Assembly: GCA_019779905.1 (NCBI GenBank)
Contig: JABAKE010000017.1
Location: 1 to 64,000 of the forward strand
Reading direction: 5' to 3'
DNA length: 64,000 nucleotides
Origin: Modestobacter lapidis
GTDB taxonomy: Bacteria > Actinomycetota > Actinomycetes > Mycobacteriales > Geodermatophilaceae
Shown here: positions 1-64,000 of the stretch, in pieces
How the letters are laid out: each line of letters begins with the position of its first letter
Position numbering within the stretch: the first letter of the stretch is position 1
Notes under the pieces: generated by a model
The model's input: only the letters and a program-made list of their open reading frames with translations
Told to the model about the DNA's origin: nothing
The model's database searches: none
Program-made: the position numbers and the translations under genes

Positions 1-71
1 TTATCGCAGGTCAGGGGCACCTTCCGTTTGATCAACTTTGCGCTATGCAGTCCCGACATGAAAGCCCCGGG
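1..71. other. Left edge, no gene seen
   Basis: Short stretch downstream of the leftward DUF3499 gene. It is less GC-rich than its surroundings and shows no supported reading frame. In mycobacteria the next gene on this side would be a phosphomannomutase, which lies outside the window if present. Confidence 0.5.
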
Positions 72-419
72 CTAGGGCAGGTTGGGCAGGACGCGCAGGT
101 GCCCGCGGCGGGTGCCCCTGCCGTCGTCGGCCGGGTCGCGCGGGGGCTCCGGACGGGCCGCCTCGCGGACCGCGTCGGCGAGGGCGAGCAGGTCGTCACC
201 GGTCGGGCCTTCGTCGGTGTCGATCTCGTGCCGGACGACCTCCCAGCCACGCGGCACGGTCAGCCGCTCGGCGTGCAATTCGCACAGGTCGTAGCTGTGC
301 GGCTCCGAGTAGGTCGCCAACGGGCCGACGACGGCCGTCGACTCCGCGTACACGTAGGTCAGTGTCGCCGCTGCCGGTTGCGCGCAGCCGCTGCGCGAGC
401 AGCGACGTGACTGCCTCAC
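72..419 (-). CDS. DUF3499 family protein
   Basis: A 115-residue protein with paired metal-type residues: CxxxxC at residues 7-12 and CxxH at 46-49 (CELHAERL). This suggests a small zinc-ribbon-like fold, although no function is established for the family. The GTG start at 419 is chosen because GAGGA lies 7 bases upstream and the conserved part begins at once. The C-terminal third is Pro/Arg/Asp-rich and looks disordered. It sits divergently from a DprE2-like gene and near whiB and cofD, as its homologue Rv3258c does in M. tuberculosis. The family call comes from the Cys pattern plus this gene order. Confidence 0.85.
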   Translation of the reverse strand: MRQSRRCSRSGCAQPAAATLTYVYAESTAVVGPLATYSEPHSYDLCELHAERLTVPRGWEVVRHEIDTDEGPTGDDLLALADAVREAARPEPPRDPADDGRGTRRGHLRVLPNLP

Positions 420-527
420 CACCGGGTCCTCACAGACAGGCACACTAACCGCGACCCGGCGTCCTGGGGAGCAGGCGCACCGCAAGTCGATACGTCCACT
501 CGCCGCCGATCTTGGGAGAGTGGGCCG

Positions 528-1277
528 GTGACGATCCCGACCGGCACGGTCCTGCTGCTCGGTGCGCGCAGCGAGATCGGCCTGGAACTGGCCGTGCGTC
601 TGGTCCGCACCGGCGACCGGCGGGTGGTGCTGGCCGCCCGGCGCAGCGCGGAACTCGACGACGAGGAGGCCCGGCTGCGGGCGGCCGGCGCCACCGACGT
701 CGTGCGGCTGGAGTTCGACGCCGACGATCTCGGCCGGCACGGGCACGTGCTCGGCGAGGCGCTGGCGCACGGCCCGGTGTCGGTCGCCGTCCTGGCGTTC
801 GGCGTGCTCGGTGACCAGTCCCGCGCGGAGACCGACGCCGCGCACGCCGTGGCCGTCGTCCACACCGACTACGTGGCGCAGGTGTCGGTGCTCACCCACC
901 TCGCCCGGCTGCTGCGCGCCCAGGGATCGGGCCGGCTCGTCGTCTTCTCCTCCGTGGCAGGGGTGCGGGTGCGCCGGGCGAACTACGTCTACGGCTCGGC
1001 GAAGGCCGGCCTCGACGGGTTCGCCGGCGGCCTGGCCGCCGCCCTGCACGGCTCCGGCGTCGGGCTGCTGCTGGTCCGGCCCGGCTTCGTCGTCGGCCGG
1101 ATGACCGCCGGGATGAGCCCGGCACCGCTGTCCAGCACCCCCGCCCAGGTGGCCGACGCCACGGTGCGGGCCCTGCAGCGGGGACGGCCGGTGGTGTGGG
1201 TGCCCGGCGCGCTGCGCCCGCTGTTCGCCGTGCTGCGGCTGCTCCCCTCCTGGGCGTGGCGGCGGATGCCCCGATGA
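528..1277 (+). CDS. SDR oxidoreductase, DprE2-like paralogue
   Basis: A 249-residue short-chain dehydrogenase. The N-terminal nucleotide site has the variant LLGARSEIG, and the catalytic Ser plus YxxxK pair appear as FSSVAG and YGSAK near residues 145-165. Sequence and length match the decaprenylphospho-2-keto-ribose reductase (DprE2) type, which completes epimerisation of decaprenyl-phospho-ribose to the arabinose donor. A second copy next to dprE1 at 29935-30690 is the likelier housekeeping enzyme, so this one may be a backup or act on another substrate. GTG 528 is preceded by GGGAGAG. The next gene starts shortly after its stop. Confidence 0.85.
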   Translation: MTIPTGTVLLLGARSEIGLELAVRLVRTGDRRVVLAARRSAELDDEEARLRAAGATDVVRLEFDADDLGRHGHVLGEALAHGPVSVAVLAFGVLGDQSRAETDAAHAVAVVHTDYVAQVSVLTHLARLLRAQGSGRLVVFSSVAGVRVRRANYVYGSAKAGLDGFAGGLAAALHGSGVGLLLVRPGFVVGRMTAGMSPAPLSSTPAQVADATVRALQRGRPVVWVPGALRPLFAVLRLLPSWAWRRMPR

Positions 1278-1314
1278 CGGCCGCCGATCCGTCCGGCGAC
1301 GGTCCGCGGGGACG

Positions 1315-1330
1315 TAGGCTGCCCCCTGCG
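1315..1330 (+). promoter_or_regulatory. -10 box TAGGCT before ATG 1331
   Basis: TAGGCT ends 10 bases before the start codon. Transcription would begin at or within about three bases of ATG 1331, so the message would be nearly leaderless. The box also supports that start over an ATG at 1274. Confidence 0.5.
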
Positions 1331-1789
1331 ATGGACCGTCCCCCTGCCCGCGCCCGGCGCGACCGTCACGGCCGCGGCCTGCGTGGCCGCCTGGTGCCGC
1401 CGGGCGTTCCGCTGTCCCGCAGCCGCGCCGAGCAGTTCGACGACCTCGTCCTCGACGCCGTCGAGGACCTGGAGCGGCGGTGGGAGCGCGAGCTGGCCGG
1501 GGTCGAGTTCGCCGTCGAGGACGTGCCGTGGGTCGACCACTCCAGCCCCGACGACGTGGTGCTGGACGCCGACGTCCTCGACGACGGCAGTGTCCCGCTG
1601 GCTCGGGTGCTCCCCGCGCACCGCGAGGACGGGCGCGAGCACCCGGCGCGGATCGTGGTCTACCGGCGGCCGCTGGAGATCCGGGCGACCGACCGGGACG
1701 ACCTCGCCGACCTGGTCCGCGACGTGGTCGTCGACCAGGTCGCGGTGCTGCTGGGCCGCGACCCCGAGGAGATCGACCCCACCGGCTGA
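1331..1789 (+). CDS. Zincin-fold (metallopeptidase-family) protein, active site lost
   Basis: A 152-residue protein resembling the actinobacterial metallopeptidase family (zincin_1) found beside DUF3499, Rv3259 in M. tuberculosis. A basic N-terminus is followed by an acidic alpha/beta region. Where family members carry an HExxHH zinc motif, this protein reads DQVAVLLG near residues 135-145, so zinc catalysis is unlikely. An upstream in-frame ATG at 1274 overlaps the previous stop, but 1331 sits just behind a -10 box. The role is unknown. The family call rests on gene order and the conserved C-terminal segment. Confidence 0.7.
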   Translation: MDRPPARARRDRHGRGLRGRLVPPGVPLSRSRAEQFDDLVLDAVEDLERRWERELAGVEFAVEDVPWVDHSSPDDVVLDADVLDDGSVPLARVLPAHREDGREHPARIVVYRRPLEIRATDRDDLADLVRDVVVDQVAVLLGRDPEEIDPTG

Positions 1790-1800
1790 CCGGCGCCGCC

Positions 1801-1826
1801 CGCCCGGCCGCCCCGGGCGGCTTTGC
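1801..1826 (+). terminator. Hairpin GCCGCCC/GGGCGGC with T-rich tail
   Basis: GGCCGCCCCGGGCGGCTTTG lies just after the zincin-family stop codon. It forms a compact GC stem followed by three Ts, a plausible intrinsic terminator. Confidence 0.55.
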
Positions 1827-1916
1827 CATGCTGGGCCCTGAGATGACCACGCACCGCGGACCACACCGGCCGAGCCTCCCCTCCGGCGTCCTCGCAGGCA
1901 CGCCGGGAGCGCGCGC

Positions 1917-2960
1917 GTGACCGCCGCGGCGGTCTCCAGCACCGCGCTGGTGAGCTGGGTGGCCGCCGCCCTGCTCCTGGGTGCGGTCCTGGGGGCGGCG
2001 GCCGCGACCCTGGTCGCCGGCCGGTCGGGCCGCCGGGGCGGCGCCGGGACCGGCGGCCCGGGCGGGACGACGGCGCCCGTCCCGGGCGCGCGACAGGTCC
2101 GCGAGGTGGACGACCTGCCCGGCTTCCTCGAGCACCCCCCGGGCTCGCCCGACCCTCCGCCGGCGGCGGTCGCCGGGCCGGCTCCGGCCACCGGCGCGAC
2201 GGCGACGCGGCCCGCCCGCCGGTCCGGTGCCGGGCGGCACTCCCCCGACGCCCTCTCGGCCCGGCGCACGCTGCTGGCGATGGCCTCGGCCGCGGCCGTG
2301 CTCGTGCTGGTCGCCGCCGTCATCGCCCTGGTGGGCGGCGACGACCCGGCGGGCGACGGGACGCCGGCCTCCTCGCCCGTGCCGTCGCCCACCCCACCGG
2401 AGCCGACCCCGCTGGAGCCGACCCCGGCGGAGCCGGCTCCGACCGAGGTCGCCGCCGGGGCGCTCGCCGACCGGTCGGTGGCGCCCGGCGACGACGGCCT
2501 GACGGCCCGGGCGAGCTTCGGCACCGTGCTGCTGGAGCGACGGGCGGTGGGCGTGACGGTGACCCGGCCGGATTTCGACGTCAGCAGCGACGGGGAGCGG
2601 TCGCTCGCCCACGTCCGGCTGCCGACGTTCAACTGCCTGGTCCGGGAGCCGCCGGCGGACCCGGAATCGGCCGGGTGCGCGCGAGGGGCCACCGAGTACG
2701 CCGACCTCAGCAGCCCCGGCCTGCGGATGACCCGCGCCGGCGACCGGCTGGAGCTGGCCGGCCGCATCGCCACCTACACCCGCCCACCGGCGGGCCCGGC
2801 GGCCTACACCGGGCGCAGCTACCCGATCCGCGCGACCCTCACCGCCGAGGGGCCCGAACGCGACGGCCGCACTCCGGCCGGCGGCGTGCTGCGGCTCGGT
2901 CCGGACAGCGCCCCGACCACGGACCGGCCCGGCGCGAACGTCCTGCAGTTGCGCGGCTGA
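1917..2960 (+). CDS. Membrane-anchored protein of unknown function
   Basis: A 347-residue protein I do not recognise. Two hydrophobic segments are visible, near residues 9-33 and 120-141. Between them is a Gly/Pro-rich cytoplasmic or linker stretch, and after the second comes a TPxEPTP-type proline repeat. The last ~170 residues form a soluble-looking, beta-rich domain with two cysteines (NCLVREP and GCARG) that could pair outside the cell. GTG 1917 is used because the first membrane segment follows directly. It converges on an equally unidentified leftward gene. A wall or surface role is only a guess from topology. Confidence 0.75.
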   Translation: MTAAAVSSTALVSWVAAALLLGAVLGAAAATLVAGRSGRRGGAGTGGPGGTTAPVPGARQVREVDDLPGFLEHPPGSPDPPPAAVAGPAPATGATATRPARRSGAGRHSPDALSARRTLLAMASAAAVLVLVAAVIALVGGDDPAGDGTPASSPVPSPTPPEPTPLEPTPAEPAPTEVAAGALADRSVAPGDDGLTARASFGTVLLERRAVGVTVTRPDFDVSSDGERSLAHVRLPTFNCLVREPPADPESAGCARGATEYADLSSPGLRMTRAGDRLELAGRIATYTRPPAGPAAYTGRSYPIRATLTAEGPERDGRTPAGGVLRLGPDSAPTTDRPGANVLQLRG

Positions 2961-2972
2961 CCGCAGCCCCGC

Positions 2973-3740
2973 TCAGACCCGGCGGGCGAGACCGCGGAAC
3001 CCGGCGGACGCGGTGAGGGTGACGACGGGCGAGCCGAGCGCCCGGTCCAGCCCGCCGACGTCGGAGAATCCCCACCACGGCAGCCGGATGGCCGCATCGG
3101 GCCCGTCCAGCAGGGTGAGCAGCACGGCGGCCGGTCGCTCCCGACCGGGCAGCACGGCGACCTCCACCCGGCCGATCGCGGCGTGCAGCCGGGCCGCGGC
3201 CCGGGCGAAGCGCTGCTCCCGCGCCGGCAGCCGCGCCAGCAGCCCCGGCAGCCAGTGCTCGAGCTCGCCGGGGTCGCGGCTGCGCCGCACCTCGCCGACC
3301 GCGTCCAGCTCGTCGACCAGTCGGCGGCTGCGGCTGGTGGCGACCTCGGCGGTGGCCAGCACCGCGGCCAGCCGGCACACGGTGGGGTCGCCGAGCGGCA
3401 GGCCGGTCAGCCGCAGCGTCCAGGGGCCGCGGACCCGGGCGAGCTGGTCCACCACGCCGTCGGCGAGCCGGCCGGCGATGCCGTCGTCCCGGGCGTACAA
3501 CCTGCTCGACGGGCTCCCGCCGGGCACGGGCCCGGCGGCGTCGCCCAGCAACGTCACCGCGGTCGAGGGTCCCCGGCGCCGGAACGACAGCAGGGCCGTC
3601 CCGTCGGGACGACCCTGCTGATGCTGCTCGACCACCACCGCCCGCGGCCGGGCGGAGGCGAGGAGGGGCGCCGACTGCTCGTTGAGAACGGCGGTCAGCC
3701 ACGGCCCTCGGGCGGTGAGGGGAGCTGCGGGTTCGGACAT
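2973..3740 (-). CDS. Hypothetical protein
   Basis: A 255-residue soluble protein of unknown function with no recognised motif. It is Arg/Ala/Leu-rich without clear membrane segments, and the C-terminus contains PWWGFSDVGG followed by a hydrophobic strand. ATG 3740 is chosen, but in-frame GTG codons upstream (for example the one giving VVQEIRAAAPL) could add about 12-25 residues. It lies downstream of whiB, separated by a stem-loop repeat that would end whiB transcription, so it probably has its own promoter. Confidence 0.65.
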   Translation of the reverse strand: MSEPAAPLTARGPWLTAVLNEQSAPLLASARPRAVVVEQHQQGRPDGTALLSFRRRGPSTAVTLLGDAAGPVPGGSPSSRLYARDDGIAGRLADGVVDQLARVRGPWTLRLTGLPLGDPTVCRLAAVLATAEVATSRSRRLVDELDAVGEVRRSRDPGELEHWLPGLLARLPAREQRFARAAARLHAAIGRVEVAVLPGRERPAAVLLTLLDGPDAAIRLPWWGFSDVGGLDRALGSPVVTLTASAGFRGLARRV

Positions 3741-3849
3741 GAGCGGCGCGGCCGCGCGGATCTCCTGGACCACTCGGGCACGTCCGACGGCGACCCGGGT
3801 CAGCACACCGACCAGTCGACCACACGGCCGGTCCGGCCGGGACGAGCGG

Positions 3850-3918
3850 CCCTTCGGCCTCGTCGTAGGGGCCCGCGCCGAGCTCGCGAGGTGCGGGGGG
3901 CGACGAGGTCCTCTTTCA
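3850..3918 (-). repeat. Dispersed stem-loop element, copy A (after whiB)
   Basis: On the minus strand the element starts at the whiB stop codon (TGAAAGAGGACC). It carries the common core CCCCCC..CTCGCGAGCTCG, and outer arms at 3901-3910 and 3856-3865 pair (CTCGTCG with CGACGAG). It probably terminates whiB transcription. Confidence 0.75.
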
Positions 3919-4290
3919 GCCGGCGCGACGGCGCAGGCGGCGGCGCTCACGCTCGGACAGGCCGCCCCAGATGCCGAAGCGCTCGTCGTTGGACAGTGCG
4001 AACTCCAGGCACTCGGCCCGGACCTCGCAGCCGGTGCAGATCTTCTTCGCCTCGCGGGTCGAGCCGCCCTTCTCCGGGAAGAACGCCTCGGGGTCGGTCT
4101 CGGCGCACAGGGCGCTCTCCTGCCAGCCCTGCTCATCGGCGTCCAGCCCACCGAGCGGCCCACCGGTGAGGCCGATGTCGAACGCGGCCCCACCCCCGGC
4201 GCCCAGCCCCAGCACGTCACCCGGCCGCTCGACCGGCGCGGCACCGGCTGCGGCGCTCTTGTACTCGCTCAACCACGAAACCTCGGCCAT
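3916..4290 (-). CDS. whiB: WhiB-family iron-sulfur transcription factor (WhiB2/WhmD type)
   Basis: A 124-residue protein. Four cysteines at residues 62, 85, 88 and 94 give the C-x22-C-x2-C-x5-C cluster-binding pattern. FGIWGGLS is the family turn motif, and a basic tail (RERRRLRRR) follows. The N-terminal 55 residues are poorly conserved. The position between a zincin-family gene and cofD matches whiB2 (Rv3260c), which controls septation and cell division in mycobacteria and streptomycetes. The start at ATG 4290 gives the usual MAEVSW N-terminus. Expression likely comes from the promoter at 4373-4402 through a ~75-base leader. Confidence 0.95.
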   Translation of the reverse strand: MAEVSWLSEYKSAAAGAAPVERPGDVLGLGAGGGAAFDIGLTGGPLGGLDADEQGWQESALCAETDPEAFFPEKGGSTREAKKICTGCEVRAECLEFALSNDERFGIWGGLSERERRRLRRRAG

Positions 4291-4372
4291 CACGATGCGT
4301 CCCCTCACGTCTCGTCACGGCGAGCGTTCCCGGGCGGTTCCCGAGCGGCCAGCGCCTGATGACAACGACGGA

Positions 4373-4402
4373 ATTACACGCGTGTCGTTGAGTCGCGGTC
4401 AA
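4373..4402 (-). promoter_or_regulatory. whiB promoter, TTGACC N18 TGTAAT
   Basis: On the minus strand a near-consensus -35 (TTGACC, 4402-4397) and -10 (TGTAAT, 4378-4373) are 18 bases apart. Transcription would start near 4366, leaving a leader of about 75 bases before whiB. Confidence 0.65.
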
Positions 4403-4589
4403 GTTGACGAGGTGTAACGCCGGACCCCATCCGTCACAGCGGTCACCGCCTGTCTCGAAGAGGTCACGAAGACCCTCGACACGCCGCCTCCCAGGGCACC
4501 TTCTGCCCACGGTCACGCACAGGTTTCGTACAGATCATCATCTCTCCGGCAGTCCCGATCCGGGTCGCCCGTGGACTTCTGCCATCGGG

Positions 4590-4601
4590 CAGGATGACCG
4601 G
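4590..4601 (+). promoter_or_regulatory. -10 box CAGGAT before cofD
   Basis: CAGGAT ends six bases before GTG 4602, the spacing expected for a leaderless cofD message. Confidence 0.45.
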
Positions 4602-5619
<1,018 letters not shown>

Positions 5620-5627
<8 letters not shown>

Positions 5628-6756
5628 GGAGCCCCCTCAGCCGCCGGCTGAGCCGCCGGCTGAGCCGCCGGCGGGCCTCTCGATCCACCCGGTGCCCGGG
5701 CTGCCCGAGTTCGTCCCTGGCGACGACCTGGCGGCCGCGATCGCCGCGGCGGCCCCCTGGCTCGCCGACGGCGACGTCGTGGTGGTCACCTCCAAGGCGG
5801 TGTCCAAGGTCGAGGGCAACCTGGTGCGCCTCGAGCCCGGCACCGACCGGGAGGAGGCCCGCCAGCGGGCGGTGGCCGCGGAGACGGTGCGCGTGGTGGC
5901 CCGCCGCGGGCCGCTGTCGATCGTCGAGACCCGGCACGGCTGGGTGGTGGCGGCCGCCGGCATCGACGCCTCGAACGTCGCCGCCGACGCGCTGGTCCTG
6001 CTGCCGGTCGACGCCGACGCCTCCGCCCGGCGGCTGCGCTCCCGCCTCGCCGGGCTGCTCGGCGTCTCGGTGGCCGTGGTGGTGAGCGACACGTTCGGCC
6101 GCACGTGGCGCGACGGCCTGACCGACGTGGCGATCGGCTCGGCCGGGTTGCCGGCCCTGCTGGACCTCCGGGGCGCGGTCGACGCGCACGGCAACCGGCT
6201 GGAGACCACCCAGATCGCGCTGGTCGACGAACTGGCCGCCGCGGCCGACCTGGTGAAGGGCAAGCTGGCCGGGGTGCCGGTCGCCGTGGTCCGCGGGCTC
6301 GCCGTCCCCGCGCCGTCGCCCGACCCCGGCACCCGGCCGCTGGTCCGGGTGGGGCCCGGCGACCTGTTCCCGCTGGGCAGCCGGGACGTGGTCGCCGGCC
6401 GCGCGCCGGCCACCCGGATCGGGTTCCGCGACGGGGACCAGGCCGCGGTGGCCGCCGCGTTCCGGGTGGCCGCCGCCGCGTTGCCCGAGTTCCCGGTGGT
6501 GCTGTCCTGGGGGCAGGACGACGACGGCGTGATCGACGTGCACCTCACCGACGCCACCGGGCTCACCACCGCCCTCAACGTCGGCGCCGTGGTCGGAGTG
6601 GCGCTGGTGCACCTGCGGGCCGAAGGCTGGGCGACCCGCTGGGAGCCGGTCAGCAGCCCGGGGGCGTCGTCACTGGTCGGCCGGCTGCGGGTGGGCGCGG
6701 AGGCCGATCCCGGACCGGCCGGTGCGGCGGGCAGCCCGGCCGGCCACGCCCGTTAG
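5620..6756 (+). CDS. cofE: Coenzyme F420-0:L-glutamate ligase with shortened C-terminal domain
   Basis: A 378-residue protein. Residues ~25-250 are a CofE/FbiB ligase that adds glutamates to F420-0, with motifs [14 protein letters not shown] and [11 protein letters not shown]. The N-terminus carries a PPAE tandem repeat made by a 12-base DNA repeat. The last ~125 residues look like a reduced or degenerate relative of the FMN-binding nitroreductase domain of mycobacterial FbiB (448 residues), keeping only an [14 protein letters not shown]-like helix. Whether it can reduce dehydro-F420-0 is doubtful. The start overlaps the cofD stop, so the two are translationally coupled. Its TAG stop lies in an 18-base tandem repeat. 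Confidence 0.92.
5638..5673 (+). repeat. Three 12-base tandem repeats in cofE
   Basis: GCCGCCGGCTGA-type units, the last one diverging, encode [12 protein letters not shown] near the CofE N-terminus. The repeat keeps the frame, so copy number could vary harmlessly. Confidence 0.7.
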
Positions 6757-6792
6757 CCCGGCCACGCCCGTCAGCCCGGCCACGCCCGTTAG
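6739..6792 (+). repeat. Three 18-base tandem repeats across the cofE stop
   Basis: Units of CCCGGCCACGCCCGTTAG occur in tandem, with one or two differences. The first copy contains the cofE TAG stop codon, and the last copy's TAG begins the rmlA -10 box (TAGCGT, 6790-6795). Confidence 0.85.
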
Positions 6793-6803
6793 CGTTGCGC
6801 CGC
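6790..6803 (+). promoter_or_regulatory. -10 box TAGCGT before rmlA
   Basis: TAGCGT ends eight bases before ATG 6804, consistent with a leaderless rmlA transcript. Confidence 0.55.
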
Positions 6804-7664
6804 ATGCGGGGCATCATCCTGGCCGGTGGCACCGGCAGCCGGCTCTATCCGATCACCCAGGCCGTCAGCAAGCAGCTGATGCCGGTCTACGACAAGCCGA
6901 TGATCTACTACCCGCTCTCGACGCTGATGATGGCCGGCGTCCGGGAGGTGCTGGTGATCACCACGGCCGGCGACCAGGCCGCCTTCCGGGCCCTGCTGGG
7001 TGATGGTTCGCGGCTGGGCATGCGGATCGAGTACGCCGTGCAGCCCCGGCCGGAGGGCCTGGCGCAGGCGTTCCTCATCGCCGCGGAGTTCCTCGCCGGG
7101 CAGGCCGCGGCCCTCGTGCTGGGCGACAACATCTTCTACGGCGCGGGGCTGGGCACGGCGCTGTCCCGGCTGCCCGATCCCGATGGCGGGCACGTGTTCG
7201 CCTACCACGTGGCCAACCCCAGCGACTACGGCGTGGTGGATTTCGACGCCGACGGGCGGGTGCTGTCGATCGAGGAGAAGCCCGCGCGGCCGAAGAGCTC
7301 CTACGCCGTCCCGGGGCTGTACTTCTACGCCCCCGACGTGGTCGAGGTGGCCAGCGGCATCACCCCCAGCGCCCGGGGTGAGCTGGAGATCACCGCGGTC
7401 AACGAGCACTACCTGCGCCAGGGCCGGCTCACCGTCACCGTGCTCGACCGGGGCACCGCCTGGCTGGACACCGGCACGTTCACCTCGCTGCGGCAGGCCA
7501 CCGAGTTCGTCTCCGTGGTCGAGGAGCGGCAGGGGCTCAAGATCGGCTGCATCGAGGAGGTCGCCTGGCGCAACGGCTGGCTGGACGACGACGCCCTGCA
7601 CGCCGCCGCCGTGCCGCTGGCCAGGAGCGGCTACGGCGACTACCTGCTCGGCCTGCTCCGCTAG
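6804..7664 (+). CDS. rmlA: Glucose-1-phosphate thymidylyltransferase
   Basis: A 286-residue RmlA. It makes dTDP-glucose from dTTP and glucose-1-phosphate, the first step to dTDP-rhamnose for the wall linker unit. The signature [17 protein letters not shown] is at residues 8-24, and the metal and substrate motifs LGDNIFYG and WLDTGT are present. Length is standard. The ATG is fixed by the motif and by the -10 box directly upstream. It is followed by stem-loop copy C. The product would feed the WbbL-type rhamnosyltransferase encoded at 10653-11567. Confidence 0.96.
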
Positions 7665-7670
7665 GGCCGC

Positions 7671-7733
7671 TGAAGAAGAACCCTCCTGCCCCCCACCACT
7701 CGCAAGCTCGCGGCGGGCCCCTGCAGGAGGGCC
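7671..7733 (+). repeat. Dispersed stem-loop element, copy C (after rmlA)
   Basis: Arms CCCTCCTGC (7681-7689) and GCAGGAGGG (7723-7731) pair perfectly around the core CCCCCCACCACTCGCAAGC. The leader TGAAGAAGAACC lies a few bases behind the rmlA stop, and the right end abuts the stop of the convergent glycosylase gene. Probable terminator. Confidence 0.8.
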
Positions 7734-8623
7734 TACAGGGCCCGGTGGTCGGTGGGCGCCATCCGCGGGCCCCGCTTGGGCGGCATGCTGCCGCCGACCT
7801 CCAGCAGCCGGACGACCCGCTGCCGGTGCCCGCGCCACGGCTCGAGCAGCGCCAGCATCCCGTCGTCGTCGGTCTTCCGGCCGGCCAGCGACCAGCCCAC
7901 CAGGTTCTTCAGGTGGTAGTCGCCCACGCTGACCGAATCCGGGCACCCCACGGCGCGCTGCGCCACCTCGGCGGCCGTCCACACCCCGATGCCCGGCACC
8001 GACTGCAGCCGCCGGCGCAGGTCGGCGCAGTCGGTGTGGTCGGTGACCTCCAGCCGGGCGGCGACCGAGGCGACCGCCCGCAGCGCCCGCCGCCGGGCGC
8101 CGTCCAGGCCGCAGCGGTGCCACTGCCAGTCGGTCACCTCCAGCACCCGCTGCGCGGACGGGACGACGCGCATCCCGGCCGGCGCCGGACCCGGCGCCGC
8201 GTCCCCGGTCAGCCGCAGCAGCTCGCGCCACGTGCGGTGCGCCTCGAGACCGGTCACCTTCTGCTCCAGCACGGCCGGCACCAGAGCGTCCCAGGTGCGA
8301 CCGGTACGGCCCAGCCGCAGCCAGGGGGTGCTGCGGTGCAGCCGGTCGACCAGGGGGTGCTCCCCCACCGGGAAACCCCCGGGCACGTCCTCGGCGCCGA
8401 GCCACCCGGGCACCGCCGTCCCTGCCCAGGCCGCGCCCGGCCCCCAGGCGGCGATCCGCAGCTCGGCAGCGGTGCCCCACAGCCGCACCGTCGACGGCCC
8501 GTCCGGGGTGGTGGTGGTCCGCCAGACCCCGGACTCGGCGTACTGCAGCGTCGGGTCGCCGACACCGCGGCGGTCGCGGGACAGCACCCGGCGCACGTCC
8601 AGCGGCCAGTCCGGCCGCCACAC
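7733..8623 (-). CDS. DNA-3-methyladenine glycosylase 2 (AlkA-like)
   Basis: A 296-residue base-excision glycosylase of the HhH-GPD superfamily that removes alkylated bases. It shows the helix-hairpin-helix LQSVPGIGVWTAAEV near residues 205-220 and the catalytic Asp region VSVGDYHLKNLVG, where the Asp lies in GDYH. The first ~130 residues form the variable AlkA N-terminal domain. GTG 8623 begins the conserved RPDWPLDV segment. A TTG at 8701 has a better ribosome site (AGGGAGG) but would make a stem-loop repeat encode about 20 residues, so it is less likely. It probably follows the SDR gene upstream. Confidence 0.88.
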   Translation of the reverse strand: MWRPDWPLDVRRVLSRDRRGVGDPTLQYAESGVWRTTTTPDGPSTVRLWGTAAELRIAAWGPGAAWAGTAVPGWLGAEDVPGGFPVGEHPLVDRLHRSTPWLRLGRTGRTWDALVPAVLEQKVTGLEAHRTWRELLRLTGDAAPGPAPAGMRVVPSAQRVLEVTDWQWHRCGLDGARRRALRAVASVAARLEVTDHTDCADLRRRLQSVPGIGVWTAAEVAQRAVGCPDSVSVGDYHLKNLVGWSLAGRKTDDDGMLALLEPWRGHRQRVVRLLEVGGSMPPKRGPRMAPTDHRAL

Positions 8624-8653
8624 CGCGGTCCAGTCGGCCGTCGTGAGCGCGTC

Positions 8654-8708
8654 GGCCCCCGTGCAGGGTCCCGCCGCGAGCTTGCGAGTGGTGGGGGGCA
8701 AGGGAGCC
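8654..8708 (-). repeat. Dispersed stem-loop element, copy D (between SDR and AlkA genes)
   Basis: Minus-strand copy with core CCCCCCACCACTCGCAAGC. Outer arms GGCTCCCTTGC and GCACGGGGGCC pair with one G-T wobble and one mismatch. It starts a few bases after the SDR stop and may attenuate read-through into the glycosylase gene. Confidence 0.75.
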
Positions 8709-8712
8709 TCCC

Positions 8713-9483
8713 TCAGCGCGGGGCCATCCGCAGCGCGGCGTCCATCCGGACGACCTCGCCGTTGAGGTACCCGTGCTCGACGATCGCCAGCGCCAGCTCG
8801 GCGAAGTCCTCCGGGCGGCCCAGCCGCCGCGGGAAGGGGATGCCGGCGGCGAGGCTGGTCCGGGCCTCCTCGGGCAGGCCGGCCAGCAGCGGGGTGTCGA
8901 CCAGACCCGGTGCGATGGTGCACACCCGGACGCCCACCGAGGACAGGTCGCGGGCGGCGGGCAGGGTCAGCCCGACGATGCCGCCCTTGGAGGCGGCGTA
9001 GGCGATCTGGCCGATCTGCCCGTCGTAGGCGGCGATCGAGGCGGTGTTGACCACGACGCCGCGCTCGCCGTCCGCACCGGGCTCCGTGCGCGCCATCGCC
9101 GCGGCGGCCAGCCGGAGCACGTTGAACGTGCCGACGAGGTTGACCATCACGGTGCGGGTGAACGGGGCCAGCTCGTGCGGGGAGCCGTCGCGGCCCAGCG
9201 TGCGGGCGGCCCAGCCGATGCCGGCGCAGTTCACCGCGATCCGCAGCGGCCGGTCCTTGCCGGTGGCGTCGGCGATCCCGGCCTGCACCGACTCCTCGTC
9301 GGTGACGTCGGTGCGCACGAACGTGGTGTGCCCGCCCAGCTCGGCGGCCAGCGCCTCACCGCGGTCGGCCTGCAGATCCAGGATCGTGACCGCTGCGCCC
9401 CGTGCGGCCAGCGCCCGGGTGGTCGCCTCCCCCAGGCCCGAGGCGCCACCGGTGACCACTGCTGCGACGTCGAAGTCCTTCAT
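8713..9483 (-). CDS. SDR dehydrogenase, 3-hydroxyacyl-CoA dehydrogenase type
   Basis: A 256-residue classical SDR. The NAD site VTGGASGLG is at residues ~10-18, the NCAG motif is present as NCAGIGWA, and the catalytic residues appear as [10 protein letters not shown] and YAASKGG (YxxxK). The overall pattern ([24 protein letters not shown]) resembles type-2 3-hydroxyacyl-CoA dehydrogenases (HSD17B10-like), which oxidise branched or short 3-hydroxyacyl-CoAs. ATG 9483 is used because a TACTTT box ends seven bases before it. The exact substrate cannot be read from the sequence. Confidence 0.87.
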
Positions 9484-9496
9484 GCGCGCCAAAGTA
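9484..9496 (-). promoter_or_regulatory. -10 box TACTTT before SDR gene
   Basis: On the minus strand TACTTT ends seven bases before ATG 9483, a leaderless arrangement. Confidence 0.5.
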
Positions 9497-9501
9497 TCCC
9501 G

Positions 9502-9520
9502 GAACGAGGTCCTTCTTCAG
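9502..9520 (-). repeat. Half copy E of the dispersed element (after manC)
   Basis: Only the leader TGAAGAAGGACCTCGTTC is present, beginning with the manC stop codon itself. The core and the second arm are missing, as if the element were deleted or truncated. Confidence 0.5.
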
Positions 9521-10650
9521 GCGAAGCCGTCGCCCAGGCGCCCCTGCACCTCGGCCAGCAGCGACTTGACCCGCTCGGCGTCGCCGACCGGGCAGACCAT
9601 GGTCACGTCGGCGGTGTGCACCACGACGCTGTCGCGCACCCCGACCAGCGCCACGAGGTGCCCGGGATCGTCGCTGAGCACCACGTTGCCGCTGCTGTCG
9701 AGCAGCACGGTCAGCCCGCGGACGGCGTTGCCTGCCGGGTCGGTGTCCAGCGTGTGCGCCAGCGCCGGCCAGGATCCGACGTCGAGCCACTCGACGTCGA
9801 GGTCGACGACGGCGACCCGGCCCGGTTCGGCGGCAGCCGGCTCGAGGACGGCGTAGTCGACGCTGATCTTCGGCAGCGTCGGGAACACCTCGGCCAGCAC
9901 CGCGTCCCGGACCGGCCCGGCCGGGGCGGCCACGATGCGGCCGAGCCCGGCGGCGGACTCCGGAAGGTGCTCGGCGAGCGCGTCGAGCACGGTCCGCGCG
10001 CGCCACACGAACATGCCGGAGTTCCACAGGTACTGGCCGCTGTCGAGGTACCGCTGCGCGGTGGCCCGGTCGGGCTTCTCCCGGAAGGACGCGACCTCCG
10101 CCGCGCCCTGGACCTCGGTGCGCGCACCCTTCTGCACGTAACCGAACCCGGTGGCGGCCGACGTGGGCGTGACGCCCAGGGTGACCAGGGCCCGCGGCCG
10201 GACGGACAGCAGGTCGTAGGCGGTGTTCACCGCGGCGGCGAACCGCTCGACGGGCCGGATCACGTGGTCGGCGCTGACCACGGCGAGCTCGGCGTCCGGG
10301 TCGACGTCGGCGACCAGCGCCGCGGCCAGGCCGATGGCATTGGCGGTGTCCCGGGCCACCGGCTCGAGCACCAGCCGGTCGGCCCGCAGCTCCGGCAGCG
10401 CCGCGCGCACCTGGTCGCCGTAGCGCGCGGCGGTGCAGACCCAGATCCGCTCGGCCGGCAGCACCGCCTCGAGACGGCTGAACGCCTCGGCCAGCAGGCT
10501 GTGCGCTCCGCCCTGCCCCCCGCGCCCGGCGTCCCCTCCGTGCCCGGCATCCCCCGCCACGATGTCGAGCAACTGCTTGGGCCGGTGCGCCCGGGAGAGC
10601 GGCCACAACCGTGTCCCGGAGCCGCCGGCCATGATCACCGCGTGGCGCAC
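9517..10650 (-). CDS. manC: Mannose-1-phosphate guanylyltransferase
   Basis: A 377-residue enzyme making GDP-mannose for glycolipids and glycans. The pyrophosphorylase signature GGSGTRLWPLSRAHRPKQ is near residues 8-25, and sugar-binding motifs FGYVQKG and FREKPD follow. A Gly/His/Asp-rich insertion (residues ~35-52) is unusual. There is no fused isomerase domain, matching the single-domain actinobacterial ManB/ManC type (Rv3264c). GTG 10650 starts two bases after the wbbL stop, so the two genes form an operon. Confidence 0.93.
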   Translation of the reverse strand: MRHAVIMAGGSGTRLWPLSRAHRPKQLLDIVAGDAGHGGDAGRGGQGGAHSLLAEAFSRLEAVLPAERIWVCTAARYGDQVRAALPELRADRLVLEPVARDTANAIGLAAALVADVDPDAELAVVSADHVIRPVERFAAAVNTAYDLLSVRPRALVTLGVTPTSAATGFGYVQKGARTEVQGAAEVASFREKPDRATAQRYLDSGQYLWNSGMFVWRARTVLDALAEHLPESAAGLGRIVAAPAGPVRDAVLAEVFPTLPKISVDYAVLEPAAAEPGRVAVVDLDVEWLDVGSWPALAHTLDTDPAGNAVRGLTVLLDSSGNVVLSDDPGHLVALVGVRDSVVVHTADVTMVCPVGDAERVKSLLAEVQGRLGDGFA

Positions 10651-10652
10651 CG

Positions 10653-11567
10653 TCAGGCCCTGCGGTCCAGCTCGCCGGCCGCCCGCTGGAAGCGGGCTCC
10701 GGCGGCCACCCGGCCGCTGACGTAGGACACCAGCATCCGGCCGCCCAGACCGAGCCGCAGGGCCGCACGCAGCGGCGCATGGCGGCGGCCGGGGTACTGC
10801 CCGGCCAGGTAGCGCAGCGCGCTGGTGTGGTGCACCCGCTGCATCCGGTGCGGCTCGCGGCGGGTGGCGTGGCCCCCCTCGTGGACCACGACGGCCGACG
10901 GGGCGTAGACGTTCAGCCAGCCCCGCCGGCCCAGCCGCTCGGCCAGGTCGACGTCCTCGAAGTACATGAAGTAGCCCGGATCGAACCCACCGACGGAGTG
11001 GAAGGCCGCCAGGTCCACGAGGAAGCAGGAACCCGACAGCCAGCCGGCCGGCCGCTCCCGGGGCGCCTCGCGCTCGCGCCGGTACCGCGCCGTCCACGGG
11101 TTCGCCGGCCAGGCCCAGCCGACCAGTGCGTGGCCGATGCCGGTGCCCAGCGCGGGCAGGTCGCGTGCGGAGGGGTAGAGCTCGCCCTCGGGCGTGCGGA
11201 TGGCCGGGCCGACGGTGGCGGCCCGCGGCCAGCGACCGGCCACGGTGAGCAGCTCGTCGACCGAGCCGGGCTCGAACCGGACGTCGGGGTTGGCGATCAG
11301 CGCGCGCCCCTCCCGCACGTCGGCGAGGGCGGCGTTGGCCGCCGCGCCGTAGCCGACGTTGCCGCCGGTGCGGAGCAGGTGCACGTGCGGGTACCGGGCC
11401 GCCGCCCGCTCCGGCGCCCCGTCGGTGGAGCCGTTGTCGGCGAGCACCACCTCCACCGGCCGGGTGGTCGCCGCGGCGAGGGACTCGATGAAGCCGGTGA
11501 GCGTGTCACCGGGCGAGTAGGTCACCGCCACCACCCGCAGCGGGGGCATCGGTGCGGTCGTAGCCAC
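10653..11567 (-). CDS. wbbL: Rhamnosyltransferase WbbL (arabinogalactan linker)
   Basis: A 304-residue GT2 enzyme. It likely transfers rhamnose from dTDP-rhamnose to decaprenyl-PP-GlcNAc to build the peptidoglycan-arabinogalactan linker. Motifs: VVLADNGSTDG near residue 40, the DXD-like IANPDV, and the acceptor loop GGFDPGYFMYFEDVDLAERL. It is paired with manC as in mycobacteria (Rv3265c-Rv3264c). GTG 11567 has a TAGGGT box six bases upstream. ATG 11549 is an alternative. Confidence 0.9.
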   Translation of the reverse strand: MATTAPMPPLRVVAVTYSPGDTLTGFIESLAAATTRPVEVVLADNGSTDGAPERAAARYPHVHLLRTGGNVGYGAAANAALADVREGRALIANPDVRFEPGSVDELLTVAGRWPRAATVGPAIRTPEGELYPSARDLPALGTGIGHALVGWAWPANPWTARYRREREAPRERPAGWLSGSCFLVDLAAFHSVGGFDPGYFMYFEDVDLAERLGRRGWLNVYAPSAVVVHEGGHATRREPHRMQRVHHTSALRYLAGQYPGRRHAPLRAALRLGLGGRMLVSYVSGRVAAGARFQRAAGELDRRA

Positions 11568-11579
11568 GCGTCGACCCTA
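11568..11579 (-). promoter_or_regulatory. -10 box TAGGGT before wbbL
   Basis: TAGGGT (minus strand, 11579-11574) ends six bases before GTG 11567. A leaderless wbbL-manC transcript is likely. Confidence 0.55.
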
Positions 11580-11675
11580 GAGGCGGTCCACCCGGAGGTT
11601 TCGGACCGGGCGGTCCGGGCAGGCAGCACGGTCCCGGAACGCCCGCACGCCGCACCCCGTACCCCAGGAGTACCC

Positions 11676-13241
11676 ATGGCAACGAGCACGGCGGAACGGG
11701 ACGGGGCAGGCGCGCCGCCGGCAGCCGACGGCGGTGCGGCCCGGCCGCCCGGGGCGCGCGCCGACCTGTGGTGGGCCCTGCCCGGTGCCGTGATCGGCGG
11801 CCTGGTCATCTGGGCGGCGCACCGCGGCCTCATCGACGACGCGTACATCACGCTGGACTACGTCCGGAACGTCGCCCGGGACCTGCACTGGGGGATGATC
11901 CCGACCGAGGAGTCCAACGCCGCCACCTCACCGCTCAACGTGCTGATGCTGTCGCTGAGCACGTGGCTGCTCTCCGTGGTCACCGGCGACGTCCGGCCGG
12001 TGCTCGGCCTGGGCCTGCTCACCGCCGTGCTGTCCGCGGCGCTGGCCGTCTGGGCGGCGCGGACGGCCCGCCGGCTGGGCGTGTCCGGCGCGTGGTCCCT
12101 GGCGGTGCTGGTCGTCGTCCTCGCCAACCCGTTCGTCAACTCCGCGCTGGGCCTGGAGGTGCTGCCGATCTCGGCGTTCCTCATGGGGCTCACCGCGCAG
12201 GCGGTCCGGGGCCGGCGGGTCGCCTTCGGCGTGCTGGCCGGCCTGCTGGTGCTGACCCGGCTGGACCTCGGCGTCATCGTGGCCGTCGTCTACCTGCTCA
12301 CCCCGGCGCTGCGGCGACGCTGGTGGGTCGCCCCGGCCGTGGCCTCGGCGGTGGCCCTGCCCTGGTACGCGTTCAGCTGGTGGCACTTCGGCTCCGCCAT
12401 CCCGGCCACGTTCGTGATCAAGACGCTGCAGGAGTCCTTCGGGAACCAGACCTTCTTCAACGGGCTGTGGACCCTGTGGGCCGGTCGCGGCGAGCTGCCC
12501 ATCGCCCTGGCCCTCGCGCCGGCGGCCGCAGGCGCGGTGACCGTGGTCGCGATCCTGGTCGCCGGCGTGCGGCGCCGGCTGTCGGCGCACCTGTGGCCGG
12601 TGGCCGCTGTCGGCCTCGGCGGCGCCGCCTACTACGCCGCCTACTCACTGCTCGAGGTGCCGCCGTACCAGTGGTACTACGTGCCCAGCACCGTCGCGCT
12701 CGGGCTGGCCGGCGTCTTCGGCCTGGCGCTGGTGCTCCGGCAGACCACCCCCGTCTCCCGGCGGGAAGTCCGGCTGGCCGGCCCGGTGGGCACCGCGGCG
12801 CTGTTCGCCGCCCTGGCCGTCGTGTCCCTGGACGGACGTTCCCTGCCGTGGCAGTACCCCGTCTACTTCGGCTCCTGGGCGCTGCCGTCCGAGTACCGGG
12901 ACATCGGTGCGGCCGTGCACGAGGAGATCGGCGACGCCACCGTGCTGGCCCCGCCGGAGATCGGCACGCTGGCATACGGGTGCGACTGCTCGATGGTGGA
13001 CATGTTCTCCGACCCCGGGATCACGTTGCCGTTGATCGAGCAGCGGATCGACGAGGCCGGCCCGGTCGGCCGCTTCCTGCTCGAGCTGAACTTCGCCCGC
13101 CTCGACCGGGACGAGGAACCCCGGGAGCTGGACTACCGGCTGGTGTGGACGCAGGGCGAGGTGCCCGAGGGGGTGCCGTCATGGCCGACCACGTCCCCGG
13201 CGACCGGTCCGGCGGCCCTCTACCTCGAACCGGTCGGCTGA
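11676..13241 (+). CDS. GT-C-like polytopic membrane protein, copy 1
   Basis: A 521-residue membrane protein with roughly ten hydrophobic segments. The first external loop has IDDAYITLDYVRN, the acidic DD motif typical of GT-C transferases that use polyprenyl-phospho-sugars, then TSPLNVL. The C-terminal soluble part contains EIGTLAYGCDCSMVDMFSD. It is clearly related to the next gene. Neighbours (wbbL, glf, glfT2) and the DDAY motif suggest an arabinofuranosyl- or mannosyl-transferase for the wall galactan, comparable in place to AftB, but the donor is not proven. CAGGAG precedes ATG 11676 at good spacing. Confidence 0.8.
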   Translation: MATSTAERDGAGAPPAADGGAARPPGARADLWWALPGAVIGGLVIWAAHRGLIDDAYITLDYVRNVARDLHWGMIPTEESNAATSPLNVLMLSLSTWLLSVVTGDVRPVLGLGLLTAVLSAALAVWAARTARRLGVSGAWSLAVLVVVLANPFVNSALGLEVLPISAFLMGLTAQAVRGRRVAFGVLAGLLVLTRLDLGVIVAVVYLLTPALRRRWWVAPAVASAVALPWYAFSWWHFGSAIPATFVIKTLQESFGNQTFFNGLWTLWAGRGELPIALALAPAAAGAVTVVAILVAGVRRRLSAHLWPVAAVGLGGAAYYAAYSLLEVPPYQWYYVPSTVALGLAGVFGLALVLRQTTPVSRREVRLAGPVGTAALFAALAVVSLDGRSLPWQYPVYFGSWALPSEYRDIGAAVHEEIGDATVLAPPEIGTLAYGCDCSMVDMFSDPGITLPLIEQRIDEAGPVGRFLLELNFARLDRDEEPRELDYRLVWTQGEVPEGVPSWPTTSPATGPAALYLEPVG

Positions 13242-13261
13242 CCCGGCAGCGCCCGACGCAG

Positions 13262-13274
13262 TAGCGTCGGACCG
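13262..13274 (+). promoter_or_regulatory. -10 box TAGCGT before GTG 13275
   Basis: TAGCGT ends seven bases before the start, a leaderless arrangement. The same box and near-identical spacer precede the GT29-like gene at 51453. Confidence 0.55.
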
Positions 13275-14825
13275 GTGCAATCCCTGGACACCAGCGCCGT
13301 CGCCGACGACCGTCCCGACGCCCGGTACCCCGCCCGGCGCCGGCACGTGCTCGCCGCCGGGCTGGGTGCGGTGGCCGCCGCGCTGGTGTTCCTGCTGGTC
13401 CGCGGCAGCCTGATCGACGACGCGTACATCACCCTCTCCTACGCCCGGAACCTCGCCGAGCACCTGCACTGGGGGCTGACCGAGTACCGCACGGCCAACA
13501 GCGCCACCTCGCCGCTCAACGTCCTCGTCCTCGGCGCCGCGGCGTTCGTCGTCCGGGATGCGGTGTGGGGGCTGGGCCTGGTCTTCGTGCTGCTCACCGC
13601 CGCGCAGGCCTGGGGGCTGTCCCGGCTGGCCGGGGCCGCACGGCTGGGGCCGGTCACGGTGGCCCTCGGTGTCGGCATGGTGCTGCTCTCCCCGCTGATG
13701 CTCTCGGTCGTGGGCATGGAGATGGCGCTGGCCGCCGCCCTGCTGGTGTGGCTGACGGTGGCCGCCGTCGAGGACCGCCCGGCGCTGTTCGGCGTCCTCA
13801 CCGGAGCGCTGGTGCTCACCCGCCTGGACCTCGGCGTCTTCCCGCTGGTGCTGCTCCTGGCCGTCGGCGCGATGCGCCGCCGGGCGGTCCGGGTGGTCCT
13901 GGTGGCGGCTGCGACCGTCGCCCCCTGGTTCGTGTTCAGCTGGATCGCGCTCGGTGCGCTGGTGCCGGACACCCTGGTGATCAAGACGGTGACCAGCGCC
14001 GGCTGGGGGCCGTGGGCGTTCGGCAACGGCCCGGGGCTGTACCTGGACGTCTACCCGGCGGCGACCGCGGTGACCGCCCTCCCCGTGCTGCTCGGGCTGG
14101 TCGCGCTGCTGGCCTGGCCGGCCACCCGGGCGTGGCGGCGACCGCGCTGGGCCGGGCTGGGCGCGGTCGCCGCGCTCGGCCTGGGCGGTGTCCTGCACTA
14201 CGCGGCCTACTCGTTGCTGGCCCCGCCGCCGTACCACTGGTACTACGCCCCGTCGGTGATCGCGCTGACCCTCGTGGCCGCCGTCGCGGCCGGTACCGCC
14301 GGCCGCGGGGACCCCCGGTCCGGGAGCTCGCCCGAGCCCGGCCGGCGGCCCGCGACGCCCGCCCTGGTGTGGGCCACCGCGGGCGTCCTGGTGCTCGCGG
14401 CCGACGTCGGCTTCGCCGCGCAGCGGCCGCTCCCCTGGACCCAGGTGCCGATCATGACCAACTGGGCCACGGCCGCCCAGTACGAGACCGCCGGCACGGC
14501 GATCGGCGAGCGCGTCGGCGAGGAGGTGGTGCGCAGCCCCGGCGAGATCGGCACGCTGGCGTACTACTGCCGCTGCGACATCGTCGACCTGTTCTCCGAC
14601 CGCGGAACCCTGCAACCGATGATCGACCAGCGGGAGCGCGAGGCCGGCCCGCTGATGCGGTGGCTGCTGCAGCTGAACTTCGCCAACCTCGACCCGGCGC
14701 CCGCCGCCGTGCCCACCCAGGCGGTGATCTGGGTCGGCGGCCCGGAGGCGGCGGACGCACCCTGGCCGGTCGACTCCAACTGGCGCGGCCCCGGTGCGCT
14801 GGACCTGGTCCCGGTCGGCCCCTGA
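13275..14825 (+). CDS. GT-C-like polytopic membrane protein, copy 2
   Basis: A 516-residue paralogue of the preceding protein. It has the same loop motif (LIDDAYITLSYARN), TSPLNVLVLG, PPPYHWYY before a late membrane segment, and the C-terminal EIGTLAYYCRCDIVDLFSD. The pair of cysteines spaced C-x-C is kept in both copies. About ten membrane segments. The duplicates probably differ in acceptor or linkage. Starting at GTG 13275 with its own -10 box, it can be transcribed separately from copy 1. Confidence 0.8.
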   Translation: MQSLDTSAVADDRPDARYPARRRHVLAAGLGAVAAALVFLLVRGSLIDDAYITLSYARNLAEHLHWGLTEYRTANSATSPLNVLVLGAAAFVVRDAVWGLGLVFVLLTAAQAWGLSRLAGAARLGPVTVALGVGMVLLSPLMLSVVGMEMALAAALLVWLTVAAVEDRPALFGVLTGALVLTRLDLGVFPLVLLLAVGAMRRRAVRVVLVAAATVAPWFVFSWIALGALVPDTLVIKTVTSAGWGPWAFGNGPGLYLDVYPAATAVTALPVLLGLVALLAWPATRAWRRPRWAGLGAVAALGLGGVLHYAAYSLLAPPPYHWYYAPSVIALTLVAAVAAGTAGRGDPRSGSSPEPGRRPATPALVWATAGVLVLAADVGFAAQRPLPWTQVPIMTNWATAAQYETAGTAIGERVGEEVVRSPGEIGTLAYYCRCDIVDLFSDRGTLQPMIDQREREAGPLMRWLLQLNFANLDPAPAAVPTQAVIWVGGPEAADAPWPVDSNWRGPGALDLVPVGP

Positions 14826-14869
14826 CCGGTCGCTCCCGGGGGCTCGGGTGGCTCCTGGGGGCGATGTGA

Positions 14870-16135
<1,266 letters not shown>

Positions 16136-16141
16136 CCGCCC

Positions 16142-18109
16142 ATGACCACGACCGACGAGATCGCCCCGCCCGACGCCCCGGTCTCCCCCGAGGTCGTCAG
16201 CGAGCCCACTGCCGAGGACCTCGTCCCCGGCAGGGCCGTCGAGCTCCTGCAGCGGGTGCTCATGCCCCGCCCCGCCGACCAGCTCAAGGTGCGCAGCCTC
16301 TACCTCGACGAGGTGAACGCCGGGCGGGTCCGAGCCCGCGACCGGTTCAGCGCGGACGTCAGCGCAGCGTCCGAGCTCTCCTTCGCCACCTACTTCAACG
16401 CCTTCCCGGCCAGCTACTGGCGGCGGTGGAGCGTCCTGGAGTCCGTGGTGCTGCAGGTGACGATCTCGGGCACCTGCCGCGTCGACGTCTACCGCTCCAA
16501 GGCCGACGGCGAGTCGATGCACATCACCGGCGCCACCCACGAGGGCGGTGACGAGCAGACCTTCGAGTTCGAGCTGGACCTGGGGCCGTTCATCGACGGC
16601 GGCTGGTACTGGTTCGACGTCACCACCGAGGAGGACACGACCGTCCACCGGGCGGCCTGGTACGCCCCGCAGGCCCCGGTCGAGCAACCGCGGCTGGGCA
16701 TCGGGATCTGCACGTACAACCGCCCGGTCGACGCGGTCGCCGCCCTGACCGCACTGGTCGAGGACGACACCGTGCGCGAGGCACTGCACCTGGTGACCGT
16801 CGCCGACCAGGGGAACAACCACGTCCGCGACGCCGCCCACTACCCGCAGGTCGCGGCGGCCCTGGGTGACCGGTTGCGGATCGTCGAGCAGCCCAACCTG
16901 GGCGGCAGCGGCGGGTTCGCCCGGACCATGTACGAGTCGTTCGCCAACAGCGACGTGACCCACCACATCCTGCTCGACGACGACATCCAGCTCGAGCCGG
17001 ACAGCATCCTGCGCGCGCGGGCGTTCGCCGCCTACTGCCGCAAGCCGATGCTCGTCGGTGGGCAGATGCTCGCCCTGCAGGACCGCTCGGTGCTGCACAC
17101 CATGGGCGAGATCGTCGACCGGTCCAACTTCTTCTGGCGCAACGCCCCGAACACCGAGTACTTCCACGACTTCGGGGAGCACTCGCTGCGGGAGTCACCG
17201 GACCTGCACCGCCGCATCGACGTCGACTACAACGGCTGGTGGATGTGCCTCATCCCCCGGACGGTGTTCGAGGAGATCGGCATGCCGCTGCCGGTCTTCA
17301 TCAAGTGGGACGACGCCGAGTACGGCCTGCGGGCCTTCGCCGCCGGCTACCCGACGGTCTCGCTCCCCGGTACGGCGATCTGGCACCTCTCCTGGGGGGA
17401 CAAGGACGACGCCAGCGACTGGCAGGCGTACTTCCACATCCGCAACCGACTGATCGCGGCGGCCCTGCACTCGCCGCACAAGCACGGCGGCAAGCTGTTC
17501 CCGGAGATGATCAAGCACGACCTCCGGTTCCTGATCAACCTCCAGTACTCCACGGTCGAGCTGCACCAGATGGCCTACCGGGACTTCATGGCCGGCCCGG
17601 GGCACCTCTTCGAGGGGATGGCCGGATCCGTGGGCAAGGCCCGCGAGCAACGGTCCACCCACCCGGACGGTCGGGTGCTGCCCTCCTCCGCCGACCTGCC
17701 GCTGCCCTCGATGAGCACGGCCGAGGCGATCCGGTTCCGCCGGATACCGGTGACGCCGAAGCAGATCGGCACGACCCTGGTGAAGGCGATCGCGAACAAC
17801 GTCTCGCCCGTCGACCCGGCGCACCGGGAGGTGCCGCAGCTGAACCTGGCCTTCCAGGACGCCCGCTGGTTCCTGCTCGCCCGGCTCGACAGCGCGACCG
17901 TGGGCACCGCCGACGGCCGCGGGGTGACCTTCCGGCAGCGTGACCCGAAGACGTTCCGCCGGCTGTCGGCCGGATCCACCCAGCTGCTGCGGCAGATGTA
18001 CCAGGAGTGGCCGGAGCTGCAGCGGCGCTACCGCGAGGCGGCCGGCGAGCTGACCTCGATGGAGCGGTGGGGCGAGGCGTTCGAGTCCTGGGGTTCCACC
18101 CGGGTCTGA
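16142..18109 (+). CDS. glfT2: Galactofuranosyltransferase GlfT2
   Basis: A 655-residue polymerising galactofuranosyltransferase (637 in M. tuberculosis). It would extend the galactan with alternating beta-1,5 and beta-1,6 galactofuranose at the inner membrane face. An N-terminal beta-sandwich region (~1-180) is followed by the GT-A domain: ICTYNRPV, the metal triad LLDDDIQLEPD, and the acid motif IKWDDAEYGLR. The C-terminal helical region is intact. It is coupled to glf with the same six-base spacing. Stem-loop copy F starts at its stop codon. Confidence 0.96.
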   Translation: MTTTDEIAPPDAPVSPEVVSEPTAEDLVPGRAVELLQRVLMPRPADQLKVRSLYLDEVNAGRVRARDRFSADVSAASELSFATYFNAFPASYWRRWSVLESVVLQVTISGTCRVDVYRSKADGESMHITGATHEGGDEQTFEFELDLGPFIDGGWYWFDVTTEEDTTVHRAAWYAPQAPVEQPRLGIGICTYNRPVDAVAALTALVEDDTVREALHLVTVADQGNNHVRDAAHYPQVAAALGDRLRIVEQPNLGGSGGFARTMYESFANSDVTHHILLDDDIQLEPDSILRARAFAAYCRKPMLVGGQMLALQDRSVLHTMGEIVDRSNFFWRNAPNTEYFHDFGEHSLRESPDLHRRIDVDYNGWWMCLIPRTVFEEIGMPLPVFIKWDDAEYGLRAFAAGYPTVSLPGTAIWHLSWGDKDDASDWQAYFHIRNRLIAAALHSPHKHGGKLFPEMIKHDLRFLINLQYSTVELHQMAYRDFMAGPGHLFEGMAGSVGKAREQRSTHPDGRVLPSSADLPLPSMSTAEAIRFRRIPVTPKQIGTTLVKAIANNVSPVDPAHREVPQLNLAFQDARWFLLARLDSATVGTADGRGVTFRQRDPKTFRRLSAGSTQLLRQMYQEWPELQRRYREAAGELTSMERWGEAFESWGSTRV

Positions 18110-18169
18110 AGAAGGACCACCCTTCCCCCCACGCCTCGCAGGCTCGGCGCGGGACCCTGAAGGGTGGCC
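18107..18169 (+). repeat. Dispersed stem-loop element, copy F (after glfT2)
   Basis: It begins with the glfT2 stop (TGAAGAAGGACC). Arms CCACCCTTC (18117-18125) and GAAGGGTGG (18159-18167) pair perfectly around core CCCCCCACGCCTCGCAGGC. Confidence 0.8.
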
Positions 18170-18183
18170 GCCGGAACGCGCGA

Positions 18184-18212
18184 GAGGCCCCCGTCCGCTG
18201 GACGGGGGCCTC
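18184..18212. terminator. Bidirectional hairpin between glfT2 and glfT1
   Basis: GAGGCCCCCGTCC and GGACGGGGGCCTC form a perfect 13-bp stem with a three-base loop between two convergent genes, so it can serve both strands. Confidence 0.8.
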
Positions 18213-18219
18213 CACGCTT

Positions 18220-19116
18220 TCAGGCGCCGGGTCGGGTGAACCGCTCCCGGCGTCCGGCCCGGGTCAGCCGCAGCCACTCACGCCAGCCGGCCCGGTCGCG
18301 CCGGGACACCAGGAAGAACCAGCCGAACCGGACGAACTCCAGGGGGAGCAGCCAGCGCATGCCCGGCTGGGCCATCAGGTACCCGCGGTTGCGGTAGGTG
18401 AAGTACCGCTTGACCTCGTTGCCGGGGTACTGCGCCGACAGCCGGCCGCCCAGGATGGGCTGGAACTCCGACGTCCCCTCGGGGTGCTGGTAGGCCGCGG
18501 CCACGCAGGTGCCGAAGGGCAGCCCCGCCCGGAGCATCCGGCGGTGCACCTCGGTCTCGTCGCCGCGGAAGAACAGCCGGTAGTCCGGGACCCCGACGAC
18601 GTCGAGGGCGTCGGCGCGGAACAGCGCGCCGTTGAACAGCGAGGCGTAGTTGCGCAGCACCTCGACGCCGGCGAAGTCGCTGCGCCGGCGACGCCAGCGC
18701 AGCCCGCGGCGCAGCGGGAAGGCCAGCCGGTCGGGGTCGGCGAGGTCGGTGACCATCGGCGAGACCTCGGCCAGGCCGTGCCGCTGCGCGGTGTCGAGCA
18801 GCGTGGCCAGCACCGTGCCGTCGGCCGGCCGTCCGTCGTCGTCGGCGCACCAGACCCAGTCGGCGCCCAGGGCCAGCGCGTGCAGCATGCCGAGCGCGAA
18901 CCCACCCGCACCGCCGAGGTTCCGCTCGCTCGGGAGGTAGGTGACCGGTAGACCGCTGGCCAGCACCACGGTCTCCGCCGGCTGGTCGACGCCGTTGTCC
19001 ACCACGACCACGTGGTCGGGTCGCCGGCTCTGTCCCGCGATGGCGGCCAGGCTCTGCCGCAGCTGCTCCTGACGGTGCCGGGTCACGATCACGGCGACGA
19101 CGCGGCCGTCGGTCAC
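18220..19116 (-). CDS. glfT1: Initiating galactofuranosyltransferase GlfT1
   Basis: A 298-residue GT2 enzyme. It would add the first galactofuranose residues to the GlcNAc-rhamnose linker before GlfT2 takes over. Motifs: VTRHRQEQL, VVVDNGVDQ, the metal site WCADDDGRP near residue 92, and FFRGDETEVHRRM. The C-terminus is basic with one hydrophobic patch that could touch the membrane. The GTG start overlaps the stop of the ABC ATPase gene, so it belongs to the exporter operon, as in the Rv3781-Rv3783 block. Confidence 0.93.
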   Translation of the reverse strand: MTDGRVVAVIVTRHRQEQLRQSLAAIAGQSRRPDHVVVVDNGVDQPAETVVLASGLPVTYLPSERNLGGAGGFALGMLHALALGADWVWCADDDGRPADGTVLATLLDTAQRHGLAEVSPMVTDLADPDRLAFPLRRGLRWRRRRSDFAGVEVLRNYASLFNGALFRADALDVVGVPDYRLFFRGDETEVHRRMLRAGLPFGTCVAAAYQHPEGTSEFQPILGGRLSAQYPGNEVKRYFTYRNRGYLMAQPGMRWLLPLEFVRFGWFFLVSRRDRAGWREWLRLTRAGRRERFTRPGA

Positions 19117-19880
19117 GCGGAGGCGCCCTTGTACGCGCGCAGCACGTCCTCGAGGTCGCCGTGCTGCACGATCCGCCCGTGTTCCATCCAGATCGCGGTG
19201 TCGCAGAGCTCGCGGAGGAACTCGTCGGAGTGCGAGGCGAACACCAGCAGCCCCGAGCGCTCGACCAGCTCGGCGAGCCGCTTCTTCGACTTGTCCAGGA
19301 AGGCGGCATCGACGGCGCCGATGCCCTCGTCCAGGAGCAGGATCTCGGGATCGATGCTGGTGACCACCCCCAGGGCCAGGCGCACCCGCATGCCGGTGGA
19401 GTAGGTGCGCAGCGGCATCCGCAGGAAGTCGCCGAGCTCGGTGAACTCGGCGATGTCGTCGACCCGCGCCTCCATCTGCTTGCGGCTCATGCCCAGGAAC
19501 AGCCCCCGGACGACGATGTTCTCCAGCCCGGACACCTCCGGGTCCATCCCGACGCCCAGGTCGAACACCGGGGCGACCCGGCCGGTGACGACCGCGGAGC
19601 CCCGGGTGGGCTCGTAGATGCCCGACAGCAGCCGGAGCAGCGTCGACTTGCCGGCGCCGTTGTGCCCGACCAGCCCGACGCGGGCGCCGTGGCCGAGCTG
19701 CAGGGTGATGTCCCGCAGCGCCTCGATGACCGGCACCCGCGACTCGCTGGCGATGTTGCCGCCGACCATGCCCATGACCGTCTTCTTCAGGGACCGGCTC
19801 TTCGCGTCGAAGATCGGGAAGTCGACACAGGCGTTCTCGGTGGTGATGCTGACCAGGGGTCTGTCCTCCGACACGGTCAC
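19113..19880 (-). CDS. wzt: Galactan exporter ATP-binding protein (Wzt type)
   Basis: A 255-residue ABC ATPase. Walker A is GHNGAGKST near residue 70, the signature YSTGMRVRLALG, Walker B EILLLDEG, and the switch region ASHSDE. It lacks the C-terminal carbohydrate-binding domain of some Wzt proteins, as does the mycobacterial galactan exporter Rv3781. With the permease it should export lipid-linked galactan. GTG 19880 overlaps the permease stop (GTGA). A second GTG two codons on is possible. Confidence 0.93.
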   Translation of the reverse strand: MTVSEDRPLVSITTENACVDFPIFDAKSRSLKKTVMGMVGGNIASESRVPVIEALRDITLQLGHGARVGLVGHNGAGKSTLLRLLSGIYEPTRGSAVVTGRVAPVFDLGVGMDPEVSGLENIVVRGLFLGMSRKQMEARVDDIAEFTELGDFLRMPLRTYSTGMRVRLALGVVTSIDPEILLLDEGIGAVDAAFLDKSKKRLAELVERSGLLVFASHSDEFLRELCDTAIWMEHGRIVQHGDLEDVLRAYKGASA

Positions 19881-20713
19881 ACCCAGTAGGAGATGCGCGC
19901 GCGGTAACGGCGCAGCACGACCAGCGTCACGGCCCAGCCGACGACGGTGATCGCCAGGACGATGATCCAGTGCCGGATCTGCTGGTCCTGGCCCAACATG
20001 GGCTGGCGGATGATCTCGATGAAGTGCAGGAACGGGTTGAACTCGACCAGCCGCGCCCGCTCGGCGATGGCCGGGTTGGGGCTGTTGACCAGGTCCTCGT
20101 AGATCCAGACGATCGGGGTGAGGAAGAACATCAACTGGACGATGCTCTGGGTGATCGGGGTCAGATCGCGGAACCGGGTGGTGGCCATCCCGAGGAGCAG
20201 CGCCGCCCAGGCGCCGTTCAGCGTGAGCAGCAGGAAGGCCGGGAATGCCGTGAGCGACGTCCAGGACAGCTGCTGGGGGAAGATGATCAGCATGACCGCG
20301 TACACGGCGAGGTTGTGCGCGAAGAAGAGCACCTGCCGCCACACCAGCCGGTACACGTGCACCGACAACGGCGAGGGCAGGTGCTTGATCAGCCCCTCGT
20401 TGGCGATGAACACCTCGGAGCCCTCGCTGATGCAACCGCTGATGAAGCCCCACACGATGAAGCCCACGAGGATGTAGGGCAGCTGCACGGAGAGCTCGTT
20501 GCCGAACAGGCCGGCGTAGAGGATGCCCAGCGCGACGGCCGTCACGGCCATGCTGATCGTGATCCAGATGGGGCCCAGAAGGGACCGGCGGTAGCGCTGC
20601 CGGATGTCCTGCCAGCCGAGGTGCCCCCACAGCTGCCGTTGCCCCCACCCGCCGACCAGGTCGTCGGCCGCGCGGCGCCAGCTCCTCGCGCCGGGGACGG
20701 CGGTGACGGTCAT
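19877..20713 (-). CDS. wzm: Galactan exporter permease (Wzm type)
   Basis: A 278-residue ABC-2 permease with about six membrane segments, starting with an amphipathic region (RSWRRAADDLVGGWGQRQLWGH, broken by Trp and Gly). FIVWGFISGCISEG and the HLPSPLSVHVYRLVWRQ loop fit the polysaccharide exporter family. It forms the membrane part of the Wzm-Wzt pair (Rv3783-like). ATG 20713 lies seven bases after a TAGCGT box and is preferred over an upstream in-frame ATG. It is first in the wzm-wzt-glfT1 operon. Confidence 0.92.
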   Translation of the reverse strand: MTVTAVPGARSWRRAADDLVGGWGQRQLWGHLGWQDIRQRYRRSLLGPIWITISMAVTAVALGILYAGLFGNELSVQLPYILVGFIVWGFISGCISEGSEVFIANEGLIKHLPSPLSVHVYRLVWRQVLFFAHNLAVYAVMLIIFPQQLSWTSLTAFPAFLLLTLNGAWAALLLGMATTRFRDLTPITQSIVQLMFFLTPIVWIYEDLVNSPNPAIAERARLVEFNPFLHFIEIIRQPMLGQDQQIRHWIIVLAITVVGWAVTLVVLRRYRARISYWV

Positions 20714-20726
20714 GTGCCCCACGCTA
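20714..20726 (-). promoter_or_regulatory. -10 box TAGCGT before wzm
   Basis: TAGCGT on the minus strand ends seven bases before ATG 20713, so the exporter operon is probably leaderless. Confidence 0.55.
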
Positions 20727-20775
20727 CCTGGGCGGGTCGGCCGGCCGGCACGCCTGACATCGACTGCGGGGGGCA

Positions 20776-23700
20776 TCACGATCGCAGCTGCACAGTGGCC
20801 TCACCGGTCACACCGTCCACGGTGATCGACCCCCGCTGGAAGTCCGTCCGGCTGCCACCGGCCACCGGCCGCTCGTCCGACGTCGGATAGCCCAGGGAGC
20901 CCTGCTCCCACCCGGTCGCCGCCCAGGCCGCCAGCACGTCGTCGCGCAGCACGCGGGCCCCGGTGGCCGGGGTGGCGTAGATCGCACCGCCCTGGAAGTG
21001 GGCGTACTGGCCCACGCCGTCGGGGGTGCCGGTGACGTCGGTCGTCGGGTAGCCGAGGACACCGGCCTCCCAGCCGGTCCGCGTCCACGCCGCGCGTACC
21101 GGCCCGTGCACGGCGTGCGCGCCGGTGGCCCGGGTCCAGTAGATCGACCCGCCCTGGAAGTGCTGGTAGCGGCCGAGGCCGTCGGGCGTCGCGGTGACCC
21201 CGGCCGTCGGGTAGCCCAGCGGGCCGCGTTCCCAGCCGGTCAGCGACCAGGCGTCGCGGAAGACCACGGGCAGGGCGCGGGCGCCGGTGGCGGCGGTGGC
21301 GTACAGCGACCCGCCCTCGAAGTGCTGGTAGGTCGCCGCGCCGTCCGGGGTCCTCCCCGCGTCGCTGACCGGCAGCCCGAGTTCGCCGGCCGCCGCGCCG
21401 TAGGCGCTGAGCAGGGCGGTGGGCACCGCGTGCGTGCCGGTGGCCGGTGAGACGTAGAGCTCGCCGCCCTGGAACGCCTGCACCTGCCCCCGGCCGTCCG
21501 CGGTCGCCGCGGCCGTGCCAGTCGGGTAGCCCAGCGGGCCACGTTCCCAACCCGAGGCCGCCCAGCCGTTCCGGATAGCGGTGGGGACCACCCGTGCGCC
21601 GGTGGCGGCGGTGGCGTAGATCGACCCGTGCTCGAAGTGCTGGTAGGTCGCCTTGCCGTCCGGGGTCCTCCCCACGCCGCTGACCGGCAGGCCGAGCGAC
21701 CCGCTCGCTCCGCCGGCCGCCGTGTAGGCGCCCAGCAGCGCCGCGGGAACCGCGTGCCCGCCGGTGGCCGGCGAGGCGTAGATTGCGCCGCCCTCGAAGC
21801 GGACCAGCAGGCCCCGGCCGTCGGGGGTGGCGACGGCGTCGGCGTTCGGGTAGCCGAGCGGGCCCCGCTCCCAGCCGGAGGCCGCCCAGCCGTCCCGGAT
21901 GGCGGTGGGCAGCACCCGGGTGCCGGTCGTCGCGGTCGAGTAGATCGACCCGTGCTCGAAGTGCTGGTAGGTCGCCTTGCCGTCCGGGGTCCTCGCGGCG
22001 TCGTCGACCGGCAGGCCGAGCGAGCCGGCCGGGCCGCCGGCCGCCTCGTACGCCGGGAGGAGGGCGGTGGGCACGCCGTGCCCACCGGTGGCCGGCGAGG
22101 CGTAGACCTTGCCGCCCTGGAAGCTCTGCACCTGGCCACGGCCGTCCGCTGTCGGGGTGGCGCCGGAGGTCGGGTAACCGAGCACCCCGGCCTCCCAGCC
22201 CGCGGCCGCCCAGCCGTCCCGGATGGCGGTGGGCAGCACCCGGGTACCGCTCGTCGCGGTCGAGTAGATCGACCCGCCCTCGAAGTGCTGGTAGGTCGCC
22301 TTGCCGTCCGGGGTCCTCCCTGCGCCGGTCACCGGCAGGCCGAGCGGACCGTTCTCCCAGCCGCTGGCCGCCCAGGCGGCCAGGATCGGGCCGGACAGGG
22401 CGCGCGCGCCGGTGGCCGCCGAGACGTACACCGAGCCGCCCTGGAAGTGCACGTACTGCGCTGTGCCGTTCGGCGTGCCGGCCACGTCCGACACCGGGTA
22501 GCCCAGCGGACCGTTCTCCCATCCGGTGCCGGCCCAGGCGGCGTAGACCGGCTCGGGGAGCAGCCGGGCGCCGGTGGTGGGCGTCCAGTAGATGGAGCCG
22601 TGCTCGAAGTGGGCGAACAGGCCCACTCCGTCCGGCGCCACGGCCAGGTCGGTCACCGGCAGCCCGAGCGGGCCGTTCTCCCAGCCGGACGCGGCCCACC
22701 GGTCGTAGACCACGCCACCGAGCACGTGGGCACCGGTTGCCGCGGACCAGTAGATCGACCCGCCCTGGAAGTGCGCGTAGTGCGCCGCGCCGCCGCGGAT
22801 GCCCGCCTGGTCGCTCGTCGGGTAGCCGAGGTAGCCGCCCTCCCAGCCGGTGGTCCCCCACTTGTCCCGGACCGCACCGTTGACGCTGTGGGCGCCGGAG
22901 GCCGGCGACCAGTAGATCGAGCCGCGCTGGAACTCCTGGAAGCAGCCGTCGCCGGGCAGTTCGCACATCGCGTCGCGCACCGGCCAGCCCAGCGGGCCGG
23001 CCTCCCAGCCCAGCGAGCCCCACTTGTCGCGCACCGCGCCGTAGAGCACGTACCGGGCGCCGGTCGCCGGCGACCAGTAGATGGCGCCCCGGGCGTAGGA
23101 CTGCAGGCAGCCGCCACCGGCCAGCCCGCAGACGACGTTGCCCGCGATGCTCCCCAGCACGCCGGTCGCCCCGCCCAGCTCGGCGTACCGGCCGGTCACC
23201 TGCGCGGCGCCGGGCACCTGGGTCGAGCCGAACCAGTCGGTGTAGTAGATCCAGAAGTTGCGGTTGCCGTACGCCGAGCACCCGTCGCCGGTGCCCTTGC
23301 CGGCGTTGAGCGCCGCGGCGTTGGGCTGGTAGGGGGTGTAGTTGTAGAGGCCGGCGGTCGCCTGGTTCTCGATGAAGACCGGCGTGCTGCCGCAGGCGGC
23401 ATTCGGGTGGTAGCGCAGGTTGTTGACCAGCCCGGCCTTGTAGTTGTACCGGCTGGAGTCCGCCGCGTAGTTCCGGTACTGCCACGCGGCGCTGTAGACC
23501 TGGTTGAAGAAGCCGTTGTACTCCGGCTTGCACGGCGCGGTGTCCGGGCAACCGAAGCCCATCGCCTCCCGGTACCGCTTGGCGTAGAGGCTGGAACCGC
23601 TGGCGGTGACCAGGCTCTGCTCCTTCTGCAGGATCACCAGCAGCACCCGCTGGCTGACGCCGCAGGCCTGCCCGACCTTGGCGATGACCGCCGCGGCCCG

Positions 23701-24042
23701 CTCGGCGGCCGCTCCGACGTAGGTGCCGGGGCACCTGCTGTCCGCGGGCTTGGTGGCGGTGTCGACCAGGTAGTCCTTCAGACACCAGGTGCCGTCGTTG
23801 CCGACCTTGCAGTTGGGGTTCTTCGCGTTCAGGAACGTCTGGACCGCGCCGGTGTCCATCGCGTTGCCGTCGAAGAACAGCTGGTCGCTGATGATGTTGC
23901 CGGGCCGGAACTGCGACGTGTCCGCCGCCTCCACCAACGGGGTCGGCGCCGCCGGCGGAAGGGTGGCGAGCACACCGGCGACGACGCCCGCGCCGCAGAC
24001 GACCGCCAGCATCCCGGCGAGCAGCCGACGCAGCACGGTCAC
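20776..24042 (-). CDS. Secreted LGFP-repeat protein with lysozyme-like N-terminal domain
   Basis: A 1088-residue exported protein. A signal peptide covers residues ~1-38. Residues ~45-290 form a Cys-containing domain with VILQKEQSLV, AMGFGCPDTAPCK and FFNQVYSAAWQYRNY. The family is seen in actinobacteria, and the KEQSLV helix is reminiscent of lytic transglycosylases, though I cannot assign activity. The rest is about 15 LGFP-type units of ~50 residues (GPLGYP, GSLGLP and so on), thought to bind wall polysaccharide. GTG 24042 overlaps the lipoprotein stop, giving translational coupling. It lies beside the galactan genes, which fits a wall-anchoring role. Confidence 0.85.
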   Translation of the reverse strand: MTVLRRLLAGMLAVVCGAGVVAGVLATLPPAAPTPLVEAADTSQFRPGNIISDQLFFDGNAMDTGAVQTFLNAKNPNCKVGNDGTWCLKDYLVDTATKPADSRCPGTYVGAAAERAAAVIAKVGQACGVSQRVLLVILQKEQSLVTASGSSLYAKRYREAMGFGCPDTAPCKPEYNGFFNQVYSAAWQYRNYAADSSRYNYKAGLVNNLRYHPNAACGSTPVFIENQATAGLYNYTPYQPNAAALNAGKGTGDGCSAYGNRNFWIYYTDWFGSTQVPGAAQVTGRYAELGGATGVLGSIAGNVVCGLAGGGCLQSYARGAIYWSPATGARYVLYGAVRDKWGSLGWEAGPLGWPVRDAMCELPGDGCFQEFQRGSIYWSPASGAHSVNGAVRDKWGTTGWEGGYLGYPTSDQAGIRGGAAHYAHFQGGSIYWSAATGAHVLGGVVYDRWAASGWENGPLGLPVTDLAVAPDGVGLFAHFEHGSIYWTPTTGARLLPEPVYAAWAGTGWENGPLGYPVSDVAGTPNGTAQYVHFQGGSVYVSAATGARALSGPILAAWAASGWENGPLGLPVTGAGRTPDGKATYQHFEGGSIYSTATSGTRVLPTAIRDGWAAAGWEAGVLGYPTSGATPTADGRGQVQSFQGGKVYASPATGGHGVPTALLPAYEAAGGPAGSLGLPVDDAARTPDGKATYQHFEHGSIYSTATTGTRVLPTAIRDGWAASGWERGPLGYPNADAVATPDGRGLLVRFEGGAIYASPATGGHAVPAALLGAYTAAGGASGSLGLPVSGVGRTPDGKATYQHFEHGSIYATAATGARVVPTAIRNGWAASGWERGPLGYPTGTAAATADGRGQVQAFQGGELYVSPATGTHAVPTALLSAYGAAAGELGLPVSDAGRTPDGAATYQHFEGGSLYATAATGARALPVVFRDAWSLTGWERGPLGYPTAGVTATPDGLGRYQHFQGGSIYWTRATGAHAVHGPVRAAWTRTGWEAGVLGYPTTDVTGTPDGVGQYAHFQGGAIYATPATGARVLRDDVLAAWAATGWEQGSLGYPTSDERPVAGGSRTDFQRGSITVDGVTGEATVQLRS

Positions 24043-24578
24043 TCCGCCACCCGCACGTCGAACGGTTCGGAGGTCCCGCTCGTCGTCCCCGACTCGTAGC
24101 CCAGGACGGCACTCCACTCGCCCGGCGCCAGGTCGTCGCCGAGGACCTGCAGCTGGCCACAGGACGTGGTGGAGGCGTCGGCGACGGCGTCCGACGTCGT
24201 CGACACCGACTCTCCGTCCCGGGTGAGCTCGAGGGTGCAGGTTCCGCCGTCCTCGATCACCGGGCTGACGTAGCCACTGGCGATCACCGCGTCCGCGGCC
24301 CCGTCCCAGACCAGGTAGGTCAGCACCACGTCGGTGGTGGCCGGCCGCGGGGCGTCGGTCGCGACCGGGGCGTCGTCGTCGGTGACCACGCCCACCGGCG
24401 GGGTCACCGGCGCCGTCGTCGACGTCGACGTCGTCGCCCCGGTGACCGTCCCGGCGGCCTGCCCGGCCGCCGCTCGTTCCACGTCGGCTGCACCGCCGGT
24501 GCAGCCGGTCAGCCCGACCACGGCGGCGGAGGCGAGCACGAGCCGCCCTCGGCGGCTCCGGAACGGGGAAGACGTCAT
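24039..24578 (-). CDS. Lipoprotein of unknown function
   Basis: A 179-residue protein with a basic N-terminus, a hydrophobic h-region and the lipobox VGLTGC (Cys 26), so it is probably lipid-anchored outside the membrane. A Thr/Ser/Pro/Val linker (residues ~40-85) is followed by a beta-sandwich-like domain with two cysteines (GTCTLEL and TSCGQL) that could form a disulfide. It sits between two LGFP-repeat genes on the same strand and overlaps the second by four bases, suggesting that all three products act together at the wall. No family recognised. Confidence 0.85.
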   Translation of the reverse strand: MTSSPFRSRRGRLVLASAAVVGLTGCTGGAADVERAAAGQAAGTVTGATTSTSTTAPVTPPVGVVTDDDAPVATDAPRPATTDVVLTYLVWDGAADAVIASGYVSPVIEDGGTCTLELTRDGESVSTTSDAVADASTTSCGQLQVLGDDLAPGEWSAVLGYESGTTSGTSEPFDVRVAE

Positions 24579-24642
24579 GTCGGGAGGCCCTTCGGGTCGC
24601 GGCCCTCAGCGGTGGTGCTGCGGGGGCGTTGCACGCCGGATA

Positions 24643-27600
24643 TCACCGTACGGTAACGGTGGCCTCACCCGTTGACGTCGACACGCTGATGAAGCCTCGT
24701 TCGAAGTCGGTTCGGGTACCGCCGCTGACGGTCCGGGTGTCGGAGGTGGGGTAGCCGAGCCGGCCCTGCTCCCAGCCGGTCCGGGCCCAGGCGTCGAGCA
24801 CCGCGCCCCGCAGGACGTGCGCGCCGGTTCCCTGGCTCCAGTAGACGGCGCCGCCCTGGAAGTAGGTGTAGGCGCCCTTCCGGTCCGGCGTGACGGTGTG
24901 GTCGGTGGTCGGGAAGCCGAGCACGCCCTGCTCCCAGCCGGCGGCCGCCCAGGCGTCGCGCACCGGCCCGCGGACGACGTGGGCCCCGGTCGCCCGGCTC
25001 CAGTAGACCGACCCGCCGGCGAAGTGGACGTACTCACCGGCGCTGCCGGGCGTCGGCCGCACCGTCGTGACCGGGTAGCCCAGCGACCCGCCCTCCCAAC
25101 CGGCGAGCGCCCAGGAATCCCGGATGGCCGCCGGCAGCGCGAACGCCCCACCCGCCGTGGAGTAGACCGATCCGCCGGCGAAATGCTGGTAGGTGGCCTT
25201 GCCGTCCGGCGTGCGGCCGGGATCGGTGATCGGGAACCCGAACCGCGCCGTCCCCCCGGCAGCCGTGACGGCCGCCTGGAACGGCGCGGTGACCATGCGG
25301 ACCGCGCCGCCCGCGGAGTAGAGCGCGCCGCCCTGGAACGTCTGCACGGTGCCGGCCGCCGGCCCGGACGCACCCGTGCCGGGGGTCGTCGTGGTGGTCG
25401 TGGTCGGTCCGGAGGTCGGGTAGCCCAGCGGCCCCCGCTCGAAGCCCGAGGCGGCCCAGACCCCGAAGGCGGCTGCGGGCACCACGTGCGTCCCGGTCGC
25501 CGTCGTCGAGTAGATCGACCCGCCCTCGAAGTGCTGGTAGGTCGCCTTGCCGTCCGGGGTCCTCCCGGCGTCACCGACCGGCAGGCCGAGCGAGCCGGCC
25601 ACCCCGCCGGCCGCCACGAAAGCGGTCCGGAGCCGGGCGGAGACCGCGTGCGCACCGGTGGCCGGCGAGGCGTAGACCTCGCCGCCCTGGAAGGTGGCGA
25701 CGGTCCCGCGGCCGTCGGGGGTGGGGCCGGCGTCGGAGGTCGGGTAGCCCAGCGGTCCCGCCTCCCAGCCGGACGCCGCCCAGCCGTCGCGGACCGCCGT
25801 GGTCAGGGTCCGGGTGCCGGTTGCTGCCGTGGAGTAGATCGACCCGCGCTGGAAGTGCTGGTAGGTCGCCTTGCCGTCCGGGGTCTTCCCGGTGCCGGTG
25901 ACCGGCAGGCCGAGCAAACCGTTCTCCCAGCCGCTGGCCGCCCAGGCGGCCAGGAGCGGGCCGGACAGGGCCCGCGCGCCGGTGGCCGCCGAGGCGTACA
26001 CCGAGCCGCGCTGGAAGTGCACGTACTCGGCCTGCCCGTTGGGCGTCCGCGTCAGGTCGGTCACGGGGTAGCCCAGCGGCCCGGTCTCCCACCCGGTCGC
26101 CGCCCACGCCCCGTAGACGGCCTTGTCGAGCAGCCGGGCGCCGGTGGTGGGGGTCCAGTAGATGGAGCCGTGCTCGAAGTGGGCGAACAGGCCGACCCGG
26201 TCCGGCGCCACGGCCAGATCGGTCACCGGCAGCCCGAGCCGGCTGTTCTCCCAGCCGGACGCGGCCCACCGGTCGTAGACAGCGCCGCCCAGCACGTGGG
26301 CACCGGTCGCCGCGGACCAGTAGATCGACCCGCCCTGGAAGTGCGCGTACTGCGCTCCGCCACCGCGGATCGGCGTCTGGTCGGTCGTCGGGTAGCCCAG
26401 GTAACCGACCTCCCAGCCGGTGGTCGACCACTTGTCGCGCACCGCGCCGGCGACGGCGTGCGCGCCCGTCGCCGGGGACCAGTACAGGGACCCCTGCTGG
26501 AAGTGCTGGAACTGCCCCGAGCCGTCCGGGGTCGCGGCCACGTCGGTGATCGGGTAGCCCAGCCAGCTGTTCTCCCAGCCCAGCGACGCCCACTTGTCCC
26601 GCAGGACCCCTCGGACGACGTGCGCCCCGGTGTTCGTCGAGGCGTACAGCGACCCGTTGGCGTAGTGGGCGAACGCACCGCCCGGAAGCGGGGTGACCGG
26701 GGTGGCCGGCGTGCCGAGCAGCGTCCGGACGGCGGCGTCGGAGTCGTAGCGCTTCTGCACCAGCGGGGCCGCCGAGCCAAGCTGGGCGGTCACCTTGTCG
26801 CGGATCTCGGCGAGGCGGGCGTAGCCGTACCGGCCCGGGCAGGCCGTCGAGCCGACGTCCCGGTGGCCGAAGATCGTCGGGAGGGTGACCGTGGTCCCCG
26901 CGGCGTACCGCGAGGTGCCGCCGCCGCGGGACGTGAGCACCGTGCTGCCCCTCGGGTCGATGCCGAACAACGAGAACTTCCAGGCGATGATCGCGGCGAC
27001 GGAGTCGACCGTCCCCTGCGGCACCGGCACCACGTCGTAGTTGCCGAGCATCGAGACGCCGAAGGTCGAGTTGTTGAAGCCACCGGCGTGCGCGGCGATC
27101 ACCGTGCTGGCCAGGCCGCCGGCCCGGCCCTCGAAGAGCCGGCCGAACTTGTCGACGATGACGTTGTAGCCGATGTCGCCCCAGCCCAGCTTGACGGTGT
27201 GGTACTGGTAGATCGACCGCATCATGGCGGGCACCTGGTCGTACGAGTAGTTGTTCGAGTCCGCGGTGTGGTGCAGCGTCGCGGCCTTGATCGTGGGGGC
27301 GTACTCCGGCCCCCAGCTGCGGATCCGCTCGTCGGCCCCCCACTGCGCCCGGGAGAAGACGGCCGGCATCGCGGCGGCCGCGTTCGCGGTGTCGGTGATC
27401 TCCGGGGCGTCGAGCGCGGCGTCGGCCGCGCTGGCACCCGGGTCGATCAGCTCGAGCTGGACGTCGGTGGGCTGGGCGCCCGACCGCGTCACCAGCTCCG
27501 CCTCGACGCCGGTGCTCGGGCCGGTCCACAGCGGGCTGGTCCCACCGCGCAGCTCGGCGCCGGTGGCCGCGGTGGTGCTCTGGTCGGCGGTCTCGGGGGT

Positions 27601-27954
27601 GACCTCCGTCCACGTGCCCCAGTCGCCGTCCTCGGTGCGCACGCGGACCTGCACGACCGTGTCGGTGACGGCCGGGTCGTGGGTCCAGGTGACGCCGACG
27701 AGCGAGAACGGCGCCACGTCGCTGCCGGCGACCGTGAGGGTGGGCTCGGTCGACGAGACCCCGGGAACCGGGGCGGTGGTGCCCGGCTGCACATCGGCGG
27801 CGGGCGCCGGCGCGTCGACCGAGCCCATCGAGACCTCGGCACTGGAACCGGCGACCGGCTCCGGTTCGGGGACCGGTGCGGCGTAGACGGGCAGGACGAG
27901 CAGGGTGCCGGTCAGGGCCAGCAAGGCGATGAGGCCCGTGAGTGTACGACGCAC
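24643..27954 (-). CDS. Secreted N-acetylmuramoyl-L-alanine amidase with LGFP repeats
   Basis: A 1103-residue exported protein. A signal peptide (~1-25) and a Pro/Ala-rich region are followed by a beta domain to ~190. Next comes a PGRP/amidase_2 domain at ~200-400 with zinc ligands in TLHHTAD, GHRDVG and TACPG, and the FGVSMLGNYD strand. It should cut the stem peptide from muramic acid. Twelve LGFP-type units follow. GGAGGA lies seven bases before GTG 27954. The LGFP array shares nearly identical DNA blocks with the array at 20776-24042. LGFP-amidase proteins are known from corynebacteria, where they are thought to tether to arabinogalactan. Confidence 0.93.
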   Translation of the reverse strand: MRRTLTGLIALLALTGTLLVLPVYAAPVPEPEPVAGSSAEVSMGSVDAPAPAADVQPGTTAPVPGVSSTEPTLTVAGSDVAPFSLVGVTWTHDPAVTDTVVQVRVRTEDGDWGTWTEVTPETADQSTTAATGAELRGGTSPLWTGPSTGVEAELVTRSGAQPTDVQLELIDPGASAADAALDAPEITDTANAAAAMPAVFSRAQWGADERIRSWGPEYAPTIKAATLHHTADSNNYSYDQVPAMMRSIYQYHTVKLGWGDIGYNVIVDKFGRLFEGRAGGLASTVIAAHAGGFNNSTFGVSMLGNYDVVPVPQGTVDSVAAIIAWKFSLFGIDPRGSTVLTSRGGGTSRYAAGTTVTLPTIFGHRDVGSTACPGRYGYARLAEIRDKVTAQLGSAAPLVQKRYDSDAAVRTLLGTPATPVTPLPGGAFAHYANGSLYASTNTGAHVVRGVLRDKWASLGWENSWLGYPITDVAATPDGSGQFQHFQQGSLYWSPATGAHAVAGAVRDKWSTTGWEVGYLGYPTTDQTPIRGGGAQYAHFQGGSIYWSAATGAHVLGGAVYDRWAASGWENSRLGLPVTDLAVAPDRVGLFAHFEHGSIYWTPTTGARLLDKAVYGAWAATGWETGPLGYPVTDLTRTPNGQAEYVHFQRGSVYASAATGARALSGPLLAAWAASGWENGLLGLPVTGTGKTPDGKATYQHFQRGSIYSTAATGTRTLTTAVRDGWAASGWEAGPLGYPTSDAGPTPDGRGTVATFQGGEVYASPATGAHAVSARLRTAFVAAGGVAGSLGLPVGDAGRTPDGKATYQHFEGGSIYSTTATGTHVVPAAAFGVWAASGFERGPLGYPTSGPTTTTTTTPGTGASGPAAGTVQTFQGGALYSAGGAVRMVTAPFQAAVTAAGGTARFGFPITDPGRTPDGKATYQHFAGGSVYSTAGGAFALPAAIRDSWALAGWEGGSLGYPVTTVRPTPGSAGEYVHFAGGSVYWSRATGAHVVRGPVRDAWAAAGWEQGVLGFPTTDHTVTPDRKGAYTYFQGGAVYWSQGTGAHVLRGAVLDAWARTGWEQGRLGYPTSDTRTVSGGTRTDFERGFISVSTSTGEATVTVR

Positions 27955-28340
27955 GTGGTGGTCCTCCGATGAGCGGTGAGCAGCGGCCTGCCGGACAGCA
28001 CAGGCACGTTCAGCTCATCTTCTCGACACTCAGGCGAGTCGACCGATGGCAGACCGTGACGAAAACACACCCCCATCTGGTGACCCCGGCTTCTCCGGCG
28101 GAACCGTCCTGGTCGCCGTCGGCCGGAGGCGCCGGAGCCCGCGGAGCCGACGCCGGTGAGCGTTCCCGGGTCGCGTGTGACGGATGTGCCACCGCGGCCC
28201 GGACACGGCAGACGCCGGCGTGGCGACGTGACCACCGGGCACAGTTCCGGGTCGTACAGTCGCCGACGACCACGCCGCTCGACGACGGGCCTCTTCCTGG
28301 CACCTTCCCGACGTCGGCCACCTGACGTGAGGACGTACCC
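27955..28340. other. Divergent region between LGFP amidase and LCP gene
   Basis: 386 bases without a supported gene. It contains the ribosome sites of both flanking genes (GGAGGA for the amidase, GAGGAC for the LCP gene) and a TACAGT box at 28255-28260 for the rightward gene. A relatively A-rich patch lies near 28055-28070. No RNA element was recognised. Confidence 0.6.
28255..28260 (+). promoter_or_regulatory. -10 box TACAGT for the LCP gene
   Basis: TACAGT lies about 80 bases upstream of GTG 28341, which has a normal GAGGAC ribosome site. No good -35 was seen. Confidence 0.4.
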
Positions 28341-29870
28341 GTGAGCAGAGACGACGAGCGCGCAGCGCCTGGACCGGCGCGCCCTCTCCCGCCACGGCTG
28401 GACCCTCGCCTGGGCCGCTCCCCCGGCCGGCCGGACCGCACCGCCGCGGCACCCCGGTCCGGTCGCGGTGGCTCCCGCGCCGCCGTCGCCGCCCGGGTCG
28501 TGGCCGGCCTGGTGTCCCTGGTCCTGCTGGGCACCAGCGGCTGGGGCTGGTACCTCGGCCGGGTGGCCGAGGCGACCGTCAACCGCACCGACGCCATCCC
28601 CACCGCGGGCAACGAGGACGCCGGCTCGGTCGGCGAGGCGATGAACCTCCTGCTGGTCGGCAACGACAGCCGGGCGGCGCTGACCGAGGAGCAGCTGGCC
28701 CAGCTCAACGCCGGCAAGGACTCCGGCATCAACACCGACACGATGATCCTGGTGCACGTCCCGGCGGACGGGTCGAAGGCGTCCTTCGTCTCCTTCCCCC
28801 GCGACTCCTACGTGCAGATCCCCGGCTACGGCTGGGACAAGCTCAACGCCGCCTACGCGTACGGCTACCAGAACTCCGAGGCAGCCACCGAGGAGGAGCA
28901 GCTGGCCGCCGGGGCCCAGTTGCTGGTGCAGACGATCAGCTCGCTCACCGGCCTGCAGATCGACCACTACGCCGAGGTCGACCTGCTCGGCTTCTTCGAG
29001 CTCAGCAGCGTCGTCGGCGGGGTGGAGGTCAACCTCTGCAACGCGGTGGATGACTCCTACTACTCGGGCGCGGTCTTCCCGGCCGGCGTCCAGACCATCA
29101 GCGGCGCCGACGCGCTGGAGTTCGTCCGGCAGCGCCACGAGCTGCCCCGCGGCGACTTCGACCGGATCGTCCGCCAGCAGGTGTTCATCGCCGGCGTGCT
29201 GCGCAAGATGCTGTCCGAGGAGGTCCTGCTGGATCTGGGCAAGCAGCGGGAGCTGGTGCAGGCCGCGGCGAACTCCCTCACCGTCGACCAGTCGCTGAAC
29301 CTGCTGCAGCTGGCCCAGCAGATGCAGTCGGTCACCGCCGGCAGCATCGACTTCCAGACCGTGCCGAACCTCGGGACCGACAAGGAGGACGGCATGTCGA
29401 TCGTCCGGCTGGAGGACGTGCCGACGCTGCACGCCTTCTTCGCCGACCTGTCGGCCGAGCCGGTCGACGCCGCCGCGCCGACCGCCGAGGCACCCGTCGC
29501 CGCCACCCCGGCCGAGGTGGACGTCGAGGTCTACAACGGCTCGGGCACCTCCGGGCTGGCCGGCGATGCCGGCACCGCGCTGACCCAGGCGGGCTTCACC
29601 GTCACCGGGACCGCCAACGCCGACTCGATGGACTACACGGTCACCGAGATCCGGCACGCGCCCGGCGACGAGTCGCTGGCCACGGCGCTGGCCGCCGTCG
29701 TGCCCGGCGCCGTCGTCAAGGAGATGACCGACGCCACCACCGGCACCGTCCAGCTCGTCCTGGGGTCGGACTTCAACGGCGTCGGCCAGGCCGTCACGCC
29801 GGCACCGCCGGCCGAGCCCACCGAGGGCATGGACCCGCGCACCGCCGCGGACACCACCTGCATCAACTGA
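28341..29870 (+). CDS. LytR-CpsA-Psr (LCP) family wall-polymer ligase
   Basis: A 509-residue protein. A Pro/Arg-rich cytoplasmic N-terminus is followed by one membrane helix (~50-72) and the LCP domain (~95-330). LCP motifs: LLVGNDSRA, NTDTMILVHVP, the Arg/Asp-rich SFPRDSYVQIPGYG, and FVRQRHELPRGDFDRIVRQQ. The LytR_C domain (VEVYNGSGTSGLAG) follows. LCP proteins move wall polymers from polyprenyl-PP carriers to peptidoglycan, and the mycobacterial counterpart here (CpsA, Rv3267) is an arabinogalactan ligase candidate. It is therefore the probable last step for the galactan genes around it. Confidence 0.93.
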   Translation: MSRDDERAAPGPARPLPPRLDPRLGRSPGRPDRTAAAPRSGRGGSRAAVAARVVAGLVSLVLLGTSGWGWYLGRVAEATVNRTDAIPTAGNEDAGSVGEAMNLLLVGNDSRAALTEEQLAQLNAGKDSGINTDTMILVHVPADGSKASFVSFPRDSYVQIPGYGWDKLNAAYAYGYQNSEAATEEEQLAAGAQLLVQTISSLTGLQIDHYAEVDLLGFFELSSVVGGVEVNLCNAVDDSYYSGAVFPAGVQTISGADALEFVRQRHELPRGDFDRIVRQQVFIAGVLRKMLSEEVLLDLGKQRELVQAAANSLTVDQSLNLLQLAQQMQSVTAGSIDFQTVPNLGTDKEDGMSIVRLEDVPTLHAFFADLSAEPVDAAAPTAEAPVAATPAEVDVEVYNGSGTSGLAGDAGTALTQAGFTVTGTANADSMDYTVTEIRHAPGDESLATALAAVVPGAVVKEMTDATTGTVQLVLGSDFNGVGQAVTPAPPAEPTEGMDPRTAADTTCIN

Positions 29871-29892
29871 CGACCGGCACGGCACCAGGCCG

Positions 29893-29924
29893 TCCGGGCA
29901 GCGCCCGGACGGCCTGGCGCCGTC
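29893..29924 (+). terminator. Hairpin after LCP gene
   Basis: AGGCCGTCCGGGC and GCCCGGACGGCCT form a 13-bp stem with a short loop in the gap between convergent genes. There is no T-tract, as is common at high GC. Confidence 0.75.
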
Positions 29925-29934
29925 GCGCGGGCCG

Positions 29935-30690
29935 TCAGATGGGCAGCCGGCGGAAGACCGGTCGCGGCACGTGCCGCAGCACGCTCATCACCACCCGCAT
30001 CGCGCCGGGGACCCAGACCGTGTGCCGCCCCCGGCGGATGCCGCTCACGATCGCCTCGGCCACCGCCTCGGGGGTGGTCGCCAGCGGTGCATCGGGCATC
30101 CCGGCGGTCATCTTCGACCGGACGAAGCCCGGCCGCACCACCAGCACCGATACACCGCTGCCGGCCAGGGAGTCGGACAGCCCCGAGTAGAAGGCGTCCA
30201 GGCCGGCCTTGGTCGAGCCGTAGACGAAGTTCGACGCCCGCGGGCGTTCCCCGGCCACCGAGGACAGCGCGACGATCACGCCGTGCCCCTGCCGACGCAT
30301 GTGCTCGGCCAGCACGGTGCCGACCACGGTCGGCACCACGTAGTTGACCCGGGCCAGCTGCGCCACCGCAGCGGCGTCGCTGCGCAGCTGCTCGGCGTTC
30401 CCCAACTGCCCGAACGCGACGAGCGCGACGTCGACGTCCCCGCCGGCCGCGACCCGGGCCAGCATCCGCTCCGGCGAGCCCGGGTCGTCGGCGTCGAAGT
30501 CGACCACCTCGACCGACCCACCCGCGGCGCTCAGCTGGTCGGCCACCGCCGCGCGGCGGGGGGTGTCCCGGGCCGCGACGACGACCCGCAGCGGACGCTC
30601 CCGCAGGTACCGGTGGGCCGTGGCGACGGCGATGTCGGAGGTGCCGCCGACGAGCAGCAGCGAGCCGACCGAACCGAGGGCGTCGATCAC
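29935..30690 (-). CDS. dprE2: Decaprenylphospho-2-keto-ribose reductase
   Basis: A 251-residue SDR. The N-terminal site is LLVGGTSDIA, with catalytic Ser in ALSSVAGERP and YGSTK (YxxxK). Together with DprE1 it converts decaprenyl-phospho-ribose to decaprenyl-phospho-arabinose, the only arabinose donor for the wall. The GTG start overlaps the dprE1 stop (GTGA), so the two subunits are made together. The 528-1277 gene is a clear paralogue sharing the same C-terminal pattern (TVWVPGAMRVVMSVLR here). Confidence 0.94.
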   Translation of the reverse strand: MIDALGSVGSLLLVGGTSDIAVATAHRYLRERPLRVVVAARDTPRRAAVADQLSAAGGSVEVVDFDADDPGSPERMLARVAAGGDVDVALVAFGQLGNAEQLRSDAAAVAQLARVNYVVPTVVGTVLAEHMRRQGHGVIVALSSVAGERPRASNFVYGSTKAGLDAFYSGLSDSLAGSGVSVLVVRPGFVRSKMTAGMPDAPLATTPEAVAEAIVSGIRRGRHTVWVPGAMRVVMSVLRHVPRPVFRRLPI

Positions 30691-32072
30691 AGCGAGAGCC
30701 TCCTGGCCAGGTCCGAGGTGAACACGCCATCGGGGTCGACCCGCTGCCGGACGGCACGGAAGCGGCCGAGGTCGGGGTACATCCGCTCGAACACCTCCGG
30801 GCGCAGCCGGGAATCCTTGGCGAGGTAGATCTTCCCGCCGGCCTCGACGACCAGCTGGTCCAGCTCGTCGAGCAGCGTGGCCAGCCGGCTGCCGCCCACC
30901 GGGATGTCCAGCGCGAGCGTCCATCCCGGGGCGGGGAAGGACAGCGGGCCGGGGTTGGCCGGGCCGAAGCGCTTGAGCACGGCGAGGAACGACGCCGTCC
31001 CGGCGGAGCTGATCCGCAGCATCGCCTCGCGCAACGCCTCCTCGGCACCGAACGGGACGACGAACTGGTACTGCACGAACCCGCGCGGGCCGTAGATGCG
31101 ATTCCACTCCCCCACCCCGTCCAGCGGGTGGAAGAAGGTCGGGATGCCCTGCAGCTGGTCGCGCTTGCGGGTGGGCGACTTCCGGTACCAGACCTCGTTG
31201 AACGCCGCGACGGTGCCGAGGTTGAGCAGGCCGGGCGGAAAGAGATCGGGCGCGCTCAACTTGACCGAGGTGGCGTAGCGCAGCGGGTCGCGCTGCTTCT
31301 TCTCCGGCAGTTCGTCGCGGCGGGCGAACCGGCCGCGGGTGAGCACCGACCGGCCCATCCGCCGGCCGCGGGCGACGCAGTCGATCCACGCGACGGAGTA
31401 GTCGTACAGGTGGTCGGTTTCGGTCAGCAGGGCCATCAGCGACGCGAGGTCGGGCGTCCGGTCGGTGTCGACGAGCACCTGCGACGACTCGATCCGCTTC
31501 ATCCGCACCCGGGCGGCCAGCACGACGCCGGTGAGCCCCATGCCGCCGGCGGTGGCCCAGAACAGCTCGGGGTCCGCGTCGGGCGAGACCCGGCGCACCT
31601 GGCCGTCGGCGGTCAGCAGATCCAGCCAGTCGACGTGCTGGCAGAAGCTCCCGGCCTGGTGGTGGTTCTTGCCGTGGATGTCCGCCGCGATCGCGCCACC
31701 CACCGTCACGTACCTGGTCCCGGGAGTGACCGGGACGAACAGACCCATCGGCACCAGCAGGGACATCAGCCGGTCCAGCGGCACCCCGGCGTCCACCTCG
31801 ACCGCGCCGGCGGCCAGGTCGACCTGACGCACCTGGTCCAGCCCGGCCATGTCCAGCACCGTGCCGCCCGCGTTCTGCGCGGCATCGCCGTAACTGCGGG
31901 CCAGGCCGCGCGCGGCGACGCCACGACCACCGGCCCGGCGGACGGCCGCGCGCACGTCCTCGGCCGTGCGGACGCCGACGAGCTCGGCCGGGGTGGGCGC
32001 GGTGCGCCCCCACCCGGCGAGGAACCGGCGATCGACGGGCGGCGCGGGCAGTGCCTCAACCACCGAACACAC
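30687..32072 (-). CDS. dprE1: Decaprenylphospho-ribose 2-oxidase, Ala at the benzothiazinone cysteine
   Basis: A 461-residue FAD oxidase, the same length as M. tuberculosis DprE1. FAD-binding ARGLARSYGDAAQN and HGKNHHQAGSF, and the C-terminal AKDSRLRPE lysine region, are all present. The segment matching the M. tuberculosis drug-target cysteine (GWNICVDFP, Cys 387) reads GWTLALDIP here, so the position is alanine. GTG 32072 overlaps the ubiA 3' end; GTG 32063 is an alternative start. It forms an operon with ubiA, the PAP2 gene and dprE2, covering all steps from the phosphoribosyl lipid to the arabinose donor. Confidence 0.95.
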   Translation of the reverse strand: MCSVVEALPAPPVDRRFLAGWGRTAPTPAELVGVRTAEDVRAAVRRAGGRGVAARGLARSYGDAAQNAGGTVLDMAGLDQVRQVDLAAGAVEVDAGVPLDRLMSLLVPMGLFVPVTPGTRYVTVGGAIAADIHGKNHHQAGSFCQHVDWLDLLTADGQVRRVSPDADPELFWATAGGMGLTGVVLAARVRMKRIESSQVLVDTDRTPDLASLMALLTETDHLYDYSVAWIDCVARGRRMGRSVLTRGRFARRDELPEKKQRDPLRYATSVKLSAPDLFPPGLLNLGTVAAFNEVWYRKSPTRKRDQLQGIPTFFHPLDGVGEWNRIYGPRGFVQYQFVVPFGAEEALREAMLRISSAGTASFLAVLKRFGPANPGPLSFPAPGWTLALDIPVGGSRLATLLDELDQLVVEAGGKIYLAKDSRLRPEVFERMYPDLGRFRAVRQRVDPDGVFTSDLARRLSL

Positions 32073-33123
32073 CCAGCGCCACGGTGACCAGCCAGACCAC
32101 GCCGAGGCCGAGCAGCACCTTGTCGTGCAGCACGACGTCCTCCGGCTCGCCGGCCTCGCCCTTGTCCAGGTCGACCGCGTTGCGCAGCAGGCCGAGCACG
32201 AACGGCGCGATCGAGATGGCCGCCCAGGGCACGCCGTCCTGGCTCTCCCCGATCTCGAAGGCCCACAGGCTGTAGACGGTGACGGTCACGCCGGCGGACA
32301 TGCTCCAGACGAACCGGAGGTAGCTGGCCGAGTACTCGCGCAGGCTCTTGCGCGTCGCGGCGCCCTCACCGATCGCCACCAGCTCGGAGTACCGCTTGCC
32401 GGCCACCATGAACAGCGAACCGAACGCGGCCACCAGCAGGAACCACTGGGAGATCGCGATACCGGCCCCGACACCGCCGGCGACGGTGCGCAGCAGGAAG
32501 CCCGAGGCGACGATCGCCAGATCGATGACCGGCTGCTGCTTGAGCGCGAGGCAGTAGGCCAGCTGGAGAACGACGTACACGGCGAGCACCCAGGCCAGCG
32601 CCGGCCGGGTCAGCAGGGCGGCGATCACCAGCGCGGCGACGAACAGCACGCCGGCGAGCACCAGTGCCAGCGACCGCGGCACGATGCCCGCCGCGATCGG
32701 CCGGAACCGCTTCACCGGGTGGCGGCGGTCCTCCTCGGCGTCCACCGAGTCGTTGACCAGGTAGATGCCCGACGAGACCGCGCAGAAGAGGACGAAGGCG
32801 ACGAGGGTCGCGCTGAGCACCTCGAGCTCGAGGATCCGTCCGGAGGCCAGCGGGGCGGCCAGCACCAGGACGTTCTTCACCCACTGGCGCGGGCGGAAGG
32901 CGCGCACCACACCCCAGGCGAAGGAGCCGCGCCACCCGTCCGGCCGGTTCCCGTCCGGCGGGAGGGCGTCCGGCAGGCCGGCCTCCGGCGTGCCGCCGGC
33001 CGGCGGTACGCGGACCGGCTCGCCTGCCACCAGCGGGGGCAGGGGCATGACGGCGTTCGGCCGCCGGGGCGGCGCCTCGTGCTCGGGATCGTGCTGCATC
33101 GCTCGCCTCGGTGGGGGTGTCAT
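32056..33123 (-). CDS. ubiA: Decaprenyl-phosphate phosphoribosyltransferase (UbiA family)
   Basis: A 355-residue membrane prenyltransferase-fold protein. It would transfer 5-phosphoribose from PRPP to decaprenyl phosphate. The Asp-rich motif NDSVDAEEDRRHPVKRFRP and the second acidic loop (EAGEPEDVVLHDK) mark the Rv3806c type, with about nine membrane segments. A ~45-residue Pro-rich cytoplasmic N-terminus is unusual. ATG 33123 overlaps the PAP2 gene stop (ATGA). The next gene dprE1 overlaps the 3' end. Confidence 0.93.
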   Translation of the reverse strand: MTPPPRRAMQHDPEHEAPPRRPNAVMPLPPLVAGEPVRVPPAGGTPEAGLPDALPPDGNRPDGWRGSFAWGVVRAFRPRQWVKNVLVLAAPLASGRILELEVLSATLVAFVLFCAVSSGIYLVNDSVDAEEDRRHPVKRFRPIAAGIVPRSLALVLAGVLFVAALVIAALLTRPALAWVLAVYVVLQLAYCLALKQQPVIDLAIVASGFLLRTVAGGVGAGIAISQWFLLVAAFGSLFMVAGKRYSELVAIGEGAATRKSLREYSASYLRFVWSMSAGVTVTVYSLWAFEIGESQDGVPWAAISIAPFVLGLLRNAVDLDKGEAGEPEDVVLHDKVLLGLGVVWLVTVALGVFGG

Positions 33124-33650
33124 GACGGTCCTCCAGCAGTTGCGGCGCGCCGGACGCCGGCGGCCACACCGCCGCCCAGCAGGGCGCCGGCGACGACATC
33201 GCTGGGCCAGTGCACCCCGAGCAGCACCCGGGAGACGGCCATGGCGCCCAGCGCACCCACCAGGACGGGCCGGCCGAGAACCGGCCCGTACCCGACGACG
33301 GCTGCCGCGGTGGACGTGGCGTGCGCGCTCGGGAAGGAGAGCAGGCTGTGCACCGGCCCCAGCGGGGGGACGTGCGCGAGGTCGGGCCGGACCCGCCGGA
33401 CGGCGCGCTTGAGGCCGACGGCCGAGCCGTGCGCGAGCGCGACGCCGGCGGCCCCGGTCAGCCACTCCCGGCGGTGCCGGCCGGTCGCCCAGCCGATGGC
33501 CCCCAGGGCCAGCCAGCCCCGGGCGTGCTCGCCGAAGGCCGACAACGCCTGGGCGACGGGAACGGCGGGGGTCTCGCCCAGCCCGCGCCGGATCGAGGCC
33601 AGCACGGCGATCTCCGCGCGCTGCAACGTGCTCGTCCAAGTGCTGTTCAT
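33120..33650 (-). CDS. PAP2-family decaprenyl-phosphoryl-phosphoribose phosphatase
   Basis: A 176-residue membrane phosphatase. The three PAP2 motifs are present: KRAVRRVRPD, the PSAH loop (FPSAHATSTA) and SRVLLGVHWPSDV. It is the probable enzyme removing the 5-phosphate from decaprenyl-phospho-phosphoribose (Rv3807c role), given direct coupling to ubiA. It has three to five membrane segments. ATG 33650 is placed eight bases after a TAGGGT box. A GTG two codons earlier is possible. Confidence 0.9.
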   Translation of the reverse strand: MNSTWTSTLQRAEIAVLASIRRGLGETPAVPVAQALSAFGEHARGWLALGAIGWATGRHRREWLTGAAGVALAHGSAVGLKRAVRRVRPDLAHVPPLGPVHSLLSFPSAHATSTAAAVVGYGPVLGRPVLVGALGAMAVSRVLLGVHWPSDVVAGALLGGGVAAGVRRAATAGGPS

Positions 33651-33664
33651 CGCCACTGACCCTA
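33651..33664 (-). promoter_or_regulatory. -10 box TAGGGT before PAP2-ubiA-dprE1-dprE2
   Basis: TAGGGT (minus strand, 33664-33659) ends eight bases before ATG 33650. It would give a leaderless transcript for the whole arabinose-donor operon. Confidence 0.55.
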
Positions 33665-33972
33665 GGTCCAGGAGGGGCGTCGCACCCGGCCAGCTCCCAC
33701 GGGGACCTGTCCGTCACATTCCGGGTGTTCCCGGACGCGACGGTGCCGGCCGGGCGCGACGGGTGGGACCGGTGTGACGAAGGGGGCAGAACTGCCCACG
33801 AACGGCGGCGCCACGCCACTTGAGCCCAGCTCCGGAGCGTGTCCGGATCGTTACGCTCTCGCAGCACGGACAGCGACAGCTGCCGCGTGCGACCAGCTGT
33901 CGGGGAACCGCCGCCGGTCACCACGGGCGGGCACCGGACCTCGGACCCCGCCGGATGCGAGACGAGGGAAGC
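33665..33972. other. Divergent region before the acyltransferase
   Basis: About 310 bases without a supported gene. A TACGCT box at 33852-33857 could drive the rightward gene, whose GTG 33973 has GAGGGA just upstream. Nothing else was recognised. Confidence 0.55.
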
Positions 33973-36198
33973 GTGGCGGGTCAGCACACGATGACGATGG
34001 ACGTGGCGAGCGGTCGGGCGTCGGTGACGGTGGACGACCTCACCGAGCGGATGGCCCCGCTCGGGAGCACCCGGACCACCCGCCCGCCGGTGCCGCCGGT
34101 CCCGCCGGCGCCGGCCGGGCAGAAGTCCTCGGGCGTCCGGGTCGAGATCCAGGCGCTGCGCGCGCTCGCGGTCTCCCTGGTGGTCATCTACCACGTCGTT
34201 CCGCTCCGGCTGCCCGGTGGCTACGTGGGCGTCGACGTCTTCTTCGTCGTGTCCGGCTTCCTCATCACCGGTCACCTGCTGCGCGAGGTCGAGCGCAACG
34301 GGCGGGTGCGACTGGGCCACTTCTGGGCCCGCCGCGCGCGCCGGCTGCTGCCCGCCGCACTGCTGGTGCTGTTCAGCACCACGGTGGCGACGTTCGTGTG
34401 GGTGCCCCAGACCTACTGGCAGTCGTTCCTCCGCGAGATCGGCGCCTCGGCGCTGTACGTCGAGAACTGGCTGCTGGCCGGCGACGCCGTCGACTACCTC
34501 GCCCACACCAACGCCGCCTCCCCGGCGCAGCACTACTGGTCGCTGTCGACGGAGGAGCAGTTCTACGTCCTCTGGCCGCTGCTGATCGTGGTCGCCGTGT
34601 GGCTCGCCATCCGGATCGGCGTCCACCGCCGTACCGTCGTGGGGCTGCTGCTCGGCCTGATCACCGTGGTGTCCTTCGGCTACTCGCTGTGGACGACGAC
34701 CACCAGCCCGCCGGAGGCCTACTTCACCACCCCGGCCCGTGCCTGGGAGTTCGGCCTCGGTGGGCTGCTCGCCCTGCTGGCCGCCACCCCGCTCGCCGGG
34801 TCGCACCGGCTCCGCACCGTGGTGTCCTGGCTGGGGTTCGGCGCCATCGCCGTCAGCGCGTTCACCTTCACCGCGGCCACCCCGTTCCCCGGCACGGCCG
34901 CCCTGCTGCCCGTCCTGGGCACCGTGGCCGTCATCTGGGCGGGCGCTCCGCGCCACGACTGGAGCCCCACGACGGTCGCGGACTTCGGTCCCGTCCGCTT
35001 CCTCGGCGACATCTCCTACTCGGCCTACCTGTGGCACTGGCCGCTGGTCGTCATCGTCCCCTTCGCCATCGGCTCCGAGATGGGCACCGTGTCGAAGGTC
35101 GGCGTGCTGGTGGCCACCGTCGTGCTGGCCTGGGCCACCAAGGTCTGGGTCGAGGACCCGGTCCGCACCGGCACCCCGCTGGCCCGCCGCGGCCTGGGCG
35201 CCACGGCGCTGGCCACCGCGGTGGCCACCGCACTGGTCGTGGTCCTCGCCTCCGGTGGCTGGCTGTTCGTCAAGCACCAGGTGGAGGAGGCGCGCGCGGT
35301 GGCCGAGGCCTGGGCCACCGGCGGCGACCCCTGCTTCGGCGCCGGGGCGATGGACCCCGAGCGCGGCTGCGGCGACCCCTTCGCCTACACCGAGACCGTC
35401 AACACCACGTTCGCCAAGACCGACGTGTCCAAGGGCCTCGGTTGCGCCTCCGTGCTCGCCGAGACCGAGGTGAAGACCTGCCGGTTCGGCAGCACCGACC
35501 CGGTCGAGACGGTCGCGATCTTCGGCGACTCGCATACCTCCAGCCTGTACGAGGCGATGGAGGAGGCCGCGGAGGAGCGCAACTGGGCCGTGGTCACCTA
35601 CCTCAAGGCCGGGTGCCCGCCGCTGGCCACCGCCCGGATGCCCGCCGCCAACCAGCCGGCCGACGAGCCGCCGGCCTGTGCGGCGTGGGGCGAGGAGGCG
35701 CTGCGGCAGATGGCGGCGGACCCGGCCATCACCCGGGTCTTCACCAGCTACCGCTCGGACATCTACAAGTACGAGGACGACGAGGGCGCCCTGCACGACG
35801 AGATCCCGGCCGAGGTCGCCCAGGCGCCGCTGCGGCTGCTGGCCGACGCCGGCAAGCAGGTGCACGTCGTCCGTGCCGTGCCGACCACCAACGGCGTGCA
35901 CCTCGGCCGGGAGCTGATCAACCAGGAGGTCAGCGCGCCGGACTGCATCGCCGCGGCCGGTGAGGTCGACGACCCGTGCGCCGGCCCCCGCGACGTGCGC
36001 CTGACGCCGGACCGGATCGCCGACGCGGCCGTCGCCCTGCAGCACGACCGGGTGTCCGTGCTCGACCTCACCGATGCGTTCTGCGACGAGTCGCAGTGCC
36101 ACTCGGTGATCGGCGGGACGGTCGTCTACTTCGACGGCAGCCACATCTCGGCCACCTTCTCCCGATCGCTGGGTCAGCTCATCGCCGCGCGGGTGTGA
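33973..36198 (+). CDS. Acyltransferase-3/SGNH O-acetyltransferase (OafA type)
   Basis: A 741-residue membrane protein. A variable N-terminus is followed by the acyltransferase-3 domain (~60-425), with ALRALAVSLVVIYHVV (catalytic-type His) and ten or so helices including VFFVVSGFLITGHLL. A periplasmic SGNH domain starts near residue 510, with Ser motif AIFGDSHTSS and the Asp/His pair in YFDGSHIS. These fused enzymes O-acetylate surface glycans. It lies between arabinan-donor and glycosyltransferase genes, so a wall polysaccharide is the probable acceptor. The domain has several Cys pairs. Confidence 0.92.
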   Translation: MAGQHTMTMDVASGRASVTVDDLTERMAPLGSTRTTRPPVPPVPPAPAGQKSSGVRVEIQALRALAVSLVVIYHVVPLRLPGGYVGVDVFFVVSGFLITGHLLREVERNGRVRLGHFWARRARRLLPAALLVLFSTTVATFVWVPQTYWQSFLREIGASALYVENWLLAGDAVDYLAHTNAASPAQHYWSLSTEEQFYVLWPLLIVVAVWLAIRIGVHRRTVVGLLLGLITVVSFGYSLWTTTTSPPEAYFTTPARAWEFGLGGLLALLAATPLAGSHRLRTVVSWLGFGAIAVSAFTFTAATPFPGTAALLPVLGTVAVIWAGAPRHDWSPTTVADFGPVRFLGDISYSAYLWHWPLVVIVPFAIGSEMGTVSKVGVLVATVVLAWATKVWVEDPVRTGTPLARRGLGATALATAVATALVVVLASGGWLFVKHQVEEARAVAEAWATGGDPCFGAGAMDPERGCGDPFAYTETVNTTFAKTDVSKGLGCASVLAETEVKTCRFGSTDPVETVAIFGDSHTSSLYEAMEEAAEERNWAVVTYLKAGCPPLATARMPAANQPADEPPACAAWGEEALRQMAADPAITRVFTSYRSDIYKYEDDEGALHDEIPAEVAQAPLRLLADAGKQVHVVRAVPTTNGVHLGRELINQEVSAPDCIAAAGEVDDPCAGPRDVRLTPDRIADAAVALQHDRVSVLDLTDAFCDESQCHSVIGGTVVYFDGSHISATFSRSLGQLIAARV

Positions 36199-36260
36199 GG
36201 AAGGGGGCCACCCTCCTCCCCACGCCTCGCAGGCTCGGCGCGGGCCCCTGGAGGGCGGCC
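36196..36260 (+). repeat. Dispersed stem-loop element, copy G (after acyltransferase)
   Basis: It starts with the acyltransferase stop (TGAGGAAGG). Arms GGCCACCCTCC (36206-36216) and GGAGGGCGGCC (36250-36260) pair with one mismatch around core CCCCACGCCTCGCAGGCTCG. Confidence 0.78.
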
Positions 36261-36264
36261 GACG

Positions 36265-36304
36265 ACGACGAAGCCCCTCCCGCCGGCGGGAGGGGCTTCG
36301 TCGT
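36265..36304. terminator. Strong 20-bp inverted-repeat terminator
   Basis: ACGACGAAGCCCCTCCCGCC and its exact reverse complement meet without a spacer between two convergent genes. A loop of a few bases at GCCGGC is expected. Confidence 0.85.
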
Positions 36305-36309
36305 TCCGG

Positions 36310-37050
36310 CTAGACCGGGGCGCCGGTGGCCTCGAACGCCGCGAGCTCCTCGGGGGTCCCGAAGCAGTAGAAGTCGCCGTGCACCAGCCCGACCCGGCGG
36401 CCGGAGTCGATCAGCTCGTTGAACACCAGGGAGACGTAGTACTCGGGCATGGCCGCATCGATCTGGCGGGCCATCAGCCGGTCGGCAGCGTCCAGGAACA
36501 CCCGCGCCGAAGGGAACGAGTACACGCCCATGAGCGCGTCGGAGGAGATCGCCTGCTTCTCCGCGGTGCGCACCACCAGGCCCGCGGCGTCCACCTCGGC
36601 GAAGCTGTAGCGGGGCTCGGTGGACCGGAAGGACAGCAGCAGGCCGTCGACGTCCCGGGCCTGGACGGCCTCCGCCAGCACCCGGAAGTACTCCGGGCTG
36701 TCGAAGGCGATGTCGCAGTCCATGATGACCAGCGGCTGGTCCGGGTCGAGCCGGTCGCGGGCCTGCAGGCAGGTCTCCACCGCACCGCGGGTGTCGTGGT
36801 CCAGGAGCACGATGTCGGCGGACGGCTCGACGCCGCGCACCCGGGCGGCCAGGTCGAACTCCCGGTCGTTGTCCTCGCGGACCACGACGGTCACCGTCTT
36901 GTCACCCGGCCACGGCGCGAACGAGCGCAGCGCCCGGGAGAACATCGGCACCCCGGCCACCTCGATCAGCGGCTTGGGCGTGGTGATGCCGACCTTCCGG
37001 AACCGCGTCCCGAGCCCGCCCATCGGCATGAGCACCTGGAGGGTGGCCAT
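36310..37050 (-). CDS. Sugar- or alcohol-phosphate nucleotidyltransferase
   Basis: A 246-residue single-domain nucleotidyltransferase. The signature MPMGGLGTRFRKVGITTPKP is at residues 8-27, and metal-binding IMDCDIAF lies near residue 110. It lacks the C-terminal hexapeptide domain of GlmU-type enzymes, so it most resembles the small capsule/LicC-like transferases that activate a sugar-1-phosphate or a small phosphorylated alcohol. The substrate is unknown. The ATG overlaps the stop of the GT2 gene. It is last in an operon with a HAD phosphatase and a kinase-fusion protein. Confidence 0.82.
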   Translation of the reverse strand: MATLQVLMPMGGLGTRFRKVGITTPKPLIEVAGVPMFSRALRSFAPWPGDKTVTVVVREDNDREFDLAARVRGVEPSADIVLLDHDTRGAVETCLQARDRLDPDQPLVIMDCDIAFDSPEYFRVLAEAVQARDVDGLLLSFRSTEPRYSFAEVDAAGLVVRTAEKQAISSDALMGVYSFPSARVFLDAADRLMARQIDAAMPEYYVSLVFNELIDSGRRVGLVHGDFYCFGTPEELAAFEATGAPV

Positions 37051-37817
37051 CACTGCACCTCGTCCCACTCGTAGTCGCGGTCGGCGACCGGGGCCGACGT
37101 CTGCCGGCCCAGCCGCCACAGCGCCAGGTTGCGCAGCGCCGTCCGGAAGATGTTCCAGTTGCGGGCGTTGGACACCTGGTCCTCTTCCCGCCAGGTGATC
37201 GGCACGAACGCGAAGCGCACCCGGCGGGCGACCAGGTCGAGGATGAGCTCGTAGTTGAACGTCAGCTTGTCGGCGAAGCGCAGGTAGGTGGCCGGGTCGA
37301 GGTCGCGGAGCGCGAACAGGTTCAGCCCCGACCCGAGGTCGTCCAGCCGGCGCAGGGCCACCGCGCTGTAGACGGTGTTGAGCACCCGGTTTCCCCAGAC
37401 CCGCTTGGCGTCGTAGCCGTGCAGCCGGGAGTCGCGGCTGAACCGCGAGCCGAGCACCGTCTGGGTCCCGGGGTGGGCCGCTGCGTGGTCCAGCAGCAGG
37501 GCCACCTCGTCGCTCCTGGCCTGGTTGTCGCCGTGCAGGATCACCACGTGGGTGTGCCCGGCGGCGCGGGCGTGCTCGAAGGCCACCTTGTGGGTGCCGC
37601 CGAGGCTGTTGTTCTGCCGGTTGCGGAAGACCCGGAGGTTCGGCAGCCGGCCGGCGCGGCGGTACTCGAGGGCGCGGGCGAGGGTGTCGTCGGTGCTCTG
37701 GTTGTCGATCACCCAGATCTCGCTGACCCGGGCGGCCACGTCGTCGGTGATCTCGTCGAGCACCCGGCCGATCTGGGGGGCGCAGTTGTAGGCCGGGATG
37801 GCGATCACGGCGTTCAC
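37050..37817 (-). CDS. GT2 glycosyltransferase, DPM1-like
   Basis: A 255-residue GT-A enzyme. Motifs: AIPAYNCAPQIG, EIWVIDNQSTDDT, the metal site ILHGDNQAR (a D-x-N variant), and GSRFSRDS. It has no C-terminal membrane helices. This type often makes polyprenyl-phospho-sugars, or transfers to a membrane lipid. The GTG start overlaps the stop of the flippase/kinase fusion, and its stop overlaps the nucleotidyltransferase ATG, so the three are tightly coupled. Confidence 0.85.
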   Translation of the reverse strand: MNAVIAIPAYNCAPQIGRVLDEITDDVAARVSEIWVIDNQSTDDTLARALEYRRAGRLPNLRVFRNRQNNSLGGTHKVAFEHARAAGHTHVVILHGDNQARSDEVALLLDHAAAHPGTQTVLGSRFSRDSRLHGYDAKRVWGNRVLNTVYSAVALRRLDDLGSGLNLFALRDLDPATYLRFADKLTFNYELILDLVARRVRFAFVPITWREEDQVSNARNWNIFRTALRNLALWRLGRQTSAPVADRDYEWDEVQ

Positions 37818-40033
37818 GTGGCGAGGACCTGTCCTTCTCTCGGCTCGGTGCCGAAGATGTCGTCCCGCGCGTCGGTCCGCGCGAGTTCGTACTGGTCGAG
37901 GAAGCGGTTGAGCGCCTGGACGCACACCGCGTAGTACTTCAGCGCGGTGGCCGGGTTGATCACCACGCGGTGGGTGAGCATCCGCCCGTAGAACAGCCCG
38001 ACGTGGAACAGCACCGAGCGCTGTTCGGCGACCGAGAGGTGCTTGGGCATCACCACCGTGCTGACGTAGTCGGCCAGCTCGGCGTACCGGGCCGACCGGT
38101 CGTCCCGGTAGGTGATCTCGGGTGCGCCGTCGGCCCAGCCGAGCACGACCGGCGTGCTGTCCTCGTTGAGGAACTCGTAGCCGTAGAGCAGGGACTGCAT
38201 GTGCCGGCCGAAGTCGATGACCGGGCCGCGGACCTGGTTGTCGTCGGAGGGGTCGATGACCAGCACGTCCCGCATGGGCAGGTCGACCAGGATGTTGTCC
38301 ACGGTCAGGTCACCGTGGATGTGCGAGGAGGACTGGAAGGTGGCGAGGTCGCGCCAGGCGGTCTCGTTGCGCTGGATCCGGTCGAGGATCCGGTCGAAGT
38401 TGTCCAGCCGCTGGCCGTTGACGACGATCTGGTCGCCCTTCATCGCCTCGGCCAGCCCGGAGTGCTGCTCGGCGGCCGCGCGGACGCGCAGCACGAAGCG
38501 CTCCCCGACGTAGTCGTCGCGCAGCTGCGGCCGCTGCTCGACCGGACCGAGCTGGTACACCCGCCCGTACATGTAGTCCCAGACGTCGGCCAGCTTGGCC
38601 TGGCACTCCTCGAGCGGGTTCTCGTGGACGTACTCGAAGAGCGGCACGCTGCTGGGCCGGTACTCGAGGTCGATGGCGTAGTGGTCCTCGGCGGCGGTCT
38701 CCCGCAGCACCGTGACCAGCTGGTGGTGGTCGGCGCGCTCGGCCAGCCAGTCGTGCTGGTTCTTCAGCCGGTGGGCGTGCTCCAGCGGGACCATCTTCTT
38801 CACGAACAGCTCGGTGCCGTCGGTGGCGAGCAGGGTGACCGCATTGGACCCGCCCTTGAAGAACTGCACCAGGCTGACGTTGCCGTTGACCTCCAGCCGG
38901 TGCAGCACCTGGCTGAGGTGCTGGCGCTGGAAGTAGGCATCCAGGAAGTGCGTGATCGATCCGGAGATGTCCTGGTCACGCCCGAGCTTGTTGACGTAGC
39001 CGTCGGCCGGGGCGAGCTCCGTGCCGGCCAGCGGGTCGCCGGTGCGGCGGGCCCAGTTGACGAACAGCGCGACGACGGCGACCAGCAGCACCGGCACGTT
39101 CGTCACCGCCCAGGCCGCGGCGGCGAAGACCGCGACCGCGGTCCCGCTGAGCGAGCTGCTGCCCTCGAGGAAGGACGTCGCACCGTCCACGTAGGGGGCC
39201 GGGTTCGCGTTGCCGAGCGAGGGGCTGACCACGGCCGAGGGGGTGGCGGTCGCCGCGACCCCGTTCCGCAGCGACAGCTGGGGGAAGACGGTGAAGGCGA
39301 TCATCGTCGCGGCGCCCAGGTAGCAGGCCCACGAGGCCAGGGCCAGCACGCCGTAGCGGACCAGCTGCCGGCGCTGCCGGAAGAACCGCTGGAACCCGAA
39401 GATCGCCGACCAGAGCTTGAACCGGGCGCGGTTCTCCAGGTCGTGGTTGAGCCAGCCGGTGGCCCGCCAGGCCAGCCGCATGAGGACGGTGTTCTCCCGC
39501 ACCAGCGCGGCGAAGGAGGCGATCAGCGCGACCGACACGACCAGCGCCACGGCGGCTGCCGCCGGCACGACACCGTTGAGGGGCGCACCGACGACGGCGA
39601 CGAACACGAGGAAGGCCACCGACACCAGCACGACGTCGATGAGCCGCTCGAGGACGACGGCCAGCAGCGTGTACAGGAAGCTGATCCGCACCGTCTTGGC
39701 GATCAGCCAGGCGCGGACCACCTCGCCGATCCGCAGCGGCCACACGACGTTGAACAGGTAGCCGATCGACAGGTGCCGGAACTGGCCGGCCAGGCTGCCC
39801 CGTCGCACGTTGTCGATCGGCACCTTGGTGCGGGCCGCGCGGAGCACGTGGCCGCCGAGCTGGACCAGCGCGGCCAGGCCCAGCACGGCCCAGTCGCCGG
39901 CGCCGAGACCGGCGGACAGCCGGGTCCACAGCTCCTGCAGCGTCGGCCAGGTGAGGGCGGCGAAGCCGGCCAGGGAGAGCAGCGCGACCACGATCAGGAC
40001 CACGCGGCCACGGGAGTACCGGGGAGCGGACAT
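37814..40033 (-). CDS. Fusion of flippase-like membrane domain and aminoglycoside-phosphotransferase-like kinase
   Basis: A 739-residue protein. Residues ~10-330 have seven or more hydrophobic segments and resemble the lysylphosphatidylglycerol-synthase/flippase-like membrane family (RIGEVVRAWLIAK; FRRLxx-type loops). Residues ~350-720 are a soluble kinase-like domain: ATP-site lysines in ELFVKKMV (412-413), Brenner-type catalytic loop HGDLTVDNIL (Asp 575), and metal Asp in VIDPSDDN (594). Similar kinases phosphorylate small alcohols or sugars. I do not know this fusion as a characterised protein. ATG 40033 shares a base with the HAD gene stop. Phosphorylation coupled to lipid translocation is an inference. 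Confidence 0.85.
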   Translation of the reverse strand: MSAPRYSRGRVVLIVVALLSLAGFAALTWPTLQELWTRLSAGLGAGDWAVLGLAALVQLGGHVLRAARTKVPIDNVRRGSLAGQFRHLSIGYLFNVVWPLRIGEVVRAWLIAKTVRISFLYTLLAVVLERLIDVVLVSVAFLVFVAVVGAPLNGVVPAAAAVALVVSVALIASFAALVRENTVLMRLAWRATGWLNHDLENRARFKLWSAIFGFQRFFRQRRQLVRYGVLALASWACYLGAATMIAFTVFPQLSLRNGVAATATPSAVVSPSLGNANPAPYVDGATSFLEGSSSLSGTAVAVFAAAAWAVTNVPVLLVAVVALFVNWARRTGDPLAGTELAPADGYVNKLGRDQDISGSITHFLDAYFQRQHLSQVLHRLEVNGNVSLVQFFKGGSNAVTLLATDGTELFVKKMVPLEHAHRLKNQHDWLAERADHHQLVTVLRETAAEDHYAIDLEYRPSSVPLFEYVHENPLEECQAKLADVWDYMYGRVYQLGPVEQRPQLRDDYVGERFVLRVRAAAEQHSGLAEAMKGDQIVVNGQRLDNFDRILDRIQRNETAWRDLATFQSSSHIHGDLTVDNILVDLPMRDVLVIDPSDDNQVRGPVIDFGRHMQSLLYGYEFLNEDSTPVVLGWADGAPEITYRDDRSARYAELADYVSTVVMPKHLSVAEQRSVLFHVGLFYGRMLTHRVVINPATALKYYAVCVQALNRFLDQYELARTDARDDIFGTEPREGQVLAT

Positions 40034-40605
40034 CAGAAGTGCGGCACCTCGAGGACGGGGAGGCCGGCGGCGAGCGCCGCCTGGCGGCCGGTCGCGGAGT
40101 CCTCGAACGCCAGCGCGGCGGCCGGGTCGGCGCCGAGCAGGTCCAGCGCGCGCAGGTACCCCTCCGGATCGGGCTTGCTCTTCTCGACCTCGTCACCCCA
40201 CACGATGACGTCGAACAGCGGCGTGAGCCCGTGCACGTCGAGGATCTGCCGGCCGTTGCCGGACTTCGCGGTGCTGACCAGCGCGGTGCGGTGGCTCGGT
40301 GCCATGAGCCGCAGGAACGCGATCAGCGCCTCGTTGACGGTGGTCCGGTGCAGCTGGCCGGCGTAGAGCCGGCTCTTGGCTGCGCGGATGGTGTCGACGT
40401 CGTCCGGCCCGATGCCCGGCAGCAGGTCGGGGATGAAGTCGCGGGAGTCGCGTCCCCACGTGGTGGCGAACGCGTCGACGGTCAGCTCGTGCCCGGACTC
40501 GGCGAACGCGTCCCGGTAGGCCTGGTAGTTCGCCTCGCGGGTGTCGACGAGGGTGCCGTCGAGGTCGAAGAGGAGGGCCTGCACGGTGCCGGCTGTCCTG
40601 CCCAT
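40033..40605 (-). CDS. HAD-superfamily phosphatase
   Basis: A 190-residue HAD subfamily-I hydrolase. Motif I is FDLDGTLVDT (nucleophile Asp), motif II VSTAKSGN, the motif III lysine lies in VEKSKPDPEGY, and motif IV in FEDSATGRQAA. The cap is the small helical type seen in beta-phosphoglucomutases and phosphoglycolate phosphatases. It is the first gene of a tight four-gene run (HAD, flippase/kinase, GT2, nucleotidyltransferase), so it probably handles a phosphorylated intermediate of that pathway. ATG 40605 gives MGRTAGTVQALLFD. A GTG two codons earlier is possible. Confidence 0.88.
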   Translation of the reverse strand: MGRTAGTVQALLFDLDGTLVDTREANYQAYRDAFAESGHELTVDAFATTWGRDSRDFIPDLLPGIGPDDVDTIRAAKSRLYAGQLHRTTVNEALIAFLRLMAPSHRTALVSTAKSGNGRQILDVHGLTPLFDVIVWGDEVEKSKPDPEGYLRALDLLGADPAAALAFEDSATGRQAALAAGLPVLEVPHF

Positions 40606-40715
40606 GGTCACGCGTTCCCCCACTCCCCCCGACCAGTTCCCCGGCCCGTTCCGCTCCCCGGCGCCTGCTCGCCGCACAGCTGCTCCCGTCGCGTCGGCGA
40701 CGTGCTCCGCACGCA

Positions 40716-41183
40716 TCAGGCCGCCGGGTGCCGGGCCGGCGGGGCGACCTGCCCCGGCTGGTCGTCCGAGGATGCGTCAGGGCGCCCACCCGCGCCCCGA
40801 CGCTGCCCGAAGAGCACCTTGCTGGCCCCGAAGTTGGCGGCGAACGACAACGGCAGCGACACCAACTTACAGACGAAGGGCAGCCATCCCGTCGTCCCGT
40901 GCAGGACCTCGATCAACACCGAGAAGATGATGATCGAGACCACGTACCAGCCGACGAACAGCAGGAACGAGGTCCGGGACCGTTCGGTGGCGAACGCGTA
41001 CTTGGTGACGAAGAGGTAGACGACGACGACCGCACAGCCGGAGCTGACGGCGTTGGCCAGCCCCGGCGTCGCGCCGAGCAGCACCCCGGTCTGGAAGACC
41101 ACGAGGTCGACGGCCAGGCCGAGGCAGGAGCCCAGCAGGAAGCGGACCACCTGGTGGACCAGGCCGCGCGGCCCCCCGCTCAT
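40716..41183 (-). CDS. GtrA-family membrane protein
   Basis: A 155-residue protein with four membrane helices and the GtrA pattern (RFLLGSCLGLAVDLVVFQ, FVTKYAFATERS, FAANFGASKVLFGQ). GtrA proteins are thought to help move polyprenyl-linked sugars across the membrane. The tail after residue 125 is hydrophilic. Its ATG overlaps the stop of the large YfhO-like gene, a pairing common for polytopic glycosyltransferases and their GtrA partners. Confidence 0.88.
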   Translation of the reverse strand: MSGGPRGLVHQVVRFLLGSCLGLAVDLVVFQTGVLLGATPGLANAVSSGCAVVVVYLFVTKYAFATERSRTSFLLFVGWYVVSIIIFSVLIEVLHGTTGWLPFVCKLVSLPLSFAANFGASKVLFGQRRGAGGRPDASSDDQPGQVAPPARHPAA

Positions 41184-43597
41184 CGGGCGCTCCGGCGACG
41201 GGCGACCGCACCGGCCAGCGCGGCCAGCACGATGACCCCGACACCGGCCAGCGTGGCCGGGACCACCGCACCGGCACCGGCCGGCTCGTAGGCGAGGTCC
41301 AGCCGGCCGCGGTCGACCCCGGCAGGCAGGTCGACGGCCAGTGCCGCGCCCTCCACGGTGGTCACCGGGAGCGGCCGGCCGTCCAGGGAGGCCGTCATGC
41401 CCGGGTAGTAGGGGATGCGCAGGGCCAGCGACCCGCCCCGGTCGCCGGTCGAGACGACGTAGCTGTCCATCGGCTGCCCGACCCGGGCCAGGCCCGAGGT
41501 CCAGCCGTCCGTCGCGACGCGGACGCCGTCGGCGTCGGTGACCCGGCCCGGCAGCTGGTCGTCCCGCTGGTAGCGCAGCCAGGTGTCGTCGGCCGAGACC
41601 TCGGTCCAGGAGTCGGCGAAGTGGTCGCGGACCTCCTGCGGCGCGCCGGTCGAGAGCAGGACGGTGTCGGCGGACATCAGGTCCACCCAGGGCTGCCCGG
41701 TGTCGCCGGCCTCGGCCAGCAGCCGGTCCGGCCCGGAGCAGGTGGCGCCCCAGACGCCGCGGCACCAGTGGTCGTTCAGCGCGGCCTGCCAGACGGCCAG
41801 GGAGGCGTAACCCGGCTTCAGCCCGGCGATGACGTTGCCGCTGCCGTTGACCACCCCGTCCTCCCAACCCCGGTCGCCGTCGAAGCCCCAGGTGATGACG
41901 GTCAGCTGCTCGTCGGGAGCGTACGACTCGGCCCGGTAGGCCTCCACCGTGGTGCCGACCTGGCGGCCGGGGTCCAGCGCCCGGAGCGGGGCCCCGTCGG
42001 TGGGCGGGGCCTGCTCGATGGCGTTGGCCCGGTCCTGCAGCGAGACCATCATCTGCTCCCCGATCGGGAAGCCCGCGGCGACGGCCAGCACGACCACCAC
42101 CCCGGCGGCGGCGGGCAGGACGCGCCCGGCCCCGCGGTCGGCGGCGGGACGCCGGGTGCCCGGCAACTCGAGCTGCCGGGTGTCGGCCGCGACCGGGCCG
42201 TTCCCGGGGACGGCCGTCCGGTCGGCCGCCGTCCGCGCCCGGAGCAGCAGCACGACCGCGGCCAGCGCGACCAGCTCGACCACGAGCGCGAGCAGGTGCC
42301 ACTTGACGAGCACCGGCGCCCGGAACAGCGCGACCGCAGCCTGCGCGCCGGCCAGGCCGACCGCCAGGCCGATCCGGCCGCGGGTGAGCCGCGGCGCGAC
42401 GGTGACCGCGATGAGCACCAGCAGGGGCAGGAAGACCTCGACGTAGACGAGGTAGCGCACCGGGTAGCGGAAGACCGATACCTGGGTGGGCAGCTGGGTG
42501 GCGAGCACGGCGGCCAGCCAGACCAGCCCGGCGGTGAGCACCCCGGGCCGGTGCCAGGCCCGCCGCCAGTCGACGAGGGCGGTCATCGGGAGGGCGACCA
42601 GCATGGTCGCCATGGCGGGGACCAGGCCGATGGTCCCGGTCCACGCGCTGGTCTGGCCGAGCAGCGTGGCGCCACCGAGCAGGACGTCGGCCAGGTTGGG
42701 CACCGCGAAGCCGGCGTTGCCGATCAGCTCCTCGGGCTGCGGCCGGCCCATCACCGCCGAGAGCTCGACGGTGGACAGCAGCGTGGGCAGGGCGACGACC
42801 AGCCCGCCGACGCAGGCCGCGGCCCGGCTCAGCGCCCGGGCGTTCAGCACGCGCCGCCAGGAGCCGTACTCCCGGCGGTACTCCACGAGCTGGCCGACGA
42901 TCACCAGCCCGGCGAACGGGAAGGCGTAGGGGTTGCCGGACACCAGCAGCGCCCAGGTGGCCAGGCCGGTGACCAGGACGCCGCCGGCCGAGCGGCTGCG
43001 CAGGCCGAACCAGAGCCAGGGCAGGCAGGCGGTCGCCCACAGCAGCGGCCACCACGAGCTGCCGTACCAGAGCAGGAAGCCGCTGGACCCGATGCCGACG
43101 GCGCCGGCCACGGCCAGGGCGGGCTGCACGCGGTGCTGCAGCAGGACGCACAGCGACCCGGCGCCGAGCAGCAGCAGCATGGCGGCGCCGTAGACCCAGG
43201 AGATGGTGAGGAAGTCATCGGAGGAGGCGACCAGGTACTGCAGCGCCCAGTGCAGCGGGTCGAGCACGCCGTACTGCATGTCCGCCACGACGTTGCCGCC
43301 CATGCCCAGGTCGGGGTCCATCAGCGGGGGGCGGCCGTCCTGCAGGTTCTGGCCGAGCCACCACGTCATCGGACCGAACTGCGCCTGGGAGTCGTCGAAC
43401 CAGAAGAAGCGGGGCGCCCAGCGGTGCACGACGGCGAGCTGGAGGCCCTGGACGAGCAGGTAGGCCAGCAGGGCCAGCGCCCAGCGCCCGGCGCCCCGCC
43501 CGGCACCGGTCGCCGTCTCCTCCGCGGTGCGGGAACCCGTCGGCGACACGTGCGCACGGTCGAGGACGGCGGCGTGGGAACCGGTTCCTGGCGTCAT
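41180..43597 (-). CDS. Large YfhO-like polytopic membrane protein
   Basis: An 805-residue membrane protein with about twelve hydrophobic segments. A first external loop has WFDDSQAQFGPMTWW (DD motif), and PDLGMGGNVVADMQYGVLDPLHW is a YfhO-type signature (read in two halves). The last ~270 residues are mostly extracytoplasmic and beta-rich, ending in one membrane helix and a basic tail. YfhO-family proteins are linked to glycosylation of wall polymers or lipids with a polyprenyl-phospho-sugar donor. ATG 43597 has GAGGA 11 bases upstream. The GtrA gene overlaps the stop. Confidence 0.85.
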   Translation of the reverse strand: MTPGTGSHAAVLDRAHVSPTGSRTAEETATGAGRGAGRWALALLAYLLVQGLQLAVVHRWAPRFFWFDDSQAQFGPMTWWLGQNLQDGRPPLMDPDLGMGGNVVADMQYGVLDPLHWALQYLVASSDDFLTISWVYGAAMLLLLGAGSLCVLLQHRVQPALAVAGAVGIGSSGFLLWYGSSWWPLLWATACLPWLWFGLRSRSAGGVLVTGLATWALLVSGNPYAFPFAGLVIVGQLVEYRREYGSWRRVLNARALSRAAACVGGLVVALPTLLSTVELSAVMGRPQPEELIGNAGFAVPNLADVLLGGATLLGQTSAWTGTIGLVPAMATMLVALPMTALVDWRRAWHRPGVLTAGLVWLAAVLATQLPTQVSVFRYPVRYLVYVEVFLPLLVLIAVTVAPRLTRGRIGLAVGLAGAQAAVALFRAPVLVKWHLLALVVELVALAAVVLLLRARTAADRTAVPGNGPVAADTRQLELPGTRRPAADRGAGRVLPAAAGVVVVLAVAAGFPIGEQMMVSLQDRANAIEQAPPTDGAPLRALDPGRQVGTTVEAYRAESYAPDEQLTVITWGFDGDRGWEDGVVNGSGNVIAGLKPGYASLAVWQAALNDHWCRGVWGATCSGPDRLLAEAGDTGQPWVDLMSADTVLLSTGAPQEVRDHFADSWTEVSADDTWLRYQRDDQLPGRVTDADGVRVATDGWTSGLARVGQPMDSYVVSTGDRGGSLALRIPYYPGMTASLDGRPLPVTTVEGAALAVDLPAGVDRGRLDLAYEPAGAGAVVPATLAGVGVIVLAALAGAVARRRSAR

Positions 43598-43717
43598 CTG
43601 TCTCGGCTTCCTCGTCCGGAGCGGGGCGGCCCGACCGGCCGGCGCCGCGGCACCGGCGGCCCCCACCTGGTGCAGGCGCGCGGGCCCGACCGGTACTCGT
43701 GGGGCGTTCGAGAGCCG

Positions 43718-43723
43718 ACTGTA
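43718..43723 (-). promoter_or_regulatory. -10 box TACAGT for the YfhO-GtrA operon
   Basis: On the minus strand TACAGT lies about 120 bases upstream of ATG 43597, the best candidate -10 in the divergent gap. No clear -35 was seen. Confidence 0.35.
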
Positions 43724-43768
43724 ACCACGCCCGGAGGGGCAGAGGGGCGAACCGGTCCGGTCCGGTGC

Positions 43769-43780
43769 CACCCTGTCCCC
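43769..43780 (+). promoter_or_regulatory. Weak -10 box CACCCT before GTG 43781
   Basis: CACCCT ends six bases before the start. The spacing matches the leaderless set but the sequence is a poor match. Confidence 0.25.
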
Positions 43781-44584
43781 GTGACGCACACCCGTCCCAT
43801 GGACCCCACCGGACTGCTCGCCGGCGCACTGCGCCGCGACCCGGCCGGCCCGCTGATCACGCACTACGACGACGCCACCGGCGAGCGGGTGGAGCTGTCC
43901 GGCACGACGCTGGCCAACTGGGTGGCCAAGACCGCCAACCTGCTGCAGGACGAGTTCGACGTGGGCACCGGGAGCACCGTCGCGGTGGCCCTGCCGGTGC
44001 ACTGGCAGACCGCCGCGGTGCTGCTGGGCGCGTGGAGCTGCGGCGCCGCGGTGCTCGACACCGCCGCGGAGGACGACGGCCGGCTGGCCGGCGCCGACGT
44101 GGTGCTGGCCTCGGCGGACCGGCTGGCCCCGCTGGAGGAGCTGGGGCTCGACGAGCTGCTCGGCCTGTCGCTGCACCCGCTGGGCATGGGTATGGCCGGG
44201 TACGCGGGCCCGGCCCGGGACTTCGCCCTGGAGGTCCGGGGGCACGGCGACCACTTCTCCCCCTACAGCCCGCCGGACCCGGCGTCCCCCGGGCTGCTGC
44301 TCGGCGGCGTCCAGCTGACCCTGGGCGGCCTGGTCGACACCGCCGCCGAGCTCGCCGGCCGGCTGGGGCTCGTCGCCGGCGACCGGGTGCTGGTCGACGA
44401 GCACACCGCCACCGAGGCCGGCCCGGTGGCCTGGCTGCTGGCGCCGCTCTACGCCGGGGCCTCCCTGGTGCTGTGCCGGCACCCCTTCCCCGAGCGGCTG
44501 CCGCAGCGCGCAGCCGACGAACGGGTCACCGCTACGCTCGGCGTGAAGCTCGACGGGATCCGCGAGCTGGGCCGCCCCGCCTGA
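43781..44584 (+). CDS. TIGR03089 family protein (truncated acyl-CoA-synthetase fold)
   Basis: A 267-residue protein resembling the N-terminal part of AMP-binding enzymes: LSGTTLANWVAKTANLLQDE, VAVALPVHWQTAAVLLGAWSCGA, and a late AxLYAGASLVLCR-type strand. It lacks the AMP-binding P-loop and the C-terminal domain, as is normal for this actinobacterial family (Rv3268), whose function is unknown. GTG 43781 gives MTHTRPMDP; ATG 43799 is an alternative. It follows the LCP gene in the mycobacterial order but is 14 kb away here. Confidence 0.82.
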   Translation: MTHTRPMDPTGLLAGALRRDPAGPLITHYDDATGERVELSGTTLANWVAKTANLLQDEFDVGTGSTVAVALPVHWQTAAVLLGAWSCGAAVLDTAAEDDGRLAGADVVLASADRLAPLEELGLDELLGLSLHPLGMGMAGYAGPARDFALEVRGHGDHFSPYSPPDPASPGLLLGGVQLTLGGLVDTAAELAGRLGLVAGDRVLVDEHTATEAGPVAWLLAPLYAGASLVLCRHPFPERLPQRAADERVTATLGVKLDGIRELGRPA

Positions 44585-44625
44585 CGCGCCACCAGCCCAG
44601 CACCCGATGGACGGTGGTCAGCTCA

Positions 44626-45444
44626 ATGGACAAGGTCGTTTCCAGCGCCGGTGAGGCGGTGGCCGACATCGCCGACGGCGCCACCCTCGCGGTCGGCGGG
44701 TTCGGGTTGTGCGGGGTTCCGTTCGCGCTCATCGAGGCGATCCTGGAGCAGGGCGCCGGCCGGCTGACCACGATCTCGAACAACTGCGGCGTCGACGACC
44801 AGGCCCTCGGCATCCTGCTGTACGCGGGACGGATCACCAAGACGATCAGCTCGTTCGTCGGGGGCAACAAGGAGCTGGCCCGGCTCTACCTGTCCGGCCA
44901 GCTCGAGGTGGAGCTGACCCCCCAGGGCTCGCTGGCCGAGCGCCTGCGCGCCGGCGGCACCGGCATCCCGGCGTTCTTCACCCCCACCGGGGTGGGCACG
45001 CTGGTCGCCGACGGCGGCATCCCGGTCCGCTACGACGCCGACGGCAACGTGGTGCAGACCAGCCCGCCGAAGGAGGTCCGGGTCTTCGACGGCCGCGAGT
45101 ACGTGCTGGAGACGGCGCTGACCGCCGACTTCGGCCTGGTCCGCGCCGCGATCGGCGACCGGCACGGCAATCTGGTGTTCCGCGAGTCGGCACGCAACTT
45201 CAACCCGCTGGCCGGCATGGCCGGGCGGGTCACCATCGCCGAGGTCGAGGAGCTCGTCGAGCCCGGCGAGATCCTGCCCGAGTCGGTGCACCTGCCCGGG
45301 GTCTACGTGCAGCGGGTGGTCGTCGTCGGCGGCGCGGACAAGAAGATCGAGAAGCGCACCACACGCCCCCGGCCGAGCGCGGCCACCCCCCAGTCCGATG
45401 CCGCCCCGGCCGCCGCCGGCACCGACGGAATCCAGGAGTCCTGA
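44626..45444 (+). CDS. scoA: 3-oxoacid CoA-transferase subunit A
   Basis: A 272-residue alpha subunit of a type-I CoA transferase. The glycine loop VGGFGLCGVP is near residue 25, then SNNCGVDD, and the acyl/CoA-binding AAIGDRHGNLVFR. With subunit B it moves CoA between succinyl-CoA and a 3-oxoacid (acetoacetate or 3-oxoadipate). The last ~35 residues (Arg/Pro/Ala-rich) extend beyond the usual end. ATG 44626 is the start nearest the conserved region. Subunit B begins four bases after the stop. Confidence 0.92.
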   Translation: MDKVVSSAGEAVADIADGATLAVGGFGLCGVPFALIEAILEQGAGRLTTISNNCGVDDQALGILLYAGRITKTISSFVGGNKELARLYLSGQLEVELTPQGSLAERLRAGGTGIPAFFTPTGVGTLVADGGIPVRYDADGNVVQTSPPKEVRVFDGREYVLETALTADFGLVRAAIGDRHGNLVFRESARNFNPLAGMAGRVTIAEVEELVEPGEILPESVHLPGVYVQRVVVVGGADKKIEKRTTRPRPSAATPQSDAAPAAAGTDGIQES

Positions 45445-45447
45445 CCC

Positions 45448-46116
45448 GTGGCCCTCGACCGCGACCAGCTCGCCGCCCGCGTCGCGCAGGACCTGCGCGA
45501 CGGCCAGTACGTCAACCTGGGCATCGGCATGCCCACGCTGGTGCCCAACCACATCCCCGACGGGGTGCACGTGGTGCTGCAGAGCGAGAACGGCGTGCTC
45601 GGCGTCGGCCCCTACCCCTTCGAGGGCGAGGAGGACGCCGACCTGATCAACGCCGGCAAGGAGACGATCACGATCCTGCCCGGCGCCAGCTTCTTCGACT
45701 CCTCGCTGTCGTTCGGGATGATCCGCGGCCACGCCATCGACGTCGCCGTCCTGGGCGCCATGCAGGTCAACGTCCGCGGCGACCTGGCCAACTGGCTGAT
45801 CCCCGGCAAGATGGTCAACGGCATGGGCGGTGCGATGGACCTCGTCCACGGCGCCCGCGAGGTGATCGTGATGATGGATCACGTCGCCCGCGACGGGTCG
45901 CCCAAGATCCTGGAGGAGTGCTCGCTGCCGCTCACCGGCAAGGCGTGCGTCGACCGGATCATCACCGACCTGGCGGTCATCGACGTCACCGACGCCGGCC
46001 TGGTGTTGCGCGAGGTGGCCCCCGGGGTGACGGTCGACGAGGTCGTGACCAGGACCGGTGCCCCGCTCCAGGTCCCCGACGACGTGCCGACGATGAGCCT
46101 GCCGGCCGCTGTCTGA
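45448..46116 (+). CDS. scoB: 3-oxoacid CoA-transferase subunit B
   Basis: A 222-residue beta subunit carrying the catalytic Glu in [12 protein letters not shown] near residue 50, plus [14 protein letters not shown] and [11 protein letters not shown]. It is of standard length and tightly coupled to subunit A. Stem-loop copy H begins at its stop codon and probably ends the operon. Confidence 0.94.
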
Positions 46117-46176
46117 GAAAGGACCCCCCTGCCCCCCACGCCTCGCACGCTCGGCGCGGGCCCCTGCAGGGGGGCC
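46114..46176 (+). repeat. Dispersed stem-loop element, copy H (after scoB)
   Basis: It begins with the scoB stop (TGAGAAAGGACC). Arms CCCCCCTGC (46124-46132) and GCAGGGGGG (46166-46174) pair perfectly around a core with CCTCGCACGCTCGGCGCGGG. Confidence 0.8.
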
Positions 46177-46201
46177 GTGCACGGTCCAGGAACGAGGGCC
46201 G

Positions 46202-47026
46202 ATGACCTTTTCCGTCATCGCCCGGGACGCCGCCACCGGCGACCTGGGCATCGCGGTCGCCTCCTGCATCCTGGCGGTCGGCCGTGCCGTCCCCAGCGCC
46301 CGGCCGGGTGTCGGCGTGGTGGCCGTGCAGGCGCGCAGCCGGCGCGGGCTGGGCGGGTCGCTGCTGACCGGGCTGGCCGAGGGGCACTCCCCGCCGGACC
46401 TGGTGCGCCGGGCGGCGCACTCGGCGGAGGACGCCGACCGGCAGATCGCCGTGCTGGACCCGGCCGGCCGGGTCGCCGCCGACACCGGCCGCGGGTCGAT
46501 GCCGGTCAGCGGCCACCTGCTCGGCGAGGGCTCCAGCGTGCAGGGCAACATGCTCGCCTCCGACGAGGTGCTGCCGGCGATGGCACGGGCGCTCGGCGAC
46601 GGCGCCGGGCACGCCCTGCCCGACCGGCTGCTGGCCGCGCTGGCCGCCGGCGAGGCCGCCGGGGGTGACCTGCGCGGCCGGCAGTCCGCGGCGCTGCTCG
46701 TGGTGAGCGGGTCGCCGGCCACCGACGAGGACGACGGCGTCCGCACCGACCTGCGGGTGGACGACTCCGGCGACCCGGTGGCCCAGCTGCGGATGCTGCG
46801 CAACCTGCAGCGGGCCTACGACGAGCGCGACTACGAGACCCTGGCCCTCTTCTCGCCCGAGGGGGCGCGGGACCTGTACGCCGCGCTCGCGGCGGTGCAG
46901 CGCGGCGACCGGGCGGCCGCCCGCGCCGCGCTCGAGGCGATGCGCGGACATCCGGGCTGGTCGGCCTGGCTGGCCGCGATGTCCGGTGACCCGCGGCTGG
47001 CCGCGGTGTCCAGCCTGCTGCGCTGA
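46202..47026 (+). CDS. DUF1028 protein (predicted Ntn-hydrolase fold)
   Basis: A 274-residue protein starting MTFSVIARD, with GDLGIAVASCILAVG, GVGVVAVQARSRRGLG, GHLLGEGSSVQGNML and SAALLVVSG: the DUF1028 pattern, whose fold is predicted to resemble Ntn hydrolases. Residues ~190-274 add a helical tail with a tetratricopeptide-like look (NLQRAYDERDYETLALF). The substrate is unknown. It sits just downstream of the CoA transferase pair and converges on an acyl-CoA dehydrogenase gene. Confidence 0.87.
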   Translation: MTFSVIARDAATGDLGIAVASCILAVGRAVPSARPGVGVVAVQARSRRGLGGSLLTGLAEGHSPPDLVRRAAHSAEDADRQIAVLDPAGRVAADTGRGSMPVSGHLLGEGSSVQGNMLASDEVLPAMARALGDGAGHALPDRLLAALAAGEAAGGDLRGRQSAALLVVSGSPATDEDDGVRTDLRVDDSGDPVAQLRMLRNLQRAYDERDYETLALFSPEGARDLYAALAAVQRGDRAAARAALEAMRGHPGWSAWLAAMSGDPRLAAVSSLLR

Positions 47027-47044
47027 CGTCAGCGCAGCAGGCTG
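47011..47044. terminator. 34-bp perfect palindrome spanning two convergent stop codons
   Basis: CAGCCTGCTGCGCTGAC is followed directly by its reverse complement. It contains the last codons and stops of both convergent genes, each ending Ser-Leu-Leu-Arg-stop, and can fold on either strand. Confidence 0.8.
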
Positions 47045-48183
47045 CGTGCGATCACCATCCGCTGCACCTGGTTGGTGCCCTCGTAGATCTGGGTGATCTT
47101 GGCGTCGCGCATCATCCGCTCGACCGGGAAGTCCTGGGTGTAGCCGGCACCCCCGAACAGCTGGACGGCGTCGGTGGTCACCTGCATGGCCACGTCGGAG
47201 GCGAACGCCTTCGCCGAGGCCGACACCCGGGTCAGGTCCGCTCCCCCGGCGTCCCCGCGGGCGGCGGCGACGTAGACCAGGTGGCGGGCGGCCTCGATCC
47301 GCATCTCCATGTCGGCGAGCATGAACTGCACGCCCTGGAAGTCCGACACCGCGGAGCCGAACTGGCGACGCTCCCTGGTGTAGGCGACCGCGGCGTCCAG
47401 CGCGCCCTGGGCGATGCCCACGGCCTGCGCGCCGATGGTCGGCCGGGTGAAGTCCAGCGTCCGCAGCGCGGTGCCGAAGCCGGTGCCCGGCTCGCCGATG
47501 ATCCGGTCGGCGGGGATGGTGCAGTCGGTGAAGTAGAGCTCGCACGTCGGCGAGCCCTTGATCCCCATCTTGCGTTCCTTGGGGCCGACGGCGAAGCCCG
47601 GGTCGTCGCGGTGCACCACGAAGGCGGAGATCCCGCGGGCGCCCTTGGCGGGGTCGGTGACGGCCATGACCGTGTACCAGTCGGAGATGCCGGCGTTGGT
47701 GATCCAGGCCTTGGTGCCGTCGAGCACCCAGACGTCGCCGTCGGCCCGCGCGCGGGTGCGCATCGCGGCCGCGTCGGAGCCGGCCTCCCGCTCGGAGAGC
47801 CCGTAGCTGATCATCGACCGGCCGTCGGCGATCGAGGGCAGCACCCGCTGCTTCAGGTCCTCGGAGCCGGACAGGATGATCGGTATCGAGCCGAGCTTGT
47901 TGACCGCGGGGATCAGCGAGGCGCTCGCGTCGACCCGGGCGACCTCCTCGATCACGATGCAGGTCGCGATCGCGTCGGCGCCCTCGCCGCCGTACGCCTC
48001 GGGAATGTGGGTGGCGTGGAAACCGGCCGCGGTCAGCGCCTTCTGCGCCTCCGCGGGAAACCGGGAGTCGGCGTCGACCTCGGCCGCGAACGGGGCGACC
48101 TCCCGCTCGGCGATCTCCCGGACGGCCTCGCGGATCGCCTCGTGCTCCTCGGTCAGCGCGTACGGCCCAGCGTTGTTACTCAC
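47029..48183 (-). CDS. Acyl-CoA dehydrogenase (FadE25 type)
   Basis: A 384-residue FAD acyl-CoA dehydrogenase of the short/branched-chain class. FAD/substrate motifs: YGLSEREAGSDAA and KAWITNAGISDWYTVMA. The active-site Glu is in IYEGTNQVQRMV near the C-terminus. Position next to purE and purK matches Rv3274c (fadE25). GTG 48183 lies six bases after a TACGCT box. Likely role: beta-oxidation of short or branched acyl-CoAs. Confidence 0.95.
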   Translation of the reverse strand: MSNNAGPYALTEEHEAIREAVREIAEREVAPFAAEVDADSRFPAEAQKALTAAGFHATHIPEAYGGEGADAIATCIVIEEVARVDASASLIPAVNKLGSIPIILSGSEDLKQRVLPSIADGRSMISYGLSEREAGSDAAAMRTRARADGDVWVLDGTKAWITNAGISDWYTVMAVTDPAKGARGISAFVVHRDDPGFAVGPKERKMGIKGSPTCELYFTDCTIPADRIIGEPGTGFGTALRTLDFTRPTIGAQAVGIAQGALDAAVAYTRERRQFGSAVSDFQGVQFMLADMEMRIEAARHLVYVAAARGDAGGADLTRVSASAKAFASDVAMQVTTDAVQLFGGAGYTQDFPVERMMRDAKITQIYEGTNQVQRMVIARSLLR

Positions 48184-48195
48184 CAGTACAGCGTA
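48184..48195 (-). promoter_or_regulatory. -10 box TACGCT before the acyl-CoA dehydrogenase
   Basis: TACGCT on the minus strand ends six bases before GTG 48183, indicating a leaderless message. Confidence 0.55.
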
Positions 48196-48236
48196 GGACG
48201 GCGGGCGCCGCCGGTCCACGACCTCATCCTCGCGGG

Positions 48237-48272
48237 TCAGTCCGCGGGTCAGTCCGCGGGTCGGTCCGCCGC
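48237..48272 (-). repeat. Three 12-base tandem repeats at the purE 3' end
   Basis: TCAGTCCGCGGG occurs as two exact copies and a third that differs (TCGGTCCGCC). The purE stop codon lies in the second copy, so expansion or loss moves little coding sequence. Confidence 0.7.
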
Positions 48273-48764
48273 GAGGCGCTCCTGCAACTGCGCGTCCCGC
48301 GCCACGACGCCGTCGGCCAGCGCGGCCTGGAACCGGACGACCGCCGCCCGCAGCCGGGCGTCGCCGGCAGCCAGCACCCGGACGGCGAGCAGGCCGGCGT
48401 TGCGCCCACCGCCGATGCCGACCGTCGCCACCGGAACACCGGCGGGCATCTGCACGATCGACAGCAGGCTGTCGATCCCGTCGAGCCGGTCCAGCGGCCG
48501 GGGCACGCCGATGACCGGCAGCGGGGTGGCCGCGGCGATCATCCCGGGCAGGTGGGCCGCTCCCCCGGCGCCGGCGATCACCACCCGCAGGCCGCGGTCG
48601 GCTGCGCCCTCGGCGTAGTCGAGCATCCGGCGCGGGGTGCGGTGGGCGGAGACCACGTGCACCTCGTACGGGATGTCGAACTCGGCCAGCGCGGCGGCGG
48701 CCGGCTCCATCATCGGCCAGTCGGAGTCGCTGCCCATCACGATGCCGACGACCGGGTTACTCAC
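48249..48764 (-). CDS. purE: N5-carboxyaminoimidazole ribonucleotide mutase
   Basis: A 171-residue class I PurE, converting N5-CAIR to CAIR in purine synthesis. Motifs [11 protein letters not shown] and [12 protein letters not shown] and the [11 protein letters not shown] loop are intact. GTG 48764 overlaps the purK stop, so the pair is translationally coupled. The C-terminal residues extend into a 12-base tandem repeat. Confidence 0.96.
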
Positions 48765-50020
48765 GCGCGGGCTCCTCGGTGCTCTCCGGCGAAGGCGAAC
48801 GCCTCGTCGACGACGCCGTCGGCCAGGTAGCGGGCCGCGGCGACCGCGCGGGCCCGCACCTCGGCCAGGTCGTCGCCGAGGGCGGTGACGTGGCCGAGCT
48901 TGCGGCTGCGCCGCTGCCCCTTGCCGTACCAGTGCAGTTTGACGTCGGGCCAGTGCGCCATCAGGTGGTGCACCCGCTCGTCCAGCGGCGGCCCGGCCCA
49001 GTCGGGCTCGGCCGCCGCGCCGCCGAGCACGTTGGCCATCACCACGACCGGGGCGGTCATCGCCGTCGACCCCAGCGGATAGTCCAGAACGGCGCGCAGG
49101 TGCTGCTCGAACTGGCTGGTGCGGGCGCCCTCGATGGTCCAGTGCCCGGAGTTGTGCGGCCGCATGGCCAGCTCGTTGACCACGATGCCGGTGTCGGTCT
49201 GGAACAGCTCGACGGCCAGCATGCCGACCACGCCCAGCCGGTCGGCGATCCGGACGGCGAGCTCCTGGGCCGCGGTGGCCAGCTCCTCGGCCAGCCCAGG
49301 GGCCGGAGCGAACACCTCGTTGCAGACGCCGTCCCGCTGCACGGTCTCCACCACCGGCCAGACGGCCACCTGACCGAACGGTGAGCGGGCGACCTGCGCG
49401 GCGAGCTCGCGCACCATCACCACCCGCTCCTCGGCCAGCAGGGTGCCGTGCGCGGCGATCAGCTCGGCGGCCTGCACCTCGTCGTCCACGACGAAGACGC
49501 CCTTGCCGTCGTAGCCGCCACGCGGTGTCTTCAGCACCACCGGCCAGCCGTGCTCGGCGGCGAAGGCGGCGACGTCGGCGGACGAGGCCGCCTCCGTCCA
49601 GGCCGGCTGCGGTTCGCCGGCGGCGGCGAGCGCGCGGCGGAGGACGAGCTTGTCCTGGGCGTGCACCAGGGCACCGGGGCCCGGGGCGACCCGGTGCCCG
49701 GCGTCGACCAGGGCCTGCAGGTGCTCGGTCGGCACGTGCTCGTGGTCGAAGGTCACCACCGTGGCGCCCGCGGCGAGCTGCTTCAGGTCGGCCAGGTTCC
49801 GGTGGTCACCGAGCCGGACGTCGGCGGTGACCAGCGCGGCGGACTCGGCCGGGTCGGTGGCCAGCACGCGCAGCGACTGCCCCAGGGCGATCGCGGCCTG
49901 GTGGGTCATCCGGGACAGCTGGCCGCCGCCGACCATGGCGACGACGGGCAGGCCGGTGCGCGGTTCGAGCGGGGCGGCCACGGGAAGGGAGGTTATCGGG
50001 ACCGCGCGGGGCTCATGCAC
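48761..50020 (-). CDS. purK: N5-carboxyaminoimidazole ribonucleotide synthase
   Basis: A 419-residue ATP-grasp enzyme carboxylating AIR to N5-CAIR. Motifs: [26 protein letters not shown] (ATP loop), [20 protein letters not shown] split over the metal site, and [18 protein letters not shown] 50020 is used and overlaps the SGNH gene's last codons; a later GTG (49981) nearer the conserved region is possible. It precedes purE as in Rv3276c-Rv3275c. Confidence 0.95.
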
Positions 50021-50756
50021 CGGCGCCGGTCAGCAGGGCCTCGCGGATGCGCCGGCCCGCCGCGTCGGCGACCTCGGGCGTGGGGTGGACGCCGTCCGCG
50101 CTCGCCCCGGGAACGAAGGTGCCCGCCGGCGTGCGGACCCCGGTCCAGGGATCGGTGAACGCCCAGCCGCGCTCCTGCGCCAGGGCCGCCAGCCGGCTGT
50201 TGTGATCCAGCGCCTCGGCGGGATGCGGGTCCAGCGGCGGGACGGCGGAGAGCAGGACGTCGCCGGCGCCCACCGTCGCCACGATGGCCTGGATGTTGGC
50301 CGCACGGGTTGCCCACGGGATGCCGCGGGAGATGTCGTTGGTGCCGGCGAGGACCACCACCACATCGGCGTCCTGGCGTTGCACCCCGGCGAGCATGTCC
50401 GCGGTCGTCGCGCCCGGGACGGCCCAGCCACCCCGGAGGTCCAGCGCCGCCCCCTGCGCTGCCCCGACCCAGGACCCGGAACCGGGGAACCGCAGCTCCG
50501 GCAGCGGCACCGGACCGGCGGTGAGCGAGTCGCCGACCGCCACGAAGCTGGTGACGGCCGCGGCCGCCGGCGCCTCCACCGGGGCGGGCGACGCCGCGAC
50601 GCTGCTCGGGGCGGCGACCGCGGCCGGCCCGGCGGGCTGCCGGTCCTCGGCGGCGGGGCTGCCACCGCAGGCGGTGGCGGCGGTGAGCACCGCTCCGCAC
50701 ACGGCGGTGGCGAGGGCTGCGCGCACCCGGGCGGGCCGGCGGGGAGCGAGGTGCAT
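50013..50756 (-). CDS. SGNH/GDSL-hydrolase lipoprotein
   Basis: A 247-residue exported protein. A basic N-terminus and hydrophobic segment end in AATAC (Cys 30), a lipobox-like site, followed by a Pro/Ala linker. The SGNH domain has AVGDSLTAG (Ser), the Gly loop, LAGTNDISRG (Asn), and the Asp-His pair in SADGVHPTP. It is a predicted esterase/deacylase on wall glycan or lipid. The stop overlaps the purK start region. A GAGGAT box six bases before ATG 50756 supports the start. Confidence 0.9.
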   Translation of the reverse strand: MHLAPRRPARVRAALATAVCGAVLTAATACGGSPAAEDRQPAGPAAVAAPSSVAASPAPVEAPAAAAVTSFVAVGDSLTAGPVPLPELRFPGSGSWVGAAQGAALDLRGGWAVPGATTADMLAGVQRQDADVVVVLAGTNDISRGIPWATRAANIQAIVATVGAGDVLLSAVPPLDPHPAEALDHNSRLAALAQERGWAFTDPWTGVRTPAGTFVPGASADGVHPTPEVADAAGRRIREALLTGAGA

Positions 50757-50768
50757 GCGGCCATCCTC
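50757..50768 (-). promoter_or_regulatory. -10-like GAGGAT before SGNH lipoprotein
   Basis: GAGGAT ends six bases before ATG 50756 on the minus strand. The spacing is leaderless-type, the box is moderate. Confidence 0.35.
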
Positions 50769-50845
50769 GCCCGCAGCGGCTCCCGGCACGACCGCACGCG
50801 GGGGCGTCGCGGGTGCGCTCTGCCCACCGGCCCGGTCGGGATCCG

Positions 50846-50857
50846 TAGAGTCGGGGC
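50846..50857 (+). promoter_or_regulatory. -10 box TAGAGT before GTG 50858
   Basis: TAGAGT ends six bases before the GtrA-family start codon, a leaderless arrangement. Confidence 0.55.
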
Positions 50858-51385
50858 GTGACGAGGTGGGCGGGCGCCGGCCGGCGCGTCGGCAGCACCG
50901 GGCGCCTCCTGCTGAAGGAGCTCAGCGCCTTCGGTGTGGTCGGCCTGGCGTGCTTCGTCCTCGACATCGGCCTCTTCCAGCTGCTCTACGCCCAGGTCGG
51001 GCTGGATGCGGTCACCGCGAAGCTCCTGTCCACCATCGTCGCCACCACCGCCGCCTTCATCGGGCACCGGTACTGGTCGTTCGCGCACCGGGCCCGCACC
51101 GGCGTCCGGCGCGAGTACGCGCTGTTCCTGGTGGTCAACGGGCTCACCCTGCTGCTCGGGCTGGCCGTCGTGGCCGTGGTCCACCACCCGCTGGGCCAGG
51201 ACAGCGCGCTGGTGCTGCAGCTGGCCAACGTCGGGTCCATCGGGCTGGGCACGGCGATCCGCTACTTCTCCTACCGGCGGTGGGTGTTCCCGGCGCCGGC
51301 GCACGTCGACGCCGCCCTCTCCGCGCCGGCGGGCCGGCCACCGGCCGCTGCCGGCGAGTCACAGCTGAACCATCTGCTCCGCTGA
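50858..51385 (+). CDS. GtrA-family membrane protein (Rv3277 position)
   Basis: A 175-residue protein with four membrane helices: FGVVGLACFVLDIGLFQLLY, TAAFIGHRYWSFAHR and YFSYRRWVF are typical GtrA signatures. It sits divergently from the purK side as Rv3277 does in M. tuberculosis. It may assist flipping or use of polyprenyl-linked sugars. Ending in a ~30-residue hydrophilic tail, it precedes the pseudaminic acid genes but has its own promoter. Confidence 0.9.
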   Translation: MTRWAGAGRRVGSTGRLLLKELSAFGVVGLACFVLDIGLFQLLYAQVGLDAVTAKLLSTIVATTAAFIGHRYWSFAHRARTGVRREYALFLVVNGLTLLLGLAVVAVVHHPLGQDSALVLQLANVGSIGLGTAIRYFSYRRWVFPAPAHVDAALSAPAGRPPAAAGESQLNHLLR

Positions 51386-51439
51386 CCACTCGCCGACCAC
51401 CCGTCGTGTCGCGAAGCGTGCCGGAATGATCGGTCTCGG

Positions 51440-51452
51440 TAGCGTCCGCCCG
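51440..51452 (+). promoter_or_regulatory. -10 box TAGCGT before the GT29-like gene
   Basis: TAGCGT ends seven bases before GTG 51453, which favours this start over ATG 51426. Confidence 0.5.
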
Positions 51453-52115
51453 GTGTCACAGGTAGCTGCCACCCGCCGGACCCACATCGGGGAACTCGCC
51501 CGCACCTACGCCCGGGCGTGGAACGTCCGCAGCGTCGCCGTGGTCGGCAACAAGCCGCTGGAGCCCTCGGGCCCGCGGGCCGGGGCGATCGACGCGTGCG
51601 ACCTCGTCGTGCGGGTCAACGGCTTCCGCCTGGACGACCCCGGGGACCAGCCCACGTACGGTCGCCGGGCGGACGTCGCCTTCTTCAACCGGGCGCTGCG
51701 CGCCACCCCGTGGTTCTTCACCGGGTACCGCGACCGGCTCCACCTCCTGGTGGAACCGGGCCGGCTGCACTGGGAACCGGACGTGGTGCCGTCCTGGTGG
51801 CCCGAGGACCTCGGCCACGTGCACGTCGACAACGACGACCTGACCCTGCCGCTGTCGGCCGAGCTGGGGCTGGACTCCACCCGCGAGGGACTGTGGGCGA
51901 CCACCGGCACCATGGCCGCGTGGTGGGCGCGCACCACGTTCCCCGACGCCCGGCTGGAGCTGGCCGGGTACTCCTTCGTGACCGAACCCGATCAGACCCG
52001 CTGGCAGCACGCCTCCGGCGACGACTGCATCGTGGGCCCCGAACACCGCATCGCGCTGGAGTCGGACCTGCTGCGCGGATGGGTGGCCGACGGCCGGGCG
52101 AGGATCTGGGAGTGA
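51453..52115 (+). CDS. GT29 (sialyltransferase-fold) glycosyltransferase
   Basis: A 220-residue protein with the motif order of family GT29. The sialylmotif-L-like SVAVVGNKPL (~27-36) is followed by AIDACDLVVRVNGF and YGRRADVAFFN. A motif-S-like TTGTMAAWWARTTFPDARLE ends in LAGYSF, and a late His-Glu pair lies in GPEHRIALESDLL. GT29 enzymes transfer nonulosonic acids from CMP donors. It begins the rightward half of a pseudaminic acid locus and has no signal peptide. A CMP-pseudaminic acid transferase is the leading idea, but this is inference. ATG 51426 is an alternative start. Confidence 0.72.
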   Translation: MSQVAATRRTHIGELARTYARAWNVRSVAVVGNKPLEPSGPRAGAIDACDLVVRVNGFRLDDPGDQPTYGRRADVAFFNRALRATPWFFTGYRDRLHLLVEPGRLHWEPDVVPSWWPEDLGHVHVDNDDLTLPLSAELGLDSTREGLWATTGTMAAWWARTTFPDARLELAGYSFVTEPDQTRWQHASGDDCIVGPEHRIALESDLLRGWVADGRARIWE

Positions 52116-52173
52116 CCGAGGGGCCCGTCCACCGGCTCACCGCCGGCCGCGGCACCACGACAGGAGGAACAGC

Positions 52174-52659
52174 ATGAAGTTGCCCGGGAAGCTGCGCGCC
52201 CGCGTGGAGGAGGCGTTCAGCCGACGGCTGGCCGAGCCCCTGCACGCCGTGCAGGGAGACATCGGCGGCATCCACGACCACCTGCACCGCCTGGAGCGCC
52301 GGCTGGACGACCTCGCCGGCCGGGACCGGGAGCTCGACGAGCGCATCGCCGAGCAGGCGCGGCGCGTGGAGCAGCTCGAACGCCGGATGGAGCCCGTCGA
52401 GCGGGAGTCCTCCTGGTCGGCGAACGAGCTGGCCCGGCTCGCCCCCCAGGCCGCTGCCTTCGAGGCGCGCCTGGAGCAGCAGCGCGAGCGCGCCGAGGTC
52501 ATCACCGCAGAGCTCACCGACCTGCCCGAGGCCCGCACCCTCGTCGAGGTGGTCCGCGAGGAGCACGCCCGGGTGCGCGCCCGGCTCTCCCTGGTCTCCT
52601 CCTACGAGGAGCGGCTCCGCCGGCTGGAGCTCCGGTCGCTGGGCCGGGAGGGCTCATGA
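52174..52659 (+). CDS. Coiled-coil protein in the pseudaminic acid locus
   Basis: A 161-residue protein, mostly predicted coiled coil. Heptad-like Leu/Arg/Glu runs cover residues ~20-75 (LERRLDDLAG, VEQLERRMEP) and ~85-155. It has no membrane segment or catalytic motif. AGGAGGA lies six bases before ATG 52174, an excellent ribosome site, and its stop overlaps the PseI start (ATGA), so it is co-translated with pseudaminic acid synthase. It might scaffold the enzymes or the GT29-like transferase. No known family. Confidence 0.8.
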   Translation: MKLPGKLRARVEEAFSRRLAEPLHAVQGDIGGIHDHLHRLERRLDDLAGRDRELDERIAEQARRVEQLERRMEPVERESSWSANELARLAPQAAAFEARLEQQRERAEVITAELTDLPEARTLVEVVREEHARVRARLSLVSSYEERLRRLELRSLGREGS

Positions 52660-53723
52660 ACCCGGTACCGGAACTGCTCGCGGCAGCGGCGACCGGCACG
52701 CCGTGGATCATCGCCGAGCTGTCGGCCAACCACGACGGCAGCCTGCAGCGCGCGCTGGCCACGATCGATGCGATCGCCGCGACCGGTGCGCAGACGGTCA
52801 AGTTCCAGACCTACACCGCCGAGTCGATGACGCTGGACTCCGACCGGCCGGCCTTCCGGGTCACCGACGACCACGGCCTCTGGGGCGGACGGCGGCTGTT
52901 CGACCTCTACCGGGAGGCCGGCACGCCCTACGAGTGGCACGAGGCGCTCTTCGCCCGGGCCCGGGAACACGGGCTGGTGCCGTTCTCCAGCCCGTTCGAC
53001 GCCTCGGCGGTCGAGCTGCTCGAGGGCCTCGGCTGCGCCGTCTACAAGATCGCCTCCGCGGAGCTGCTGGACCTGCCGCTCATCCGGCTGGCGGCCGGCA
53101 CCGGCAAGCCCCTGGTGATCTCCACCGGGATGGCGAGCCTGGGTGACATCGATGCGGCCCTGTCCGCCGCCCGCTCCGCGGGCTCGGGACAGCTCGTGCT
53201 GCTCAGCTGCACCGCCGCCTACCCCGCCGCACCGGCCCAGAGCCACCTGGCCAACATCGCGGTGCTCCGCGAGGCGTTCGGCGTGCCCGTCGGGCTGTCC
53301 GACCACACCCCCGGGGTCGGGGTCCCGGTCGCCGCCGTGGCGCTCGGCGCCGTCGCGGTGGAGAAGCACGTCATGCTCGACCGCGACGGTGGCGGGGTCG
53401 ACTCGGCCTTCTCGCTCGACCAGGTGGAGCTGGCCGACCTGGTCCGCGAGTGCACCGCGGCCGGCGCCGCGGTCGCCGCGCCACCGGCCTTCGGGATCCG
53501 CCCGGGCGAGGAGGAGACCGCCCGGTTCCGCCGCTCGCTGTGGGTCGCCCGGGACGTCGCCGCCGGCGAGACGGTGCAGCCGGGCACCGTGCGGTCGCTG
53601 CGACCTGCCGGCGGCCTGCCCCCGGGCTCGTGGGAGGACGTGGTGGGCCGCCCGTTCGCCCGGTCCGTCCCCGGCGGCACCCCGCTGACCTGGGACCTGC
53701 TCGACGCGCCGGTCAGCCGCTGA
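52656..53723 (+). CDS. pseI: Pseudaminic acid synthase
   Basis: A 355-residue NeuB-type aldolase condensing phosphoenolpyruvate with 2,4-diacetamido-trideoxy-altrose. Motifs: IIAELSANHDGSL, VKFQTYTAESM, TPYEWHEALF and FSSPFDASAVELLEGLG. The DGGGVDSAFSLD stretch is typical of PseI rather than NeuB. An SAF/antifreeze-like C-terminal domain starts near residue 290 (RRSLWVARDVAAGE). Its 3' end overlaps the convergent pseC gene by 11 bases. Confidence 0.92.
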   Translation: MNPVPELLAAAATGTPWIIAELSANHDGSLQRALATIDAIAATGAQTVKFQTYTAESMTLDSDRPAFRVTDDHGLWGGRRLFDLYREAGTPYEWHEALFARAREHGLVPFSSPFDASAVELLEGLGCAVYKIASAELLDLPLIRLAAGTGKPLVISTGMASLGDIDAALSAARSAGSGQLVLLSCTAAYPAAPAQSHLANIAVLREAFGVPVGLSDHTPGVGVPVAAVALGAVAVEKHVMLDRDGGGVDSAFSLDQVELADLVRECTAAGAAVAAPPAFGIRPGEEETARFRRSLWVARDVAAGETVQPGTVRSLRPAGGLPPGSWEDVVGRPFARSVPGGTPLTWDLLDAPVSR

Positions 53724-54840
53724 AGAAGCCGCGGACCAGGTCGCACACCCGGTCGACGTCGGCGTCGCCGAGCCCGACGAACAGCGGCAGCGACAGCTCC
53801 TGCCGGTACCAGCGCTCGGCCACCGGGAACTCCCCCCGGCGGTACCCGAGGTCGGCGAACACCGGGTGCCAGTGGGCGGGCACGTAGTTCACCTGGACGC
53901 CGACCCCCGCCGCGCGCAGGTGCTCGAACAGCGCCCGGCGGGCTTCCTCGGGAACGCGGGCCGGGTACAGGTGCCACGCGACGTCGGCGTCGTGCGGCCG
54001 GCTGGGCAGCGTCACCTCCGCCACGTCGGCGAGCGCGGCGTCGTACCGCGCACTCAACTCCGCACGCCGGGCGATGAACGCCGGCAGCCGGCGGAGCTGG
54101 CTGGACCCGAGGGCGCACAGGACGTCGGGCAACCGGTAGTTCAACCCGAAGGAGTGCACCTCCTGGTGCCAGGGCCCCTCGTCCGGCCAGCGCTGCCGGG
54201 CCGGGTCGCGGACCAGGCCGTGGTTGCGGAAGCCGGCGGCCCGCGCCAGCAGGTCGGGCGAGGTGCTGACGACCGCACCGCCCTCGGCGGTGGTCAGGTT
54301 CTTCGTGGCGAAGAAGCTCAGGGTGGTCAGGTCGGCGAGGGCACCCACCGGCCGGCCGCGCCACGTGGTGCCGATCGAGTGGGCGGCGTCCTCGAGGAGC
54401 AGCGCCCCGGCACCGTCGGCGACCTGCCGCAGCGCGTCCATGTCCGCCGGCGCGCCCGCGTAGTCGACCGCGGTGACCACCGTCGTCCGCGGGGTGACCG
54501 CGGCGGCGGCGGCCGCCGGGTCGAGGCAGCCGGTCGCCTCCTCGACGTCCGCGAAGACCACCCGCGCACCCAGGAGCGCCGCGGTCGCCGCGGTCGCGAC
54601 GAAGGTGAACGGCGTGGTGACCACGTCCTGTCCCGGCCCCACACCGGCCGCCGCGTAGGCGGTGTGCAGGGCCGCCGTCCCGGAGGTCACCGCGACGGCC
54701 GGGTTCCCGCCGGTCCACCCGGCGAGGTCGGCCTCGAACCGGGTCACGGCGGGGCCGGTGGTCAGGTAGGGATCGGTGACCGCCCGGGCGACCGCCGCGA
54801 CGTCCGACTCGTCGACCGACTGCCGGGCGTACGGGAGCAC
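53713..54840 (-). CDS. pseC: UDP-4-keto-sugar aminotransferase PseC
   Basis: A 375-residue DegT/DnrJ-type PLP aminotransferase. It starts MLPYARQSVDESD and has TSGTAALH. The PLP lysine is in FFATKNLTTAEGG near residue 180, with YRLPDVLCALG and a late VNYVPAHWHPVF. These are hallmarks of PseC, which aminates C4 of the PseB product. GTG 54840 lies five bases after the pseB stop, forming a pseB-pseC operon. The stop region overlaps pseI. Confidence 0.92.
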   Translation of the reverse strand: MLPYARQSVDESDVAAVARAVTDPYLTTGPAVTRFEADLAGWTGGNPAVAVTSGTAALHTAYAAAGVGPGQDVVTTPFTFVATAATAALLGARVVFADVEEATGCLDPAAAAAAVTPRTTVVTAVDYAGAPADMDALRQVADGAGALLLEDAAHSIGTTWRGRPVGALADLTTLSFFATKNLTTAEGGAVVSTSPDLLARAAGFRNHGLVRDPARQRWPDEGPWHQEVHSFGLNYRLPDVLCALGSSQLRRLPAFIARRAELSARYDAALADVAEVTLPSRPHDADVAWHLYPARVPEEARRALFEHLRAAGVGVQVNYVPAHWHPVFADLGYRRGEFPVAERWYRQELSLPLFVGLGDADVDRVCDLVRGFFSG

Positions 54841-54845
54841 GTCGC

Positions 54846-55841
54846 TCAGTCCAGCGCGGCGACGAGCTCGCGGAGCTCCTCGACGCCGATCAGGAGGTCG
54901 TTGGTGTCCGAGCGGTACGCCGACCCGTCCGGCACCGGCTCACCGGCCGGCGGCTCGTAACCCCAGCCGGCCAGGTAGGGGGTGATCACGTACCGGTTGC
55001 CGGTGCGCAGCGTCCGGCGCGAGTCGTCGGCCGCGATCATCTCCTCGTGCAGCTTCTCCCCCGGCCGGATGCCCACGTCCACGGTGTCCGCACCGGGCGC
55101 GATCGCCTCGGCGAGGTCGATCAGCTTGCTGCTGGGGATGCGCGGCACGTACAGCTCCCCGCCCACCATCACGTCGAGGGACTCGACCACGAAGTCGACG
55201 GCCTGCGGGAGGGAGATCCAGAACCGGGTCATCCGCCGGTCGGTGATCGGCAGCGGCTTCCCCTCGGCGGCCAGCCGGCGGAAGAACGGGATGACGCTCC
55301 CCCGGCTGCCCAGCACGTTGCCGTACCGGACCACGCTGAACCGGGTCCGCTGGTGGGCCGCGTAGTGGTTGGCCGACACGAACAGCCGGTCGGCGCAGAG
55401 CTTGGTCGCGCCGTACAGGTTGATCGGGCTCGACGCCTTGTCCGTGGAGAGCGCGACCACCTTCTCCACCCCGGTGTCGATGGCCGCCTCGACCACGTTC
55501 TCCGACCCGTTGACGTTGGTGCGGATGTACTCCACGGGGTTGTACTCGGCCGTGTCCACCTGCTTGAGGGCGGCGGCGTGGACGACGACGTCGACGCCGT
55601 GCATCGCCCGGCGCAGGCGCTCCCGGTCCCGGATGTCGCCGATGAACCAGCGCAGCCGGGCGTCGTCGCCGAACCGGGACCGCATGTCCGACTGCTTCAG
55701 CTCGTCCCGGCTGAACACCACCACCCGTCGCGCACCCAGGTCCAGGGCGCGCTGCACGAAGGCGTTGCCGAAGGAGCCCGTGGCTCCGGTGACGAGGACG
55801 GAGGCCCCCTGGAGGGACGACTGACCAGCCGGCTCGTTCAC
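54846..55841 (-). CDS. pseB: UDP-GlcNAc 4,6-dehydratase (inverting) PseB
   Basis: A 331-residue extended SDR. NADP site TGATGSFG is near residue 19, FSRDELKQ follows, and the catalytic region LSTDKASSPINLYGATK is the PseB type, where a Asp-Lys pair replaces the usual Tyr context. RYGNVLGSRGSVIPFF and the C-terminal RPGEKLHEEM are also typical. It carries out the first step of pseudaminic acid synthesis, with C5 inversion. GTG 55841 has GAGGGG seven bases upstream. It is divergent from the cytidylyltransferase gene. Confidence 0.94.
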   Translation of the reverse strand: MNEPAGQSSLQGASVLVTGATGSFGNAFVQRALDLGARRVVVFSRDELKQSDMRSRFGDDARLRWFIGDIRDRERLRRAMHGVDVVVHAAALKQVDTAEYNPVEYIRTNVNGSENVVEAAIDTGVEKVVALSTDKASSPINLYGATKLCADRLFVSANHYAAHQRTRFSVVRYGNVLGSRGSVIPFFRRLAAEGKPLPITDRRMTRFWISLPQAVDFVVESLDVMVGGELYVPRIPSSKLIDLAEAIAPGADTVDVGIRPGEKLHEEMIAADDSRRTLRTGNRYVITPYLAGWGYEPPAGEPVPDGSAYRSDTNDLLIGVEELRELVAALD

Positions 55842-55915
55842 GTGCCACCCCTCGCCATCGGTTGCTCGTCGCCAGCGGATCGTGTCACAGCGCGACCGGC
55901 GCCGTTCTCCTCGGG

Positions 55916-55927
55916 CAGGATGGCGGC
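55916..55927 (+). promoter_or_regulatory. -10 box CAGGAT before pseF
   Basis: CAGGAT ends six bases before GTG 55928, the same box and spacing as at cofD. Confidence 0.4.
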
Positions 55928-56659
55928 GTGCGGGTTGCAGCGGTCGTCCAGGCCCGGATGGGCTCCACCCGGCTGCCCGGGAAGGTCCTGCGTCCGCTGG
56001 GCGGCCGCCCGGTCCTGTCGTGGGTCCTCCGGGCCGTCGAGGCCAGCGGGTGCGCCGACGAGGTCGTGGTCGCGACGACGGTGCTGCCGGAGGACGACCC
56101 GGTGGAGCAGTGGGCGCGCGAGTCCGGCGTCGCCGTCGTGCGCGGCTCCGCCGACGACGTCCTGGCGCGCTACCTGGACGCGCTGGCCGCGCACCCGGCC
56201 GACGCGGTGGTGCGGCTGACCGCCGACTGCCCGCTCCTGGACCCGGCCCTGCTCCGTGGCGTCGTCGCCCTGTGGCGGTCCGCCCCGGACGCCTACGACT
56301 ACGTGGCGACCACCCTGGAGCGGACCCTGCCCCGCGGGCTCGACGTCGAACTGGTCAGCGCCCCTGCCCTCCGGCGGGCGGGAGCCGGGGCCGGGGGTCA
56401 CCACCGGGCGCACGTGACGTCCTACGTCTGGAGCCGGCCGGACCTCTTCCGGCTGGGCGGGCTGGTGGTCCGGCCGGCCGCGGCCGATCTGCGGGTCACC
56501 CTGGACACCGCCGAGGACGCGGCCCTGCTCGACGCTCTCGTCGCCCGCCTCGGGGACGCCCCGCCCGACTGGCGGGAGCTCGTCGGCGTGCTCCGGTCCA
56601 GCCCGGACCTGGTCGCGCTCAACGCGGCCGTCCAGCAGAAGGAACTCGAGGAGGGCTGA
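55928..56659 (+). CDS. pseF: SpsF/PseF cytidylyltransferase
   Basis: A 243-residue CMP-nonulosonate-type transferase. VVQARMGSTRLPGKVL (residues 6-21), VRGSADDVLARY, RLTADCPLLDP and RVTLDTAEDAAL match the SpsF branch of cytidylyltransferases, used as PseF in many pseudaminic acid loci. It would activate pseudaminic acid as CMP-Pse. GTG 55928 places the signature at the N-terminus. The PseG-PseH fusion starts three bases after its stop. Confidence 0.9.
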   Translation: MRVAAVVQARMGSTRLPGKVLRPLGGRPVLSWVLRAVEASGCADEVVVATTVLPEDDPVEQWARESGVAVVRGSADDVLARYLDALAAHPADAVVRLTADCPLLDPALLRGVVALWRSAPDAYDYVATTLERTLPRGLDVELVSAPALRRAGAGAGGHHRAHVTSYVWSRPDLFRLGGLVVRPAAADLRVTLDTAEDAALLDALVARLGDAPPDWRELVGVLRSSPDLVALNAAVQQKELEEG

Positions 56660-56661
56660 GC

Positions 56662-58152
56662 GTGGCACCGCTGGCCTTGCTGCGCTGCGACGCGGTCCCC
56701 GCCACGGGGGTCGGCCACCTCGTCCGGTGCCTCGCCGTCGCCGAGGCGGCGGCCGCCGCCGGGTGGCGGGTGCTGCTCGTCGGCGAGGTGAGCGCTCCGC
56801 TGGCCGTGCAGCTGGTCGCGGCGGCCGGGCTGTCCGTGCACCCGGCCGGCACCGGACCGCTGGACGAGCTGGCGGCGGGCCTGGGCGCGCGGGTCGTCCA
56901 CCTCGACCACTACGCGGTCGCCGGTCCACCGCCCGGCGACCCGGCCGCCGGCGACCTGCTGGTCAGCTCCGTCCAGGACGGCCGGCACGGGCGGCGGGAC
57001 GCCCACGTCGTGGTGGACGCCTCCTCCCTCGCCGAGGTCACCGCCGCCGTCGTCCCCGCGGCCCGGGTGCGCCTCACCGGGCCGCGACAGGCGCTGCTCC
57101 GCGAGCAGGTGCGGCACGCCGCCGCGCGGCGACGGGCGGACCGCGCTGCCTCCTCCCGGGTGCTGGTGGTGGCCGGTGGGACGGATGCGGCCGGGATCGT
57201 CCCCCGCCTGGCGGCCATCGCGGTCGAGGCGGTCGCGGACCCGTCGGTCGAGATCCTGGTGCTCGATCCCGCGGCCACCGGAACGTCCCGCACTCCCGGC
57301 GGCGTGGTGCGCCGTCCGCCGGGGGCGGACCTGGTCGAGCTGGCCGCCGGCTCCCGCCTGGTGATCACGGCGAGCGGCACGACGACGAGCGAGCTGGCGG
57401 TGCTCGGGGTCCCGATGGCCGTGGTGCGCGCGGTGGACAACCAGGAGGAAACCTACTCCCGGCTGGTGTCGGCCGGTGCCGCCCTGGGGCTCGGCTCTGC
57501 CGCGGACCTCGACCGGGACCGGGACCGGCTGGTGCAGTCGCTGCGCGGGCTGGTCCACGACCGTGTCCGGCTGGCCGCCCTCTCCGAGGCAGCCGGCGCG
57601 CAGGTCGACGGCGCCGGCGCCGACCGGCTGGTGGCGGCGTGGACGTCGGTGCTCGACGGGCGCAGCGCACCCGGGGCACGAGGCTGGTGGGTGGGCCCGG
57701 CCCGGGCGTCGGACGGCGACCTGCTGTTCCGCTGGCGGAACGACCCGGAGACCAGGGCACGCTCGCTGACCACCGAGGCCGTTCCACGGGCCGGGCACGA
57801 GGCGTGGCTGACCGGTGTGCTCGCCGATCCGGATCGATCGCTGCTGATGGTCGGCCGCGGCGACGCCCGCGTGGGCACGGTGCGCTTCGACCGACGCGCC
57901 ACGGAGACCTGGGAGGTGTCGATCACGATCGCGCCGGAGCAGCGTGGCCGGGGACGGGCACGGACCGTCCTGGCGTGCGGGGAGGAGTTCCTGGCCTGCC
58001 GGGTGGCGGGCCGGCCGACGGTGGTCGCCCAGGTACGACCGGACAACCACGCCTCCCGGGCCCTCTTCGCCGCCGCCGGCTACCGCGCCACCGGGCTCGG
58101 CGACCCGGCGACCGGCTCGGTGGACCGCTGGGAGAAGCCCCTGCCGGTGTGA
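56662..58152 (+). CDS. PseG-PseH fusion: UDP-sugar hydrolase plus N-acetyltransferase
   Basis: A 496-residue two-domain protein. Residues 1-~330 are a PseG UDP-sugar hydrolase (GT-B fold): LRCDAVPATGVGHLVRCLA with the catalytic-type His 19, and TASGTTTSELAVLGVPMAVV and VDNQEETY in the nucleotide site. Residues ~341-496 are a GNAT acetyltransferase of PseH type: LFRWRNDPETRARS, VSITIAPEQRGRGRARTVLA and NHASRALFAAAGY. The fusion links N4-acetylation and UMP release, two consecutive steps of pseudaminic acid synthesis. GTG 56662 follows GAGG and lies three bases after pseF. Confidence 0.92.
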   Translation: MAPLALLRCDAVPATGVGHLVRCLAVAEAAAAAGWRVLLVGEVSAPLAVQLVAAAGLSVHPAGTGPLDELAAGLGARVVHLDHYAVAGPPPGDPAAGDLLVSSVQDGRHGRRDAHVVVDASSLAEVTAAVVPAARVRLTGPRQALLREQVRHAAARRRADRAASSRVLVVAGGTDAAGIVPRLAAIAVEAVADPSVEILVLDPAATGTSRTPGGVVRRPPGADLVELAAGSRLVITASGTTTSELAVLGVPMAVVRAVDNQEETYSRLVSAGAALGLGSAADLDRDRDRLVQSLRGLVHDRVRLAALSEAAGAQVDGAGADRLVAAWTSVLDGRSAPGARGWWVGPARASDGDLLFRWRNDPETRARSLTTEAVPRAGHEAWLTGVLADPDRSLLMVGRGDARVGTVRFDRRATETWEVSITIAPEQRGRGRARTVLACGEEFLACRVAGRPTVVAQVRPDNHASRALFAAAGYRATGLGDPATGSVDRWEKPLPV

Positions 58153-58182
58153 CGGCGGCAGGGCTCGCACCGGTCGGGGCCG

Positions 58183-61143
58183 TCAGGCCGCGAGGCGCGA
58201 GCCGTGCCGCCCGGCGATGACCTCGACCCGGCTGCCGATGCGCGTGCGCAGCTCCTCGACGTGGCTGATCAGGCCGACCGTGCGGCCACCCCGCCGCAGC
58301 TCGTCGAGCACCGTCATCACCGCGTCGAGGGCCAGCGGGTCGAGGGTGCCGAAGCCCTCGTCGACGAAGAGGGTGTCCAGCTGCACCCCGCCGCTCTCCG
58401 CGGTGACCACGTCGGCCAGACCCAGGGCGAGGGCGAGAGAGGCCATGAAGCTCTCCCCGCCGGAGAGGGTCTTGGTCGGCCGACGGACGCCGGTGTACTC
58501 GTCGAGGACGTCGAGCCCGAGCCCGCCGCGGGCACCGTGCCGGCCCTGTGCGTCACTGTGCACGAAGGTGTACCGGCCGCCGGACATGTGCTGCAGCCGC
58601 CGGCTGGCCACCGAGGCGACCTCCTCCAGGCGGGCAGCGAGCACGAAGGACTGCAGCCGCATCTTCAGCTGGTTCGAGCCGCGGCCGTTGACCAGGTCCG
58701 CGAGGGCGGTGACCTGGTCCGACCAGGCCCGCCGCTCGTCGAGCTCGACGTCGACGGCGGTGACCTCGCCGGCCAGCGCGTCCAGCGCCGCGGCACATCC
58801 GGCGGCGTGCTCGGCCGCCGTCACGGCCGCCTCGCGCGCCGTGGTGGCGTGCCGGCAGGCCACCTGCGCGGCGTCGAGGTCGGGCCGCGGGCCCAGGTCG
58901 GCGAGGTCGGGCTCGGCGAGGGTGGCGCTCACCGCGACCAGCTGGTGGTCGTGCTCCTCGACCTGCCGGGCGAGGGCACCGAGGCGGCTGCGGTCGAGCA
59001 GTGCGTCGGCCGCGGCCGGCACGTCGGCGAAGCCGCCCTCGGCGGCCCGCTCCTCGGCCGTCCGACGGGCGCTGTCGGCCGCGGTGCGGACCCGCAGCTC
59101 GGCATCGGCCGCCGCCACCAGCGCCTCGCACCGCTCGGCCTCGGCGACCAGGCGGTCGATGCGTCCTGGGAGGTCGGCATCGTCGGCGCAGGCGGCGACG
59201 AGCCGGCCGCGCACCTCGGTGCAGGCGGCGACGGTTGCGGCCGCCTCGGCCCGGGTGCGCTCCAGCAGCGCCCGGTCGTCGGCGACCGTCCGCTGGGTGG
59301 CATCGCGCCGGGCGGCCAGCTCGGCCAGCTCCGCGCGGGCCTGCGCCAGACCGGTGGCGAGCCCGGCCGCGGCCGACTCCGCCGCCCGGGCGTCGACCAG
59401 CTGCTCGCGGAGCGCCGGCAGCGGCACTGCACCGGCGCGGGCCTGGTGCGCGGTCAGCTCGCCCTGCGCGGCCTCCCGGACGACGCGGGCCGCGGTGACC
59501 CGCTGCTCGGCGCGCTCGACGTCCTGACGGGCGCGCTCCTCGTCCTCGGCGGTCACGGCGGACCCGTGCGCGGTGGCCGGCCCCGGGTGCTCGGTGGCTC
59601 CGCAGACCGGGCAGTCGGCGCCGTCGCGGAGCTGGGCGGCGAGCTCGGCGGCCATGCCGTCCAGCCGGGCGGTACGCAGGGCGGCCAGCCGGTCGCGGGC
59701 GTCCAGCCAGGCCTCCCGGGCGTCCTGCTCGGCCTGCCGCCCGGCGGCGACCTGGTCGGTGAGCGCCGCGGCGGCCTCGGCGGCGGCCACGGCGGCGGCC
59801 AGGGCCCGCGCGCCGGCGGTCAGCCCGGGCAGCCGGGCGGCAGCCTCCTGGGCGGCCGCGACCGCGGCCTCCTGGGTACTGATCCGACCGGGCCAGCCGG
59901 CCAGTTCCTCGCTGCCCTGCCGCACCCGCTGCTCGAGGTCGGTGACGGTGCGGGCCAGCCGGGCGCCGGCGCGATCCAGCTCCTCGGCGCGGTCGACCTC
60001 GGGGAGCAGCGCCCGCGCTGCGGCGGCCTCGTCGCGGAGCCCGCGGGACACCAGCGTGTCGGCGTCCCGCCCGGCGGCGACGGCGGCCCAGGCCCGCTCG
60101 GTCCGCTGCAGGGCGTCGGCGGCCTCCTCGGCGGCGAGCGCGGTGCGCCCGGCGGCCTCCAGTGCATCGCGCAGCGGCTCGGCCCGCCGGCCGGCGTCCA
60201 GCAGCGCGCGGAGGCCGACGAGCCCGGACTCGGCGGCGGTCAGCCGCTCGAACTCGCGGCGGGCCCGCTCGCGGCGGACGTGCCGTTCCTCGAGGGTGCG
60301 GGCGGCAGCCAGCGCGCGGTCCTCCTCCGCGACCAGCTCCGCCGCCTTCTCGGCCTCGGCCCGGGCCGACGCGCGGCGCGCCTCGGCCGCGGCGCGGACA
60401 GCGGCCACCCAGGGCGCGACCCGGGCCCCGGCGGCGGCGCCGACCAGCTCCGGCGCCAGGTGCTCCGGCACCTCCACGTCGGCGACCTGGGCGACGCGGG
60501 CGATCAGCGTGCTCATCCGGACCCGCACGTCCTCGAGCTCCTGGCGCGCGGACTGGCGTTCCGTGGCGAGCCAGTCCTCGGCGCGGGCGAACCGGCCGAC
60601 GTCGAACAGGGTGCGGAGCAGGCGCCCCCGTTCTTCCGGCTCGGCACGCAGGAAGCGGGCGAAGTCGCCCTGCGGCAGCAGCACGACCTGGCAGAACTGC
60701 TCGGCCGACAGACCGAGCCGGGTGCGCAGGTGCTCGGAGCCCTCGTCGATCCGCGTGCTGACCGGCTCCCAGCCGTCAGCGGTCAGCCGCTGGACGGTGA
60801 GCCTGGCCTGCTCGGTGGTCCAGCCGGCACCCCGCAGCTTGGGCCGCTGCTGCTCGGGGCGGCGGACGACCAGCAGCCGCTCCCCGCCCAGCGTCAGCTC
60901 GCACCGCACCTCGGTGCGCACGCTGGGACCGGCGTGGTCGCTGCGCAGCCGGCGCTCCTCGCCGCGAGCGCCGGGGACGGTGCCGTAGAGGGCGAACACG
61001 ACCGCATCGAGCAGCGTGGTCTTACCCGCCCCGGTGGGCCCCCACAGCAGGAAGAGCCCGTCCCGCCCGACCTCGTCGAAGTCGACGGTGACGGTGTCGA
61101 CGAACGGGCCGAACGCGGTGACCTCGAGCCGGTGCACCCTCAT
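58183..61143 (-). CDS. sbcC: Exonuclease subunit SbcC
   Basis: A 986-residue SMC-like ATPase of the SbcCD nuclease. Walker A is LLWGPTGAGKTTLLDAV (~30-46), QVVLLPQGDFARF follows, long Ala/Arg/Glu-rich coiled coils run from ~180 to ~880, and the zinc hook CPVC lies at residues 511-514. The C-terminal ATP-binding signature is TLSGGESFMASLALALGLAD and Walker B TLFVDEGFGTLD. It processes hairpins and blocked DNA ends. ATG 61143 overlaps the sbcD stop. Confidence 0.96.
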   Translation of the reverse strand: MRVHRLEVTAFGPFVDTVTVDFDEVGRDGLFLLWGPTGAGKTTLLDAVVFALYGTVPGARGEERRLRSDHAGPSVRTEVRCELTLGGERLLVVRRPEQQRPKLRGAGWTTEQARLTVQRLTADGWEPVSTRIDEGSEHLRTRLGLSAEQFCQVVLLPQGDFARFLRAEPEERGRLLRTLFDVGRFARAEDWLATERQSARQELEDVRVRMSTLIARVAQVADVEVPEHLAPELVGAAAGARVAPWVAAVRAAAEARRASARAEAEKAAELVAEEDRALAAARTLEERHVRRERARREFERLTAAESGLVGLRALLDAGRRAEPLRDALEAAGRTALAAEEAADALQRTERAWAAVAAGRDADTLVSRGLRDEAAAARALLPEVDRAEELDRAGARLARTVTDLEQRVRQGSEELAGWPGRISTQEAAVAAAQEAAARLPGLTAGARALAAAVAAAEAAAALTDQVAAGRQAEQDAREAWLDARDRLAALRTARLDGMAAELAAQLRDGADCPVCGATEHPGPATAHGSAVTAEDEERARQDVERAEQRVTAARVVREAAQGELTAHQARAGAVPLPALREQLVDARAAESAAAGLATGLAQARAELAELAARRDATQRTVADDRALLERTRAEAAATVAACTEVRGRLVAACADDADLPGRIDRLVAEAERCEALVAAADAELRVRTAADSARRTAEERAAEGGFADVPAAADALLDRSRLGALARQVEEHDHQLVAVSATLAEPDLADLGPRPDLDAAQVACRHATTAREAAVTAAEHAAGCAAALDALAGEVTAVDVELDERRAWSDQVTALADLVNGRGSNQLKMRLQSFVLAARLEEVASVASRRLQHMSGGRYTFVHSDAQGRHGARGGLGLDVLDEYTGVRRPTKTLSGGESFMASLALALGLADVVTAESGGVQLDTLFVDEGFGTLDPLALDAVMTVLDELRRGGRTVGLISHVEELRTRIGSRVEVIAGRHGSRLAA

Positions 61144-62288
61144 CGGGCGGCCTCCTCGCGGCCGGCGGTGAGCAGGGCGCGGCCCAGCAGCTCCCGCTCG
61201 GCCTCGCTCGGCTCCCGGCCACGGACGTGCTGCACGAACTCCCCGGCGACCTGCACGTCGGTGCGGCCGGCCAGCCGCTCGGCGTAGCTGCGCCCGTCGG
61301 CGACCGCACCGCTGCCGGCCCATTCCAGGTGGACGCAGTGCGGAAAGCGGGCCTGCAGCTTGCGCATCGGGTCGACCGGCCGGACCGGGTCGGTCAGCCG
61401 CACGGACACGAAGTGGGCCGCCATGCCGGCGTGCGCCGGGTCGCTGAGCAGCGTGTCGAGCTCGCCGGTGAGCACGGCCAGCCGCCGCGGGGCCGGCAGA
61501 GGCACGGCGCGGACCTCGGCCAGCCCGCCGGCGTCGAGGTCGACCAGCCACGCCTGCTTGTGGTGGCCCGCCTCGCCGAAGGAGTAGGCGAGCGGGGAAC
61601 CGCTGTAGCGCACCCGTGGGCTGAGCGTCTGCGGCCGGTGCAGATGCCCCAGAGCCACGTAGTCAACACCGTCGAAGACCGCGGCGGGCACCAGGTCGAC
61701 ACCGCCGACGCAGATGTCGCGCTCGCTGTCGCTGGGCAGCCCACCGCCGACGAACGCATGCGCCAGGACGACCGAGCGGGTGCCCGGCCGGAGGAACAGG
61801 TCGGCGCGCACCCGGTCCATCGCCGCGCCGAGCACCGCCTCGTGGCTGCGCCCCTCGACCAGCCCGAGCTCGTGCCGGGCGATGTCGGGCTCGAGGTAGG
61901 GCAGCCCGTAGACGGCGACGTCGCCGTGCTCGTCGGCCAGCAGCACCGGCTCGTCGAGCAGCGGCGTCGCGGCGCGCACGTGCACCCCGCTGACCGCCAG
62001 CAGCCCGGAGGCGAAGCCCAGCCGGCGGGCCGAGTCGTGGTTGCCGGGGGTGAGCACGACCGCCGCACCGGCCGCCCGCAGCCGGGTGAGCACCCGGTCC
62101 AGGACGGCGGTGGCATCGGCCGAGGGGACGGCGCGGTCGTACACGTCACCGGCGACCAGGACGGCGTCGACGCCCTCGGCGGCGACCACCTCGGCGAGGC
62201 CGCTCAGCACCGCCTCCTGCTCCACGAGCAGGTCGGTGCCGTGCAGGGACCGGCCGAGATGCCAGTCCGACGTGTGCAGGAGGCGCAT
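61140..62288 (-). CDS. sbcD: Exonuclease subunit SbcD
   Basis: A 382-residue calcineurin-like nuclease. Metal motifs: HTSDWHLGRSLHG at the N-terminus, VLVAGDVYDRAVPS, LTPGNHDSARR, LAHAFVGGG and ALGHLHRPQ. It is partner to SbcC in one operon with a 4-base overlap. ATG 62288 sits seven bases after a TAACGT box and gives the usual MRLLHTSDWHLG start. Confidence 0.97.
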   Translation of the reverse strand: MRLLHTSDWHLGRSLHGTDLLVEQEAVLSGLAEVVAAEGVDAVLVAGDVYDRAVPSADATAVLDRVLTRLRAAGAAVVLTPGNHDSARRLGFASGLLAVSGVHVRAATPLLDEPVLLADEHGDVAVYGLPYLEPDIARHELGLVEGRSHEAVLGAAMDRVRADLFLRPGTRSVVLAHAFVGGGLPSDSERDICVGGVDLVPAAVFDGVDYVALGHLHRPQTLSPRVRYSGSPLAYSFGEAGHHKQAWLVDLDAGGLAEVRAVPLPAPRRLAVLTGELDTLLSDPAHAGMAAHFVSVRLTDPVRPVDPMRKLQARFPHCVHLEWAGSGAVADGRSYAERLAGRTDVQVAGEFVQHVRGREPSEAERELLGRALLTAGREEAAR

Positions 62289-62301
62289 GCCGCGGACGTT
62301 A
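62289..62301 (-). promoter_or_regulatory. -10 box TAACGT before sbcD
   Basis: TAACGT on the minus strand ends seven bases before ATG 62288, indicating a leaderless sbcDC message. Confidence 0.6.
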
Positions 62302-62384
62302 GGTGGGCCCACCGACAGAACCGGCCCACCACGCCGGAACGGACCGGTCACACGGCGCGGTGGTGGCAGCGGCCGGGCGGGTCG

Positions 62385-62418
62385 GGTCAGGGCTGGGGTC
62401 AGGGCTGGGGTCGGGTCC
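62385..62418 (-). repeat. Short GGTCAGGGCTGG tandem repeat after PH-domain gene
   Basis: Two 12-base units and a partial third lie at the 3' end of the PH-domain gene. They contain its stop codon. Confidence 0.55.
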
Positions 62419-63025
62419 GCCGGTCGTCGGCATCGCTCCAGTCACCGGCGTCGGCCCGGTCGTCGGCGTCGGCCCGGTCATCATCCCGCGATCGGTCGGA
62501 GTCGGCGAGGTACCAGGCGTTCTCCCGGGCCCGCCGGTCGGCATCCTCCTCGACCAGCTGGTTGAGCAGCTGCTGGATGCTCTCGCTGTCCGGGATGGCG
62601 GAGAAGACGGTGGGACCGCCCTCGCCGGCGGTCTCGATCGTGACGGTGCCGGAGTGGACGATCCGGTCCCACAGGCTCTGCCGGTAGGAGACGTCGGTGA
62701 TTCGGGACAACCCGATGTCGCGGCCGGACCGGGACAGGACGCCGACCCGGTGCAGCAGGCGGTGGGTGGTGATCACGTAGTGGGTGGCGCGCCAGCGCAG
62801 CAGCGGCACGGCCACCAGGACGAACCCCAGCACCAGGGCGACGCCGACCACCACCAGCCGCCACAGACCCTGCTGCGCCCCCGCCGGCACGAGCGCGGCC
62901 CCGAAGGATGCGGCACCGACCAGCAGCAGGAACACGACGACCGGCCGGAAGACCGTCAGCCAGTGCGGGTGCAGGTGGCGGACGACCTCCTCGTCGTCAC
63001 CGAGCACCTTGTCCGGGTAGGGCAT
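62399..63025 (-). CDS. PH-domain (bPH) membrane protein
   Basis: A 208-residue protein. A short N-terminus (DDEEVVRHLHPHW) leads into two adjacent membrane helices (~27-75) and a bacterial PH domain (RATHYVITTHRLLHRVGVLSRSGRDIGLSRITDVSY). The tail is a charged Asp/Arg/Ala repeat (ADADDRADAGD). It corresponds to Rv3278c by position and domain. The function is unknown; these proteins sit at the inner face of the membrane. ATG 63025 is chosen because a CATCCT box lies six bases before it. Confidence 0.9.
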   Translation of the reverse strand: MPYPDKVLGDDEEVVRHLHPHWLTVFRPVVVFLLLVGAASFGAALVPAGAQQGLWRLVVVGVALVLGFVLVAVPLLRWRATHYVITTHRLLHRVGVLSRSGRDIGLSRITDVSYRQSLWDRIVHSGTVTIETAGEGGPTVFSAIPDSESIQQLLNQLVEEDADRRARENAWYLADSDRSRDDDRADADDRADAGDWSDADDRRTRPQP

Positions 63026-63212
63026 CCGCACAGGATGACCCACAGCGGATCCCTCGTCACGTACCCCGGACCGCGCTCTGCACGTGTGTGACGCCGCACT
63101 CCCGACCGACCCGTGGGTCGTGAGGAGTGGGGGCCGGAGGCTCCCGCGAGCGAGCGACGAAGCGGCTCACCGCCGCCGGACCACCGGCCTGACCGCGGTG
63201 TGACCCGGCGGG

Positions 63213-64000
63213 TCACCGTGTCATCGCCCGCACGTGCGTGACGTCGCCGGAGGCCAGCTCCACCGGTCCGGCCGGGCCATGGACCACCAGCCGGCCGTCC
63301 CAGTCGACCGCCGCGGCGACACCGTCGAGCGTCGACCCGTCGGGCATGGTCACCGTGACCGTCGATCCGACCGTCGAGCACCAGGCGAGGTAGTCGCCGG
63401 CCAGCCCGGAGGACACCGGGTCGCCGAGAACCTGCACCCAGCGCAGGTAGCGGCGTTCGAACGCGCGCAGGAAGGCCAGCAGCACGCCGGGGCGGTCCAC
63501 GTCGGCGCCGGCGACCCGGGCCAGTGACGTCCCGGTGTCGGGGAGCTCGTCGGCCGTCGTCGACACGTTCAGGCCGACGCCGACCACCACGGCACGCCCG
63601 GCGGCCTCGGACAGGATGCCGGCGAGCTTGGCGCCGTCCGGGGCCAGCAGGTCGTTGGGCCACTTCAGCGACGCCCGCACGCCGGCGGCCTCCGCGACCG
63701 CCTCCGCCAGTGCCACCCCGGTGAGCAGCGACAGCCACGCCCGCCGGGCGGCCGGGACGTCCGGGCGGAGCAGCAGCGAGACGGTGAGCCCGGCGCGCGG
63801 CGGCGACGTCCACACCCGGTCCAGCCGCCCGCGGCCGGCCTCCTGGTGCTCGGCGACCAGCACCGTGCCCTCGGGGGCCTCGCCGGCGGCCGCCGCGACG
63901 AGCGTGGCGTTGGTCGAGCCGATCGCCTCGACCACCTCGACCGACCGCCACAGGTGGCTGCCGGCGAGCGCCGCGGTGAGGGCGGCGCCGTCCAGCGGCG
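63213..64000 (-). CDS. birA: Biotin--[acetyl-CoA-carboxylase] ligase, 5' end outside window
   Basis: Partial gene running off the right edge. The reading frame continues to base 64000 with PLDGAALTAALAGSHLWRSV before VVEAIGSTN, so a GTG at 63935 is probably not the start. Catalytic motifs: AGRGRLDRVWTSPP (biotin/ATP loop), KWPNDLLAPDGAKLAGIL and VVVGVGLNVS, followed by the small C-terminal domain. It attaches biotin to carboxylase carrier domains. It matches Rv3279c, the next gene in the mycobacterial order. Confidence 0.95.
   Translation of the reverse strand, partial: PLDGAALTAALAGSHLWRSVEVVEAIGSTNATLVAAAAGEAPEGTVLVAEHQEAGRGRLDRVWTSPPRAGLTVSLLLRPDVPAARRAWLSLLTGVALAEAVAEAAGVRASLKWPNDLLAPDGAKLAGILSEAAGRAVVVGVGLNVSTTADELPDTGTSLARVAGADVDRPGVLLAFLRAFERRYLRWVQVLGDPVSSGLAGDYLAWCSTVGSTVTVTMPDGSTLDGVAAAVDWDGRLVVHGPAGPVELASGDVTHVRAMTR

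Follow-up and report, generated by a model that had tools for sequence, protein, structure and literature searches.

Why does a soil actinobacterium carry a predicted gene set for the rare sugar pseudaminic acid (Pse), and on which acceptor would it be placed? In the window, i.e., the whole 64,000-nucleotide stretch of DNA analysed here, this set comprises PseI, PseC, PseB, an SpsF-type PseF, and a PseG–PseH fusion, all of them open frames within positions 52656–58152. Upstream of the set lies a GT29-like gene (51426–52115), followed by the gene of a coiled-coil protein. Among the matches listed from the open-licence literature, no title deals with this locus or with an actinobacterial GT29.

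Organization of the island and its insertion site

The sequence-only reading had the locus start at position 51453, which falls within another gene (51426–52115), the likely transferase. The left flank, outside the island, is GtrA (50858–51385, forward strand; PF04138), and the right flank, also outside, is an SbcC-like gene (58183–61143, reverse strand), for which SbcC models are the best NCBIfam matches, with scores below the cut-offs. Both flanking genes are found in all 14 fetched relatives that lack the island. An insertion between gtrA and a PH-domain gene, as had been claimed, is not borne out, and the island instead splits gtrA from sbcC: the gtrA–sbcC site stands without the island in 14/14 Modestobacter genomes fetched (out of 19 without GT29). 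The order in these island-free relatives is gtrA, then sbcC and sbcD, with PH following in 13/14; the fourteenth stretch (L147) ends before the PH position. A role for gtrA in the system is rejected, because the gene is present in all the fetched island-free relatives.

Predicted genes for CMP-pseudaminic acid

The presence of the five Pse genes named by the sequence-only reading is confirmed, and for each of the six steps to CMP-Pse there is a predicted gene of the right kind; PseB and PseI exceed the curated cut-offs, and PseC, PseF, PseG, and PseH fall below theirs. PseI (52656–53723, forward strand), a pseudaminic acid synthase with NeuB and SAF domains, scores 400.8 bits with TIGR03586 against a cut-off of 340.25, and its best PDB match is the pseudaminic acid synthase 8h2c (9.5e-69). 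PseB (54846–55841, reverse strand), the inverting UDP-GlcNAc 4,6-dehydratase, scores 461.7 bits with TIGR03589 (cut-off 407.75), and its best PDB match is the UDP-GlcNAc C6 dehydratase 2gn4 (6.5e-105). The aminotransferase PseC (53713–54840, reverse strand) has TIGR03588 as its best family, with 396.9 bits below the cut-off of 423.5, and ArnB as its best PDB match.

The SpsF-type PseF (about 55928–56659, forward strand; PF02348, 2e-25) is a probable CMP-nonulosonate cytidylyltransferase. It reaches just 34.6 bits with TIGR03584 (cut-off 205.7), KdsB-type models score higher (56.7 bits), and the best PDB match is the cytidylyltransferase 6oew (2.3e-37). The PseG–PseH fusion (56662–58152, forward strand) contains a hydrolase part at about 56677–57666 and an acetyltransferase part at about 57682–58149. 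Its best and second NCBIfam matches are TIGR03590 (66.8 bits) and TIGR03585 (25.6 bits), both below cut-off, and a phmmer search against the PDB with E up to 0.01 gives no match. The fusion most likely starts at the GTG at 56662, behind GGAGG-like bases; the 756-aa open frame from 55882 is rejected as the fusion protein, its portion upstream of this GTG being read-through. Relatives of PseG and PseH are present in 6/6 Pse-type genomes of the family, weak in three, and the two are fused in three of these genomes and separate in the other three. PseF, PseG, and PseH fall into the appropriate superfamilies, with scores well short of the equivalog cut-offs. A full CMP-pseudaminic acid pathway is the reading favoured for the island from these matches.

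A likely GT29-like transferase and its putative coiled-coil partner

The product of 51426–52115 (forward strand, 229 aa), assigned by its sialylmotif-like regions and the family profile as a nonulosonic acid (sialyl)transferase, is likely a GT29-like sialyltransferase, a bacterial relative of the animal sialyltransferases. The sequence-only reading had overlooked this enzyme, its coiled-coil neighbour, and the exchange of pathways among relatives. Taken alone, the protein matches no Pfam model (PF00777 included), no NCBIfam model, and, by phmmer, no PDB chain. Four sialylmotif-like regions, assigned by eye with the motif names of PMC10225777, are present: L (VAVVGN..IDACDLVVRVN), S (TTGTMAAWWA), III (AGYSF), and VS (H207-x4-E212). 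All four are conserved in both family alignments, and the 28 invariant columns of the 67-row alignment include N42, D56, R63, N65, T159, G161, G181, H207 (the putative catalytic histidine), and E212. PF00777 is matched by 50/67 of the aligned rows (E up to 0.1; best 7.4e-8), the window's own protein not being among them, and the GT29-like profile aligns to a PF00777-positive protein over profile positions 14–200 of 207. Furthermore, the 67-row profile matches only GT29 structures in the PDB (best 5.5e-4); with an earlier 15-row profile, 4 of the 8 chains matched were GT29 and the top match was unrelated.

The 161-aa coiled-coil protein (52174–52659, forward strand), whose gene overlaps pseI by 4 bases, has a homologue downstream of GT29 in 67/67 named loci. 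The invariant residues of this family (67 aligned rows) are R88, P91, R137, E145, R147, and E152.

A proposed constant transferase with exchangeable sugar pathways

The sequence-only reading had proposed comparing the locus across the Geodermatophilaceae; in 112 genomes of this family, GT29 and the NeuB-type synthase are found in the same 15. Among the 67 named GT29 loci, 50 carry PseI, PseC, and PseB, 3 carry NeuB and NeuC, 1 carries a Kdn-type pair, and 13 are of other content. Within Modestobacter, M. muralis DSM 100205 is of the Pse type and Modestobacter sp. VKM Ac-2986 of the Neu type. Nine of these 13 were searched beyond the locus, with a strong NeuB match in 9/9; the remaining 4 are Geodermatophilus contigs that show NeuB when longer stretches of them are read. 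In one genome with a strong GT29 match (G352), NeuB is matched only weakly, and the contig ends within its GT29 locus. Across 394 genomes of the class, a NeuB-type match occurs in 216 (many of them weak) and the GT29 profile in 7, of which 3 match by motif L only. That NeuB generally depends on GT29 throughout the class is rejected, NeuB-type genes being common without GT29.

What is observed, then, is the genes themselves, their conservation, their linkage, and different cassettes at one site: two Modestobacter strains have GT29 proteins that are 86% identical and different sugar pathways at the same site. The best reading of these comparisons is that the transferase would be the constant part across relatives, with the adjoining sugar pathway (Pse, Neu5Ac-type, or Kdn-type) as a replaceable cassette. 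A clear donor-specific signature in GT29 is rejected; by the criterion used, I209L is the single site separating the 3 Neu-type from the 6 Pse-type rows of this clade.

The wall galactan as the probable target

The window contains Glf (UDP-galactopyranose mutase) and GlfT2 for galactan synthesis (14912–18109, forward strand; PF03275, PF17994, PF19320), the proposed source of the acceptor. It also contains the galactan export ABC transporter (19125–20779, reverse strand), with the ATPase (Wzt) at 452.0 bits for NF050108 (cut-off 400) and the permease (Wzm) at 416.6 bits for NF050109 (cut-off 380); the two are 78% and 70% identical to a Geodermatophilus pair near GT29. In the window, the galactan genes are about 31 kb from the island, not adjacent to it. 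Galactan genes for assembly or export are present in the fetched DNA of 49/67 named GT29 loci (a raw count), and in 0/7 loci of the window's island type (L065–L070 and L072, three of them cut by contig ends).

A wall rather than a flagellar target, as the sequence-only reading had preferred, is favoured because the GT29-like transferase is adjacent and galactan genes accompany 49/67 related loci. The argument given for it, that no flagellar gene lies close by, carries little weight on its own because flagellin_N is found in 100/112 family genomes, including this one. The GT29-like enzyme probably attaches Pse to the cell wall.

Pse might instead belong to the main chain of a distinct teichulosonic-acid-like polymer in the wall rather than decorate galactan, which we regard as unlikely. 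A galactose–Kdn teichulosonic acid is known in Streptomyces coelicolor (PMC7831098) and a teichulosonic acid in Kribbella (PMC6113628); in addition, Kdn-type genes lie at one GT29 locus, and a similar synthetase gene starts at the contig end of a second. However, the island contains no further glycosyltransferase, and GT29 is linked to Glf, GlfT2, and the galactan exporter in relatives.

It is still less probable that Pse is placed on flagellin and that the island serves flagellar glycosylation in motile Modestobacter, although this is a well-known use of Pse (PMC5109656, PMC13317340), reports of flagellar genes extend across the family (PMC9686282), and this genome has two flagellin_N matches. 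NeuB-type genes are present in just 15/112 family genomes against 100/112 for flagellin_N, so flagellin in the family is not generally NeuB-dependent. PF01973 (Maf-type) matches 0/112, a count to be read with the 14 control genomes, where the model matches in 4 archaea only, its sensitivity for bacterial Maf thus being unshown. Moreover, the transferase lies near galactan genes in most relatives, many of which are Amycolatopsis and Saccharomonospora, neither of which is known to be motile.

Least probable, and rather improbable in our judgement, is that the pathway yields a nonulosonic acid other than Pse, or an acyl variant: PseC, PseF, PseG, and PseH score below their cut-offs, and in Bacillus subtilis SpsF-type enzymes serve a route to legionaminic acid (PMC7439481), but the inverting PseB and PseI both exceed equivalog cut-offs and have a UDP-GlcNAc C6 dehydratase and a pseudaminic acid synthase of known structure, respectively, as best PDB matches, and LegB- and LegC-type models fit PseB and PseC with far lower scores.

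Proposed mechanism and its meaning

We consider it somewhat more probable than not, on sequence evidence, that the island makes CMP-Pse and that GT29 transfers the sugar to a galactan-type glycan of the wall prior to export, the product and the acceptor both being inferred. The enzyme activities and sugar products would be as follows. PseB would dehydrate and invert UDP-GlcNAc, PseC would aminate the product, the PseH domain would acetylate it, and the PseG domain would remove UDP; PseI would then condense the sugar with phosphoenolpyruvate, and the SpsF-type enzyme would activate it with CTP to CMP-pseudaminic acid. As to the predicted place and order of the later events, the GT29-like protein and its coiled-coil partner would act in the cytoplasm, transferring Pse from CMP to the lipid-linked galactan-type glycan of the wall; after export by the galactan ABC transporter, an LCP ligase would join the decorated polymer to peptidoglycan.

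More tentatively, an actinobacterial GT29-like "wall sialyltransferase" with a dedicated coiled-coil partner may cap exported galactan with acidic nine-carbon sugars, accepting Pse, Neu5Ac, and Kdn donors of different stereochemical series, so that, with the transferase retained, an exchange of the donor cassette would give a strain a different surface sugar. If true, GT29-like enzymes from bacteria other than proteobacteria would thereby receive their first proposed functional setting, as far as the open-licence literature shows. Bacterial GT29-like proteins would be given a definite context and a predicted substrate, and pseudaminic and sialic acids would be tied to wall galactan in actinobacteria. 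The two Modestobacter strains with closely similar transferases and different pathways would form a natural experiment on donor choice, and a transferase accepting several nonulosonic acids would be a useful tool enzyme.

Comparison with known systems

The CMP-pseudaminic acid pathway of Helicobacter and Campylobacter has the same six steps as those predicted for the island, whose PseB and PseI exceed the equivalog cut-offs; however, the island differs in its SpsF-type PseF, its fused PseG–PseH, its GT29-like transferase, and its actinobacterial host. With the animal and proteobacterial enzymes of CAZy GT29 (PF00777), the window's protein has in common the four regions resembling sialylmotifs and the histidine of VS, whereas it has about 230 aa, is actinobacterial, and has no membrane anchor seen by eye. 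In the 2018 GT29 survey, the bacterial source is proteobacteria, and by its own account its trees were unable to predict function in bacteria (PMC5811610).

The Kdn polymer of S. coelicolor and the teichulosonic acid of Kribbella are actinobacterial wall polymers that contain a nonulosonic acid (PMC7831098, PMC6113628), as proposed for the present system, but another sugar is predicted here, and the cited passages show no link from those polymers to this transferase. In the flagellin glycosylation islands of Geobacillus, Neu-type and Pse-type pathways likewise alternate between strains (PMC5109656), whereas in the present system the constant part is the GT29-like transferase, situated near galactan export genes in many relatives.

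A probable GT29-like transferase and its coiled-coil partner

The sequence-only reading inventoried the Pse genes of this region correctly, while overlooking a gene at 51426–52115 (+), whose protein (P0002) is very probably a nonulosonic acid (NulO) transferase. The product alone matched no family. Alignment of 15 Geodermatophilaceae members revealed conserved blocks resembling the four GT29 sialylmotifs, and PF00777 was matched by 6 of these 15 rows. In the larger alignment A2 (67 rows: P0002 and every one of the 67 named loci except L119, whose stretch contains a stop), PF00777 was matched by 50 rows (E up to 0.1, best 7.4e-8). In a PDB search (E up to 10), the eight distinct sequences retrieved with the A2 profile were GT29 sialyltransferases without exception (best 5.5e-4); with the earlier 15-row profile, four of eight sequences were GT29, the top match was unrelated and none was significant. 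Positions 14–200 of the 207 in the A2 profile aligned to the PF00777-positive L158 protein, which comes from another actinomycete; three more PF00777 proteins aligned over short stretches only. Bacterial GT29 proteins were reported in 2018 from proteobacteria with no function assigned to them (PMC5811610).

A coiled-coil homologue is situated downstream of the transferase in 67/67 named loci (weakest match 3.7e-6), fused to it in none. Residues R88, P91, R137, E145, R147, and E152 are invariant in the 67 aligned coiled-coil rows (66 loci and the window; L095, having no start, was omitted); the partner is therefore more than a generic coil. In Nocardioides insulae (L131), PseB, PseC, PseG, and SpsF-like genes are flanked by two GT29 and coiled-coil pairs (1180 and 10001), approximately 9 kb from one another.

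Pseudaminic acid pathway genes

The island region (Pse genes, 52656–58152) consists of open frames whose codon composition is that of genuine genes, and the Pse gene set proposed earlier is indeed present. PseB and PseI pass their NCBI equivalog cut-offs, and PseC matches the PseC model best with a score below its NCBI cut-off. The cytidylyltransferase and both domains of the PseG-PseH fusion (hydrolase and acetyltransferase) belong to the right superfamilies, with scores far under the PseF, PseG, and PseH cut-offs. The best PDB matches of PseI, PseB, and the SpsF-type protein are a solved pseudaminic acid synthase, the UDP-GlcNAc C6 dehydratase 2gn4, and a cytidylyltransferase, respectively. 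PseC matches the ArnB group best, the aminotransferase 2fn6 ranking lower, and the PseG-PseH fusion has no match in the PDB. The window's genome contains a single NeuB-family gene. The six pathway reactions are described in PMC5109656, and the product here is very likely CMP-Pse or a close variant.

Distribution of the transferase and NulO genes

Within the family (112 genomes), the transferase occurs in 15 genomes and a NeuB-superfamily synthase in the identical 15 (raw counts, relatedness ignored). The PseI cut-off is passed in five of these; a sixth genome, G090, has the gene divided between two contig ends. Scanning named genomes with the 15-row alignment yielded 67 loci: 50 with PseI, PseC, and PseB, three with NeuB and NeuC, one Kdn-type, and 13 other. 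The latter comprise two truncated at contig ends in which PseI can be seen (L065, L080), four from Geodermatophilus that have NeuA at their margin (L125, L128–L130), three with PseB, PseC, and PseG and PseI absent (L120, L121, L127), one with PseB, SpsF-like, and NeuB-like genes (L108), and three with no such pathway gene (L084, L085, L117). When the search was widened past the locus for nine of the 13, a strong NeuB match turned up in all nine; for the four Geodermatophilus loci, NeuB and NeuC were seen in the counterpart stretches L046, L047, L048, and L050, whose contigs have the same lengths. In two Sciscionella genomes (L084, L085), GT29 and the coiled coil adjoin the exporter; the fetched DNA contains no pathway gene, and the genomes carry NeuB elsewhere.

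Across the 394 genomes sampled from the class, seven match the A2 profile (three at motif L only) versus 216 with NeuB matches, many weak; hence, the transferase predicts NulO genes, not vice versa. G352 combines a strong A2 match with a weak NeuB match only. Its gene order is Glf, GlfT2-like, ABC genes, GT29, coiled coil, and a synthetase gene cut off by the contig end after approximately 300 bases, which are 58% identical to the Kdn-type synthetase of Blastococcus atacamensis; incomplete assembly may therefore account for the missing NeuB. PF00777 itself matches 7/394 genomes, with a strong NeuB match approximately 5 to 19 kb off on the same contig in five (G249, G428, G234, G319, G359) and on a different contig in two (G291, G230). 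In the large actinomycete genomes of genus g38, where one of three gene neighbourhoods was read (L163), distant PF00777 proteins (L159, L160, L161) lie approximately 6–14 kb from a NeuB-type gene and are possibly transferases for other nonulosonic acids.

Cassette swapping and the insertion site

In Geodermatophilus, GT29 is neighboured by NeuC (331.6 bits, cut-off 235.9), NeuB (best model match 337.6 bits, under the cut-off of 399.65), and a CMP-synthetase. In Blastococcus atacamensis, the neighbours are NeuB and a synthetase that carries a fused Kdn-9-phosphatase-like domain (116.4 bits, under the cut-off of 180). Since the Geodermatophilus NeuB and the phosphatase-like domain score under their cut-offs, Neu5Ac and Kdn, respectively, are only predicted products.

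On a tree of 69 transferases (the 67 A2 rows and two others; 56 rows labelled Pse, four unlabelled), the Pse label requires three changes, each forced by well supported branches, with five Pse-labelled rows (L065, L080, L120, L121, L127) having an incomplete set of PseI, PseC, and PseB within the fetched locus. Swapping is seen most clearly in the supported pair formed by Modestobacter sp. VKM Ac-2986 (Neu) and M. muralis (Pse), with transferases 86% identical and a shared order of purK, gtrA, GT29, and coiled coil, followed by differing cassettes before sbcC (the M. muralis flanks were read from two separate contigs). One site distinguishes the three Neu-type from the six Pse-type transferases of this clade. 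The Modestobacter–Blastococcus and Geodermatophilus transferases occupy separate parts of the tree at 43–50% identity, so the family probably gained the system at least twice.

The transferase is present in 4/23 Modestobacter genomes, three with Pse genes and one with Neu genes. Among the 19 others, 14 were fetched (completeness is 80% or less in the five left), and all 14 keep gtrA and sbcC with zero island genes between. The two matches are 39–139 bases apart in 12/14 and separated by other DNA, 2.4 or 6.7 kb, in two. Since a different 6.7 kb stretch (L147) fills it in a Modestobacter lacking the island, this site is a possible hot spot.

Predicted acceptor of the sugar

The doubt cast earlier on a flagellar target holds in that Pse destined for flagellin is the less likely reading. 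Flagellin_N is present in the window's genome, as in 100/112 family genomes. The two matches of the window's genome are weak next to those of relatives, one spanning domain positions 67–134 only, and a poorly controlled Maf-type search of the family genomes was negative.

On balance, the acceptor would be of galactan type. Galactan genes (Glf, GlfT2 with an identity of 40% or more, or an exporter ATPase homologue with an identity of 60% or more) are found within the fetched DNA of 49/67 loci (raw count), namely 41/50 Pse, 7/13 other, 1/1 Kdn, and 0/3 Neu. The window's own exporter scores above both equivalog cut-offs for galactan exporters and, together with Glf and GlfT2, occupies 14912–20779, approximately 31 kb from GT29; an LCP-family protein is encoded at 28341–29870. 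Of the seven named loci with an island like that of the window, none has galactan genes in the fetched DNA; thus, the acceptor of this strain is inferred from relatives.

In addition, two large LGFP-repeat proteins, at 20776–24117 and 24643–27954 (−), adjoin the galactan cluster, the second also containing an Amidase_2 domain, and their relatives adjoin GT29 in Geodermatophilus loci. A FAD-binding oxidase with an ALO domain, similar to the DprE1-type enzymes of arabinan synthesis, is encoded at 30687–32072 (−).
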